From Aphrocallistes beatrix (Eukaryota; Porifera; Hexactinellida; Sceptrulophora; Aphrocallistidae): a stretch of 64,000 bases of DNA. The notes beneath the pieces were generated by a model. That model was not told where the DNA came from. It ran no database searches and saw only the letters and a list, made by a program, of their open reading frames with translations. Below, in pieces: positions 1-64,000 of this stretch (positions within the stretch are counted from its first letter, which is position 1; the number at the start of each line of letters is the position of its first letter). Where the stretch lies: contig OY725506.1 of assembly GCA_963281255.1 (NCBI GenBank), positions 2,709,001 through 2,773,000 on the forward strand, given 5' to 3'. Both the position numbers and the translations under genes were made by a program.

Positions 1-91
1 ATGTTAATTTTGTTCCCTTATTAACAACTTCGCGTATTAGGAACCATTTATGAGCAAAACTCGAGTTGTTAATAAGCGAATTCCACTGTAT
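1..91. repeat. MITE family C, truncated by the window edge
   Basis: Right-hand part of the 'reads GCTAATAAG' MITE seen complete at 7237-7510. It ends in TTCCACTG followed by TA, the normal terminus of the family. The left end lies outside the window. Confidence 0.7.
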
Positions 92-140
92 TTTAATCGG
101 AATTTATTTAGAATTTTATATTGTCCTTAGAACTAAATGC

Positions 141-345
141 AGACATTCCAACCGTCCGTTTTTGGCGGAACGTCCCGCTTTTTTTCACTCTTCTATTGAG
201 CTAATTTTCACGAGTGTCCCGTTTTTACCTGAAATTTTCTCATTATGTCCCGAATTTTTAGATTCGATGTTTAATACTTTTCTCGTTCCGCCATGTCCCG
301 CGAATTTCAACACCACGTCTTTTATCATTCCCCAAGTTGGAACGT
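141..345. repeat. Interspersed repeat family G (GTCCCG-rich)
   Basis: Contains the family phrases ATTGAGCTAATTTTC and GAGTGTCCCG, which recur at 10300-10700, 14699-14770, 20464-20955 and 43135-43190. Copies start near ACATGCCAAC and form an imperfect inverted repeat. It is non-coding; the open frame across it exists only because the repeat happens to lack stops. Confidence 0.65.
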
Positions 346-1620
346 ATGATAACGGGATTGATATATGGATAACTGCAAGCCCGGCGGAAATTTCGATACC
401 ACCTTTTCATGGAGTTTATATTACGGGTATGCATAGGCGTCGTAAACTTTATTTCCTACCCTTGGACTGCCCGGCCACAATAATCCAGGGCCGTTCAGTC
501 AGTTAATCGGGCCGTATCTTCAGCTGATCCAGCGTTACCGTAAGCCAAATGGGCCGTGAACCCTTGATCTACATGAGGAATTAGTAACAGCCAATTACCA
601 GTACATAATAGCACTAAGCTTTTTACCGGGTAGTACCCGGTCATTTACCGGGTAGCCATTGCCGGGTAACCGGGTGGGTTACGACGCCTATGGACAGATG
701 GCAGCGGTTATATTAGTGGTTAAAAGGTTACTCATGTTATTTACCTCTAACTTTGCTCAGTCCCTAAGCGAAATATCAAATATTTTTTCATTATTTTAGT
801 TTCAAATTTTGAGTAATTCATTGATAATTCATGAATTAGTCAACTTAGTTTCTAGGCATATTTTCATGATTCTGGTGATAATGTGTCAGCAATGATCGCA
901 TTGTGTGTAAAAATATCATAAAAACGGTATGGTGGAAATAGTAGAAAAAAACAAAAAAACAGAAATAGTTCGACTTTCCCAAAAAGGAAATAGTTCACAT
1001 AAAAACCACCATTAATCTTAATGACAAAAAGTCGAACTATTTCCTAAATCTGCAATTCGAACTATTTATTTTTTCGAAAACTCGAACCATTTCCGCATTA
1101 CCCATAAAGATACCCCAGTTTGCCTTTACCTTTATCAAGCAGTCACCATCTAGATATTTCACAGATACGCGAGGTTCTCAAAATATGTATTATCAAGCAG
1201 GGGTGCCGAACTTTTCGGAATCTAAGGACAATTTCGGGGTTCCAGGGGGGGGTGCAGCTCCCATCCCTTTCCTACTTTATTAATTTCCAGACAGGAGCCT
1301 TTGAGGCATTTTCCCCCAGAGGCGTAGTCAGAGTGAGGCACATGGGGCCGCAACCTCAAAGACTGTACCACTAAAATTTCGCAAATTAGCATTGGGTGCC
1401 GCAACCCTCTCACTGAATAGACTGGCATTCCCGCTCACTAAAATTGTGCTGGCTACGCCTTTGTTTACCCCGTCCATCTATTGTAACCTCTTGACCAGAT
1501 TTTAAATATTTTAAAACTCAATTTTTCAAAAATTATGAATTTACCATCTTTCCTAGCCATTATATTGCTAGCTCATTCTATAATGTTAGATATTTCGGAT
1601 CAACTTTACAGTTTTTTAGA
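346..1620. other. Gene-free stretch with repeats
   Basis: Includes a short CCGGGTA-rich foldback near 600-690. A segment at 718-848 is homologous, in reverse complement, to both sides of the MITE at 18467-18655. There is also an inverted pair around GTCGAACTATTTCC at 960-1090. No exon of a recognisable protein was found, although an upstream exon of the Acinus gene could lie here or beyond the left edge. Confidence 0.5.
1317..1462. mobile_element. hAT-like element, family U
   Basis: Begins CAGAGGCGTAGTCAG and ends CTGGCTACGCCTTTG, so the tips are inverted copies. The same family at 11691-11961 has a perfect 8-bp target duplication. The interior is non-coding. Confidence 0.55.
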
Positions 1621-4600
1621 ATGACTAGCGTTGATCCCGAACTGGCATCACCTGACATAACAACCCCACCCGCAAACACTGATGCTCTTCAACCAACAAA
1701 TTCGACAATTTCTGATACTCAACAATCTCTCGATACGACAAAACTTGATTACTCAACTTTATCACAGACTGAGCAGGTCTCGAATTTGTCTGTTCAATCA
1801 TCTCAACCTAATACACTTGAAAATGTTGAAAATGTACATGCCAATGTAGCTACACGTGATGAGGTGAGTGGAAATCCATGGTTACATTTTTCATTTTTTG
1901 TAAGAGCAGGGGTCATGCATTAATTAATGAATTCGGCAATTTGTCCGAATGGACTTTTGTAAGTAAATGAACTTCCAAAAATTCATTCGGACAAATTCAG
2001 AACTTACAAAATTCTACTCTACTACGCTTCTTCGACAGTTCAGATTTTCCAATATTTCCTGATATTGGTCCTAGAGGGTCGTATATTAGCAGTAATGAGA
2101 GAGGTGGACGTCCTCAAATACAGTCGACTCCGCTTAATAGGGTCACATCGGTCAGAGGACATTTTGTCCCGATTAAGCGGAGAACCCTAATAACTGAAAA
2201 CACTTTGTATTAGCTTCTATGTGTGAGAGCTATTCCGGTCCTGCCAAAAGTGGCCCGATTAAGCGGTTGACCCGATTAAACAGTGGCCCTATTAAGCAGA
2301 GTCAACTGTATTCCCCTTTCCCTATATTAAATACCTCCCGCACATTTCTATAGATTTAGCTTGGCAATCCTTACTCATTACAAGATCCATTATGAAAAAA
2401 GATTGCCAAGCTAAATTATAGGAATTGTGTGAGGTACACTTTTATATGAGGCTATATTTTGATCAGAATTTATATAGAATTTTGATCAGATATATACAGT
2501 GACTCCGCTTAATAGGGTCACTGTTTAATCGGGTCAACCGCTTAATCGGGCCACTTTTGGCAGGACCGGAATAGCTCTCACACATAGAAGCTAATACAAA
2601 ATATTTTCATTTAATAGGGTTCTCCGCTTAATCGATCCAAAATGCCCTCTGACCGATGTGACCCTATTAAGCGGAGTCGACTGTATAATTTGTTTTATTT
2701 GTATAGAAATTCCACATTTCTGATCAAAATTCCACATATTTTCTGATCAAAATATACAGTCTCATTTATGTGGGTCCCACATTAATTGATTCTCTCCTCC
2801 ACTGAAAAATCTTATTCTATCTTCATTCACCCCTATAGGATTCTGCTACTGCCCAAACACAAGACATTTCCGTCATTCCCATTCCAACTGATTCTTCTGA
2901 AAAGAAAATAGAGCACACGCCTAGACCAGACCCGATTCAGACACCAACTGAAGAAGTTTCTCAAACTCTGAACAATTCCAATGTTGGACAAGAAGATAGG
3001 ATTGATATCTTCACGAGTGGAATGGATGACGACCAAGAATTTCCTAACACAGATGGATTACATTCAAAGTCAAAGGAAACGCGTAAGACTGATTCATTGT
3101 ATTCGGTATCTATAGCAGGGAGTTTGAATGGGTTTGTTCTTCGAAAAGCGGACATACCTCGTGGAACGGAATGAATTTGTCATATACAGTAGAACTCGGT
3201 TAGTACGTACCCCTCCGGGAAGCGGAAAAAGTACGTACTATCCGTAAGTACGTACTAACCGAGTTGATATTACATAGGAATCTATATAATAAATGAATTT
3301 CCGTTCAGAGAAACGGGTACGTACTAAACCGAAGTACGTTGTATCCCGAGTACTAACCGAGTTCTACTGTACGTATGTCCATAGCCTACTACATATAAGG
3401 CCTCACAGTAACTTGCGGATTTTGGACTAGGGATGCGGTAGAAGACGGTTGATCTAATATATGAGCCACTTAAAATCACTAACCACGCAGAATAGAGCTT
3501 AGGAATGTATTATCAGCATATATAAATATGGTATCAAAGTACCCTTATCCTTTGCTAAAATTTAGATTAGTCACCATATAATTGCCCAATTGATTATATT
3601 TGTGACAAATTTTTTAGAGCCTTTTCTGGACATTTCTAAGTGTTTTTAATGTATTGTTTTTCTCCATGGAACTGAGCTGTGAATTGGTTGATGTGAAAAA
3701 TTTTGGTTAATGATTTTAGCAGCTCATATATTAGATCAACCATCTTCTACTGCATCCCTAGTCCAAAGTCCATTATAAAATAGGGTAAATTGGGTCATAT
3801 TCTAAATTTTCACGCTCCTAAACACTTTCGGGATTAAAATTATACTCCTAAAGGAGCGTCTAGCGCTCATAGATAATTCCTTGTGTGATACCCTCCCGAA
3901 TTACCCCCCCCCAAAGGGTGCTAAAATATTTTTATAGAATAATAATTTATAGGAGATATTTCCTAATTAGATTAAAATTAATTTGTTAGATGAGTTATCA
4001 GTTCAATAGTGAGTGAAATATTTCTATTTATACTCCTGTAGCTCTTGAAGGCAATACAGCATTTGACAAATCCAACACGACTCAATCTTTAGAATTATCT
4101 GATAAAGAGAATAAACATGACGAAAAATCACTAACAACAGCTCTTAGTAAAACCGGAAGTGGCATTCGTGATGAATTGAGTGGCGTTTCTAAGCATAAAG
4201 AGCATCACACACATAAAGATTTGAGAGAAATTCTGACGAAAAATTCTGTAGCCACGAATAAGAACCGTGACTATGAGAGTCGTAGAAGTAGGAAAGCTTC
4301 TAAATCAGGTAGAGTCTTTCCCTGAATTATTTGTGTACCTTAAACCTATTCGTGTCAAAAACCCTCGTAGCTCAAAGATTTTAAGTGCCTTATCGGTTGA
4401 AAAACAGCCGCATTTGGCAGAGATAAACGATTTCCAATATCATTTCTGATCACTACGAGTGATGTTTATTTGCAAACTATGAAATTCGGACAAATGCATG
4501 CGTCCCTCCATGAGTTATTAGAATACAGTCGACTCCGCTTAATAGGGTCTCTGTGTAATTAGGACACTTTTGGCAGGGCCGGAATAGCTCTCACACATAG

Positions 4601-7600
4601 AAGCTAATATACGAAATATTTTCGGTTAAGACTGTACCTATTAAAATCCAGTTGAATTCGATAAATAGTAACAACTCAGGCATTATCGATCTTTCAACCA
4701 TAAATTCCCGAATTGAACCAATATTACCTAAAATAACCACTGTAATTCCATTCTAATTGAATGAGAAATACAGTCGACTCCGCTTAATAGGATCACATCG
4801 GTCAGAGGACATTTTGCCCCGATTAAGCGGAGAACCCTAATAACCGAAAACACTTTGTATTAGCTTCTATGTGTGAGAGCTATTCCAGTCCGGCCAAAAG
4901 TGGCCCGATTAAGCGGTTGACCCGATTAAACAGTGACCATATTAAGCGGAGTCGACTGTACTTATAATGGAATTGCACTAGGCATAGAGAAGCTGTCCTT
5001 AACACAGGACAGAGAATCCAATCAGCGGAGAAGAAGAATGTACCAAGAAATTAAGAAGACACTCACTGCTTCCACGAGTTCAGGTTTTGGCCATCATGAG
5101 ATGGATCCTGAGAGAGAATGGGAGAATAAGAAGAGAGAAAGAGAGATGCAGAGGATTGAGGTAGGGTAGCGGTTTTAAACCTTTTTTAGCTGTGGAGCCC
5201 CTATAGCAATTTTCCTATATTCTATGGACCAGGGGCGGATCCAGGATTTTCTAAGGGGGGGGGGGGCACAGAACCTTTGGCAGGTTTTCACCCAACGAAA
5301 CATTTTTGAACTTTGATCCTAATATCGATTACAGTATAATATTTAATAACATATATTTTTCATCATTATTTTTACCAAATATATCATCCAACTTCCGTAT
5401 TTGCGGGTTTGAATGCGAAAATATTTAAGTATTAACTTTTCAACTGCCCACTGCTGTGGACCCCCTCCTATTAACCGTAATACAAATTTTCGAATCCTGT
5501 GGACCCCCTGATATCTTCTGTAGACCACTAAGGGGTCCATGGACCCCAGGTTGGGAGCCACTGAGGTAGGGTATAATCAGACCCAAGGGATTATCTAGGA
5601 ACGCGAGACGCTCCTTTAAGCGTATGATTTTAAGCCCAAAAGTGTTTAGGAGCATGAAAATTTCGAATACTACCCAATTTACCCTAGATTATAATTTATA
5701 ACCGCGCTTCGCTTGCTTGCACTGCGCAGCTGGCAGACACAAAGTGTCCGCTGGAAGCGCCCTTTGGCCGCCTAAGCTCACATTAATTAATTATAAGGTA
5801 GATAACAACTCTAAATACGTCTGTCTTACTGTTATAATCGATATCACTCGAAAAATCACAAAATTTGTCAATTTTTACATTTTTTGATGTGTAATGACGT
5901 CATAACACAGCGATGAGTTATCATTTTTTATGAGAGTTTTATCATATTTGAGATATATTAATATACACTTTCTATTAAAATTTCAGCCTAGCTTAAAATC
6001 ATACGCCTAAAGGAGCGTCTCGTGTTCCTAGATAATCTCTTAATCTCGACTGTTGAGGCAATAATTTAGAATTTCTCCCGAAATTGAACACAAAATCTTG
6101 AATTCTCATCGAGTTGACTGAATAGGATCGCCTCGTGATTTTAATGTGAAACTTCAATTGGATCGACTGCAATAGGATTGACTAGTGACTAGATACGTAG
6201 CTAAAAGGCCTGTTGCGTGAAATTCTGAGGCACTTATATAAAAAGAACCATGGATGTACAACTTGCGTGAAATTCTGAGACATCCGCTTAGAACAAAATA
6301 GAACCTAATCATCATGTTTTGTGAAATATCATTCTGTAATAGGAACTACAAGGTGCATAATATTAGATCAGAGCTTGCTAAGGCTTCTAAGCGAATGTCT
6401 CAGAATTTCACGCAAGTTGTACATCCATGGTTCCTGTTATATAAGTGCCTCAGAATTTCACGCAACAGGCCTACATTCGCTCTCATTTGACCGGAATCTT
6501 TTCTGAAAATGTCAATCTTATTCTAGTCGATCCTATTCTGGTTTCCCTTCTCATCCATTGTTTCATTAAATCCTACTTTTCAAGGTTGAACGTGCACGTA
6601 GAGAATTGGATTCGAGAAGAAGACAGGATAGCTTATCATCTCAGCGCAACACAAACGGACTAAAGAAATCGAGCGTATCTAGCTACCTCCCTGATTCCCG
6701 TTCAGTTGGTAGTCTCTCCATTGAAGGTGTAGACCCCCGGGATATCCCAATTCCACCGGTTGTTCCACCACCACCGAGTGATGCACCGGTTTCTAGGTTA
6801 GTCCGTGTGCAGAATCTGGTGCGGCCGTTCACTCAGACACAGTTGAAATCTATGCTAGAGTTGTATGGACCTTTGATAGTTACGTCAGGTAGGTTCTGGT
6901 ATTTCTTTGATACAGTCTTGGTCGTTTATTATGAACATTCGTTTATTATGAACAAACCTCCTGGTCCCAATTTCATTTTTTAGATAGGATTTGTATTGAA
7001 TCAAGTTCGCTTAATATGAAGTACAGTCAGGGTCGCTTATTGTGAACCACCAGGGGACCAAAAGTCTGTTCATAATAGAGATACTTCACATTAAGCGAAA
7101 TTGATTCAATACAAATCCTATCTAAAAACTGAAATTGGGACCAGGAGGTTAGTTCATAATAAACGAATGTTCATAATAAGCGACCCTGACTGTATTCTCC
7201 TTATTTCTTTATAAATTGGTGAGTTTGTTGTAGCTACAGTGGAATTTTCTTATTAGCAACTCGAGTTTTGCTCATAAAATGGTTGCTAATACGCGAACTT
7301 GCTAATAAGGAACATAATTAACACACAATCTTCACCTGAAACCTGAAGATTGGTTGTTAATACTCCCTTATTAGCAAAATTGCTCTATTAGCAACCAATC
7401 TTCAGGTCCCAGGTGAAGATTGTGTGTTAATCTTCACCTGGGAGCTGAAGATTGGTTGCTAATAGAGCAATTTTGCTAATAAGGGAGCTGCTAATAAGCA
7501 AATTCCACTGTAATTCTAGTGCGGTACTGGATCAGCTATTTAGCTTATATTATATTCGCTCTGCTGGACTCGTTTATTTGTATTTTAATTCGTTTAGACA

Positions 7601-9891
7601 CGAATCATCATTTCTTCTGGACAGATAAGAATAAAACTCAATGCTGTTGCATCTACTTATCAATTGAATCGTGTGAAAAAGCGCGAACAGCTTTACACGG
7701 AGCGAGGTGGCCTTCAATCAATCCGAAAACTTTGAATTTGACATTTTTATCAATTGGACAATTTAATGAGTTGACTGGTTTAGGCGTCGATAATGAAATT
7801 TTAGATAAATACAAACGAGAAATTGTTAAAACTGAGCCTGTTCCTTTGGTTGAAAAACCAAAGGAACAGGACAATTTGAAAGAGAGGCGGGAAAGGGTCA
7901 AGGAACGGTTGAAAGAGAAGGAACTTCGTGACAAAGAGAAGACGAGAGAGAAAGAATCTCGTGAAGTGAGAGAGAAGAGAAAGACTAAATCAACTCGTGA
8001 GCCTCCAGCAAAGAGACCTACTACAAGTAAGAACCCATAAATATAGATTTTCAAATTTAATAATTCACGGCGTTTACCACAGAATCGTGGGCATACCTAA
8101 TTTCCGGGACGGGACGGGTTAAGATACCTAATTCCCGGGACGGGATCCCGTCCCGTCCCGGAAATTAGGTATCTAGATTTTCCGGACGGTCCCGTCCCAT
8201 CCCGGAAATTAGACATGCCCCAGAATCGTAGACTTGAAGTGGGATTGATAGGCCTGTTGCGTGATATCTTGAGATCGTAATATTTTGAGATATCGTAGCA
8301 TTCTTAGATTTTGTTTGGCTTACTCAAATGGCCTTGTGGTTCAGTCGGTTTCATCGTGACACTAAATTGTGGCACATGACAAAATTTGATGGCACGCGAC
8401 ACTATTTACTATGGTAGAACCCCATATGGACCATAAATGAAAATATGATTGATCCATGGTCTATTTGGGGTTTTACCATAGCACTTGTAAATTGTGTCAC
8501 GTGCGATCAAATTTTGTCATATGCCACAATGGTCTACAAAAATATCAGGGGTCCACAGGATTCGAAATTTGTGGTTAATTGGAGGGGCTCCACAGAATAT
8601 AGAAAAATTTTTATAAGGTGCCCACAGCCCAAAAAGTTTGAAAACCGCTGCCCCTGTCAATATAAGATAATGACTCATACCAGATTATTTGTAGGGCAAT
8701 GGCCTTTATATCAACCCTACTGATGCCTACGCCCATGTACCAGGAATGTGTTGCGTCGTTTCAAGCTTATTATAAGCCTTTCTCTATGAGGAAGCCAGAG
8801 ACATTTGGGGTCCAGACTATCAAATAAGAAAAGTCAAATTTTCATTTTAAAATTCAAATATTATTATAAAAAGGGCCAAAGAAAATGTCATTGAATTGGT
8901 TCTAGAAGATATACTACGTTAGGTATTGTATACTGTGACATTTTACCCCATCTATTCAGGTACCTCTGATGATAAAAAACACATTTCTTCATCGAAAGAT
9001 CACCATTCCTTTCAAAAAGATCATCACATTTCTCAAAAAGATCACTCCTCCCAGAAAGATCACTCCTCCCAGAAAGATCATTCTTCCACATCGAAAGATC
9101 AACGGTCTTCTCAAAAAGATTCCACGCACACAGCTAAAAAAGATCAAACAACCACAAAAGACCTTCAAACTTCGAAAGATCACACTTCTGCGAAAGAACA
9201 TGTTACACCTTCAAAAGTGCATCAAAGCTCTTCAAAAGAACATCACTCTTCTTCAAAGGAACACACAGCGTCGAAAGAGTACCACGCCACAAAAGACCAT
9301 CCTTCTTCATCGAAAGACCATCCTTCTTCATCGAAAGATCATCCTTCTTCATCAAAAGATCATCCTTCTTCCTCAAAAGATCATCTTCCGTCTAAAGACC
9401 ATCTTTCCTCTTCCAAAGATCACTCAAATCAAAAAGATCAGTACAACCCACCTAAACTAAAAGAAAAATCTAAAACAGAACCCGCAAAGGTTGAAACGAA
9501 ATCTAAATCTGAATCTGCTGCCAAACCACTCAAACAGATCAAACTTGATAAACCGGAAGTGGCCGAAAAGAAAATCGCGACGAAACGACCAACATCATCT
9601 CGGGCCTCACCACCTCCTGAAGCTAAAAAGCAACGAGAGTCGAAAGCCGCACTTGACTCTGACGCCGAATCAGAAACATACCAATCTTCAGGCCAAGCTG
9701 CGCTTTTAGACACTCTATTCAAGAAAACCGTGGCTGAGCCGTGTATATACTGGCTCCCATTGACAGATAAACAAATTAAACTGAAGATTGCGAGGCAGAA
9801 AATGCGTAATAAGAGACATTCTTCGCCTGAACCAGAGAGGAGAGTTAAGAGGAAGTACAGCCGTTCACCTAGACGCAATAAGCGGAAATGA
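1621..9891 (+). CDS. ACIN1: Acinus homologue (apoptotic chromatin condensation inducer; ASAP/EJC RNA-processing factor)
   Basis: Seven coding exons fit GT-AG rules with matching phases: 1621-1863, 2839-3082, 4042-4308, 4988-5160, 6585-6888, 7598-8026, 8960-9891, giving 863 residues. An RRM spans about residues 379-460, split between exons 5 and 6; it holds VQNLVRPFTQTQL, FFWTDKNKTQCCCIYLS and ALHGARWP, which match the atypical Acinus RRM. The C-terminal RSB motif (residues 815-839, core IYWLPLTDKQI) is the known docking site for RNPS1 and SAP18 in the ASAP complex. Residues 560-720 are a Ser/Lys/Asp/His repeat (SSKDH units), followed by an RS/basic tail. An N-terminal SAP domain, found in long vertebrate isoforms, is not seen. 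The start codon follows a possible acceptor (TTTTTTAG), so earlier exons may exist. The acceptor of exon 4 is the least certain junction. Known role of the family: nuclear splicing and exon-junction-complex cofactor. Confidence 0.88.
2121..2308. mobile_element. pogo/Tigger-like MITE, family A (copy 1)
   Basis: About 188 bp, TA-flanked, starting CAGTCGACTCCGCTTAATAG and ending in its inverted copy. Lies in Acinus intron 1. Repeated TTAATCGGG and TTAAGCGG units fill the interior. No open frame for a transposase. Confidence 0.85.
2335..2445. repeat. Inverted repeat, Acinus intron 1
   Basis: TTTAGCTTGGCAATC on the left is matched by GATTGCCAAGCTAAA on the right, with flanking TACCTC and GAGGTA also pairing. 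A small foldback element of unknown family. Confidence 0.6.
2453..2765. mobile_element. Family AA element (TTTTGATCAG foldback) with MITE A nested inside
   Basis: Outer tips read GACTGTATATTTTGATCAG or its relics. The same family is uninterrupted at 45787-45917 and 60905-61035. MITE A copy 2 occupies 2497-2683 and is flanked by TA, so the MITE is the younger insertion. Confidence 0.7.
3187..3369. mobile_element. pogo/Tigger-like MITE, family D (copy 1)
   Basis: Starts CAGTAGAACTCGGTTAGTAC and ends in the inverted copy; TA on both sides. Repeated GTACGTACTA units inside. A second copy lies at 34373-34547. Confidence 0.85.
3411..3780. repeat. Long foldback element, Acinus intron 2
   Basis: Left arm GGACTAGGGATGCGGTAGAA and GATCTAATATATGAGC pair with the right arm at about 3720-3775. 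The centre is AT-rich and non-coding. Confidence 0.7.
3783..3895. repeat. Family M1 repeat ('CCTAAAGGAGCG')
   Basis: Carries ACGCTCCTAAACACTTTCG and CCTAAAGGAGCGTC. Related copies at 5570-5690 (reverse), 5985-6040, 30301-30475 and 56850-56930. Confidence 0.6.
4526..4627. mobile_element. MITE family A, 3'-truncated (copy 3)
   Basis: Begins with the full family A tip but has an internal deletion and lacks the right end. Confidence 0.7.
4771..4958. mobile_element. MITE family A (copy 4), 29 nt before Acinus exon 4
   Basis: Complete, TA-flanked copy. Its right end is only 29 nt upstream of the exon start at 4988, so the MITE occupies the usual branch-point zone of this intron. Confidence 0.85.
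5167..5563. mobile_element. hAT-like element family F at the Acinus exon 4 donor, with a second hAT-like element (family L) nested
   Basis: Ends (C/T)AGCGGTTTT and GGGAGCCACTG are typical of hAT (CAGTGGTTCCCAACC type). The perfect 8-bp duplication AGGTAGGG is at 5159-5166 and 5564-5571. The left copy contains the splice donor AG|GTAGGG. A family L element (5230-5453, tip CAGGGGCGGATCC) is nested with duplication CTATGGAC/CTGTGGAC. Confidence 0.8.
5575..5695. repeat. Family M1 repeat, reverse copy
   Basis: Reverse complement of 3783-3895: GAGACGCTCCTTTAAGCG and AAGTGTTTAGGAGC, ending TACCCAATTTACCCT. Confidence 0.6.
5699..5990. repeat. Family S repeat (copy 1)
   Basis: Starts with a GC-rich block (GCGCTTCGCTTGCTTGC) followed by an AT-rich body. 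Copies at 11438-11670 and 59322-59840 share the head or the body. Superfamily not recognised. Confidence 0.6.
6211..6473. mobile_element. Foldback family H (copy 1), Acinus intron 4
   Basis: Ends GGCCTGTTGCGTGAAATTCT and its inverse. Arms contain CCATGGATGTACAACTTGCG. Copies at 24138-24553 and 51968-52392. The element nearly abuts exon 5 at 6585. Confidence 0.75.
6913..7192. mobile_element. MITE family B, dimeric copy (copy 1)
   Basis: Contains two CAGT starts (6913 and 7023) and one terminal ACTG. The right unit starts CAGTCAGGGTCGCTTATTGT and is complete. The left unit is a partial inverted copy. Confidence 0.8.
7237..7510. mobile_element. MITE family C, full copy
   Basis: Starts CAGTGGAATTTTCTTATTAG, ends AAATTCCACTG, TA-flanked. 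The internal block AATCTTCACCTG / CTGAAGATTGG is repeated. Located about 90 nt before Acinus exon 6. Confidence 0.85.
8089..8221. mobile_element. hAT-like element family Q, short copy
   Basis: Tip GGGCATACCTAATTTCCGGG with inverted partner at the right. Perfect 8-bp duplication AGAATCGT at 8081-8088 and 8222-8229. Interior is GGGACGGGA repeats. Confidence 0.8.
8249..8530. repeat. Foldback family I (partial)
   Basis: Starts AGGCCTGTTGCGTGATATC. Contains GGTTCAGTCGGTTTCATCGT and a central inverted pair around CATATGG. A full copy lies at 23228-23700. Confidence 0.55.
8533..8655. mobile_element. hAT-like family F fragment
   Basis: Contains ATATCAGGGGTCCACAGG and ends GAAAACCGCTG. The left tip is lost. 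Confidence 0.65.
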
Positions 9892-10719
9892 AATGTTTAC
9901 TTTTTTTCTTTAGTACGTTTGGATTTATTTCTAAGTTAATTATTTTCTTATTCATCTTAAATCAACAATATTTTCGTGTATTGATACTATGCTATTATGA
10001 GCTATTTGAATCCAAAAATAATTAAAGTTAGCCATCCTATCATTTAGATGTGATTATAATATTTTGTTCCTTGCAACCTCTTCCAAATCCTGCACACAAT
10101 ATAGTTGTATTCAGTGCATAGGCGTAAGCTCCGGTAGGATTGGTAGGGTCAGCCTTACCAATACTTTGTCTACTATATTCTAATAGAGTAAGACATAATA
10201 CTATTTGTCCAAAATGGCCCTACCAATCCTCATTTCAAGTCTACGCCCCTGCAGTGGATACACAATGATAGGTATTTTGGGTTTGGTAGCTTTTAGTGCT
10301 GCTCTTATAGCATACTTGCCAACTGTCCCGTTTTTGGCTGGACGTCCCGCTTTTTCGGGCATATGTTGAAAGTAATGTCCCGCGAAAACGTTCTAAAAAG
10401 TGGAATTGTCCCGGTTTTTAGTGTATAGGACTAATACGAATATACTACATACATGCCAACCTGAGCCATGATGAAAGCGCGACGCAGCGTTGTATTTCGC
10501 GGGACATGGCGGACGCAATAGAAAAGTATTATACATAGAATCCCAAAAAGCGGGACACTTGAGAAAATTAGTTCAATAGAAGAGCGAAAAAATCGGGACG
10601 TCCCGCCTAAAACGATACAGTTGGCAAGTATGATACTTTATCCCGCTAAAATACTACCTATGTCCCGATTTTTCCCTTACTGAGGATGGCATGTATATTA
10701 TAGGAAGATATCCTTTGCC

Positions 10720-10845
10720 ATGAACGTTATACCACATCCGTTCATAAGCTGTAGAATATTCATATAGCAATATGCTCCTTGTAAGCAAACTGTCTGTTTT
10801 CTGAATATGTATGGCTTATTCTACAGCTTACGAACGGATGTGGAT
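10720..10845. repeat. Inverted repeat (ACATCCGTTC arms)
   Basis: CACATCCGTTCATAAGCTGT pairs with ACAGCTTACGAACGGATGTG; the loop is about 60 nt. Family unknown. Confidence 0.65.
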
Positions 10846-11437
10846 ATTTTTAAGTCTTGAGACCAGTAAGTTGAGAAACCTTAGCTCACAGTGCATAATT
10901 GTCTTGCCACACATTATTGATTGTTGAGCTAAAATCTAATGAACTATTTGTGGCTCATTTCAACTAGACTGAAAGTACAACTTTTCCTTACAAACTTTTC
11001 TGGAAATATTTGATTTTACTAGTCAGACGAAACTTTTATTTTTAACTTTCTGTTTTCATGTACATTGTGGTTTGATGTGTCTATTTATACCGGAATTAAG
11101 AACTATCATTGGTGCTTCTTAAAATTGCAGTTATCATTATGTTTTGGTCCTTATCTATGATTTCCATTGAATAGAAGTACATTTTGCATTGATTTGTATG
11201 TTGTGGTGAATAAGTATATGCTAGATCAGCTTCCTTTAAAAATTGACTGTAATCATTTCCTTAAAAATTGGACAACGGATGTTGATACAATATAAAAGAG
11301 AACATTATTCACATTACTCTTAGAACATCTCGAAAGAATTACACTGTTTTTGTGATCCTTCTAAATGGGGACTTCTTACTTATCTAGGTAACCTCTATAA
11401 ATGTAATATTTTATTATATGTTCTATTTTTATTATAA

Positions 11438-11670
11438 CAAGCGCGCTTCGCTTGCTTACGCTGCGCGGCTTCCGGGAACTTTGTGTCCGCCGGAGGCGTC
11501 CTTTGGGCACCTAGGCTCACAATGATGAATTATTAGTTAGATAACATCCCTAATTAAAGCCATAGCCAAAAGACTCCCACATGCCAAAAATCAGCTTTCT
11601 GTTCCTGGCAGTTTCTTCAATCAATTCGTTACAGATATATATATATATATATACACATTAATCGAGTTTT
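11438..11670. repeat. Family S repeat (copy 2)
   Basis: GC-rich head GCGCTTCGCTTGCTTAC followed by a shortened body that ends in a (TA)n run and ACATTAATCGAG, as in 59322-59840. Confidence 0.6.
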
Positions 11671-11690
11671 AATAGTCAGGATATTGTGAG

Positions 11691-11961
11691 CAGAAGCGTA
11701 GCCAGCTGAATTTTTAGGGTGCGGCCATTCCGTGAGAGGGTTGCGGCACCCAATGCTAATTTGTGAAATTTTAGTGGGCACAGCCTTTGAAGTTGCGGCC
11801 TAGGCCCCATGTGCCCACCCTGGCTACGCCTCTGAACGAGGGTGCGGCACACGGGGCCAAGGCCCTCAACCCAAAAGTTTTGGGAAGTACCCTTGCCAGA
11901 CGCTAGCCGCACCCTTTCTGCACCCCTGCTGAACCCTAAAATTCACCTGGCTACATCACTG
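11691..11961. mobile_element. hAT-like element family U, full copy
   Basis: Starts CAGAAGCGTAGCCAG and ends CTGGCTACATCACTG. Perfect 8-bp target duplication ATTGTGAG at 11683-11690 and 11962-11969. Non-autonomous. Confidence 0.85.
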
Positions 11962-12214
11962 ATTGTGAGCATCCATGGTAAAGCTATGGTTACACAAAAA
12001 TGTTTCGGTTACAAAATGGTTTCACAAAAATGTTTCGAAAATAAGCTATTTTTATAAAATCTGTAAACTAACCCCCTCTAGACAAATTTAGACTCTAGAT
12101 TGGCCTAAATACTTTATGTTTCTACTTGTATCAGGGGGCATAGACACCGAGGGGGCCTGAAGGGGGCCCCCAGTTCCCCAAATCTCATCTACAGGGTTTC
12201 TCTAACAATCCCCA

Positions 12215-12435
12215 CAGGCGGGGGCGCTGAACTTTTCGAAATCTAAGGACAATTTCGGGATTCCAGGGGGGGCTCAGCCCTAAGTTTTGTATTGCGTCTA
12301 TGGGCCATCTTCGAATCCAGGCGGGGCTCGAGCCACCCCAGCCCCCCCGGGTTCGGCGCTTATGCCCACAGGTGAGATGTCTGGCCTTGGTTTAAATTTC
12401 AACCCCTCCCCTTTTAAAATAATGTCTACGCCCCT
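12215..12435. repeat. Degenerate GC-rich repeat related to 1196-1316
   Basis: Shares AATCTAAGGACAATTTCGG and CCAGGGGGGG with 1215-1255. Probably a decayed hAT-like element; ends not defined. Confidence 0.45.
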
Positions 12436-12888
12436 ATGCAAACAGAAATGTATCCCCGTTTCCATTTAGAATCCTTTTTCGTGATTATTACAGTTAATTT
12501 AGCCTTTATACTTAAGAATAAGAAAAATGCGAGTCATTTCTATACCAATACCTAATAGAGTATTATGATAGAGAAAACTAGTAGTTTACAGATGACATAT
12601 AGTTTCATACCTGGTGAAATCATATTTTCTTCACCTGAATCGATTTTGTGGAATTGTGGCAGCATATTTAACTGTAAACTTCTAACTACCTTGAACGAAA
12701 CGATCGTGATCATCACTATTCTTTAATCACATTTAAATTAATTAAATGCCGAGCAGTTTATTAGTTTTCCGAGTACGTATACTATAGTAGGCTAACTTCT
12801 GAAATGATCGAGATGTCCGACTTGTCATATCTTCTCTCCTCAAAAGCTATACTAGTTAAGGAATTCAAATTTTCTGGAAAGGTGTAAT

Positions 12889-13247
12889 CAAGGCTGGATT
12901 CGGTTAACCGGCTAACCGCCGTCGATCTCGGTTAACGGTTAAGAAAATCTTGGATCGGCTAGCCGATCTGCTTTATTTTCTAAATATTTACACTAATTTC
13001 ATTGTTTTTCGACAGAGATTCATGAATATTACTTCTAAAAAAATAATAATACATTATTATTTCTATTTTTAACCATATAGTATATTTCGAGACAACTGAA
13101 AATTATCAAATTAATCACTAGCAGGTTAAATATTAGTCTAAAAATCCATATTTCAACCAATTAGTATTGACATCGGTTAACCGGTTAACCGCCCTAGAGG
13201 AAACCAAAATAACCGAGCCCTAAAATCGGTTAACCAACCCCAGCCCT
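12889..13247. mobile_element. hAT-like element family Z (GGTTAACCG tips)
   Basis: Tips CAAGGCTGGATTCGGTTAAC and its degenerate inverse. Perfect 8-bp duplication GGTGTAAT at 12881-12888 and 13248-13255. Both arms carry repeated GGTTAACCG palindromes. Confidence 0.8.
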
Positions 13248-13433
13248 GGTGTAATGAAGCATGTATATACGATTTTCGATCCGACACATTTTTTCCAAAT
13301 AAACAAGTTGTTTTGAAGTCGACTCTTTGTATAATCAATACTCAGCATTTTTTACGTCTGAGAAGTTTTGAAACAAGTGAAAACTCCCTGCACCCTTGGA
13401 AGCTTGATAGACCTTAATTTGGCCAAGAATCTA

Positions 13434-13532
13434 TTCTATTTATAGTAAAGACCACACATATTTATGGTTTTCCCGCCCAAAATGACTTTTTGCGGGAAAA
13501 CCATGGAAATGTGGGTCTTTACTATAAATAGA
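13434..13532. repeat. Inverted repeat (TTATAGTAAAGACC arms)
   Basis: CTATTTATAGTAAAGACC on the left pairs with GGTCTTTACTATAAATAG on the right; inner GGTTTTCCCGC pairs with GCGGGAAAACC. About 95 bp, nearly perfect. Confidence 0.75.
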
Positions 13533-13831
13533 ACCGAAAACGAGTAACAAAATACTTAGTCCACCGTTGGGTGAATAAATTAATTAATAAAATAATGTGA
13601 TTATTTGATTTCTCTGACATCAGAATCCTATTTTTTATCCTTGGTCCAATTTTGATAGAAATTCAAAGCTTCTTATCCGTGTTCCAAAATCACATTTTCA
13701 TAATAAATTTTAACTCTTTTCCTAGGTTTATAGATACAGTCGAATCGGGATTTGTTTTTTTACCCTGGGATTTTTGTCCATCGGTCCTTTTCGTCGCTAG
13801 GCCTGTAAACTTTGTTTTATTATTAGTGTTC

Positions 13832-13957
13832 ATAGGTGTAACTATATTCTGTGGACCCTCTCCTATTAACCGTAATACAAAATTTCGAATTCTGTGGACC
13901 CCCTGATATCTTCTGTGGACCACTAAGGGTCTATGGACCCCAGGTTGGGAACCACTG
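13832..13957. mobile_element. hAT-like family F (left end missing)
   Basis: Contains CTGTGGACCACTAAGG and ends GGTTGGGAACCACTG, the right tip of the family. Confidence 0.7.
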
Positions 13958-14485
13958 TCCTAGACTATGAAATCAATTGGACAAAAACTGTACTTAATCC
14001 TTTATCTTTTAGTGCATTCATCCTAAACTCACGCAATTAATGAAACAATGTTTTATCAAAAGAATAATTACACAGCTAACCACACATCTTGTCTTTTCTT
14101 AGTGCTTTAATAACGGCAAATTTGCTTGTAATTGAGAGTAGCAGAACGAATGCAAATTTTTTATTATCTATTTTGTTGAGTATATAAAAGCGACGGAATC
14201 CTTGAAAGTGAGATTTTAAAATTATGATGTTATTTCTTCACCTAAAGTTCCCTTGTTTTCTCTAAACTGAGAAAAAATAATGAATAGCTATGACCAGATT
14301 GTTTGATTTGCCGTGGCCATTCCAGTTTGGGAGGAAATTTGGGAATAACTTAGGTGGTGTATCCATTGTCCAGTTTTTTATAGATGTTTTAGGAAAAAAA
14401 TATATGTGAGTAGTATATGCAAATTTATATGAAATCTAGTTAGTCTTTTTTTGCAGCAATTTTAATGCGATTATTTGAGCATATA

Positions 14486-14656
14486 CAGTCGACTCCGATT
14501 AATAGGGTCACTGTTTAATCGGGTCACTTTTGGCAGGACCGGAATAGCTCTCACACATAGAAGTTAATACCAAATATTTTCGGTTAATAGGATTCTCCGC
14601 TCAATCGGGGCAAAATGTCTTCAAACCGATGTGACCCTATAAAGCGGAGTCGACTG
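14486..14656. mobile_element. MITE family A (copy 5)
   Basis: Reverse-oriented copy with both tips and TA at each side; slightly shortened inside. Confidence 0.8.
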
Positions 14657-14698
14657 TATTATACATAATAACTGATTTGACGTTATAACTGTAACCAT

Positions 14699-14930
14699 AC
14701 ATGCTAACCGTACCGCTTTTTTCACTAGACTATTGAGCTAATTTTCTCGAGTGTCCCGTTAGCATGCGTAACATATACTGTCGACTCTACTTAATAGGGT
14801 CACTGTTTAATCAGGCCATTTTTGGCAGGAGCGAAAAGCTCACACATAGAAGCTAATTCAAAATCCCGCGAAATTCAACCCCGCGCGTTTCGCTTTTATC
14901 ATGGCTCAAGTTGGCATGTGTAACTTATAT
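14699..14930. repeat. Family G copy split by a partial MITE A
   Basis: Left piece CATGCTAACCG to GAGTGTCCCG; right piece CCCGCGAAATTCAACC to CAAGTTGGCATG. A truncated family A MITE (about 14778-14865) separates them. Confidence 0.6.
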
Positions 14931-14972
14931 ATGACTAAAAAGTTTTTTCGCTAACTAGCAATATTCTCAGAG

Positions 14973-17900
14973 ATGGATACAGATCCGTATGAACCTCCCG
15001 TCAAGATGCGTCCACCAAGACAAATGCCAGGCAAAATTTCAGATAACCAAGAAATGAGTCAGGCCCAGCAGTCTCTAGCTTGGAAAGTTCGGTGTAGAAG
15101 TAATCCCGAAGAGTTATTCTCGAAGGGAATTCTTCCAGATAAGGAGAGGTTCGCGAATCCAGTTTTTTTGGAGCAAAAGCGACGGCTTTCTATCGCGAAG
15201 ACTTCTGATACGATAAAGAAGAAGTTAGTCAATCGGCCTGATAGAGGTGAGTTTGTGAATTTCTCTGAAATTTTTGAGGGATTTTTTTTACTCATTATCG
15301 TTCAGAGGGCACATTGAGTAAAAAAAAGATTATGTTGATAAAAAGATTTACAGTCAGGGGCGTTTATTATGACCTAACCTCCTGGTCCCAATTTCAGTTT
15401 GTAGATAGGATTTGTATTGAATCAAGTTCGCTTAATATGAAGTATCTCTATTATGAACATATTTTTTGGTCCCCTGGTGGTTCACAATAAGCGACCCTGA
15501 CTGTACTTCATATTAACAGTTAGGGTCGCTTATTGTGAACCACCAGGGGACCAAAAAATCTGTTCATAATAGAGATACTTCATATTAAGCGAACTTGATT
15601 CAATACAAATCCTATCTTACAAAATGAAATTGGGACCAGGAGGTTAGTTCATAATAAACGAATGTTCATATTAAGCGACCCTGACTGTATTTCTATTGTG
15701 AACAAATTTTTTGGTCCCCTGGTGGTTCACAAAAAGCGACCCTGACTGTACTTTTATGTATATCGGCCTATGGAGTGACTTTGGGGATTATTTTGGCCGA
15801 TAACATACATGCCAACCTCTGCAAGAAAAAAAGCGGGACAGTTGACAAGTATGCGGGAGAAATCAATTCTCTGACCGATATACATACTTACATAACTTTC
15901 CCTTATGAGTACACTTCCCCTCTATTTTATGATAATCAACTAATTCAGCGGTTTTCAACCTTTTTGTGTAGCAATTTTCCTATATTCTGTGGACCCCCTC
16001 CTATTAACTGTAACGCAAAATTTCGAATCCTGTGGACCCCCTGATATCTTCTGTGGACCACTAAGGGGTCCATGGATCCCAGGTTTGGAACCACTGTACT
16101 AATTTATCGGTTCTATTTCCTCCTCTCAGTCACACTGCAGGACAAGAACATTCTTCGCTCCAGCAACCTCACCAGTCCACTTCTTCAAGCTTCACAGCTC
16201 TCTTTAGACCGGAAACGCACAGCTGATCGATTAAACCAACAACTTTCCGAACGTCCCGGCCCTATCGACCTAATTTCCAAAGGTATCCTCCCGGTACCAC
16301 CCGGAGTGGGTACCGGCACTACCACCAGTAATGGTCCAACGGTGAAAGAGCAGACCTTTTTTCAGAAGCTGGCCAAAGCTGCGAGAAGAGATTCTTATTC
16401 TTCCAATGAAGATGTGGGTGGATGGAGTCCTGAAACGAGTGAGCAGGGATCAAGTGAGTTTCTGTTATAGATATTTTGCTCATAAAATGGTTGCTAATAC
16501 GCGAAATTGCTAATAAGGGAACAGAATTAATACACAATCTTCACCTGAAACCTGAAGATTGGTTGCTAATAGAGCAATTTTGCTAATAAGGGAGCTGCTG
16601 ATAAGCAAATTCCACTGTATCTCATTCCGTAAACTGGGGCGACTTTGGCCCTAAGAGGTTGCTTTGTCCCACAATAATAATTTTAATAAAATATACTCAA
16701 ACTTATAAAAATCAATGATAATATGTTGAATGAAACTCTCAATATATCAAAAGGTATTTAAACCGCAATATTTTTAAGTTTGAGTATATTTTATTAAAAT
16801 TGCTATTGTGGGACAAAGCAACCTCTTAGGCCAAAGTCGCCCCAGTTTACGGTACCGTCTTTTCCCTGCGCTTATTTTTTTCGTGCACAAAAACCCTTGA
16901 AGCTCATAAATTAAATTCTGACCAAAAGTTATGTAGCCACGAATAAAAACCGTTACTATGAGAGTCGTAGGAGTAGGAAATCTTCTAAATCAGGTAGAGT
17001 CTTTCCCTGAATTATTTGTGTATTAAACCCCCTGCGCTTGCTTTTTTCGTGCTCAAAAACCCCTGAAGCTCATAAATTTAAAGTAACGCATCGGTTGGAA
17101 AACAGTCGCATTTGGAAGAGATAAACGATTTTCAATCTCATTACTATTCACTATTCATAAATACAACTAGCCATTACAAATGGTTTACCTACCTTAAAAT
17201 GTTCCCATCTTATCTAACCAGTGGCGGATCCAGGATTTGTCAAAGGGGGGGCAATGAGCGAACGTAGTGAGCGATTGTATATATAATATAGGGGGGTCTA
17301 GGGGTAAACCCCCCAGAAAAAAATTTCAATCCTAAACAGCTCACTCTTGCCCCCCCAGGTTTTATTCTATTTCCCAAAACTTGGCGCCTATGCTAGGAGC
17401 GTATCACTGGAGTGCCATGGCTCTACCAATAATTCATTAAAAAGTCATTATAGTACCTTACCAGTGCATTTGTATTATCTCGTGGTCGCTATTCTAAAAA
17501 AATATATTGTGATACAGATAGGAAATTCGGCCGTAAGATTCAACGGTACTTGATAGAGATTATTATCAGAGTTTCATACATGGGGAGGGAGAGAAATGTA
17601 CCCCTGTGTAGTTAGATGGCCCCTACCCCAGAACTCCCCCTCCTATATGAAACACTGTTTATAATTGTGCCAATTTTGCTTTTCCGAACTTTGTGTCTTT
17701 CTCGGACATGAGACAGAGACAAAAATATATTTAATGTCTCCCCCCCTCCTCTCCATAGGTTTAGTCAGGGTTTCATCCAGCTTTCCGAAGTCATACGCCT
17801 AAATGGACGTCACCATTTTTCTACGCGCCTAGACTCATTTTTATATATGTTTGATGCCGCGTGCCTAAGTAGGCGTATGCCGCGCGCGCCTAGCCTAAAA

Positions 17901-20063
17901 AAATCATACGCCTAATTATGATCCATGGGATCAAATACGCGCCTCTAGGCGCGCCCAGTACGCCTAGATGAAAGCCTGGGTTTATTTTTCAAAGCCTATG
18001 CTTTCCAGTTCTCTTCACAATTTCTTTCTTAACTGAAATACCATCTCACTTTTTTTTTACAAATTTTATCCACCAATCTTTATCTAAGCAAGGGTGGATT
18101 CGGTTATGGGATTCGGGATTCGGTTACGGTCATGGGGAGGGGAGAGAAGTGTACCCCTGTGTAGTTAAATGGCCCCTACCCCAGAATTCCCCCTCCTATA
18201 TGAAACACTGGTTATAATTGTGCCAATTTTGCTTTTCCGAACTTTGTGTCTTTCTCGGACATGAGACAGAGACAAAAATATGTTTAATGTCTCCCCCCCT
18301 CCTCTCCATAGGTTTATTTTTCATAGCCTATGCTTTCCAGTTCTCTTCACAATTTCTATCTTAACTGAAATACTATCTCACTTTTTTTTACAAATTTTAT
18401 CCACCAATCTTGATCTAAGTTGACTAATTCATGAATTATCAATGAATTACTCAAAATTTGAAACTACAGTCGACTCCGCTTAATAGGGCCACATCGGTCC
18501 TGGCGTATTTTGACCCGATTAAGCGGAGAACCCTATTAACCGAAAATATTTTTGTATTAGCTTCTATGTGTGAGAGCTATTCCGGTCCTGCCAAAAGTGA
18601 CCCGATTAAGCGGCTGACCCGATTAAACAGTGGCCCTATTAAGCGGAGTCGACTGTACATGTAAAATAATGAAAAAAATATTTGATATTTCGCTTAGGGA
18701 CTGAGCAATGTTAGAGGTATATAACATGAGTAACCTTATAACCACTTTTGGGCATAGAATCTGCACTAATGTTTGAGATTTTGAATAATTCATTAATTGA
18801 ATAATTCATAATTCTTCATCTTTCAACGAATTATTCAACTTAGATCTTGATGTCAATTTTATTTCAATTTTAGACATTTCAACTGATTCAATTTACCGCA
18901 ACAAAGCGTCTGCTCACTCGACTGGAATCTCACCGAAAAATAATAAAAAGCGCAATAACAAACAGCAAAGCAAATCCAAATCGAAAACACAGTACAACTT
19001 CCATCAATACACAGCTTCCAACTACCATAAAGACCCAGTGGTAAAAGTCCCATCTTCTTCCAATGAATCGAACGAAAATCGAATTTCTAGAGATAAAAAG
19101 CAGCGATCTAGCTTCGAGGTTTGTGTCAATCAACAACAGCTGTTGCTACAGTTTCAGATCATGCAGGGATATCCGAATATGAAAGAGGTTTTGACTCCGG
19201 ATAAGTTGAAAAAAATTCTTGGACAAACTCAGGAAGCTCATAACTTGGTGAGTGATTTTTTCACTAAGTGTAAAATTTCGCAGATCGGATTGCAAGAGAA
19301 GAATTTGCAAGAATTGCGAAATATATGCAAACAAAATTGCTTGCCAACGACAGGGAAAAAGGCAGAATTAATTGATCGCATTTTAAACTACCAAAAAACA
19401 CATTCTTTACAGTTACCAGAGGATAAAAACCACCAAAATTTAAACGATTATCAGTCGAAAGAATCTTTTTCTTCCAACGAATCTGAGATGAAATCACCTC
19501 AAATTCCATTAAAACCACCGACGATTGATGACAAAAGTCATTTTTATATGCCTTCACACTCTCTACCAGTTCAAAGCACGGCTCATGAACAGTGGAAAAA
19601 GGTTCCTCTACTTCCACAGCCAAATTTCCTAACCGAAATGCCCAATCTTCAATTGAAGTTGAGTGATACTTTGAATTCCTCAATGCCAGTCAATTCTCAG
19701 TCATGTCCAGAGCCGTTACACTTATTGCAACCGTCGATCAAGCCTGAAGATTGTATGTATGCTTCAGAAATGCCGGAAATCCAACCGAATATCTTCCCAC
19801 CAAGGGACCCACAGCCTGAATACTATCAGAATCAATTGGTTGATTCTTCGCTTTATTATCCGCAATTGGCTAATACACAGTTACCGGGAACTTTTCCATC
19901 ATATACCGAACCCATGCCGGTTTTAAGCCCTCATACACACCCGAATTCTAACCTCCCGGACTATCTACCGGTGAATAATTATGATTATCCTAACGGTTTT
20001 TGTATCGATCCCCAACAACCGAATGAATTATACACTACCCAAGAGAACTATCCATACTATTAA
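14973..20063 (+). CDS. MRTF: Myocardin-related transcription factor (MRTF/MKL) homologue
   Basis: Three exons with agreeing phases, 14973-15246, 16130-16453 and 18874-20063, encode 595 residues. RPEL-type motifs lie at residues 35-56 (NPEELFSKGILP, degenerate), 70-103 (KKKLVNRPDRVTLQDKNIL) and 119-147 (LNQQLSERPGPIDL then KGILPV); in the family these bind G-actin and control nuclear entry. A basic stretch (SPKNNKKRNNKQQSKSKSK) is followed by YNFHQY, equivalent to the KYHQY box beside the SRF-binding B1 region. Next comes NQQQLLLQFQIMQ, equivalent to the Q-rich segment. A SAP domain follows at about 337-372 (NLQELRNICKQNCLPTTGKK). The C-terminus is Pro/Asn/Gln-rich, consistent with a transactivation region. 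No clear leucine zipper is visible. TATTCTCAG before the ATG suggests an upstream non-coding exon. Expected role: SRF coactivator responding to actin dynamics. Confidence 0.9.
15351..15748. mobile_element. MITE family B array (copy 2), MRTF intron 1
   Basis: More than two units in head-to-head and tail-to-tail order. CAGTCAGGG tips or their inverses occur near 15351, 15505, 15690 and 15748. Confidence 0.8.
15946..16096. mobile_element. hAT-like family F, 33 nt before MRTF exon 2
   Basis: Tips CAGCGGTTTTCAACC and GGTTTGGAACCACTG. Target duplication AACTAATT (15938-15945) / TACTAATT (16097-16104), 7 of 8 identical. The acceptor of exon 2 is at 16128-16129. Confidence 0.8.
16474..16617. mobile_element. 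MITE family C (left end missing)
   Basis: Begins inside the element (TTTTGCTCATAAAATGG) about 20 nt after the donor of MRTF exon 2 and ends in the complete right tip TTCCACTG. Confidence 0.75.
16627..16853. repeat. Long inverted repeat family V
   Basis: Arms of roughly 90 bp: CGTAAACTGGGGCGACTTTG at the left pairs with its inverse at the right; inner TTTGTCCCACAAT also pairs. Non-coding. Confidence 0.75.
16862..17150 (+). pseudogene. Displaced duplicate of Acinus exon 3 and its downstream intron
   Basis: GTAGCCACGAATAAAAACCG through TCTAAATCAGGTAGAG and on to GAGATAAACGATTTTCAAT matches Acinus 4228-4455, covering the end of exon 3, its donor and about 145 nt of intron. It sits in MRTF intron 2. 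A partial second copy of the downstream part precedes it at 16862-16912. It carries intron sequence, so it is a DNA-level copy, not a retrocopy. No sign that it is used as an exon. Confidence 0.75.
17217..17345. repeat. Family L-like fragment (GGCGGATCCAGGATTT)
   Basis: CAGTGGCGGATCCAGGATTT resembles the tip of the hAT-like element at 5230-5453; a G-run follows. The right end is not defined. Confidence 0.5.
17577..18418. repeat. Tandem duplication in MRTF intron 2, first unit interrupted by a hAT-like element
   Basis: Unit 1 (17577-18085, interrupted) and unit 2 (18131-18418) share about 290 bp, including GTACCCCTGTGTAGTTA and TCTTTCTCGGACATGAGAC. Only unit 1 carries the 213-bp insertion at 17766-17978. 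Confidence 0.8.
17766..17978. mobile_element. hAT-like element with CGCCTA repeats
   Basis: Tips CAGGGTTTCATCCAG and CTAGATGAAAGCCTG. Duplication GGTTTAGT/GGTTTATT. The interior repeats TACGCCTAA and GGCGCG units. The second unit of the surrounding tandem duplication supplies the empty site. Confidence 0.8.
18467..18655. mobile_element. MITE family A (copy 7) inside an older repeat
   Basis: Full copy. Flanks match the reverse complement of 718-848, which lacks the MITE, so the empty TA site is visible elsewhere in the window. Confidence 0.85.
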
Positions 20064-20135
20064 GTTGTTAAAATTTATAAAGATGATGTTGTATTTCCGG
20101 TCTGAAGAGAAGAAATCAGAAATCGTTCCAACACC

Positions 20136-20141
20136 AATAAA
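20136..20141 (+). terminator. Polyadenylation signal of the MRTF gene
   Basis: AATAAA 73 nt after the stop codon, followed by a T-rich stretch. Confidence 0.5.
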
Positions 20142-20374
20142 ACTTTATTCTTTCAAAATTTGTTTGGTTATATGTTGATTGTCTGTTTAGATAGATTTTC
20201 TCTATAATTCAGAATTTAATTAAGGTAGAGTCGACTCCGCTTAATTGGGACGAAAAATGTCATATTTTAGTTTTTAATTTTTTTTGGAAATTCAACTGAA
20301 ATTTCACAGCGCAGAAGTTCTGAATGCATCATAGTTTTGAGATATAGTCAAATCTCACCGATATAAGCATATGT

Positions 20375-20455
20375 ACAGTGGTGTTTGCTTATTAGCAATT
20401 GCTCTAATAGCAATATTTGTCTATTAGCAAGTTATTTTCAGGTCCCAAACGTGCT
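20375..20455. mobile_element. MITE family C fragment
   Basis: CAGTGGTGTTTGCTTATTAG start and GCAAGTTATTTTCAGGTCCC; the right part is missing. Confidence 0.55.
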
Positions 20456-20463
20456 TATTATGT

Positions 20464-20955
20464 TACGCAGCATTGAATTCCGCGGGACATGGCTGGACGC
20501 AATAGAAAAGTATTATACATAGAATAAAAAAAGCAGGACATAATGGGGAAATTTCTTGTAAAAGTGGGACACTCGTGAAAATCAGCTCAATAGAAGAGTG
20601 AAAAAAACCCCGGGACAGTTGGCATGTATACGAGTGTCCCGCTTTTATATGAATTTCCCCATTACAGTCAGGGTCGCTTATCGTGAACCACCAGGGGACC
20701 AAAAAATCTGTTCATAATAGAGATACTTCATATTAAGCGAACTTGATTCAATGCAAATCCTATCTAAAAAATGAAATTGGGACCAGGAGGTTAGTTCATA
20801 ATAAACGAATGTTAATATTAAAGAGGTTCATAATAAGCGACCCTGACTGTATGTCCCGCTTTTTTCTACTAGTATGTATAATACTTTCCTATTGCATCCC
20901 GCCATGTCCCGCGAAATTCAACGCCGCATCCCGTTTTTATCAAGGCTCAAGTTGG
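20464..20955. mobile_element. Family G repeat with a MITE B nested inside
   Basis: Family G phrases on both sides (GCGGGACATGGCTGGACGC left, GTCCCGCGAAATTCAACG right). A complete TA-flanked MITE B lies at 20664-20849. Confidence 0.75.
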
Positions 20956-21369
20956 CATGTATGTATAAGGATGTGCACTATAGGGAGATTTGACTGTATA
21001 TAACGTTTGGCCTTGGATGTACCATAATTCTGGCAACTAAATTATGTTCTTTTGGCAAAAAACTGAAATGTAATTATTTTTTCACAAGATAGGAGTCACA
21101 ATACAAATCATTAGCCAAAAAATACAATTTAATTGTCAGAATATTGCATCATTTGGGCCTCAATAGAAAATATCGGATCAACGTAGTTATTTTCCGTAAG
21201 AGATGTCTGTCATTGACTATTAATGAGAATCAACTATCTCGAGATATTATTTTCTATGATAAATAGTATATCGAGATAGTTGATACAAACTCTTAAAAAA
21301 GAACTCGAAAAAAATAGAATTTTCAGCTTTAAAAAACTCTTCTATTTTAATGATTAAAACCAAATTAGC

Positions 21370-24300
21370 ATGTCTCCTTTCACCTACTTTCTCGCGATTC
21401 TTCACACCATTTCTCTCCTCACTCCTCTTCTCCATTCTACTTCCACCAATATCATTTTACCCAGTCCTCCACCCTTTTCTAACTCAATGAATACTTCCAC
21501 TTTATCCAATACCCTTCTCTCCTCTACCAATATACCCGTTGTATCCAATATTGTTCCCTCTACCAATACACCAGCTTTACCCAGTATTGTTCTCCCTTCT
21601 ACGAGTGCACCCGTTTTATCCAATACTCTTCTCTCTACACCTCAACTACCAAATACTCTTGCCCCTTCTCTTTCCACCGACATACCCATTCTATCCAGTA
21701 CCCTTCCCTCCTCTGCCAATAATAATCCACCTGTTGTGACACTTTCCCGCGATTTCTTCACTTTCATAGAAGGTTCCCCACCTCTTCTTATTGGTGATTC
21801 CATTACACTAACTGATGCTGATAGTAGTAACCTTTCTCGAATAATGTTTATTATAACAGATGTCCCAGACGAAAACAGGTTCCACAATGAATTAATTTTC
21901 GAGAATAATCTTGGTTTTATAATAACAACTCAACGAATGATTACTGTAAATTCGTATAGCTTTACATACACTCTGGAAAATAATGCTTCTATCAGCGATT
22001 ATCAAACAATTGTCAGTTCTGTGAGATATAACAATACTTTTGAAGGAGATTTCGTGAGTATTGTAGGAAATCGAACCATTGAAGTCTTCGCAACTGATTC
22101 ACAAGGTGCTGTTTCGCAATCTGTACGGCTAACGATAGCGATAGAAGCGCGAGATCTCTCCTCTTCCAATACACCCGTTTTATCCAATACTGTTCCTTTC
22201 TCTACCAGTATACCCACTCTATCCAATACCCTTCTCTCCACACCTCAACTTACTGATACCCTTGTCCCTTCTCTTTCTACCAACATACCCACTCTATCCA
22301 GTATCCTTCCCTCCCCTACCAGTACACCTATGTTACCCAGTACTCTCCCTTCCTGCGGCAATGGAATGCTCGATTTTCGCGAGGAATGTGACCACAATTC
22401 GGCTGGTTGTAATCCTAACACGTGTATGATATATCCTCTCTTTAACTGTGAAGTTAACGACACTATAGTTGGTATTACGAACTGTAGCTACGTCTTGTTA
22501 GATACAAACACATCCAATCCATTCTCTGTTGATTCTGAATACTCAACCAATCAGGATATATTCAGGTTAAATATGGAATTTGTCAATGTTGGCATCATCT
22601 ATACATCTACTGTGGTAGAGTACCGATTGTCTTTTTCACGGCTAGATAACCCGGAAATTAACTCAAATACTAACCCGATCACTGTGAACATTGAACGTTT
22701 AACGGAAATCTTCAATCTCACATCTCTAACAATCGAACCCAACATTACTCTGACAGAGAACGCAACAGTATTTGTCAATACTTATTCCATAACTCAGGAT
22801 TTTCTTGCGGAGAAAAGCAACACTGATTTGAGAGAATGTATTCTTGGTTTTATCAATGCAACTCAAGTCGATATCAGTGATAGACCTGTAGGTAAGTTAT
22901 CTTATATATTAAAATGCTAGGATTTTTTTTTTTGTGTTTGTCCAAATTGATTGAAGAATTGGGAAGTCATAGAGATGTGAAAATTGGCATGTAGGTGTCA
23001 AATGATATGACTACGATTAAGTTCTAAGATCTAAGCGAAATTTTCACATCTCTGCAAAAAAAATGGAAAACAATTTTTCACACCTTTTCTATACAAAATA
23101 AATGACTACACTATCACAATAGAAATCATTGTACAAGCGTACTTGTGTACTGTAAACAGATAGGAGCTACAAGTAAAGGCCCCATATACGATGCATCAAA
23201 GTTGCATTCAATTTTGTTGCATCGTATATGAGGGCTGTTACGTATATTCGTGAGATTCTTATACTACATAACCATGGATGGTTTTGTAGCGTAGAATTCT
23301 GAGATTATCCGTAGAATCGTGAGACTTTGTTTCGCTTATTCAAACGACCATATGGTTCAGTCGGTTTCATCATAACTTGATAACCATCGCCACTAAATAA
23401 TGTCACGCGACACAATTTACTTGGTAAAACTCAATATGTACCATGGATGAATTTTATTTTGCATTTATGATCCATATGGGATTTTACCATAGTAAATTGT
23501 GTCGCGTGCTACAATTTGTGGCAGTGGTTATCAAGTTACGATGAAACCGATTGAACCAAAAGGTGATTTGAGTAAATGAAACGAAATCTCACAATTCTAC
23601 GGATAATCCTAGAATTCTACGCTACAAAACCATCCATGGTCATATAATATCAGAATCTCATGGATATACGATCTCGAGAATCTACGCAATAGGGCCCTTA
23701 ATTTAAACTACAGGTACAGAATAATTATCATCACAGTCAAATTCGTTTTTTTATGCAATTGATTTCATTACCTAGGCAACACAAATGTCTATATTTTATA
23801 CTATAAATCAGAAGAGTTGCTTGGTCCACTGGTAGAGTACACATTTTCGTGAATTTTTTTTGAAAATCTTGTCTTTTTAACGTAGATTTTAGATAGTTTT
23901 CGTCCTGTATTTATAAGGGCATCCCCTTATACATACGGGGCGAAAACTATCTAAAATCTATGTTAAAAAGACAACAGATTTCAAAAAATTCACGAAAATG
24001 GCTGAACATTTTTTGATGATTTGTCATTATATTATGTTGTTTTGTAATTCGAGTGTGCACCGCTGGTGGTGCACACTCGAATTCTCCAGAAGCCCAAAGC
24101 CACACCCTCGAACTCCCACTGCTATAAATAGAATATAGGCCTGTTGCATGAAATTGTGAGGCGCTTATATAACAGGAACCATGGATGTACAACTTTCGTG
24201 AAATTCTGAGACATCCGCTCAGAAGTCTTAACAAGCTCTGATATAATATTATGCAACTTGTAGTTTCTATTGCAGAATAATTTCACAAAACATGATGATT

Positions 24301-27277
24301 TTGTTCTATTTTGATTCCAAATCCTATTCTATTTCTAGGAAGTTAAGTGTTAATAACCGTAAGCAAGAATCATTCTATAAAATAGAACAAAATCATCATG
24401 TTTTGCGAAATATCATTATGCAATAGGAACTACAAGTTGCATAATATTAGAAAAGAGCCTGCTAAGGCCTCTGAGCGGATGTCTCAGAATTTAACGCAAG
24501 TTGTATATCCATGGTTCCTGTTATATAAGCGCCTCGTAATTTCACGCAACAGCCCAAATCAAAAAATTTTTTAGTTAGAATTTATGTCTCCATTTGTTCT
24601 TGTAGGTGGTCGAGTTAGAGTCCAGATTGAAATTCTTGCCAGGAATACAACTACCACTCCTGGTCCACCTGAAACTACCGCACCGCCAGTTATTTCTTTT
24701 TTAGATCCTGTCACCTTAGGTTCAGCTACTATCACTATCACTTCACTAGGAACAGATGACTCACGTCCTGTAGTAACTCTAGGCGTTTATAACGCAGTGT
24801 TTTACGAGGGCAATGATTCTATTCCAATCGTCAGTTCTGATTCTACTGTCTCGGATTCAGATGATGTAATCTATCCCATACTAGGATTGACTGTATCTCT
24901 TTCCTTTTTCGGATTTTCAGACCTCAGTTTTGAATCCATTTCCGTTTCTTCTTTACCGAATAACTTCACTTCCAACTATAATCCGAGTATTTTTCAACTG
25001 ACAATCACAGGCCCTGGACTCAGTAGTGAATATACTGGAATATTACGGAGTATCGTATACCGGAATACGATACCGGAACCCACCACGGGAATGCGTCAGG
25101 TTACCATTATGGCAAGAGATACGGTTGCTTATGGGGCATCAGTTTCTCAGTCCATTTTTGTAGAAAATGTAAATGATCTCCCGATTTTAACCTTAACACG
25201 TTCCCAATTGAATTACATTGAGAATTCACCACCATTAGTGTTAGACGATGCACTAAACTTAACTGATATGGATCCGAATCCAAGTATACAATCTGCTTTT
25301 GTATCTTTGGCTAGCATTGATAATGACGAGCGAATCTCATTCGGAGGGGTACAGAATATTTTCGCGGTTAATAACACCTTTTTAGTGGTGAATACTAGTC
25401 AGTCTGTTGAGGATATGCGTGATATATTCCGCACGGTTACCTACCAGCATCTATCAGATAATCCAACTTCCGGTATACGTGTGATTACATTCTCTCTGAC
25501 AGATAATAACAACGGAAGTATTTCCAGAACTTTTTCTGTTATAGTTCAACCTGTTAATGATCCACCTGTTGTGACACTTTCCCGCAATTTCTTCACTTTC
25601 ATAGAAGATTCTCCTCCTCTTCTAATTGGTGATTCCATTACACTAACTGATGCTGATAGTAGTAACTTCTCGCGAATAATGTTTATCATAACAGATGTCC
25701 CAAACGAAAACAGGCTCCACAATGAATTAATTTTCGAGAACAATCTTGGTATTTTGATATCAGCTCAACGAACTGTTACTGTAAATTCGTATAGCTTTAC
25801 TTATACTCTGGAAAAAAATGCTTCTATCAGCGATTTTCAGACAGTCGTGAGTTCTGTGAGATATAACAATACTTTTGAAGGAGATTTCGCGACTTTTGTA
25901 GGAAATCGAACCATTGAAATCCTCGCAACTGATTCTCAAGGTGCTGTTTCGCAATCTGTACGGCTAACCATAGCGATAGAAGCGCGAAATGATCCACCAA
26001 TTTTGAATTTAGGCAGTGGTCTGGGGCAAAATTGGACCTTTTCGTTCACAGAATTCAACAGTTCCTCACCAACCAACCCTACAAATGAGGAGCACATTGT
26101 ACTACTCCCGATTGCAGACATCTCTGATGAAGAAAACAATCGAATTTCAAAGCTAACCATCCAACTTGCTGTATCAAATGGGCAACTCGACCCAAACGAA
26201 TTCATTTTCGTTCGTTCACCGTTATTCACACTTTTTGATAACACAACTTTCAACATCAAATGGTATACGACTGGAACTTATATGGAATTCAATGGCGAAG
26301 CGAGTGCACTGAATTACACTAATATTTTACGCGGCATTTTCTATACAAATGATGAGAATGAGCCTACCCTATTCAACTTGGGTGGTCGATATTTACGATT
26401 TGAGTTGAGCGATGTTTTAGGCGCGACTAGTGTGTCATTTACGGTTATTGACACAATTCCGATCAATGATAACAAGCCTGTCCTACTTCTAAGATTGCAT
26501 CCAGCTGATGCGGCTCTTCTAGCCAGTATCTTAGAGCGTGATACTCGCGAAATTTCGACGTTTGCGACATTAAATGCAACTGCATTTATTGAGAAAGAGT
26601 TTAGTTCTGAGTTGGATACACTGGTGAGTGGTGATGTGGTTCATGTCGTGTTTGGAAGTGAGGTTGAAACGCGAAATTTAGCACATCAAAGTCAGATTAA
26701 TTCGATACTACATTTCAATTGGGAAATTCTCAATAAATTACCAAAAATTTCGTATTGGATTGACGCTAAAACGCTTGCAATACTTTTCCCACGTATTGAT
26801 GACGAATTTAAAACTAAACTAACACCTTTAAAACACTCTAACATATCAATTATTTTCAAAGACTGCTCTGTATCTGAGAAAAAATGTATTAATTTATGCG
26901 CAAATACTGAACAATTGACTTGTGCCAGAGGAAGAACAGGTGTCAAAATCATTGACACAAATCAAGAGGCCATGGGAGATGATGATGCCGCGATTATTGC
27001 ATTTTCACTTTGGTATTTTGCATATTTTTTCGCATCTCTACTCATATTTGCTGTCATTTTAAAACTAACTTTGTACTTCTGTGCTAATTCTAGTGACAAA
27101 AAACGCGATTTGTCTCGTGTTAAGGCTTCTAAAAACGGTTTTAAGAAAGTTGCAGCGAGGAAAACAGATGAAGAACAGATTAACTCACTTAAAAACCGCA
27201 AATATCGTTCACAAAAGCAGAAAATCAACCCAAGATCTACTCCAAACATTTTTAAATACGTAATCGGTGAAAATTGA
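21370..27277 (+). CDS. Large type I membrane protein with mucin-like and cadherin-like repeats
   Basis: Two exons, 21370-22891 and 24606-27277, join in phase 1 and give about 1,397 residues. A signal peptide (about 1-24) is followed by Ser/Thr/Pro repeats of the form LSNTLLSSTNIPVLSN. A beta-sandwich repeat (PPVVTLS...FIEGSPPLLIGDSITLTDAD) comes next, then more mucin-like repeats and a Cys cluster starting CGNGMLDFREECDHNSAGC, similar to extracellular 'CGDG...EECDDGN' repeats. Exon 2 has several further cadherin-like repeats with DxD and NDxPP linkers (VNDLPILTL, VNDPPVVTL, RNDPPILNL). One transmembrane segment (IIAFSLWYFAYFFASLLIFA) and a basic tail end the protein. Many N-glycosylation sequons. 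It is probably a cell-surface adhesion or matrix protein; the family is not firmly identified. Confidence 0.8.
23228..23700. mobile_element. Foldback family I, full copy, in the intron of the cadherin-like gene
   Basis: Long arms: GTAGCGTAGAATTCTGAG and GGTTCAGTCGGTTTCATC at left pair with inverses at right; the ends read AGGGCTGTTACG and CGCAATAGGGCCC. Confidence 0.75.
23848..24083. repeat. Two nested-scale hairpins (long arms, then a 16-bp perfect stem)
   Basis: Arms around TTTAGATAGTTTTCG / CGAAAACTATCTAAA extend over about 60 nt each (23848-24000). Then 24046-24083 is a perfect 16-bp stem, AATTCGAGTGTGCACC, with a 6-nt loop. Confidence 0.7.
24138..24553. mobile_element. Foldback family H (copy 2)
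   Basis: AGGCCTGTTGCATGAAATTG at left and TTTCACGCAACAG at right. It ends about 50 nt before exon 2 of the cadherin-like gene. Confidence 0.75.
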
Positions 27278-27477
27278 CTTTGAAACTGAATCACTTAGCA
27301 TATTGACTTTACATAACTGTACTCAACCTATGTTATCTTGTTATTTTATATATTTTATCATTAATTCATATTTTTTTGTTTGTTTTTGTTAGTTATGAGA
27401 GATTGGGTTCTTTTCTTTTATTATAGTTAAGTTGGGACGACGGACAAAAAACTCGACTATTTTGTATAGAAGTACTA

Positions 27478-27989
27478 CAGGGTCACATCGGTCAGAGGAC
27501 ATTTTACCCCGAATAAGCGGAGCAGAGTGGACCATGGGTCACTGGGTCATGGGTCATGGGTCACTTGGGTCACATAAATCGCTGGGTCAGTTGGGTCATG
27601 GGTCACGACCTCTTGACCCAGTCACTGGGTCACTGGGTCACTGGATTACAGGGTCATGGGTCACATGGGCCACATAAATCGATGGATCATCTCTGTAGTT
27701 TTAGAAGGTTATAAGAATAAATTAATTGATTAACATCATTTACTTGTATGTGTTGTGTTAAACTAGTCTGGGTCACTGTGTCACGTACTGGGTCACATAC
27801 TGGGTCACTGGGTCATGGGTCACGCATGCAATGGGTTATGGGTCACTGTAAGTGACCCATGGTCCACTCTGAAGCGGAGAACTCTATTAACCGATAATAT
27901 TTTGTGAGAGTTATTCCGGTCCTGCCAAAAGTGGCCCGAATAAGCGGTTGACCCGATTAAACAGCGACCCTATTAAGCGGAGTCGACTG
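27478..27989. mobile_element. MITE family A interrupted by a GGGTCAC-satellite hAT-like element
   Basis: The inner element (27523-27871, 349 bp) has tips CAGAGTGGACCATGGGTCAC and its inverse. The perfect 8-bp duplication AAGCGGAG is at 27515-27522 and 27872-27879. Its arms are arrays of GGGTCAC/GGGTCAT heptamers. MITE A sequence resumes on both sides. Confidence 0.85.
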
Positions 27990-28112
27990 ACTTATAATAT
28001 TAAAAACCCCGATGAACACAAGAACCTCGACTTCGACTATATGAATAATCACTATATAGGGGTCAAAAGTTTCCCATAGATTTCGTTTGGCACCTATGAT
28101 TGGATATATATA

Positions 28113-28300
28113 TAGTCGACTCCGCTTAATATGGCCACTGTTTAATCGGGTCAACAGCTTAATCGGCCCATTTTTTGCAGGACCGGAATAGCTCTCACAC
28201 ATAGAAGCTAATACAAAATATTTTCAGTTAATATGGTTCTCCGCTTACTCGGGTCAAAATATCCTCTGACCGATGTGACCCTATTAAGCAGAATCGACTG
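28113..28300. mobile_element. MITE family A (copy 9)
   Basis: Reverse-oriented complete copy, TA-flanked, with AGTCGACTCCGCTTAATATG at the left. Confidence 0.8.
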
Positions 28301-28855
28301 TACGTTAAGATTACATAATTGCCAATAAGAAAACAGGTGCAGAATTAAAGCATGAAATGTACTCTTATCTTCAAATTATTGTGAGACTCTACAATGACGC
28401 ATAAAAAACAAAATTGTATCGTATACAACTTAAAATCTACTTACAAAGTATTTGTGACTCCATAGGCACTTTTAACTTCCCCAAAGCCTTCTGTATATCC
28501 AGTATAGATAGCACCATTGCTTATCAACGTAACACGTTATTGTTCCTACTCTGTTTGAGTTGCGTTTTCATTTGTACTATGGCTTATGGTCACGAATGCT
28601 GCATGCTGAGAAATTTGTTTGTCTCTTCGAGTTGTGTTTTTGATGGTTAAGTGTTATTCTTTAATTTCATTGTTTTTAATATCCAAACAATTACGTCTTA
28701 TCAGCTGTAATTATTCCCACTTACAAACCTGCTTTCAAAAGATAAAAATATATTAAATTCCAATTTAGACTTGGGATAACTATTAATTTTATCCTAATCG
28801 AATTTGATATTATTTCAACAATGAAAATTTATTCCAGCACAATTGCATTGTTCTA

Positions 28856-29149
28856 TAGTCGACTCCGCTTAATAGGATCACATCGGTCAGAGGACATTTT
28901 GACCCGATAACGCGGAGAATCCTATTAACCGAAAATATTTTGTATTAGCTTCTATGTGTGAGAGCTATTCTGGTGTAAGCGCGTTTTGAGGATCCATCGT
29001 TTGGGGCTCCCATCCCCAAAACGCTAGGGGTTTAGGGATGGGGGCCCAAAACGCGGAGATCCCCAAATTCGCTTACAAGTCCTGCTAAAAGTGGACCGAT
29101 TAAGCGGTTGACCCGATTAACCAGTGGTCCTATTAAGCGGAATCGACTG
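28856..29149. mobile_element. MITE family A (copy 10) with a ~105-bp insertion
   Basis: Insertion at about 28975-29079 starts GTAAGCGCGTTTTGAGGATC and ends AAATTCGCTTAC. It contains paired CCCCAAAACGC / GCCCAAAACGCGG blocks. MITE sequence continues on both sides. Confidence 0.75.
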
Positions 29150-29307
29150 TATTTCTCAATTTTTTAAAATTACTCTATTGTCAAGAGATGTACTTCCGTA
29201 CACTCAATTCTGCGAAATCTGTCAGTCTAATCCCTACTGTGTATCCTCGAATAGTAGCCTGTGCGATATTAATTTTAGCCCCATTTAACATCTGATGGCA
29301 AATTAAT

Positions 29308-29430
29308 ACAGTCGACTCCGCTTAATCGGGCCACTTTTAATACAAAATATTTTCGGTCAATAGGGTTATCCACTTAATCGGGTCAAAATGTCCTCTGACC
29401 GATGTGACCCTATTAAGCGGAGTCGACTTT
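29308..29430. mobile_element. MITE family A, internally deleted (copy 11)
   Basis: Both tips retained; about 65 bp of interior missing. Confidence 0.75.
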
Positions 29431-30186
29431 ATTTCAGATAGAAGGGACTTTTCAATAATTTTAACCCGTAGAATTATTGGATAAACGCAGGAGTCATGTA
29501 CTATTCTCTTCAACAATTTAGTGATGATTCATGAAAAGACACAGTTCAAATTACAGTTTTTGAATATACCATCATATTATGGTGAGTTTTAAAACGTAAT
29601 ATTCTTAAACTTTCAAAGATGGTTGTGATATGTAATACAATTTCTTTAGATCTTTAAACACTCAAAAATTACATTTGTTATTGACTTTGTCTTGACAGAT
29701 TTGCAAAATTTATAATTTACTCATACATGCCAACCGTCATTCTCTTGTCATTATTCCATGACTTTGAAATGTCTCGATCAAATGAATTTTATTTAAATTT
29801 TACCCATTAACGTGACAGCATAGAACTTAACTAACCCAAAGCCGTTACAATTCAAGAACTCAATTCAATACAGACAGAACTTATGTTGCAACCAAGCACC
29901 AAATTTCATTGTACTTCCATAATTTTGACATTTTACATCTATTAACACATGCTACATAACCGAATTCCATTCATTACTTTTCAAGTAATTGAACTGTATT
30001 TGAATGTGTGACAGAGTGCAGTGTTTCCATCACGATTAGAGTTAGCGCGTAAATGACGCACAAACCGTGCTCGTTGGGAATCACTAACAAAGTTCTACAC
30101 TACACTCTGCTTCGTAGAATTTTAGGTTACTGGCTATTATTTAGTTAAATAATGGCTTGTCTGTGGTTTGAGGTACAGTCTGCTAC

Positions 30187-30660
30187 ATGGGTTTATCTAG
30201 GATTTTCCAATCCAGCACCTTTTTTGAATTAAAGTTATATGGCGCCCAAACAGGATTTTATCTTGTAATTCCAAGGATGGTGGCCAGGGTATTATACAGC
30301 TCTCCAGAGATACGCTCCTAAGTTAATCCCTCAATTTTTCATACGCCTAAATTGCCTTATATCGTTATATGGTATGGTGGAAATCGGGGAATATCGCCAA
30401 TATTTTCGCTCCTAAATAGATTCTCACTCAGAATCATACGCCTAAAGGAGCGATACGCTCCTAGATAATTCCTTAATGGTTGCAATCCGGCACCAAAATC
30501 TAATCACACTGCAACATGGGCGGTCGCAGGAATTTACTAAGTCCAAGGCGAGGCGGGGCCAAAGAAAAAATTCAGAATCCTTACTATGATTTAGTTTAGG
30601 TCAAATGCCAAGCTCCTTGGCTCCATGGACGATTCCAGGCTGGCACCTTTGTAGATAAAC
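30187..30660. mobile_element. Family J element (copy 1) with two insertions
   Basis: GGTTTATCTAGGATTTTCC at left and GTAGATAAACC at right. A family M repeat interrupts at about 30286-30475. A CATGGGCGGTCGCAGG element interrupts after CACTGCAA at 30507-30514, and J sequence resumes at 30612 with GCTCCTTGGCTCC. Confidence 0.65.
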
Positions 30661-30830
30661 CAGGGTTGCCGTGGGAATTCCCATGGAAAAACCACAGATT
30701 CCCATATGGGATGGAAATGGGAATGACTTTAAGGCTATGGGAATTCCCACATGTGGGAATCTGTGGGATTCCTTGGGATCTCCTGTGGGAATGGGATGGG
30801 AATTGAAATTCCATTCCCACGCCTGAGATA
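30661..30830. mobile_element. hAT-like family E (GTGGGAAT foldback, copy 1)
   Basis: Starts CAGGGTTGCCGTGGGAATTC; built of GGGAATTCCCA units; right end ATTCCATTCCCACGCC. Related copies at 51299-51660, 51755-51890, 53629-53866 and 61950-62107. Confidence 0.7.
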
Positions 30831-31133
30831 AACCCCTGGTCTGCTATCATAATGTGAGATTGATTCTTAAGCGAGTTCCGTTCGCTTTGGTATGCGCAGC
30901 GGTTGAACACAAAGGATTATCTAGGAGGCACCAGCATAAACAAGCCCCCCCCGCTTATTAATTTTTGGTTTTTCCTTCCCCCCGCATTTATTCCAACCCT
31001 CCACTTATTAAATTTCGTTAATTGACTTAACAATTTATCTCAGACAAACCATTTTACTGTGTTTTGCACCAGCTATTTCCATCTGAATTATATCGAACTT
31101 TCAATTATAATCCTAGCTAATCTAATAGATATA

Positions 31134-31321
31134 CAGTCGACTCTGCTTAATAGGGTCACATCGGTCAGAGGACATTTTGATCCGATTAAGCGGAGAATCC
31201 TATTAACCGAAAAAATTTTGTATTAGCTTCTATGTGTGAGAGCTATTCCGGTCCTGCCAAAAGTGCCCCGATTAAGCGGCTGACCCGATTAAACAGTGGC
31301 CCTATTAAGCGGAGTCGACTG
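31134..31321. mobile_element. MITE family A (copy 12)
   Basis: Complete, TA-flanked copy with both 20-bp tips. Confidence 0.85.
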
Positions 31322-33324
31322 TATGTATATCCAATGTTCTATTCTAATCCTAGCTAATCTGACTAATAGTATTATGAAAATATGTTTATTCAATGTTTAT
31401 TCAATCTTAATTTCCACCCTCCGTTTATTCGAATCCCAAGAGTAATATTTTAGTCATTCGAATTTCGATTACTTTTCAGTATTTCCTAAAGTTCAGGTTA
31501 TTACTTGTGTCCCTATTTGGCCTAATGGAAATGGCAGCCTGTATATTGAGTAATGAGAATCATAAGAGTGTCACTCATTAGTTCTAATTCATTCAGGTCT
31601 GAAATTGTATTTCATTTGATATCCACCTTTCTGACTTTAGTTCATGTTGGAAGCACTTGCACATCTGTTTCCAATTCAACCAAACGCCGATTTTAATTCC
31701 ATTCCTAATTTGACCAAATTCAACTGAAGCTGAACAATACTACATTAAAATCAATTCAAATCCTTTAATTTTTCAAGTATTTCGCCAGGCCAAAGACATT
31801 TTAAAGTATTCGCTACCATTCACGACGTATTCGTTAAGCCATATGCTGTTGAATGTGTGGAATCAGTATTAGTACGCTATTCTTGGCAGTAATGCATCGC
31901 TAATTCCAGGAGAGAACATCTGTGTGCGTTTGCAAATGGCCTACTTTGAATATAAATAGAGAATCGAATTTGATTGGGCAACCGGCGCTTTTGCAAATGC
32001 TGCTTAGATTTATATAGTCGCTTGTTGTTATTCCATATAGTCTATCACTTTGTTTATTTGCTTGCTTGTTTTTTGTTTGTGTTTACGTTTAATAGGTGTT
32101 TTGTTCTTATTTTGGAATTTATAAATTGGTGAGTTAAATATTTATAATATTATTCATACTTTAAAATTTCACCTTGAATTTTTTTCTTTTTTTTAATACT
32201 CCATAGATTATATTGCTAGTCAACATAGTTATTATAGGTTTATAATCCATTAACACTTTAAATAGAGAGATCTTTTTAGCGAATCTGATTCTATAAAAAT
32301 ATTGTGTTTTAATAGTATAGATTGTGAAATCGAAATCACCAGTGAACTAAATTGTAAAATTTGATCTTATTTTCTTCTTCTATGAAACATGTAAATTTGG
32401 ACGGGCAGAGATGATACACAAGTACGTAATATACTTGTTTATCATCCCCGCAAGTCCCAACTTGTACCCCTCCCCCCATGTTCCGAAAATTTAATTTATA
32501 CAATAAATTTTTGCTTATGGACCTATCCAGGCTAGCTAACAAATTATCTGGGACGTATTCAAAGCTTACCATTCTTCCATTTTGAATGTTTAGTTAATTA
32601 TTATGATCCAATTTACATGATAGATAAATAAATAATGAGTATTAATGTATAACCCCCGTCCTAATCTCTAGAAATAATGGATGAGAACCAAATCAGTCGA
32701 AGTCGGGTTTTTGTCCAATTGATTTCATAGCCAAGGCGACAAAAACAACGGACAAAAAAACCCGAAAATTACGTAATACAGTTACTATTAATAATTATTT
32801 TATAATGCTTACGAAGGCCTAGAGACAAAAAAAAAACCGATGGGCAAAAAAAACTTATTTTATGTATCCAGAACATTATTAATTCTTCACGAGATTACTA
32901 GCCTTTTTATAAGTAAATCTCTCTTTAAAAAGAGACCATTTTCTGAACTTAATATCTTATTACCTATTAATTCGGGATAATTACTATCTTGTTTTCCTCA
33001 GAAATTTGATCTCTTCGTTAAAGTGTATACCACACAGACTCAATAAATCAGTTGCAAATTGAGAGTTATATTGATTAGTATTCACAAAATATCCCCCAGC
33101 CTTCTTTAAGGCAAATTTAAAATTTAATGAACTATACTGCGCATTTTTTTTCGCGGAATCTCGGTAATTTTTTAATTTTTGCTTAAAAAAGTGGTTCTAA
33201 TGACGTTGACCATCGTAATACTTCTGCAATCCTAGTTCTTAACACAGATATACTCTTTTCAAAGTATAAACATAAGGAAATTCATTTGATATAGATACAC
33301 TGGTTTTGTACTAAGGAACTTTAA

Positions 33325-33630
33325 CCCGGGTTTCGGAAGTTTCGTCCCTGGAAATTTCGTCCCCTGGAAATTTCGTCTCCGGAACTTTCGTCCCTGGAAT
33401 TTTCGTCCCCGGAATTTTTGTCTCATTAGAGACTAAAATAAACAGGCACTAATATGTAAGGAACGGAAAGTGAGGCTTTTTGAGTGGAATATGTTTGAAA
33501 AAAGGAGAAAATGAGGCATTTTGATTGAGAAATCAGTAAGTGCGGAAGGAGCATTTCAGGGGACGAAAATTCCAGGGACGAAACTTCCGTGGGACGAAAT
33601 TTCCAGGGACGAAACTTCCGGAATTCCTTT
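33325..33630. mobile_element. Foldback element family W, TTTCGTCC array type
   Basis: Each end carries several GGAAATTTCGTCCCC-like units in opposite orientation. The core (CTCATTAGAGACTAAAATAA) is shared with 42255-42440, where the end arrays have a different unit. Confidence 0.75.
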
Positions 33631-34372
33631 AACCCAAACTTAAGATCTGGTACCTTATTTGTTCTATCTATCTGTTTCATCTAAATAGAACTTAGGATAA
33701 TTCTCTATCTATTAAAAGTGTAAAGTTTGTGTTTTAAACAGGATGAAAGCGAAAAAGTCAAAGGAATAAATCTTACTTCTTTACACAAAATTGTCAAATC
33801 TAAAAAAATTGACTAAAGTAGTGTTAGAATTCTCAATTTGAGATCCACAGCAGTAGACAAACAGGCCTGCTGAAATCGCTTACCAATATTCATCATGGCT
33901 ATAAATTCACAAGTTTTGTATTACGAAATAAATCCAAGTGATTACTGAGACTATTTTAACTGTACTTTTGCATAGAATCACTTGACGCATTGGATTTAAT
34001 TTTATTTATAGCTCTGATAGACTAATTAATGTATTTAATTACAGTAAAACTGATCTGTAATGGTGACTAAAAAAGTGATTTCAAACTAGCAGGTGTTTGT
34101 TAAAAACAGGATTTTTGCATGATATTATTGGATCATTCAATAATGCCTATAACATAATTGGAGGTAAAATTTCTAGTTGGAGTGAGACTGGGCAAAAATT
34201 TCCTTGATGGTACGTGATGTCTTATTATATAATTAAGTTTGCAAAATATCGGGAAAATTGGGGTTCTACTATCTAAGTTTTTATGCTTGGAGGGAAGCTG
34301 GCATTTTGGAATGTGGAACTGACAGTAAAAGGGGTAAAATAACTTCCTTCCCAACCCCCAAGTAGTGAGATA

Positions 34373-34547
34373 CAGTAGAACTCGGTTAGTACGTACCCCT
34401 CCGGGAAGCGGAAAAAAGTACGTACTAACCGAGTTGATATTACATAGGAATCTATGTATATAATAAATGAATTCTGGGAAAGAGAAATGAGTAGGTACTA
34501 AGCCGAAGTACGTTGTATCCCGAGTACGTACTAACTGAGTTCTACTG
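34373..34547. mobile_element. MITE family D (copy 2)
   Basis: Complete copy of the element at 3187-3369, TA-flanked. The open frame on the minus strand here is repeat-derived. Confidence 0.85.
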
Positions 34548-35084
34548 TACTTGTCTGTAATTTCCACTAAAAAAATAGGTAGGAGGGTATTTTAGAAGTA
34601 GACCACTATACAAAATATAGTCGTCAAACTAAAAATGATAAAAAAATGCCAGTAAAAGCAGGTGTTCATTAGATTAGGGTTTAGTATACTAGGAAAATTG
34701 ATAAAGTGACTGTCATACTTGAATTCTACGTATATGAATCCTTATTGTCAAAATTCTTCAGTACTATCTATCCAATGTATTGTCTAATTCAAATTTTCAA
34801 AAATATGTGTTTTGGATAAACTCAAAATGCCTACTATCAGATAGAATTAAAAGACAGGTGTATAGGGAATTCCAATTCGGTGTTGCAATTGGCATTTGAG
34901 TGAGAATATGCACATACTCTTACATCATTATCGATCATATATATCGAGCAATACAGTTTAAACGGCATTATTACATCATTTGGGTAGCCATTTAAATTTT
35001 ATCAATGATTCAGCTATATACTCATTTAACGATCATCCTTTGCATATAATGAAAGGTGATCGAATAATTTTTGCAATGAGCAGT

Positions 35085-35435
35085 GGGCATACCTAATTTA
35101 CGGGACGGGACCGGTTAAGATGCCTAATTTACGGGACGGGACTAGTCAAGATGCCTAATTTACGGGACGGTACGAGTCAAGATGCCTAATTTACGGGACG
35201 GGACGAGTCAAGATGCCTAATTTACTGGACGGTACGAGTTAAGATGCCTAATTTACGGGACGGGACGGGTTAAGATGCCTAATTTACTGGACGGTACGAG
35301 TTAAGATGCCTAATTTACGGGACGGGACGAGTTAAGATGCCTAATTTACGGGACGGGATGCCGTCCCGCCCCGTCCCGTAAATTAGGCATCTAGATTTTC
35401 CGGGACTGTCCCGTGCCGTAAATTAGGCATGCACA
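35085..35435. mobile_element. hAT-like family Q with an expanded 31-bp tandem array
   Basis: Perfect 8-bp duplication TGAGCAGT at 35077-35084 and 35436-35443. Left arm has about nine units of the 31-mer that begins GATGCCTAATTTACGGGACG; the right arm has one or two inverted units. Confidence 0.8.
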
Positions 35436-35597
35436 TGAGCAGTCCTTATTTACATTTTGTAATATGACTATTTGGAACTGTTTAGACTGGCATGGACGTA
35501 GTAGCTCAACTGATTTGTATTACCATCTTATTCTGTACAAATAACTGGCTAAGTAAGCAGATTCAGTTATTGGATTGTCTATTTAATATTTTCTTAG

Positions 35598-35735
35598 TAC
35601 AGGAGAGTTCGCTTATTAGTAATAACAACCAATTTTCAGGTCCCAAGTGTAGATTTTGCATTGATTATGTTCCCTTATTAGCAACCATTTTGAGAGCAAA
35701 ACCCGAGTTGCTAATAAGCGAGTTCAATAATTGAG
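35598..35735. mobile_element. MITE family C, degraded
   Basis: TTCGCTTATTAG start, GCAACCATTTTGAGAGC middle and GAGTTGCTAATAAGCGA end. Confidence 0.55.
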
Positions 35736-36477
35736 TTTTTCTAAGTTTTTTTCTCTCGAAATACTGTAGTAGAACCTCCATAATCCGATCCTATTTCTTG
35801 ACACAATTAACCTTATACAGTAGAAACTGCAATAATCTGGCATTCTTTTTCGTTTTCAATAGTATCGGATTATACAGGTTCTATAAAATCAGATAAAAAC
35901 TAAATTTCATTAAGATTGAAGATTTGGGACATAATATGTTTAATGGTTGTAGTCGTCTTATTACTATTATTGAGTGCGATAATGATCGTTATGCTTTTAA
36001 GGCTATATTAAGATTTAATATGTTTTATAAAGCTATACTATCGCTTTGTCATTGTAGAAATTTAATACTAATCAATCAATCAGTTTTTCCACTACGGAAA
36101 CATTTTTTTGCTCCAATGTTATTATACTACAGAAATTGAATACTTCATCTTCTCTCAAGTTACAGTGCCATAACTAATTAATATTATGTTTGTGATCTAA
36201 TACAAGTGTTTTTAGTTCTGTTGTTTTTGCGTTTATATCAGAACCTTGAGAAATTACTTATGAACCTCACGTGGATCACTACCATGTGTACTATATCACT
36301 CTTTGTATAATTAGTCTATTTCTACAAAACACCTAAATATGCATGCTGTGATACCCATGTTATAGACATAACTAGAGAATTAAAGTTCAGGTTGGATTGA
36401 ATAGAAATTTCCTTTACAGCACGTGACGTCATATTTCAGAATTAAGCTTGTCAAGAGATCAGGCAAGAGATCAGGCA

Positions 36478-36668
36478 TTTTAATATACTATTTTGGGGGT
36501 TATTGGAGTTATCCTGCCCCTTAATTTTTCAGTTTCCCATTCCCAAAAAAGGAAACCTAGAACTAGAGCCTGATCTCTCTAGGTCTAGGTTTTCTTTTTT
36601 TGGGAATGGGGAACTGAAAAATTAAAGGGCAGGATAACTCCAATAACCCCCAAAATAGTATATTAATT
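36478..36668. repeat. Long near-perfect inverted repeat family X
   Basis: Arms of about 85 bp: AATATACTATTTTGGGGGTT at left pairs with its inverse at right, continuing through ATCCTGCCC and CCCATTCCCAAAAAA. The short centre includes GCCTGATCTCTC. Confidence 0.8.
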
Positions 36669-38189
36669 AAAATAGATTCATCAAGGACAACCATGTATAA
36701 AAATTTTCTCCATAGTTAAATAAATAACCAAAATTCCCTGACCTCACCAGAATTGTCCTAAAAAGAATTAATTGCTTCTAAAATCATTTATAGTTCCCTA
36801 TGCTGATAAGCACCTATTTGCAAAATATTAGTTGAACTGAATGAACTTTTATTGACCTTTTGACAAACCTGGTGGGTAACATCATCTTCTAATTAAAAAC
36901 AACAGTTTATATTCTGCTGGAATGTTACACTATATTAGAGATCTTTGTGTGTACAGGTAGACACAATATTTCACTAATGTGTACCCACGAAAGATCTTAG
37001 ATAAATGTGCACACACATCATAAATTCTGTGTATTAGATTTCAGTATTCGGTCTAAGAACTTTAATACACAGATATTACATGTGTACGTACGTACATCCT
37101 AGCTTTGCTGTCAGGACGAGCACACATAAACTTCTCTAATAAACTGCAACATTTACGTCTAGATTCACTTTAGAGAGGATGTTTTTTGAGCTTATGTCCT
37201 AATTACGTAAAACGAGTTTTAAATGGTATATTAGCCTCTTTTTCGCTTTTTGCTCCGCAACTGTTATCCTGAATAAAATATGGGTTGAAACGAAAACTCC
37301 CCTATCAGTTCCATAAAGCAATATTTCAGCTTACTGTGCCATTATATACGTGTAGACATCTAAATTCTGCAACTAATGCAATTCATGCTAATAATTTGTC
37401 ATACTAGCATGACTATTGAAGACTAAAACCAACTTCAAGATTTCTGTAAAAAGGTTGCCTTCGCCTAAGTCATGTAATTTTAATAATCGTACGATGATGT
37501 AGTTATTTGCAGATAACTTCAGGAACCCCTTATGGGTCTACAACAACAATATCAAGTGTCTACTGGATCTGAATATTGTATTATGGTTAATGGGAGGAAA
37601 TTCATTGATTGTAGAAAAATTGCTTTTGGGACTTCATGATCAGAAAATATTGGAGCAATTGTATTAAAAGTCTACGAATGTCATTTTTTCAACTTCAGTC
37701 ATTACTAATTAGTGGAATAATGTAGTGTCGTATAATCATTTTTCTAATGAGATTTCTCATTAAGACACACCTTGGTTACCAATACGCTATAATAGAATGA
37801 CCATGCAGCATTTTGCCCTGTAAACATATTGACCATTAATTACATATGTTTTGGCTAAGTTGTTTTGTTTTGTGAAAATTTCCTGAGTCACAATCATCAA
37901 ACAAGCTACATACGTATTATTGTGTTAAGTCATGAACTATTGATAATTGTGTATATACTCCGTTTAAACGCGGTTTTAACACAATTATTATTAATATATA
38001 CAGTTTCACATCAGTTTTCCAATCTTGTTTTGGCTACTGAAATGTTCTCATGCGTTATCCGAAGTAATTTTATAAATATAGATATTGATTATAGCGAATA
38101 CGTGCTAAAAACATCCATAAAGTTTGCATTCCTTTTATAGATTTCTCTATTATGGCCTCCAGCAAAATTGCATAGAATAATTCAACATA

Positions 38190-38809
38190 CACTGCCTGGC
38201 CAAAAGTATTGGAACACCATATTGCTATGCATCATAAATACAGTCGACTCCGCTTAATAGGGTCACATCGGTCAGAGGACATTTTGCCCCGATTAAGCGG
38301 AGAACCCTATTAACCGAAAATATTTCGTATTAGCTTCTATATGTGAGAGCTATTCCGGTTCTGCCAAAAGTGGCCCGATTAAACAGTGACCCTATTAAGC
38401 GGAGTCAACTGTAATATTAAATTGGGTCTCTCCATTGAGACCAATTCCTTAAGCTCACGACAGCTACTGAAAATCAGACATCAAATTCGAAATCTACACA
38501 CTCGAGTTACTCAGTTTAGAAGTTTTATATTCATCAATTATGCCTAAAGGGAATTAATATCGCTTGTACCACCTTGATCCACTTGTTCCCATAATATATA
38601 ATGGTGGCAAGTGGCACAAGGTGATACAGGTACTAGTGATTGCGCTTTGGAAAAGGTTATCTATAGGAACCTTCTAGATTGATTTATTCGAGTGTGTATA
38701 TTTCGAAATTGATGTTTGGCGGTTTTAATTAGTTGGTGTCCATAGATAGACCCATTTTAGTATTACTTATGATGCAAAATGGTGTTCCAATACTTTTGGC
38801 CAGGCAGTG
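38190..38809. mobile_element. Tc1/mariner-type element (non-autonomous) with MITE A nested
   Basis: TA-flanked ends CACTGCCTGGCCAAAAGTAT and its inverse are typical of Tc1-like elements. A MITE A lies at 38241-38411 (TA-flanked). No transposase frame. Confidence 0.8.
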
Positions 38810-38811
38810 TA

Positions 38812-38935
38812 CACGATGCAACAAAGGTGCATGCAATCATTTTTGATACACAAATGTTGCACCAAAATAGAACATTCTATTTCAATGCTATATGTTGCAT
38901 GCAACTTTGTTGTGTATGGGGGCCTTAATTAACAG
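38812..38935. repeat. Inverted repeat (ACGATGCAACAAAGG arms)
   Basis: Left ATGCAACAAAGGTGCATGC pairs with right GCATGCAACTTTGTTG. A related piece is at 23185-23235. Confidence 0.6.
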
Positions 38936-39834
38936 AATGTGGTTCCTTCATGAAAGTTTCTTATAAATATTACAGGGATTTTGCGAACTCATTTCCGGTT
39001 TCACTCTGGGCGGGGAAGCCATTAAGATGTGGAGTTACTATAAATAGAAAATCTGAGATATACAAAATTAAATTACAGTCTAACTACATCGAATCTGGGA
39101 AAATATGTTTGAAGACACAAAGTGGTTCAATTCTATCACGAGGTGTAAAATCAAAAATCGTAAATTAACTTTTTAGCCCGGACTTATTCTGCATAAATAT
39201 GGTTTTCCTGAAAAATCAGTTATGAAGGGGGAGATATATATATTCTTAGGCAAATTTTCAGAATTGGTCACTCTACGAAGTTTAGTCAGCAAACCAAAAA
39301 GTTGCCTCATTGAAACGTATGCCAACACAATATGACTATTTAATATGTAATCTTGCAATGGGTGGGTTCTATCTTTTCCCTATGTATAACAAATTAAGAA
39401 CAGATTGCGTATGCTTTTTTACTATCACTTATACTCAAATTCTAACCATTTGCATAATTTAAGTTCATTAATAACCGATGTTTTTTCTGAGAAAAAAATA
39501 TTAAACCACTATTTTATCGTCTACGTTGTTTCTATATACTAATTTTCAGTATTAGTTGTTATTCCATAGAATATGGTACTAAAGTTATATCTGGCTAATC
39601 ATTGTGAATCAGGCATATGCAAGTACATTAATTAAATTAATACAGAATTAAGCAATCATATGCCTGACAAACAACGACTATGTATTTTGTATTAGTTTAC
39701 AGAAAAATGTAATTAAGTTGATCCCTTTGAAGAAATAATTAATCAAAACTCGGTATTAAAAGTGGTTTTAAATGTCATTCGATCTGTTGCAGTGTTCAGG
39801 CATAGTATAAATATGACACTCCGTTCAAACTATG

Positions 39835-39835
39835 A

Positions 39836-39884
<49 letters not shown>
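39835..39884. repeat. (TA)n microsatellite
   Basis: Uninterrupted run of about 20 TA dinucleotides after ATATATACA. Confidence 0.9.
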
Positions 39885-39886
<2 letters not shown>

Positions 39887-40225
39887 TTTGGAACAGTTTT
39901 GTTAAATGTAAGTATTTTTCTCTGACCAAATGTATAGCCTATATTTAGAAGTTTAATAGAGAAGGACGGCCCATGATAATCTCACGTCAAAGATTTTGTA
40001 ACATAAACCAACTGACTCAGTTTTGAGTTACGCAATAATGATGATTTATTCAGAAATCTAAACGAGAAGAGCGTATTCATGCAAGTTTATAAACCAGGTG
40101 TTCTATCCTGCAATTTTAAAAGTTTTACGCACCTGTAATTTCATCTGGAGTTATACAATGTAGCATAATGCAAATTTAATTACAGCAATTACAGGTGCCT
40201 ACACTTGTTCTCAGATTGCCTATCA

Positions 40226-40235
40226 TATATAAATA
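40226..40235 (+). promoter_or_regulatory. Possible TATA box of the ZC3H10-like gene
   Basis: TATATAAATA 63 nt before the start codon at 40298, compatible with a 5' leader of about 30-40 nt. Based on position and sequence only. Confidence 0.35.
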
Positions 40236-40297
40236 CACGCTCTTAACTGGTTTTATATAATACATATATTCTCTAGACAATATTATAATCATTCAGA

Positions 40298-43200
40298 ATG
40301 ACCAGCCTCAGTCAAATGGGACCTCAAGATTACATGCATTTTGATATGATGGGCAACATGACGAAGCAATATCCATATTATTTCGATAATCGGATGAAGT
40401 CTGTGATGGATCCACAGGCACAATATGCTATGGATCTCATTGGTCTTAATGATCAACAATCTCTTCCAGATATGAAACAAGAATACTGCAGGTGAGACTA
40501 CTTTACATGGATGGATGGGGTTATTTTCAATTTTAAAAATACATAGGCCTAATCATATTGGCTTTTTTTCGAAAACAATTTATAAAATTCTAGTTTAACA
40601 GTACATATTCATGCTCTGCCGAAATCATATTGCAAAAGTACATCTATAAATGTCCATATTGCACAATTGTAAATTGTACCTTTGCCTGTCGTGTTGCCAA
40701 GGTGTCATATATAATTATGTTGAGTCCTACATATAGTATACGTAAGTCCTATAGTGATAGTTAATTCGAATTATCTGACATGTTTGGTTATGGTTTTCAA
40801 TGTATTCTTAAATATCCTAGAGTGGGTTCGTCAGAAGCAAGTCACCCTCTAATATTTGCTTCCTAATAGACTAAACCCACTGTATTTCGTTTATGAATGA
40901 ATTAGAATCCTACTATTATGTTCAATTCATTACATGTGAATTAAACATAATAGTAGGATTCTACTAATTATTTTGTACGTAGATATGGTCTGGATGAGCA
41001 TTATGTTTTTGTAACTGATCTATGAACCATATCAGATTCATAGTTCATTATAATTAAATTATTTATATTACTTCCTGAAACTTGAGATATGGATAGGAAC
41101 TATAGTCTATAGTCTAGTGGCAACAATATTATAATGCCTGTCTACCTATGTATCAGATAATAATGGATTGTATGTGATTTGAACATATCAAAATATTTTA
41201 AATCTGAATACAATCGCTCTACCTATATTGATAGCCATATATGCTACATTATTTAATGCCCTGACCATATTCTAATATTATCATTCAAAGTATAGAGTAT
41301 TTTGAGTGGTAATATCAATGTAAAGGAATTTTGAACATTGACCATATCAAAAATTCCTCTATATATTCACAATCCTATCCTTATATAGTTGACCCTAGGA
41401 ATTATTTAATAGAGAAAAATGACTTTGATATTTCAAAATACTATATATGGTACTAGTCATAGGAATCTAAATTAAACCTCATTTTTGAAGTTTGTTTGAA
41501 CCGACTATTATAATAATCCAGATATTGATTATTAAAAATTCCATTCCCTTTTACATAAAAAACAGGACTTTAGCGAATTTGATGGAAAATAACAAGATAT
41601 CATATTCCCTCAAAACAACTTTATATACGTATATCCTCAATCAATTTTATGTTATTAATAAACACTGCATTTTAGAATGCTATCATTCTGCATAGCGATG
41701 TACCTTCACAAGATCATGTCTCTTCCCTTTTAAATACGTTGAAGCATGCATACACGCCCTAATTCAATGGGCATAATGTTTTTCCATGGTAAAAGCAAGA
41801 TTTATCATTTTCTGATTGTAGTCATAATAGCTGAATTGTGGTCAACTATTATTTGTGTTCTAATGATTCTGTGTAAACTATGCTAAAATATACTTATTTA
41901 ATACTACCTGGTTTCACGTTGAATTTTTGCAATGGACAAATTATGGCATTATATGCAAACTTCCTCGGTGGTTAGAATTTTTGTCCTTTAGGCTACATTA
42001 ACATGATTTGATCCGGAACGGTCAGCTAGTTTAATGGTATGAATGGTAAACGGACATTTCGTCGCATGGACATTTTGTCTCATGGACATTTCGTCGCACG
42101 GACATTTCGTCGCATGGACATTTCGTCGCATGGACATTTCGTCACACGGACATTTCGTCGCATGGACATTTCGTCGCACGGACATTTCGTCGCGGACATT
42201 TCGTCGCATGGACATTTTGTCTCCTGAACATAAGTCACCGGATAATGAGTAGCGTCCCTGGAATTTTATTCCCCGAAAAATTCGTCTCATTAGAGACTAA
42301 AATAAACGGGTACTAATATGGAAATTGAGGCTTTTGGATTGGAGTATATTTGAAAAAAAGAGTGAAAATGAGGGCTTTTTATTGAGCAATAAGTAGGTGC
42401 AAATTGGGCATTTGGGGACAAAATTCCGCGTGACGAAATGTTCGTGCGACGAAGTGTCCGCCATTCAGTGTAATATTTTATGGATTCGTCCTCAAGACCA
42501 TAAAATATTTTCCTTGAAACTTAGCTGACCGTTTTCGGGTAAAACTCATCATATTTTTGAATAGAAAATGACTCGATGTGATTTAATATAATCGAGTACT
42601 CTACTCGCGTTTACTTAAAATCAGATTAATAATCCCTTAGAGTGATATCAACAAATTTTACTATATCTCTAATTAATAGCTTTTACCATATGTTTGGATT
42701 ACTCAATCGTTGATTAAACATTTTTTCGCTAAATATGCACGATAGAATGCCATTCTCCCTTTCATAAGGATTCCGATGTTGAATTTGGCAACTAAAATTA
42801 GCCACCACGTGAATTGATACCTCAACTCACGCAATCAGTTGTAGGACATTCTGGCTCAATATTGCATTGTCGATTTGTGAGATATATTTTCACGTTGTTA
42901 GTTATTTATTGCGAGAAAGAAAACTTAGACAATTCATGTCTAAGTGGTCTATTGCGTGCTTGGCACACATTTGTAAATTTTTCGTCGAATGTAGACACAT
43001 CAAATTCAGATCTTCTAAATTATTAATAGAATAATTAATAATTTATTCATTGAGACCCAATACATTGAACAGTATTTATATCTTATGAATGAAGATTTGA
43101 ATTGGATTTTTTTGTAGTTAGCGATGAGTCATTCAATTTTCTATTGAGCTAATCTTCACGAGTGTCCCGCTTTTACATAAAATTTCCCTATTACAGTCAG

Positions 43201-44808
43201 GGTCGCTTATTGTGAACCACCAGGGGACCAAAAAATATATTCATAATAGAGATACTTCATATTAAGCGAACTTGGTTCAATACAAATCCTATCTAAAAAT
43301 GAAATTTGGACCAGGAGGTTAGTTCATAATAAACGAAAGTTCATTTAAGCGGGTTCATAAAAAATGCTAACTCACTTTGGTGACTTCATCATTACTATCC
43401 TCAGAGAAAACCTTAACCGTTATCTGTCGAATGAATATCATATCTTGATATACTAAAGGATTCTCACATCTGGTTACTACCATATTGCATAGAAGTGATA
43501 AGGCTGCATTTGATTGATATTCGTATGTTTATAATTCTCGCGATTTCGCTATTCCTGATAAGATATCTGTTTATAAACATGCGACTGTTACTGTATGTAT
43601 TCACATACATGATATTTCGCGGAATTTGTATCAGTAGAATTTAATTTGGCACACATTTAGATATGAACAAGTGTTGGATAATGTGAGAAATCCGAATTGT
43701 GGACTGGAGGAATATTCAGGGTATTTATTCTGTTTACAACTTCAAGCGCCCCCTCCCCACCTTTTTCGGCCTATGACCCCTGTTAATAATAGGTATTTTT
43801 CTAAAGAGGATATAGCTCCTCGCTCTATATATGAATCCATTAAAAGGTCAAAATATATTTTAAAGATAATATCTTATCAATTAAAAAACGTGGAAAATCT
43901 TTCCTTAGAAACCAACACTTTTTATAACTCAATTCCATAGGGACTACCAACGTGGAAAGTGCATGCGCGGCCCCAAATGCAAGTACAGGCACGCTGACAA
44001 TGTTGAAATAAACCCTCGAGAACCTCCAAATTCCAAAGTTATATTCTGTCGGAACTACCAACGGGGCAAGTGCAACCTTCCCAATTGTAAATACCTTCAT
44101 CTATCACGTGCGGACGAAGAATTCTACTTCCAAACTGGTGCATTGCCTTCCCATGACAACAACTATAATACACCGTTCATCCATAACTTTCAGACACAAT
44201 CGAATGGTACTGAGCAAACCTCAACACTTGCCTCGCTCGCTGCTAAGCCATTTCAACCCAGCAATCCCCTGCCACCGTTAAATGGTACTTCGCAGTCGAC
44301 TCCTCTGGATAACCTGTCTTCCATTCCGATCCCAAATGAACAGCCGCTTCAGGATTCACTTTTCAAGCAATCTTCTCCGAAATCCGATTCCCCTTTTTCT
44401 CCACCTAGTGAATCGTCGCTTCCTGAGAAATCAAAGACCCCCCCACAGAAAAGTCTGAGTCATTCCTCACAATCGATTAGCGAATATATTGGCGGGAAAT
44501 CGGACACAACTCGTACAAGGAGATGGTCGATCGATAACACGGATCAGCCAGATGAAATGACACCGCATAAACTGAGCCCATTGAGTTTAACACCTCGCGA
44601 TGAAGCTTTTAAGAACCCGGAAGTTGATCTGATGAAGATAAAACTTCACCAGATGGAAGAAAAAGTGAAATCGCTTGAGTTTTATAATGATATTTTACGT
44701 GAGCAAAATATGCAGTTGAAACAACAGGTGAAGAGGTATGAAAATCCCTTCTCACCGATTTATAAGCCGATTATCCAAGAGGATAATGACGTAAGCATCA
44801 GCAATTGA
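40298..44808 (+). CDS. ZC3H10: ZC3H10-like CCCH zinc-finger RNA-binding protein
   Basis: Exon 1 is 40298-40491 and exon 2 is 43943-44808 (3.45 kb intron, AG|GTGAGA to CCATAG|GGACTAC), giving 352 residues. The splice junction rebuilds zinc finger 1: CRDYQRGKCMRGPKCKYRH, pattern C-x7-C-x5-C-x3-H. Finger 2 is CRNYQRGKCNLPNCKYLH, C-x7-C-x4-C-x3-H. These spacings equal fingers 1 and 2 of ZC3H10, and EEFYFQTGALP matches the conserved follow-on. The third finger of vertebrate ZC3H10 is not seen. A Ser/Pro-rich middle is followed by a short coiled coil (VKSLEFYNDILREQNMQLKQ). The N-terminal 60 residues are Met/Tyr-rich without known homology. Muscleblind-type proteins are a less likely alternative because their first-finger spacing differs. 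Family role: RNA binding and miRNA/mRNA control. Confidence 0.78.
42035..42475. mobile_element. Foldback element family W with a 16-bp tandem array, in the ZC3H10-like intron
   Basis: About eleven units of ACATTTCGTCGCATGG at 42050-42215; inverse units GACGAAATG and GCGACGAAGTGTCC at 42430-42470. The core matches 33425-33540. Confidence 0.8.
43193..43362. mobile_element. MITE family B (copy 4) inside a family G fragment
   Basis: CAGTCAGGGTCGCTTATTGT start. The right tip is decayed. The preceding 43135-43190 is family G, as at 20464-20660, and joins at the same position relative to G. Confidence 0.7.
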
Positions 44809-45109
44809 GGATTCCCTTAGTTTGCTTTAAAGATATATTATAATCGCCGCAAAATGACTGCCATGAATTGCGTGCCTGATCCCTTTGCACAAATATGCGC
44901 AAATATTAATGTCCCAAAAGCTTTGTTTTGTTTGTTTTTTAGAACACATGCATCCACCGCCTTTGCCCAAATATTGCCCTCTATCTGTTGCTATTGTTGT
45001 TGTTGTTGTTTTTTTTTATGTCTTATAGCTCTACATGTTGTTTCTATACTGTTGTAGGTACACTCTTTTGTTGTTGAGAACTTAATATTTGCACATATGC
45101 AGTACTGCT

Positions 45110-45115
45110 ATTAAA
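45110..45115 (+). terminator. Candidate polyadenylation signal of the ZC3H10-like gene
   Basis: ATTAAA about 300 nt after the stop codon. No AATAAA is nearer. Confidence 0.3.
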
Positions 45116-45198
45116 TACAAAATGGTCAATGATCAGTATTTACCTATTCAGGGCTTAATTGAGTGAGATTTTAGTGTTGATCCTATTAGTATATTAGA

Positions 45199-45750
45199 CA
45201 GGGGTTTATCTAGGTGATCGGTCGGCACTTATAGGTGTCAGTCTGGTATCGTCCGAGGAGCCAAGGTGCTTGCAGTGCAGGGTTGGGTTCAAGTACAATT
45301 GTACTTAAGTACTTCTGTACTTAAGTACATTTTTTGAGTACTTGTACTTGTACTTAAGTACTTTCGCCATTTTTTTGTTGTACTTGTAATTGTACTTAAG
45401 TACTTTCTTGTTGTTTGTGTTAGTGTCCCGTACTACTTCAACATTCAATTAAATAAATGTGTGTAATATTATTTAAACCATTTTGCACTATTAGTACAAG
45501 AGATTTATCATGAGAGCTTGGAAAGTACTTGTACTTGTACTTAAGTACTTTCGCCATTTTTTCGTTGTACTTGTACTTGTACTTAAGTACTTACAGAAGT
45601 ACTTGAACCCAACCCTGTTGCAGTGTGATTCGATTTTGGTCCCGGGTTGCTATCACCCCTGGAATTACAAGATAAACCACTGTTTGGGTGCCATATAACT
45701 TTTATCACCTCCAAAAAGGTGCCGGATTGGAAATCCTAGATAAACCCTTT
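45199..45750. mobile_element. hAT-like family J (copy 2) carrying hAT-like element K
   Basis: J: tips CAGGGGTTTATCTAGG and its inverse, perfect 8-bp duplication ATATTAGA at 45191-45198 and 45751-45758. K: 45278-45617, tips CAGGGTTGGGTTCAAGTAC and inverse, perfect 8-bp duplication TTGCAGTG at 45270-45277 and 45618-45625. The K interior is built of GTACTTAAGTACTT units. Confidence 0.88.
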
Positions 45751-45786
45751 ATATTAGATGCCCGATATTAAAGTATGACATTTGAG

Positions 45787-45917
45787 ACTATATTTTGATC
45801 AGAAATCCAATCTATAACTTTGATCATAAATGTGGAATTTGTATTAATTAGTATTGAAATTCCACACTTCTGATCAAGATTCTACATATTTGCTGATCCA
45901 AATATACAGTCTCTGAC
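45787..45917. mobile_element. Family AA element, uninterrupted copy
   Basis: GAGACTATATTTTGATCAG at left; CAAATATACAGTCTC at right; several TGATCA palindromes inside. Confidence 0.65.
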
Positions 45918-46031
45918 ATTTGGCTACATGGTGTAGATTTACACCTGGGGTAACGGTTGTTCATATTTTCACACCTTCCCTTTATATGTATCAAAATATG
46001 CATACATGTGGGAATACTACGTATAGTACTA

Positions 46032-46311
46032 CAGTCAGGGTCGCTTAATATGGACATTCGTTTATTATGAACTAACCTCTTGGTCCCAATTTCATGTTTT
46101 AGATAGGATTTGTATTGAATCAAGTTCGCTTAATATGAAGTATCTCTATTATGAACAGATTTTTTGGTCCCCTGGTGTTTCACAATAAGCGACCCTGACT
46201 GTACTTCATATTAAGCGAACTTAATTCAATACAAATCCTATCAAAAACTGAAATTGGGACCAGAAGGTTAGTTCATAATAAACGAATGTTCATAATAAGC
46301 GACCCTGGCTG
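46032..46311. mobile_element. MITE family B dimer (copy 5)
   Basis: Two head-to-head units with an internal GCGACCCTGACTGTAC junction near 46195-46205; outer tips at 46032 and 46311. Confidence 0.8.
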
Positions 46312-46435
46312 TACTTAGAAATTCTAAGAGATGGGTATGTTGTTATTGTAATAGGATCTACACTAAAATCTAAATATTCTCATACTACCAATCTATAAAC
46401 TTGTTAATATTATATAAACAAACTAGCACTAAATC

Positions 46436-49180
46436 ATGGAAAATTCAACGTTAAACTTGCCAAATTTGATCCTCGAATTGAGTATGACTGTTGAAAATAA
46501 CTCAAACAGCATTCACGAACAAATTTCAGATATTTTAACGACATTTTTCGCAAAACCAAAGACCAACTCTAAAATGTTAGTTAAAAAGTCTGCGCTTCTT
46601 CACAGCTTTCTCGATAGTTTCCGCGCTTTGAAAGATTTTGAGATACACCAAGAATTAATAAAAATTCTAATACAAATTACTCAAGTTAAATTTGGTACCA
46701 GAAAAATCATAGAATTTTCGGGAACAGAAGCAGTTCTTGAATCCATTTCTCTATTCACTGATGCCATCCCTGAAAATTTCATCCTACACTTCATCTTACT
46801 CGCGAAATTATCTGAAAAAGATGCGAAATTCAGCACTAAATTCCGTTGTTTCCATTTAATCCCTTTTCTAATAGAAAATTTGAAATATTTCTCTACAAAT
46901 TGGGATCGATTACTTCCGGTTTTAACAGTCTTCCATCGGTGTGCAGTTAGCCCCACTACTTGTATTGTAATGCGGAAAAATTTCGCAATGAAAGCACTCA
47001 TCCATTTATTGGACACTGCGACTTGTCCGTTGCACCCAATTTTCTCAATTTGCCTTGAGTCAATTCGACTTTTGTTGAAAAATAAAGGAATTCTCCTTTC
47101 CAGTTCTTACCAATTCTGTGTGAATGGTTTGATTCGTTTCTATCAAATTTTGTCTCAAGACAGCCAGAATGTGAATGAAATTTTCGCAGTTTTGTCGCTC
47201 TTTAAAGAAATCAGTAACAATCCACGCGGATATTCGGTTATTAGCAGCTCGAAATTATTCGGAATTCTCAGTGAAACACTTGTGAATATTCGCGAAGTAT
47301 ATACTGAATCAGTTGTAAGAAATAAATTTGTTAAATTGAATTTGGAGCTGATCCAATGTTTCGTTCGAAAAAAAGTAATTCTGTATCCCAATCAAATTGT
47401 TTTCACACCATCAGATGAGTTCAGAAATCAACTACCTTTACAAAACCGAAACTTCACACCTATTTCAGAAGAATATCATATTATTGATAAACTGAACCTT
47501 TTCTCAGATATAGCACCTCAAAAATTGCGAAATTTCACGCTCAATATTAGATCTCTAATTGATTTAGAATATTTGCTGCCTTATTCATATGAACAGGAGT
47601 ATATGATGAATGAACTTTTGGAAGAAATCTACTTTTTACCTCAAATTCGCGAGCAGATCAACTCAGAAATCTCACAATTCTGCGAAAAATTATCGAAAAA
47701 TCCAAACTACAATGCCTACACCAATGAAAGCTACTCAATTTCACCGAAATTTCACACCTTTACAAATCCAGACATATACGAATGTTCTCAATGTATCCAC
47801 GAGAAAGAAGAAGATTTAACTATTTCGGTCGCTTTGGATAAACTCCATTTGATAGAAAACCCAGGAAATTCCGAAGAAATTGTAATATTCAGCAATGAGT
47901 TGGCATTTATAGATCCATTATTGAACCTAGACAGGAAACCTGTTCACACTGCGGTTTTTAACACCAACCATCTACATTTCTCGGCTGCTTTCGAGAGTAG
48001 CAACCTTTTAAAAGCCACCATGGTAAACAACGTGACGTATAATTTAACACTTCGCCCTGATACGAATACGAACAGACACATACAGTGGTTCCTTTTCAAT
48101 GTCAAAAATATGCAAACAAAGTTTGTATACACATTTAACATTATAAATTGCGATAAAAACAACTCACAATTCAACAATGGAATGCAACCTCTCTTGTTGT
48201 CAAGAAAATCAAATCGCGGCTGGTTGAGAACTGGGTCGATGATATCATACGGTGAAAGTGATTTCCTGAGCAAAAATTCCGCGAAACTTTACACTTTAAC
48301 GTTCAAGATTGAGTTCCCATTCGAAAACGACGATTGTTATATTGCTTATCATTACCCATACACTTACACTGATCTCTTAGAAGATATCCAAATATGGTCA
48401 AAACCCTTCTACAACAATATCTATTTCCGTGTGGATACACTCTGTCATACATATTCAAGGCTACCCTGTCCCTTATTAACCATAACGGATGGAGATTCTG
48501 CGGTTTTTAACAAGAAATATGTTGTATTGACATCTCGTGTGCATCCTGGAGAAGCAAATGCTAGCTGGATCATGAAAAGTATCATCGATTTTCTTTTAAG
48601 TTCCCAGCATTTAGCCATTGATTTACGCAGTAAATTCGTATTTAAAATCGTTCCAATGTTAAACCCAGACGGCGTGGCCTATGGGAATACAAGATGCAAT
48701 GTTTTAGGCTTCGATTTAAACCGACAATGGTTGGATCCTTCTCCAAATTTACACCCAACTATTTTCTACACCAAAAAGATGATGGAAAAGTTGATTAATT
48801 TCGGGCGAAAACCTGTGCTTTTCTGTGATTTTCATGGACACTCGCGGAAAAAGGATGTATTCATGTATGGCTGTAATTCTGAAAGCAAAATTGAAACCAT
48901 TTTACCGACACTTTTCGCGGAAAATTACACCGGCTTTGACTTGAATAGTTGTTCGTATGGGATCGAAAAGAGTAAATTAAGATGTGGACGAGTTGTGGTT
49001 GGGACAAATTTGGATATTCCGTGTGCATACACACTTGAATCAACATTCTGCGGTTATAGCGAAGGTGTGAAAAGCGATTTCCAAGTCACACTCAACGATT
49101 TTGAAGAAATCGGGTACAACTTTTTGAAAAGTTTACAAGACTTCTTCGGAGTTCTCAGTGATAAAGATACACTGTTGTAG
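46436..49180 (+). CDS. AGTPBP1: Cytosolic carboxypeptidase 1-like tubulin deglutamylase
   Basis: A single uninterrupted frame of 914 residues. The C-terminal half is an M14 metallocarboxypeptidase of the CCP group. Zinc ligands are H703 and E706 in RVHPGEANASW and H800 in CDFHGHSRKKDVFMYGC; the catalytic glutamate is E868 in YTLESTFCG. The CCP N-domain precedes it (FESSNLLKATMV, HIQWFLFNVKNM, FNIINCDKNNSQFNNGMQPL). The N-terminal half is alpha-helical and ARM-like, with a match to CCP1 around RCFHLIPFLIENL. Homology is closest to vertebrate AGTPBP1/CCP1, which is longer (about 1,200 residues). Known role: removal of glutamates from tubulin and other proteins in the cytosol. All catalytic residues are present, so it is likely active. 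It is intronless, unlike most genes here. Confidence 0.92.
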   Translation: MENSTLNLPNLILELSMTVENNSNSIHEQISDILTTFFAKPKTNSKMLVKKSALLHSFLDSFRALKDFEIHQELIKILIQITQVKFGTRKIIEFSGTEAVLESISLFTDAIPENFILHFILLAKLSEKDAKFSTKFRCFHLIPFLIENLKYFSTNWDRLLPVLTVFHRCAVSPTTCIVMRKNFAMKALIHLLDTATCPLHPIFSICLESIRLLLKNKGILLSSSYQFCVNGLIRFYQILSQDSQNVNEIFAVLSLFKEISNNPRGYSVISSSKLFGILSETLVNIREVYTESVVRNKFVKLNLELIQCFVRKKVILYPNQIVFTPSDEFRNQLPLQNRNFTPISEEYHIIDKLNLFSDIAPQKLRNFTLNIRSLIDLEYLLPYSYEQEYMMNELLEEIYFLPQIREQINSEISQFCEKLSKNPNYNAYTNESYSISPKFHTFTNPDIYECSQCIHEKEEDLTISVALDKLHLIENPGNSEEIVIFSNELAFIDPLLNLDRKPVHTAVFNTNHLHFSAAFESSNLLKATMVNNVTYNLTLRPDTNTNRHIQWFLFNVKNMQTKFVYTFNIINCDKNNSQFNNGMQPLLLSRKSNRGWLRTGSMISYGESDFLSKNSAKLYTLTFKIEFPFENDDCYIAYHYPYTYTDLLEDIQIWSKPFYNNIYFRVDTLCHTYSRLPCPLLTITDGDSAVFNKKYVVLTSRVHPGEANASWIMKSIIDFLLSSQHLAIDLRSKFVFKIVPMLNPDGVAYGNTRCNVLGFDLNRQWLDPSPNLHPTIFYTKKMMEKLINFGRKPVLFCDFHGHSRKKDVFMYGCNSESKIETILPTLFAENYTGFDLNSCSYGIEKSKLRCGRVVVGTNLDIPCAYTLESTFCGYSEGVKSDFQVTLNDFEEIGYNFLKSLQDFFGVLSDKDTLL

Positions 49181-49238
49181 AACAGATTAATATATGAACT
49201 TTAGTCTATTCATTGTACTTCATAGTCATTACATTATT

Positions 49239-49244
49239 ATTAAA
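49239..49244 (+). terminator. Polyadenylation signal of the CCP1-like gene
   Basis: ATTAAA 59 nt after the stop codon, in an AT-rich context. Confidence 0.4.
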
Positions 49245-49337
49245 CTGTGGATGATATGGAATTTTAAATTGAATTCGTGAAGACGTCGGTTACTTTTAAA
49301 TAGATGTTTTCAAATTTAAAGTTAATGTAAGCAGCCC

Positions 49338-49752
49338 CTGTATATTTTGATCAGAAAATATGTAGAATTTTGTTCAGAAATGCGGAATTTCAATACTAAT
49401 TAATACTAATTACACATCTCTGATCAAAATTCGACATACAGTCAGGGTCGCTTATTGTGAAACCGCTTAATATGAACATTCGTTTATTATGAACTAACCT
49501 CCTGGTCCCAATTTCATTTTTTAGATAGGAAATGTATTGAATCAAGTTTGCTTAATATGAAGTATCTCTATTATGAAAACATTTTTTGGTCCCCTAGTGG
49601 TTCACAATAAGCGACCCTGACTGTACTTCATATTAAGCGAACTTAATTCAATACAAATCCTATCTAAAAAATGAAATTGAGACCAGGAAGTTAATTCATA
49701 ATAAACGAATGTTCATATTAAGCGACCCTGACTGTATTTCTGATCAAAGTAT
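49338..49752. mobile_element. Family AA element interrupted by a MITE B dimer
   Basis: AA sequence TGTATATTTTGATCAG at 49338 and TTTCTGATCAAAG after 49735. A two-unit MITE B (49439-49734) sits between them at TA. Confidence 0.7.
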
Positions 49753-50044
49753 AGATTACAATGCAATCAGGTGTGTACTGAATTGTAACTTTGGTTCACA
49801 CCTGAATGCATTGCCACATTCAAACATCACCCACCAACTCCAAACGTTACAAAAGTGTCTCTTCATATATAATACTTCAGTGGATTAGTTAAGAAGTTCT
49901 ATCATTGACGGGTTTTTTATAATACAAAAGCAAAAAAGTATGAATAGAAAATTCCGTACTCTATTGATTTCGTACAAAGAACAAAAAAAAAGGCTTATAT
50001 ACATATTTATATATATGAAAGAAAAGATATGATTTTAAAATAAC

Positions 50045-51184
50045 ATGCAGCTTTTAATAGTATTTCTACTCAATTCAGTCTTAATTTTCGCACAAGATTG
50101 CCGGCATAGTATAGTGTGGCAACCGGATTTCTGTGTTTTACGAAACCGAATCCCTAATTCGCAGATTTTGCCACCAAATAACGTTGGATGTACAATCAAA
50201 CTGAACAGCATCATTACACTCATACAAAATGGCTTATTTACACTTGAAACTTTGTACGAAGTTAGAACAGAAGTGGAATTGAAGAATTGTAACATTTCAC
50301 AAGCAACTCGAGTCATGACTCTCTCTCCCTCGGCACAATTCACTCTAATTTCACCTCACTATACTCTCGGTACGAAATATTATCTACTTTCTCCGATAAA
50401 CGGCTTAGGATCTTGCTTACAATTCGCTTTCACACTATTGAGCGCAAATTCTCTCCAAACATGCGATTTACCTGCAATTTGTTCGCAAAGTATTCTAAAT
50501 GATACAACACAAATGGATATAGGATGTGACCTTATTCCGGAAGTTACACAATCTCCACAAACTACCATTACTTCAATGACGACAGCTTCAAATTCAATTT
50601 CTTCGACTCTGGCCACAAATACTAACGATTTGAATACCAAATATAATGCTATGACAACAAATAACATTCTTTTGACTACGAACACATATCTTGTAACTCC
50701 AACGCCTATTATAAACACAAAAACTTCAAATGGAACAACAACATTTCCCTCTACCACTCCAACGAATAGTGCAGTTATAATTCCTGAAGTTCTTTCCACA
50801 CTCCATTTGGTCCTGATTTCTATCGCAGTTTTCTTGCTTCTTCTGACAATGATAATTCTGGTCTGCATATTTGTGATGGTTTTTTACCTAATTCGGTATT
50901 GTTACATGAAAAAACGAAGAAAGGTTTATAAATGCAAAGAAGTTAACAGCCTACAGCCTGTATATATAAACCTCAAACCACCGAAATTACCGAAAAAACG
51001 CGATATTATTCCTTTAAAGAAGGGAAAATATGTTCCTCCCAAAAACCCAGATCCTCATGTGGAGCCTTATAAAGATAAAGTAGAGGCAAACCTAGCTAGT
51101 ACCCTCGAGAATCTAGTAAAAGCGAGGCAGAGAGATGTAATTGATTATAATGAAATTGACAAATGTGAAATAACTAGTCTATAA
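50045..51184 (+). CDS. Ephrin-like type I membrane glycoprotein 1
   Basis: 379 residues, no intron. Signal peptide about 1-17 (MQLLIVFLLNSVLIFAQ). The ectodomain (18-165) has eight cysteines in the order shared by all four paralogues. It matches the ephrin pattern: an early Trp (SIVWQPDFC), a hydrophobic strand after the third Cys, YEVRTEVELKNC, a YYLLSP strand and a SCLQFAF strand. A Ser/Thr-rich stalk (about 166-250) follows, then a transmembrane helix (about 255-284), the stop-transfer KKRRK and an 86-residue tail with PPKLPKK. The tail ends ITSL, a class I PDZ-ligand pattern. It is the most diverged member. Ephrin assignment is inference from pattern; surface location is well supported. 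Confidence 0.75.
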   Translation: MQLLIVFLLNSVLIFAQDCRHSIVWQPDFCVLRNRIPNSQILPPNNVGCTIKLNSIITLIQNGLFTLETLYEVRTEVELKNCNISQATRVMTLSPSAQFTLISPHYTLGTKYYLLSPINGLGSCLQFAFTLLSANSLQTCDLPAICSQSILNDTTQMDIGCDLIPEVTQSPQTTITSMTTASNSISSTLATNTNDLNTKYNAMTTNNILLTTNTYLVTPTPIINTKTSNGTTTFPSTTPTNSAVIIPEVLSTLHLVLISIAVFLLLLTMIILVCIFVMVFYLIRYCYMKKRRKVYKCKEVNSLQPVYINLKPPKLPKKRDIIPLKKGKYVPPKNPDPHVEPYKDKVEANLASTLENLVKARQRDVIDYNEIDKCEITSL

Positions 51185-51298
51185 GAGTATACACATGTGT
51201 TGTTTTCTTTTTTTAATTTATTTACAATACAAGTATATCAAACTATTTACACGAGCCGGTTTTATGCAGAATTTTTTCTGGAGTGGAGGGGTATATTC

Positions 51299-51660
51299 AG
51301 GGTTGCCGTGGGAATGGAATTTCAATTCCCACCCCATTCCCACAGAAACCCACAGGAAATCCCACAGATGCTCACATGTGGGAATTCCCATAGCTTTAAT
51401 TAACCCGGGAAATACTTGGGGTCAAAGGTATAAATAGAAATGACCCAGCTTTCATTTTCAGTTTACTTTCAATTAACTTTCACTTTCACTTCAACATTCC
51501 TGGACGTGCACGGGTTAAAGTAATTCCCATTCCCATCCCATATGGAAATCTGCGAGTTTTCCCATGGGAATTCCCACAGATTCCCATTTATCCCATGACC
51601 CTGTTTCGCTAGCAACCATGGTTCATTTCCAATATACCCAGGGTTGCGGTATATTGGAAA
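51299..51660. repeat. Family E repeat cluster with a GAAAGTGAAAG segment
   Basis: GTTGCCGTGGGAATGG units at both ends. The middle (51410-51505) is the reverse complement of 63833-63930, including TTGGGGTCAAAGGTATAAAT, so it is a separate repeat. Confidence 0.6.
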
Positions 51661-51754
51661 TGAGCGATGGTTGCTAGCGGTACAGGGCATAGACAGGATT
51701 AAAAAGGGGGCGTTCTAACAGCCCCCCTCAGGGGGATAGAAAAGTATTAATATC

Positions 51755-51890
51755 AGGGTTGCCGTGGGAATGGAATTTTAATGCCCAATCCCACCGAATT
51801 TCTAGGGGAATACCCACAGAAACCCATAGAAATCCACAGGAAATACCCATAGGCTTCAAGTAATTCCCATTCCCACGGCAACCCTGCGTA
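51755..51890. mobile_element. hAT-like family E (copy 3)
   Basis: CAGGGTTGCCGTGGGAATGG at left and its exact inverse at right. Confidence 0.75.
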
Positions 51891-51967
51891 TTATACAGCC
51901 AGTCCAAAACGGACTTAGTTGGCAATAACTTTATTCTGATAATGAATGGTAATTGGGAGAAGAAATA

Positions 51968-52392
51968 AGGACTGTTGCATGAAATTCTGAGGCACTTATA
52001 TAAAAGGAACCATGGATGTACAACTTGCGTGAAATTCTGAGACACCCGCTTAGAAGCCTTAGCAAGCTCAAATCTAATATTATGCAACTTGTAGTTCCTA
52101 TTACAGAATGATATTTCACAAAACATTATGATTTGGTTCTATTTTGTCTCAATAATAATAACTCGATAATGTATACAGTGATCCTAGAAATAGAATAGGA
52201 TTTGGAATCAAAATAGAACGAAATCATCATGTTTTGTGAAATATCATTCTGTAATAGGAACTACAAGTTGCATAATATTAGATCAGAGCTTCTAAGCGAA
52301 TGTCTCAGAATTTCACGCAGTGCCTTAAAATTTCATGCAAGGTGTACATCCATGGTTCCTGCTATATAAGTGCCTCAGAATTTCACGCAACG
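51968..52392. mobile_element. Foldback family H (copy 3)
   Basis: GACTGTTGCATGAAATTCTG at left and GAATTTCACGCAAC at right; same internal hairpin as 24138-24553. Confidence 0.75.
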
Positions 52393-52727
52393 AGACAAAT
52401 ACCTAACATTGAAACAAACTAATAAAACACAATTGGAAAGTTGCAACTTTCTTTGAAACTCATTGAACAACTAGTTTCAACATAATTAACTATTATCTGC
52501 GGACAAAAGTGGTTTTCAGATCTGATGACATAAGTTTCTATTCTAAAGAAACTAAAACTAATTCTTGTTCATCAATAAATATTCAAATAAATTCACAAAA
52601 TTTGGCTCATAAGCGAAATAGCACATGTTAGTTTCAGGTTCGGGCGATCACAATGAGATCCAAAATACCGTTTGGGAGTACGAAAGTTTTGAGGTTTGGG
52701 AATAATTAAGACTTATTCTTATAGTCT

Positions 52728-52736
52728 TATATAAAA
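52728..52736 (+). promoter_or_regulatory. Possible TATA box of ephrin-like gene 2
   Basis: TATATAAAA 42 nt before the start codon; implies a very short leader. Sequence and position only. Confidence 0.3.
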
Positions 52737-52769
52737 AGCTTTTTTTGATGTGATTATTGAATTTGAAAA

Positions 52770-53474
52770 ATGTGGATTTTGAAACTTTTCATCGGAGCTT
52801 TTGCGGTTACTTTCGCCTTTTCGCAGACTTGTGAATATAAAATTATCTGGGATCGCGACTTTTGTAACGAGACTGACTCAGATCGGCTTCAAAATTCGAT
52901 TCTGCCTCCAAGCGATGTAAATAACTTCTGTGAGTTCGAAATGGGTAGTGTTCTGAATTTAGAACATTTGAATGGTGATCTGTACGAGAATCTGTTTCAG
53001 GTAGAAAGAGAGGTCGAATTCGCGACATGTGACGCTTCAAATTCGCAGTCTATAGCGGTCGTAATTAACTCTATCTATAATTTCACTCTGGATCCTGGAA
53101 ATTTCGCGATAGGAGATGAAGTATATTTTATCTCAACTTCTTCCGGTACGAATGAGAGTGCAATAAATTCTCGCAAAATTTCACACCCTTGTTTAAAACT
53201 TGCATTTAAAATCGTGGCAAGCACTAATCAATGCGGAACTAACTCTAGGTGTGAAAATAGCGTTTTGAGCCAAAATCAAGCCAATTTTGGTTGTGGTTTC
53301 GGTAAAAAAGTTAATAATACGGTCCTAATCATAATCTATATTACAGTCCCGGTTATTTTGGTGTTACTTATTATTTGCTTCTTAGTCGCTTGTTGTGTGT
53401 TGAGTGACAGGAAAAGAGCCATTTCTGCTCAGAAGTCCGCTGCTAATAAGGTAACGGAGATGACTTCCATTTAA
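52770..53474 (+). CDS. Ephrin-like type I membrane glycoprotein 2 (compact)
   Basis: 234 residues, no intron. Signal peptide about 1-19. The Cys-rich ectodomain shows the ephrin-like order most clearly: KIIWDRDFC, GSVLNLEHL, ENLFQVEREVEFATCD, NFAIGDEVYFISTSSG, PCLKLAFKIV. Unlike its paralogues it has almost no Ser/Thr stalk; the transmembrane helix (IIIYITVPVILVLLIICFLV) follows the domain directly. The cytoplasmic tail is about 25 residues and ends MTSI, a PDZ-ligand pattern. It lies between paralogues 1 and 3 on the same strand, separated by repeats. Ephrin homology remains to be tested by structure. Confidence 0.78.
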   Translation: MWILKLFIGAFAVTFAFSQTCEYKIIWDRDFCNETDSDRLQNSILPPSDVNNFCEFEMGSVLNLEHLNGDLYENLFQVEREVEFATCDASNSQSIAVVINSIYNFTLDPGNFAIGDEVYFISTSSGTNESAINSRKISHPCLKLAFKIVASTNQCGTNSRCENSVLSQNQANFGCGFGKKVNNTVLIIIYITVPVILVLLIICFLVACCVLSDRKRAISAQKSAANKVTEMTSI

Positions 53475-53596
53475 TTCCTGTTTTTGGGGATGTATTTGTG
53501 TTCTATTATCACAATTATTATCTCAGTGTATTTCTTGTATATTACTCTATGTAAGTATATAACCTTTGTTCTGATAATTGTAATATTATTGTAAAA

Positions 53597-53602
53597 ATTA
53601 AA
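53597..53602 (+). terminator. Candidate polyadenylation signal of ephrin-like gene 2
   Basis: ATTAAA 123 nt after the stop codon. Confidence 0.35.
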
Positions 53603-53628
53603 CTTTTACTATAGTTCTGCATAGTTTT

Positions 53629-53866
53629 CAGGGTCGCCGTGGGAATGGGAATCTGTGGGAATTCCCAATGGGAAAACCCACAGATTCCCATATAGGATGG
53701 GAATGGGAATGACTTTAAGGCTATGGGAATTCCCACATGTGGGAATCTGTGGGATTTCTGTGGGAGTTCCTGTGAGATTCCGTGTGCGTTTCTGTTGGAT
53801 TCTGTGGGAATTCCCACAGAAATCCTGTGGGAATAGAATTGAAATTCCATTCCCACGGCAACCCTG
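53629..53866. mobile_element. hAT-like family E (copy 4)
   Basis: CAGGGTCGCCGTGGGAATGG and inverse. Target duplication ATAGTTTT (53621-53628) / ATAGTTTG (53867-53874). Confidence 0.82.
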
Positions 53867-54108
53867 ATAGTTTGGGTTGGGTTGGGTTGGGTTGACAATT
53901 TTAACCCATGTGGAACTTTAGTGGGAACGTACCTCTTAGCATTGGATCAGTTACGCCTATGTATAGAGTTTCTGCGTTTAGTACATGTCTCAATGAATAT
54001 CTATTGTTCTGTCATTTAATAAAATCTAAAGAAGCCTTTCTTCATTGAGCACAATGAGCCTTCTATTGTATTTAAATAGTACATTTGACCATTCAGATAT
54101 TGTGTGTT

Positions 54109-55137
54109 ATGTGCATTAAAAATTTCAGTTTTCTGCTTTTAATTTTTTTGTTCACTGGAGTATATGGAACGTGTACTCGTGACGTAATATGGCAGTCGAA
54201 TTTCTGTCCTTTGAATATGAGTTTAAATGGCGCAATCTTACCTCCTGATAATGCCACCTGTCGCTTTCAAGCGGGTGATACTCTGAGTTTGATCAATTCC
54301 GACGCGAATAGGACAGAGAATATCTATCAGGTAAGGACGAGGGAAGATTGGGAGAATTGCAACGCGACCAATGCATTTAATTCTATGCCTCGCCTCGTGA
54401 ATGACTCCAACACTGTACAGTTGGTTACTGGGAACTTTTTCACATTCAACGTAGGCCAAATTATTTACCTCATTTCCACTTCAAATGGAAGTGAGGATAG
54501 CGCGAACAATGATATAATAGGCACATCGCCTTGCTTGCGTATGTCTTTCCTACTAGTCCCTCCTACCTCTGAATGTACACTACTTCCTGCTTGTAATGAC
54601 AGTGTACTGAGCAAGAATGTATTAAATTTTGGCTGTAATGCTGACTCAATAATCACAACTACAGAAATATCGCCTTCTACAAGTGTTAACCCAAAAGGAT
54701 CAACAACAACAACAACAAAGTCATCTACAATCTCTTCTGTTGTGATGACGGATAACACAACTTTTTTAAGAAATAAGATTGGTTCCAATTGCTTGTCATC
54801 CAAATCGGGAGATTTCTGCTTAGATTTTGTATTGTTCCCTCTCCTCGTATTACTTATTATCGCGGTTGCAATTGCAATGCTAATTCTTTTCCCGTTAATC
54901 TACTGTGTTGTTAAACCCCCCACTTCGAAATTGAAGTCTCAACACATCCAATTGGAAGACATTTCTAAAGTTAGTAGTACAACAATTCCCAACACTGAAG
55001 AAATTACAGTGCAGGATGAATCTAACATTCCAAATGTTTGCTTTCCAATGGATGTGGTTAGTAATAAACCTGTAGACTCGCGAACAGGATTTTCTCCAAT
55101 CAAAGAAAGAGATTCAAAGTTTATAACCTATATTTAG
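54109..55137 (+). CDS. Ephrin-like type I membrane glycoprotein 3
   Basis: 342 residues from the ATG at 54109, which gives a normal signal peptide (MCIKNFSFLLLIFLFTGVYG); the frame is open further upstream but has no earlier ATG. Ectodomain: RDVIWQSNFC, FQAGDTLSLIN, ENIYQVRTREDWENCN, GQIIYLISTSNGSEDSA, SPCLRMSFLLV. It has a Ser/Thr-rich stalk, a membrane-proximal Cys pair (NCLSSKSGDFC), a transmembrane helix and a tail of about 80 residues ending ITYI. The ectodomain DNA (54172-54608) is about 97% identical to that of paralogue 4, while signal peptide, stalk and tail are unrelated. Confidence 0.78.
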   Translation: MCIKNFSFLLLIFLFTGVYGTCTRDVIWQSNFCPLNMSLNGAILPPDNATCRFQAGDTLSLINSDANRTENIYQVRTREDWENCNATNAFNSMPRLVNDSNTVQLVTGNFFTFNVGQIIYLISTSNGSEDSANNDIIGTSPCLRMSFLLVPPTSECTLLPACNDSVLSKNVLNFGCNADSIITTTEISPSTSVNPKGSTTTTTKSSTISSVVMTDNTTFLRNKIGSNCLSSKSGDFCLDFVLFPLLVLLIIAVAIAMLILFPLIYCVVKPPTSKLKSQHIQLEDISKVSSTTIPNTEEITVQDESNIPNVCFPMDVVSNKPVDSRTGFSPIKERDSKFITYI

Positions 55138-55734
55138 ACCTCTATACCTAAAGTTACCGGTTATTTATACAGTTGATAATTGTTTATTACGCGATGAATT
55201 CAATAGCTCACCTTTTCGATCATGTCTCAAAATCGATCGTTGTATTTAACCAAGTAATAAGCCGAGGAATTAGCATACTGACTAAAAATCTCGCGAAAAA
55301 CGTCACCTATTTGCTAACCCATTCAAAAAGTATTTTCAGAAAAATGAGCCAGTCGGTTTAGTCGAAATATTTTTCCAACCAAATCAGACTATTTTTTTCG
55401 ATTCTCCGGGTTATCTTGGGAACTTTGTTCATTTCGCAAAATTAACAATTTGTTAAAATCGATACATCATGTATAGTATTGTATACCTAGAAATATAGTT
55501 ACGTATTTAATGAGACATTTTTAAAAATCTGCCATCACTTCCAAATTTGAATAGAAAAAGCTCTACTTGATGTATTGTAAGTTATCTCATTCGATTCTTT
55601 GTTAGATCATGTCTACCGAAATAATTCATCCATTAAGTGTACAATAGTCCTATTAGAATTGATTTTAAATTCACGTTTATGGCCTCTATTACAGTTTTTC
55701 CCTGTCACTGCTGAAAAAATGTCGTCCAGGACCA

Positions 55735-56082
55735 GGGATTTTCTAGGATTTCCAGTCTGACACGTTTTTGAATGTGATAAAAGAGATATGGCACCCACAC
55801 AGGGGTTTATCTTGTAATTCAAGAGGTGGTGGTAACCCGACACCAAAATCGAATCATATTACAACAGTGGTTCCCAACCTGGGGTCCATGGACCCCATAG
55901 TGGTCCACAGAAATATCAGGGGTCGACAGGATCTGAAATTTTGTATTACAGTTAATAGGAAGGGGTCCGTCCACAGCCAAAAAGGATTGAAAACCGCTGC
56001 ACTACAAGCACCTTGGTTCCTCGGATGATACCAGGCTAGCTCCTATTAATTGCCGGTCGAGCACCTAGATAAACCCCTGAGG
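55735..56082. mobile_element. Family J element (copy 3) carrying hAT-like family F
   Basis: J starts CAGGGATTTTCTAGG and ends CTAGATAAACCCCTG. Family F (55865-55999, tips CAGTGGTTCCCAACC and GAAAACCGCTG) interrupts it; flanks TATTACAA (55857-55864) and CACTACAA (56000-56007) are the degenerate duplication. Confidence 0.8.
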
Positions 56083-56087
56083 CCTCA

Positions 56088-56851
56088 TTCACTGAAGTTC
56101 TAAACTGAAATTCTTAGAATTTTTCTTAGAATTCGCCGTAATTCTTAGAATTTCACTTAATTCTAAGAATTATTCTAAGAAATTTTCAATTTTAAGTCGA
56201 ATTATTTAATTGGTATTCACTAAAGTTCTAAATTCAAATTCTTAGAATTTATACGAATTCTAAGAGAAATTTTAAGTGAGGTATGGAGTTGACTTAAATT
56301 CATTCTAAATCGTTAAAGTTCGTATTTTTATAGATATACATTGTTTACAATGTTAATCTCTCGCTAATTGATGATGAATAGAATGGCTGTCTCTTAAGGT
56401 ATAGTTTACATTGTTGGACATCGTTAGTTTCAGAAAAAACATTGGCTTAATTTATGAAATGGTTCGGTGCACGCCCTAACATCTTCGCTCTTCAGCTCCC
56501 ACCAATGTTGTAATTTTCTGAAGGATTTTATAATATTAACATCAACTTTGATTAATGTTTCAAGAAAATTTCTAAGTTACTTTCTTAGAATTATTTTAGA
56601 ATGACACCAATTCTAAGTATATTTCTTAAAATCCGTAAAGAATTTCAAGGTTAAGAATTCTAAGAAAAAAATGCGATTCTAAGATTTGATCAAATTCTTA
56701 GAATAATTCTTAGAATCCGTAAAGAATTTGATGCCACATAATTCTTTATGAATTCTAATAAGAATTTCATAGCAATTCTAAGAAAAATTGAAATTGGGAC
56801 CAGGAAGTTAGTCCATAATAAACGAATGTACATATTAAGCGACCCTGACTG
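56088..56851. repeat. ATTCTTAGAATT-rich foldback region with a MITE B fragment
   Basis: GCCTCATTCACTGAAGTTC is followed by many copies of TTCTTAGAATT or TTCTAAGAA in both orientations. A MITE B right end lies at 56787-56851. 56852-57306 holds a family M fragment and otherwise nothing recognisable. Confidence 0.6.
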
Positions 56852-57306
56852 TATTCTAAATTTTCACACTCCTAATTACTTTCAGACTTAAAATCATACG
56901 CCTAAAGGAGCGTCTATCGCTCCTATATAATTCCCTGGTTGGTGGCTGGCTATAGATAGCACTGTACATAGAACGAAGCGTCTTTGACACTATTATTGAT
57001 TGCCTTAGCATAATTTATTTTATCCGCATTGTGCTAGAGCAAATCAATTGTGTGTAATACAAGTATATATGTGCTTAGTTGTACACAAATATAATGACGA
57101 CAATGGATGTTGTTGACTCGACACTTTATTGTTATTCTACTAATCCAATAATATAATATAACCAAAGTTTACAGGTTATAGAGAATTCATAGTAAGGTAG
57201 TGCATTTTGATAATCTTACATAAAGCTATATTCTCAAATTTCACTGTTATGTACATATATAATGGTTTATATAGCCAGAAATTCTTTTATAATACTATTG
57301 TCTTGA

Positions 57307-58401
57307 ATGTCTCGAATAATTTTTATATTTCTTCTGATCAATGCTTTTTATGAAAGCATATATTGTGTATGTACTCGTGACGTAATATGGCAGTCGAATT
57401 TCTGTCCTTTGAACATGAGTTTAAATGGCGCAATCTTACCTCCTGATGATGCCACCTGTCGTTTTCAAGCGGGTGATACTCTGAGTTTGATCAATTCCGA
57501 CGCGAATAGGACAGAGAATATCTATCAGGTAAGGACGAGGGAAGATTGGGAGAATTGCAACGCGACCAACGCATTTAATTCTATGCCTCGCCTCGTGAAT
57601 GACTCCAACACTGTACAGTTGGTTACTGGGAACTTTTTCACATTTAACATAGGGGAAATTATTTACCTCATTTCCACTTCAAATGGAAGTGAAGATAGCG
57701 CAAACAATGATATAATAGGCACATCGCCTTGTCTGCGTATGTCTTTCCTATTAGTCCCTCCTACCTCTGAATGTACACTACTTCCTGCTTGTAATGACAG
57801 TGTACTAGGCGCCAATAGTAACGTACTAAACGTAGGGTGTAATTCTGGTATAACTTCACTCCCAACCGTAACCAGTACGAGCGTAATGCCATTATCAACA
57901 TCAACAATGACGGATACTATAACCTCATCAATAATGTCGTCAACAGTATCCTCAACAGTTTTCGTGCCAACCTCCACTCCCTCTACCACTACCACACCTA
58001 CTCCTTCAATTTCTACGAATTCGTCAACTCAAAATGATGACTGTTTCATCTCTTCATTAGGAAGTGACTATTGTTTTCTAGGGTATCTGGGAATTATTGT
58101 AGGGTTCGTAGCGCTGGGTTTAGTCATTATTCTAATTATCTTACTGATTGTTGCGATTTGTTACTTGATACAGAAAATATGTTATAAGGATAAAAGTAAG
58201 GTGAGCCCCGACGCAGAAAATACCTTTTATGGAGACCGGAATATTTGTGCTAGGAGCAATTCGGAATCTGGAACTCAATTAATCAATAATGGAACTAATG
58301 ATCAAACAGAACAGAATCCACTGTATCAACCCCCCAATGACCCCCCAAAGGACCCGGATAAAACGCCTACAGATTCGATATACTATGAGACCACGAATTA
58401 A
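57307..58401 (+). CDS. Ephrin-like type I membrane glycoprotein 4
   Basis: 364 residues, no intron. Signal peptide MSRIIFIFLLINAFYESIYC. The ectodomain is almost the same as paralogue 3. A long Thr/Ser-rich stalk contains a DDCFISSLGSDYC pair just outside the membrane, then a transmembrane helix (IIVGFVALGLVIILIILLIV). The tail of about 85 residues is rich in Asn, Pro and Asp and contains YQPPNDPPKDPDK. It ends ETTN, so unlike the other three it lacks a class I PDZ-ligand pattern. Same strand as the others; last of the array. Confidence 0.78.
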   Translation: MSRIIFIFLLINAFYESIYCVCTRDVIWQSNFCPLNMSLNGAILPPDDATCRFQAGDTLSLINSDANRTENIYQVRTREDWENCNATNAFNSMPRLVNDSNTVQLVTGNFFTFNIGEIIYLISTSNGSEDSANNDIIGTSPCLRMSFLLVPPTSECTLLPACNDSVLGANSNVLNVGCNSGITSLPTVTSTSVMPLSTSTMTDTITSSIMSSTVSSTVFVPTSTPSTTTTPTPSISTNSSTQNDDCFISSLGSDYCFLGYLGIIVGFVALGLVIILIILLIVAICYLIQKICYKDKSKVSPDAENTFYGDRNICARSNSESGTQLINNGTNDQTEQNPLYQPPNDPPKDPDKTPTDSIYYETTN

Positions 58402-59321
58402 AAAGTGAAAATAGTTAAAAGGGTTTTAATATAAGCTTTGAAATTACTAAATGCTCTGTTTTATTCTATTTTTATGATTATTAATATGTTTACAATACAA
58501 TATTTTGATGGAGGAATTAGTATATGATTAAACTCTAATATTTGTTGACGTTGAAATTAATACACTTTTAAAATATCAAATTGTTGAGATACCTATTAGC
58601 ATTAGGAATTAGCATTTAAATTTTCCGGGATAACCCGGAAAATTTAAATGTTAATTCCCAGAAAGAGTAGTTGCTATATAATTTCATAATTAAAAGAACT
58701 AACTCAGTGCAGCCTGGATAAATTAGGTATCTTGACTCGTCTCGTCCCAGAAATTCTCGAGTTACCGGGACGATCCCATCCTGTTTGTCAGTTAGGGTGT
58801 CCAAATTGTTTCCAATCAATTTTTTATGGGCCGAACCACAGAAGTTGAGTTGTGGCAACAGACCGAAAGCTCTACAGCAAAGCATTAAGATATACTTGTA
58901 CATAGTACTCGGGTGCGGAAATATTTTACTTTCCTTTTTGTCAATTCTTTATTTCGCGTCCCATTTAAAATCAATAGGAATGAGCAAGTTTGGAGTTCTA
59001 TTTGTCAGATGACGTAATTGTCACCTTTCTTTACTTTGAATTTAACCTATGTATCCGCGGTTTAGAGAAAATGATCAATATTAGGCGCCTACCGGAGCCT
59101 CATTGGGTATCCCCAGGCGGCCGCAGAGCGACTCTCCAAATACAAAGGTTTGCTAGCTGTGCTAAGCAGGTTCCGCGAGGCGCGGTTTTTACACCTTTAT
59201 TTGTCGTTAGGCCTCTGTAAGAATTGTTATATTAGTAATACAGTCTAAGTCAATTTGACCACATAAATTACAGAAAGTTGCTCTTATCGCGTTTATTCCG
59301 ATACTCCTCAAATATTAACCA

Positions 59322-59840
59322 CAAGCGCTTCGCTTGCTTGCGCTGCGCGGCTGGCGGACACTTTGTGTCCGCCGGAGGCGCCTGTGGTCACATTGAGTAA
59401 TTATAAGGGAAATAACATCTCTAAATACGTCTGTCCTACTGTTATAATCGACATCGTACGAAAAATCACCAAATTTTGATGAGAAATGATGAGGTCATAA
59501 CAAAGTGCTGAGTCATCATTTTTTGATGATAATTGCATTATATGTGAGATGTGTTAGTATACATATTTTATTAAAATTTCAGCCTTCTATCTCCTATAAT
59601 GGCTGAGTTACGCCCGAATAACTGTGTTGCTTAACTTTTAAAAATGTGACAATGACGTCAAAATTCAATGATGAGTCGACATTTTGCTCTGAACTTACTG
59701 GAGCCGTCACCAAAATACTCCTATATGCCAAAAATCAGCTTTCTGCGCCCGGCAGTTTCTTCAATCAATTCGTTACATATATATACATTAATCGAGTTTT
59801 AATAGTAAGGATAATTAGTATTACATTTATAACAATAATA
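59322..59840. repeat. Family S repeat, longest copy
   Basis: Head GCGCTTCGCTTGCTTGCGCT with GGACACTTTGTGTCC palindrome. Body shares GACGTCA, GATGAGTCATCA-like and ACATTAATCGAGTTTTAATA with the copies at 5699 and 11438. Confidence 0.65.
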
Positions 59841-60050
59841 AATATAGATCAAAGCTGTAGCAGCGCCTGGGTAATAAAGGGGTACATCTTCTGTACGTTG
59901 TACATTGAATGTCAATATAAAGTATTGTCAATATGTTATGTACCCCAAGATTAGTGCACAGGCGTAGTCTGGACAAAGGAAAATATATTAAATAATAAAT
60001 AAAGAAGAGAATGGTAACAATTGAGCATCTAATTTTAATGTCAAACAAAT

Positions 60051-60682
60051 CTAATAAACATGAACAACTCCATATAGCAATGTCCAGAATAGAATATATG
60101 TAACAATCTCTTCTAAAACTCCTTGTAGACATAAACTAAAAGAAATAAACAATATATTAATATTTGGCTCTCCTTAAACATTGTCTAGTAGTGTTTAACC
60201 CACGCTTGCCACAGGAATGTGTTGCGTCATTTCCGATTTAAGCCATTTTCAATGGGGAAGCCATATAAGTTTGGGGTTATTACTATAAAAAGAAAAATCC
60301 CAAATGCTTTCAAGGGTTAACAAAAAAATTGTGAGTGTTCCTCGCAACCAAATTGGGTGGTTTCGTTAGCAACGAAACTCCCGAATTTAAAATTGAAATT
60401 TTGATATCCATGGTTGTACCACTACGTTATTTTACAAATTTATAAAAAAATAATCAATAAATACCTATAATATGATGGAAAATAATTAAAAGATTTATGC
60501 CCGACTTTAACCAAAAGTGCAAGTGACACAAAGAGAGCTGTCATGAGGTAAAGTACGAATCCAGGTAAACCTGTCAACCCCAAAATCCCAGCTGTTGAAC
60601 CGGTCAGAACTGCAGTCGTAGTGCGGCAATAAGTGATTTGACGTATGTTGAAACGGAGAGAATTTTCACTAATCAGCTCCAT
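60051..60682 (-). CDS. EMC6: ER membrane protein complex subunit 6
   Basis: Two exons on the minus strand: 60682-60465 and 60135-60051, joined in phase 2 across a 329-nt intron, giving 100 residues. NIRQITYCRTTTAVLTG, GSTAGILGLTGLPGF and the C-terminal TYILFWTLLYGVVHVY match EMC6 closely and with equal spacing. Three hydrophobic segments fit the known membrane topology. EMC6 is a core membrane subunit of the EMC, which inserts tail-anchored and multipass proteins into the ER membrane. The N-terminus is about ten residues shorter than the human protein. The last exon carries a different open frame that is a shadow. Confidence 0.93.
60205..60320. repeat. Family T repeat
   Basis: AGGAATGTGTTGCGTC followed by GGGGAAGCCAT and GGGGTTATTACTATAAA; related pieces at 8735-8840 and 38985-39060. 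It lies inside the EMC6 intron. Confidence 0.5.
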
Positions 60683-60904
60683 CTTGTGTTAATCAACCCT
60701 AATTGATTTTACAAATGGGTTATCAATAATAATTTTTTAAATACGGTAGATAATGCCGGGGTCAAGGAATCTTGGCCAAATTATCACCATGTTCGATAAA
60801 ATAAGCATGAAATATCGTTGATGGGTGTACCCCAGACCAGAAAAAATATCACTATATCCGATATCTAATGCATTGAAGAAATAAAAAGCCATGTTTTTAA
60901 GGAT

Positions 60905-61035
60905 ATTGTATATTTTTGATCAGGAAATATGTATATTTTTGATCAGGAAATATGTATGATTTTGATCAGATATATGGAATTTGTATTAATTTCTGATCAA
61001 AATTATGCATATTTTCTGATCAAAATATAGTCTCG
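60905..61035. mobile_element. Family AA element
   Basis: Repeated TTTTTGATCAGGAAATATG units and an inverse set ending TGATCAAAATATAGTCTC. Confidence 0.65.
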
Positions 61036-61258
61036 GTTTTAAGAACTGCTCTTAACAATTCTAATATATCCCAAATCTAAGTACTTTAAAGAGCCCTTAA
61101 AAATATCTAGCATTTTTGCTGATTTCGTTCAATATTACTGCTTCTAACCAGTACCATACCCTGCAAGCAATAAATAATAAATGGTTGAGTAATAACTAAA
61201 GTAAATGAACACTAAATGAACGATCGAGAAGTGATTCTAGTGATATTGTGGAACTAAT

Positions 61259-63580
61259 CTAAATGCAAGAAGATCTAAGCTTTGAAGTGTATTCAGTCGT
61301 CTTTGGCCTAATTTTCTTTTCAACAGGTTGAAATGTATACCCTCGTAAGCTTTTTCGCTTATTTAAAGGACTCTGGTCATCTGATTCTGAAGATAAATCC
61401 TGACACCTTCGCTTTTTCTCACGCTTACTTATCACATCTGGTGACGAAGAATATTCGTGTAGTGTAGATACAGGTTCCTTTCTAGGTCGCAATGATTTTT
61501 TACGCTCACTAGGCACTTCCTACAAGAAAGTATAAATACCAGAATGAATTTAAATTCAGTTTTGAAGGGTAAAGAAGTATTATCCCACCAAACATGTGAT
61601 TTATTCACCAGGTACAAAAGTATTTGCTTATGCAACACTACATTGATGCTCTTAACCGTAGAATGCCCACTGGGGACACAGTGTCCCAGATATCGTGGAT
61701 GTCTCCCAGCCATTTTCTATGGCACCGAAGTCATATAAATGCTGGGCATTCTACAGTTAAAGTCACCATTTATATGCGAGTAATGCATGAAAATAGACCA
61801 TGTGTTATATTCCCATGTAACATTCCAACATACAGCTGCATCAGTACTCGACAAATCTAGTGGTTTGATGGCGATAATTGCCAAAATTTAATGAATAGCC
61901 ACCAAATTCTAACTAAGCCACCAGACAAAGTAAACAGGTGGTTAAGATACAGGGTTGCCGTGGGAATGAAATTTCAATTCATATTCCCATCCCATTCCCA
62001 TATAATTCCTGTGGGAATTCCCATAGGAATCCTATGGGAATGCCCACGGGGGAAAAAGTCATTCCCATCCCATGGGTATGAGGATTCCCATTCCCACGGC
62101 AACCCTGTTAAGACAGCCACCACCATATTTTGATTTCGTTGAGCATTGAGTTGCATGCAACAAATTCCATCGTTTTTAATTTTAGAGCTATAAGTATAAC
62201 TATATTTGAAGAACACAAAACTTTACTTCTTCAGAAGAATCGTCATCACTGATTTCATTTCTTGTCTTATAGAAACTGTTCGTTGGAAAGGAGTTTGGAC
62301 TATCGCATCGATTGCACTCCCATCCTACTGTTATATCTGGCATAGCAGGCTGTTGACAGGTTAAATGGTAACATCTCGAGCATTTTGTGCAGAGAATAAG
62401 GGGCGTGTATTTCACACCTAAAGTATTATTGTTAAGTATAATAGTTATAGCTTAAGAATAACCTAAAAGCCTGAATTTGATTGAAAATTTAGCTGGAATT
62501 TTCTCTAAATCTTTTGTTAGATCGGAAAATGATCGAAAATGCTATTATTTGAATGAATAAGTAAGAATTTGTCCGAAATATTTAGAGTTTCTAAAATCAG
62601 AAATTTCTCCAGCGATGTTTTACATAAGGAGATCTAAATATTTCGAGCAAATTCCTACATAAATATTTTTCGCTTTCGATCATTTTCCATCTTTCATTTT
62701 CGGTCAGATTCCGAAATTATATCCTGCTTTCCCAAACTTAAACTTACCATCCCAGCAAGACTTCCGATAACACTTCTTACAAGTCAACTCATAGCATGAG
62801 TAAGTTCTATCAATATTATTTTCAAAGAATTCTAACAGTAAAAACAGCTGAGAAAGAGTGAGTGGAGAGTTGGCAATGTATTGAGTTGTGATTGGCTCCA
62901 GTTCGAGGTGTGAAGTGCATGTTGGTAGAAGATGATCTATTAACTTCAATAATTTTTCAAGTATCACATTAAATTCTGAACGTGTGACTTCTTCCTCTAT
63001 CAACAATTCTAGAAAAAAATCACTGTTCAATAAGGTACTACTCTCTATACGTAGTATGAAAAATTAGGTCTTAAAACTCAATCTCTTCATTTTTCATCTT
63101 TCATTATGGTTAAATAGTATTATATATTTTATGTAGTAATTACTACATTTACCTGACCATTCTGTATATTCCAACTTGGTTGATACTAGAGCTGACAAGA
63201 AGAGGTCATCTGCGAAATCTAGCAATTGTTGATCAAACCCTTTGATTGTGAACTGTGTTTCGCATTTGGCATTGCTCTTCAGACTCGATCTGTAAAAGAA
63301 AACTTTCAATGTGATATAAATGTGACATTGAAAAGTACATCGAGAAAGGAACATAGAAAATACACAAAAAGAATTTGAAATAACCAATAATTAAAAACCT
63401 CCCGTCTCTAATTTATTTTACACAACCAAATCTCGGGAAATTACACTTGACAAACCTAAGAAAATGAGTTCGTACTTCGACTTCTTCGACAGAATCTATC
63501 AACTGAATTTGAGAATCGTTCTCGAGGCTAGAAATGATTTCTTCTATTTGGAGATAGAACTTCTTGCCGCAACTGTCCCT
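61259..63580 (-). CDS. 3' part of a BAZ1/ACF1-like PHD-finger chromatin protein
   Basis: Five minus-strand exons with agreeing phases: 63580-63456, 63289-63153, 63008-62748, 62417-62227, 61519-61259, about 325 residues. The helical part ends with SPLTLSQLFLLLEFFENNI, like the segment just before the PHD finger of BAZ1A/BAZ1B. The PHD finger (CKKCYRKSCW, ILCTKCSRCYHLTC, WECNRC) spans the 62748/62417 junction and keeps the C4HC3 ligand order. After it there is only a basic/Ser-rich tail (SERKKSLRPRKE, SKREKKRR); no bromodomain follows before the stop. Upstream exons are beyond a MITE at 63596 and probably beyond the window. Family role: regulatory subunit of ISWI remodellers. Other PHD families cannot be excluded. 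Confidence 0.68.
61645..61765. repeat. Inverted repeat in an intron of the PHD gene
   Basis: TTAACCGTAGAATGCCCA at left pairs with TGGGCATTCTACAGTTAA at right; the centre contains GGGACACAGTGTCCC. Confidence 0.65.
61950..62107. mobile_element. hAT-like family E (copy 5)
   Basis: CAGGGTTGCCGTGGGAATG and inverse; target duplication TTAAGATA (61942-61949) / TTAAGACA (62108-62115). Confidence 0.85.
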
Positions 63581-63595
63581 CTTTAGAAATCTATA

Positions 63596-63725
63596 TACAA
63601 TCAACTCCGCTTAATTGGGACAAGTCTCCAGGAACGGAATTGTTCCCTTACATAGAAGCTAATACTAAATTTCATCGGTTAATTGGGAACTTTCCTTAAT
63701 CGGGACAAAATTATATATTTATAAT
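63596..63725. mobile_element. Family A-related MITE next to a splice acceptor
   Basis: CAATCAACTCCGCTTAATTG start and ACATAGAAGCTAATAC core resemble family A, but with TTGGGACA in place of the usual motif. It begins 15 nt from the 63580 exon boundary. Confidence 0.65.
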
Positions 63726-63832
63726 GCTAGTACATTCTGAAGCACCTAAGTAGAGTAAAAACCTCACACCGGTTTTTATTATGTATCTTTTTTTCTTACT
63801 ATTTCAGAATCTTAAAACCCTAATTGGACTCG

Positions 63833-63930
63833 GAATGTTGAAGTGAAAGTGAAAGTTAATTGAAAGTGAACTGAAAATGAAAATGAAAGTGGGAATTTTA
63901 TATTTATACCTTTGACCCCAAGTCCAAGTA
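63833..63930. repeat. GAAAGTGAAAG repeat
   Basis: Reverse complement of 51410-51505, including TTATACCTTTGACCCCAAG. Two copies only in this window; family unknown. Confidence 0.6.
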
Positions 63931-64000
63931 GGGGCAAAGGTGTGTAAAACTCGAAAAAAAAATATTTGTCACTATAAAAAAGAATCTATCTACCTTTGAT

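Follow-up and report, generated by a model that had tools for sequence, protein, structure and literature searches.

The gene cluster

The window, by which we mean the whole stretch of 64,000 nucleotides of Aphrocallistes beatrix DNA that was analysed, contains a tandem cluster of four genes with the following features.

50045..51184, + strand: ephrin-like gene 1, 379 aa; diverges most among the four; C-terminus CEITSL, a class I PDZ-type ending
50093..50554, + strand: gene 1 ectodomain (alignment A3); no Pfam match by itself
50828..50884, + strand: gene 1 predicted membrane helix, residues 262-280
52770..53474, + strand: ephrin-like gene 2, 234 aa; short stalk, tail of 23 residues; C-terminus TEMTSI
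52824..53315, + strand: gene 2 ectodomain; Pfam Ephrin 14.2 bits, E 0.044, profile positions 75-140 of 140, below the cut-off
53346..53402, + strand: gene 2 predicted membrane helix, residues 193-211
54109..55137, + strand: ephrin-like gene 3, 342 aa; C-terminus KFITYI
54172..54608, + strand: gene 3 shared ectodomain block; 97% (424/437 nt) identical to 57370-57806
54844..54900, + strand: gene 3 predicted membrane helix, residues 246-264
57307..58401, + strand: ephrin-like gene 4, 364 aa; C-terminus YYETTN
57370..57806, + strand: gene 4 shared ectodomain block; 97% identical to 54172-54608
58105..58161, + strand: gene 4 predicted membrane helix, residues 267-285

Each gene consists of one open frame, and its protein has a leader and a single Cys-rich domain followed by a membrane helix and a tail. 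The original prediction of four intronless membrane-protein genes on the same strand was borne out by these uninterrupted frames, which exclude introns inside the coding frame only. The motifs it had quoted, VEREVEFATCD and PCLKLAFKIV, are present in the protein of gene 2. Eight Cys are aligned in each of the four ectodomains, and every protein has one strongly hydrophobic segment close to its C-terminus (mean 3.27-3.53 over 19 residues), followed by a tail of 23-99 residues. The leader exceeded the hydropathy threshold in three of the four genes, and that of gene 2 was judged by eye. Neither an Rfam match at gathering thresholds nor a tRNA was found in the window.

Kinship among the four proteins is above chance (tblastn E 7e-10 to 4e-97). 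Genome searches with four different members as queries all returned the same seven places, namely the four genes of the cluster, two on contig C15 and one on contig C7. An eighth place, C1:119269, was returned by one query (E 0.95); its only long frame encodes an unrelated-looking 423-aa protein, and we rejected it as a chance match. The gene 1 ectodomain is 21-30% identical to those of the other six members. Since the ectodomains of genes 3 and 4 are near-copies, the window holds three distinct ectodomains.

Kinship with ephrins

Ephrins are cell-surface proteins that pass their signal to Eph receptors through contact between cells. A profile of the seven ectodomains, searched against 177,635 distinct PDB sequences, gave 11 matches at E<=10, all of them to ephrin-B2 (E 0.078-0.11); the printed core of the match is 26 residues long and the envelopes in the three alignments shown are 12-138, 11-137 and 67-140. 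The family profile was needed here, as gene 2 alone returned only three chance matches (two to myosin-Vc, one to NUJM; E 1.2-1.3). In hhalign the family profile scored 40.7 (probability 87) against ephrin-B2 and A5, with the strong portion of the match spanning 50 columns. None of 150 column-shuffled profiles reached this score (mean 11.2, max 20.2), and the reversed-profile maximum was 12.3. With five ephrins the score was 40.6 against a null maximum of 21.6. Pfam Ephrin (PF00812) matched six of the seven ectodomains, the matches beginning at positions 50-75 and ending at positions 127-140 of the 140 in the profile. The E-values of the single ectodomains are weak (0.0051-0.044), none reached the curated cut-off of 25 bits (best 17.2 bits), and gene 1 had no match. 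Pfam matches such as TMEM154, Glycophorin_A and PGAP1_TMD lie on the stalk, helix or tail and were rejected, as were short matches to Zap1_zf2 and DUF2415. Run directly on the genome, the Pfam Ephrin profile found no match; this is no proof of absence, because the control likewise matched nowhere and single members score below the cut-off.

The residues expected at the receptor interface point in the same direction. Interface aromatics were taken from PMC6485061, and the numbering was mapped onto our alignment. The Trp (W25), a Phe or Tyr at F120 and the Tyr at Y127 occur in 7/7 members, and Y126 is a Tyr in two and a Phe in one, so that three of the four positions are kept and Y126 is not. 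The stretch corresponding to the docking (G-H) loop is 11, 11, 14, 14, 11, 14 and 17 residues long; the corresponding lengths are 16 for two ephrins and 6-7 for five phytocyanins. In all seven members the order of landmarks is that of ephrins: Trp, the strand that ends in Val, the Cys of the middle region, Tyr, and Ser and Gly of STSNG. The aligned copper ligands are absent from all seven as they are from ephrins, and each has a single strong C-terminal hydrophobic region for membrane anchoring.

The cysteine pattern differs from that of ephrins. The conserved disulfides given for ephrins in PMC6485061 are C51-C92 and C80-C140. None of the seven members has a Cys at the C51 position, and the middle region has one aligned Cys (7/7) where ephrins carry two. 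For gene 2 the equation of Cys87 with ephrin C80 was not upheld, the alignment placing Cys87 on the second middle ephrin Cys. A Cys ahead of the last strand is found in 7/7 (shifted by one place in L003); in the joint alignment it sits on the A5 Cys and two columns off the B2 Cys.

Compared with vertebrate ephrin-B2 and A5, the family shares the order of strand motifs, the Trp, the Tyr, the STSNG-type stretch, the docking-loop length and the lack of copper ligands. Gene 2 is 24% identical to ephrin-B2 over 114 columns, but unlike ephrin-B2 and A5 it has extra Cys at 21, 32, 54, 155, 161 and 175 and misses one disulfide Cys. The label 'B-type' given to these genes earlier holds for the topology, with a membrane helix and a tail in 7/7 members as in ephrin-B; orthology with vertebrate ephrin-B is not established. 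In gene 2 the CLKL strand is followed by a Cys as in ephrin-A5, and by eye this strand looks closer to ephrin-A5.

Eph receptors in the same genome

A search for Eph receptors, as had been suggested for this genome, detected 18 places with an Eph ligand-binding domain, all on contig C1 and two of them fragments. Of 15 places, 12 scored above the Ephrin_lbd cut-off. Five of eight receptor frames scanned matched the ligand-binding domain, the Eph Cys-rich region, a tyrosine kinase and SAM, and three matched the ligand-binding domain and Cys-rich region only. Measured against the Pfam cut-offs, the ligand-binding domain was matched in all eight (five above) and the Cys-rich region in all eight (none above), EphA2_TM was found in four (two above), and fn3 in none at E<=0.01. 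Searched against PDB, the ligand-binding domain of one receptor gave 17 matches at E<=0.001, every one an Eph receptor. Among the six kinase frames checked, HRD and DFG were present in 6/6, and VAxK and the juxtamembrane YxDP in 5/6 each.

Assignment of the family

Taken together, the profile, hhalign and interface-residue comparisons and the presence of Eph receptors support the ephrin-like identity originally predicted. Judged from sequence, the four genes very probably encode diverged transmembrane ephrin-like ligands that would dock Eph receptors through a copper-free cupredoxin-type barrel. We refer to them as diverged ephrin-like ligands and not as ephrins proper because all seven members stay below the Pfam cut-off and lack one disulfide Cys.

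The proteins could instead be membrane-anchored, phytocyanin-like sponge cupredoxins that share ancestry with ephrins and serve in adhesion, the matrix or another role without binding Eph, which we consider quite unlikely. The comparison with other Pfam families gave a mixed result: Ephrin is the top family in four of the seven members, one has no match, and Cu_bind_like ranks higher in two, leading in gene 3 (18.9 bits) and gene 4 (18.6 bits) against a cut-off of 20.8. Five plant phytocyanins, among them cucumber basic protein, resemble the family in strand order, a single middle Cys, which aligns to phytocyanin Cys52 as the lone conserved one, and a YF-type strand; hhalign against these five scored 33.4, a value reached by none of 150 shuffles (null max 18.8). 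However, the copper ligands His39, Cys79, His84 and Met/Gln89 are missing from 7/7 members at the aligned columns, with Glu in all seven at the His39 column of the phytocyanin profile (PF02298), and the loop stretch of 11-17 residues exceeds the 6-7 of phytocyanins, from which the family also differs by its membrane helix and tail. Moreover, hhalign favoured ephrins over phytocyanins with the full set and in 4/4 leave-out runs, only ephrins were among the PDB profile matches, and the genome carries Eph receptors. An unrelated, sponge-specific Cys-rich fold mimicking ephrin motifs such as the STSNG stretch would fit the weak single Pfam E-values and the 26-residue PDB core but is highly improbable, given an hhalign score far above the shuffled and reversed profiles and the ephrin-ordered residues in 7/7 members.

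For the diverged ephrin-like ligands, we propose that the Cys-rich ectodomain most likely forms a copper-free cupredoxin-type barrel whose loop of ephrin length would dock into the Eph ligand-binding domain of a cell in contact. This would set off the receptor tyrosine kinase as a forward signal, and the tail of the ligand, often with a PDZ-type ending, could attract scaffolds inside its own cell as a reverse signal. Class I C-termini occur in 4/7 members, while vertebrate ephrin-B is described in PMC6993872 as ending in YKV.

The earlier description of an undescribed set of contact ligands was too strong. Krishnan et al. (2019) reported 13 ephrins in eight demosponge and hexactinellid species (PMC6485061), so the class is not new, and the genes analysed here may be orthologues of ephrins listed there. 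As presented in that paper, sponge and ctenophore ephrins likewise have a highly diverged receptor-binding domain found with sensitive profiles, many have a C-terminal membrane helix, and Eph receptors occur in the same animals; the sponge-specific Eph expansions it reports resemble the situation in our genome. Unlike in that set, whose text implies that both disulfides are kept, the Cys of one is missing here in 7/7 members. In comparison with the 13 ephrins over eight species, we found seven in one genome, four of them in tandem.

Shared outer halves in ligands and receptors

Genes 3 and 4 share a 437-bp ectodomain block with 97% identity and have unrelated leaders and tails. In gene 3 the first codon of the block is that of residue 22, the first Cys aligned in the ectodomain, and the block stops short of the stalk. 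In blastn of gene 3 against gene 4, the leader, stalk, helix and tail DNA showed no relation beyond short matches at chance level. Genome-wide, neither tail has a significant second copy, with no match for gene 3 and six weak ones for gene 4 (best E 0.019).

Related patterns were found among the receptors. The comparison of receptor pairs used eight kinase-bearing and five kinase-less genes and left out the rest of the 18 places; outside the 28 kinase-bearing pairs stand 9.449 (a kinase with HRDIA), 10.525 (broken frame), 10.508 (507 aa) and the two ligand-binding-domain fragments. Among kinase-less receptors (5 of 6 examined), all five have a kinase-bearing partner, with an ectodomain dS of 0.037-0.115. 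In 6/28 pairs of kinase-bearing receptors the ectodomain dS is below 0.5 with a kinase dS above 2 or saturated. On the ligand and the receptor side alike, some genes seem to have a copied outer half joined to different inner halves. The sharing of the ectodomain by genes 3 and 4, the kinase-less/kinase-bearing Eph pairs and the kinase-bearing pairs with young ectodomains are apparently new.

Genes 3 and 4 seem to owe their common ectodomain to the copying of a cassette between genes that differ in leader and tail. The outcome would be two ligands that presumably bind one and the same partner and differ in output. The pattern resembles that of paired receptors whose likeness is maintained by gene conversion. 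Siglecs and CEACAMs belong to the Ig superfamily. Similar outer and different inner halves are described for Siglec-11/16 (PMC5701461), where gene conversion is named, for CEACAM (PMC2832619, PMC5112662) and for CD300A/C (PMC12447643). Those paired receptors are vertebrate immune receptors, whereas here Eph and ephrin are concerned, on the ligand as well as the receptor side, and the activating/inhibitory pairing is not part of the likeness. Speculatively, and with a rather low probability, the sponge Eph/ephrin system could be one of paired recognition, in which gene conversion homogenises the outer halves and the inner halves (kinase or no kinase; ligand tails) differ, so that one contact cue leads to opposite or graded outputs.

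Alternatively, genes 3 and 4 might have arisen by plain tandem duplication without gene conversion, their leaders, stalks and tails diverging fast or having been replaced once, and three of the five kinase-less receptors by a plain duplication in which the 3' half was exchanged. The two genes do adjoin on the same strand with leaders of equal length, and in three of the five kinase-less/kinase-bearing pairs the leader lies inside the shared block, which in one pair extends 151 nt upstream. Nevertheless, this history is unlikely: the synonymous divergence of the ligand block is 0.11, yet the flanking DNA on both sides is similar at chance level only. It also sits poorly with the six kinase-bearing pairs in which the ectodomain is young and the kinase is not, and with the receptor pair 7.552/7.556, where a near-identical block is flanked by two saturated regions.

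Significance

The results provide, at the level of contigs, a set of contact-signalling ligands and receptors from an animal close to the root of the animal tree. In this genome a search of the kind that detects Frizzled and TGF-beta did not find Wnt. If paired recognition holds true, the kinase-less Ephs would be decoys or signalling partners for ligand-bearing cells, and the system could have a role in the fusion of tissues and in deciding between self and non-self in sponges. Should the copying of ectodomains be confirmed, the Eph/ephrin system would stand beside the immune paired receptors as one whose recognition and signalling halves evolve separately. In that case the kinase-less Ephs would also be real sponge genes and not incomplete models; PMC6485061 considers domain-lacking Ephs as possibly truncated models. 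Kinase-dead Ephs, which are related but a different thing, are traced to jawed vertebrates in PMC6993872.

The ephrin-like gene family

The original prediction described genes 1-4 as a set of ephrin-like membrane proteins, and the observation of this four-gene set was right: the protein of each gene carries eight aligned Cys in its ectodomain, together with one strong membrane segment and a tail. In a genome search the identical seven places were returned by queries with genes 1, 2 and 3 and with a member on contig C15. The weakest links were found between gene 1 and L007 (E 0.05 and 0.19), and an extra place obtained with one family query at E 0.95 was rejected as a chance match.

Ephrin-like genes of the window (G000:C20:2709001-2773000) and elsewhere in the genome (100.5 Mb, 28 contigs)
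50045-51184, +: gene 1, ORF, 379 aa
52770-53474, +: gene 2, ORF, 234 aa
54109-55137, +: gene 3, ORF, 342 aa
57307-58401, +: gene 4, ORF, 364 aa
Contig C15, 321.5 kb: L007, ephrin-like family member
Contig C15, 325.2 kb: L003, ephrin-like family member
Contig C7, 2.188 Mb: L005, ephrin-like family member

The coding frame is single and uninterrupted in all seven members. For glass sponges, genomes of 61 and 80 Mb with common single-exon transcripts have been reported (PMC10280926, PMC10282587), and a table in the latter counts 9,872 of 16,340 and 12,409 of 19,578 genes as single-exon. A hydrophobic leader exceeded the hydropathy threshold in three of the four window genes and in five of seven genes family-wide; the leaders of gene 2 and L007 were assigned by eye. 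The stalk is rich in Ser/Thr in genes 1, 3 and 4 (fraction 0.35-0.44), compared with 0.09 in gene 2. A class I PDZ-type motif ([ST]-x-[VIL]) forms the C-terminus of four of the seven ligands; in vertebrate ephrin-B the corresponding end is YKV (PMC6993872). At least four such ends have a composition-based probability of 9e-5, but the motif was picked after inspection and the last residues of genes 1 and 2 are alike, so that these ends may hint at reverse signalling by the ligands only weakly.

Between two ephrin-like genes on C15 lies a 131-aa frame (L057:5711-6103, -) with a leader, an NIIWDC start that resembles the start of the ephrin-like domain and a membrane helix soon after. By eye it looks like a member of the family whose domain has been lost.

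Relationship to ephrins and phytocyanins

Sponge ephrins and Ephs have already been described (PMC6485061, PMC6993872) and a Spongilla ephrin was identified by structure (PMC10176882); the ephrin class is already known in sponges. Pfam Ephrin matched six of the seven ectodomains, from profile position 50-75 to 127-140 (profile length 140) and always under the cut-off (E 0.0051-0.044), and did not match the ectodomain of gene 1. For genes 3 and 4 it was outscored by the phytocyanin-type Cu_bind_like profile (E 0.0016 and 0.0019), also under its own cut-off. A PDB search with the seven-sequence profile gave 11 matches at E<=10, all of them ephrin-B2 (E 0.078-0.11).

In hhalign the family profile scored 40.7 against ephrin-B2 and A5 (probability 87), 40.6 against five ephrins and 33.4 against five phytocyanins (probability 69). 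In 150 column shuffles the maxima stayed below these scores (20.2, 21.6 and 18.8, respectively), and reversed profiles scored 12.3, 10.6 and 14.9. The ephrin match is strong over 50 columns and extends over 114 under a relaxed setting; in four leave-out runs no score rose and the ephrins were ahead in each. Ephrins and phytocyanins compared directly scored 19.8 and 15.5. Taken together, the scores place the family, in terms of sequence, between ephrins and phytocyanins and closer to ephrins, and the ephrin-like reading of genes 1-4 is probably right.

In the joint alignment all seven members keep the strand-A Trp, the closing Val of the YxV-type strand, Phe or Tyr at the ephrin F120 position, Tyr at the Y127 position and the Ser and Gly of ISTSNG, while Tyr at the Y126 position is found in two. 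The Eph-docking-loop stretch is 11-17 residues long in the family; each of the two ephrins has 16, and the five phytocyanins have 6-7. The copper ligands His39, Cys79, His84 and Met/Gln89 are absent from the aligned columns of every member, the His39 column being occupied by Glu in all seven. Two features of all seven members count against ephrin membership, namely the missing first Cys of the C51-C92 bridge and a single Cys where ephrins carry two; because of these, we describe the gene products as putative ephrin-like ligands and stop short of classing them with the true ephrins. Six Cys are additional to the ephrin-type ones (positions 21, 32, 54, 155, 161 and 175 of gene 2). Since L003 lacks both Cys 32 and 175, and L007 lacks Cys 21 and has gained one at 57, the pattern suggests disulfide pairs 32-175 and 21-54.

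Eph receptors in the same genome

The Eph ligand-binding domain (LBD; Ephrin_lbd) was detected at 15 genomic places, 12 over the cut-off, with some places passing it only together with neighbours in frame. A protein query returned 18 places, two of them fragments, all at 7.35-10.57 Mb of contig C1, which carries a large Eph receptor set (L020, L021, L025-L030, L053-L056). In the PDB one LBD gave 17 matches at E<=0.001, all to Eph receptors (E 8e-5 to 6.5e-4). A Pfam scan of eight receptor frames found the LBD in all (five over cut-off), the Eph Cys-rich domain in all (none over cut-off), Tyr kinase and SAM in five and EphA2_TM in four (two over cut-off); fn3 had no match in any of the eight. 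Among six kinase frames checked, HRD and DFG are present in all, VAxK and a juxtamembrane YxDP in five each and a C-terminal SVxV in four; YxDP and SVxV are Eph hallmarks.

Six receptor frames (507-655 aa) are kinase-less. At E 1e-5, with 0.8-4.1 kb of downstream DNA covered, loci L021, L022, L025 and L028 yielded no kinase sequence, and the only one in L027 belongs to the next gene. One Eph-like receptor is divided between two overlapping frames (L024:2357-4522 and 4477-5397), and two LBD fragments lie in short frames at C1:10543842 and C1:8818812; for each of them, one search out of two showed an internal stop. A frame within the Eph cluster (L023:3643-4569, -) resembles, by eye, a mariner-type transposase.

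The same genome gave three Frizzled and five TGF-beta matches. Wnt was not matched in the genome search, in which the search control also matched nowhere, so that its absence is unproven; glass sponges have been reported to be without Wnt (PMC10280926, PMC10282587), and the genome is therefore presumably that of a glass sponge.

Shared outer halves of ligands and receptors

Genes 3 and 4 have a block in common with 424 of 437 nt identical (54172-54608 versus 57370-57806). This block opens with the codon for the first aligned ectodomain Cys and stops short of the stalk. Ten of its 13 codon differences are silent (dN 0.009, dS 0.112; 145 codons). Outside the block blastn gave chance-level short matches only: 18 of 20 codons from Met to the first ectodomain Cys differ, and neither tail is significantly matched by the other or elsewhere in the genome.

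On the receptor side, young outer halves (the ectodomain side) are common to kinase-less and kinase-bearing genes of the C1 set, and the inner halves differ. All five kinase-less frames examined, out of six, have a kinase-bearing partner (ectodomain dS 0.037-0.115). In three of these five pairs the common block includes the leader, and in one also 151 nt upstream; a simple duplication whose 3' half was replaced therefore suffices there. In the remaining two pairs, kinase-less genes at a distance of 0.2 Mb match the full-length gene 7.552 over 1,596 and 1,578 nt (95.6 and 97.5%), in blocks that begin within the leader and stop before the membrane helix. Among the 28 pairs of eight kinase-bearing receptors, six combine an ectodomain dS of 0.295-0.411 with a kinase dS of 2.06 or saturated, and four more show 0.24-0.27 versus 0.40-0.52; six are recent and alike in both halves, and 12 are old in both. 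We infer gene conversion or ectopic recombination as the cause of the shared outer halves.

In 50-codon windows, 7.552 and the kinase-bearing 7.556 have a third-position identity of 96-100% across the young block, which takes in the Cys-rich region and the part after it; the LBD lies outside the block (32-50%). Ectodomain copying would thus not always equalise ligand specificity. A limited literature search, covering few subscription papers, found no earlier report of ectodomain copying in Eph/ephrin genes. The part worth following is that ligand genes and receptor genes alike share outer halves among themselves.

Other features of the window

Two long single-frame proteins with repeated modules (21370-22920 and 24584-27277) had no Pfam match at E<=0.001; by eye both look extracellular, and the second carries a membrane helix at its C-terminus. 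A cytosolic carboxypeptidase (46436-49180; CCP1-like, M14; 914 aa, single frame) is presumably a tubulin deglutamylase. Between the genes, 51300-53850 contains dispersed GTGGGAATTCCCA-rich repeats together with long inverted repeats whose arms, of 83 and 72 nt, lie within 51974-52391; these repeats may be mobile elements. Short TTCTTAGAAT-type repeats cluster at 56109-56745 in the 2.2-kb gap separating genes 3 and 4.
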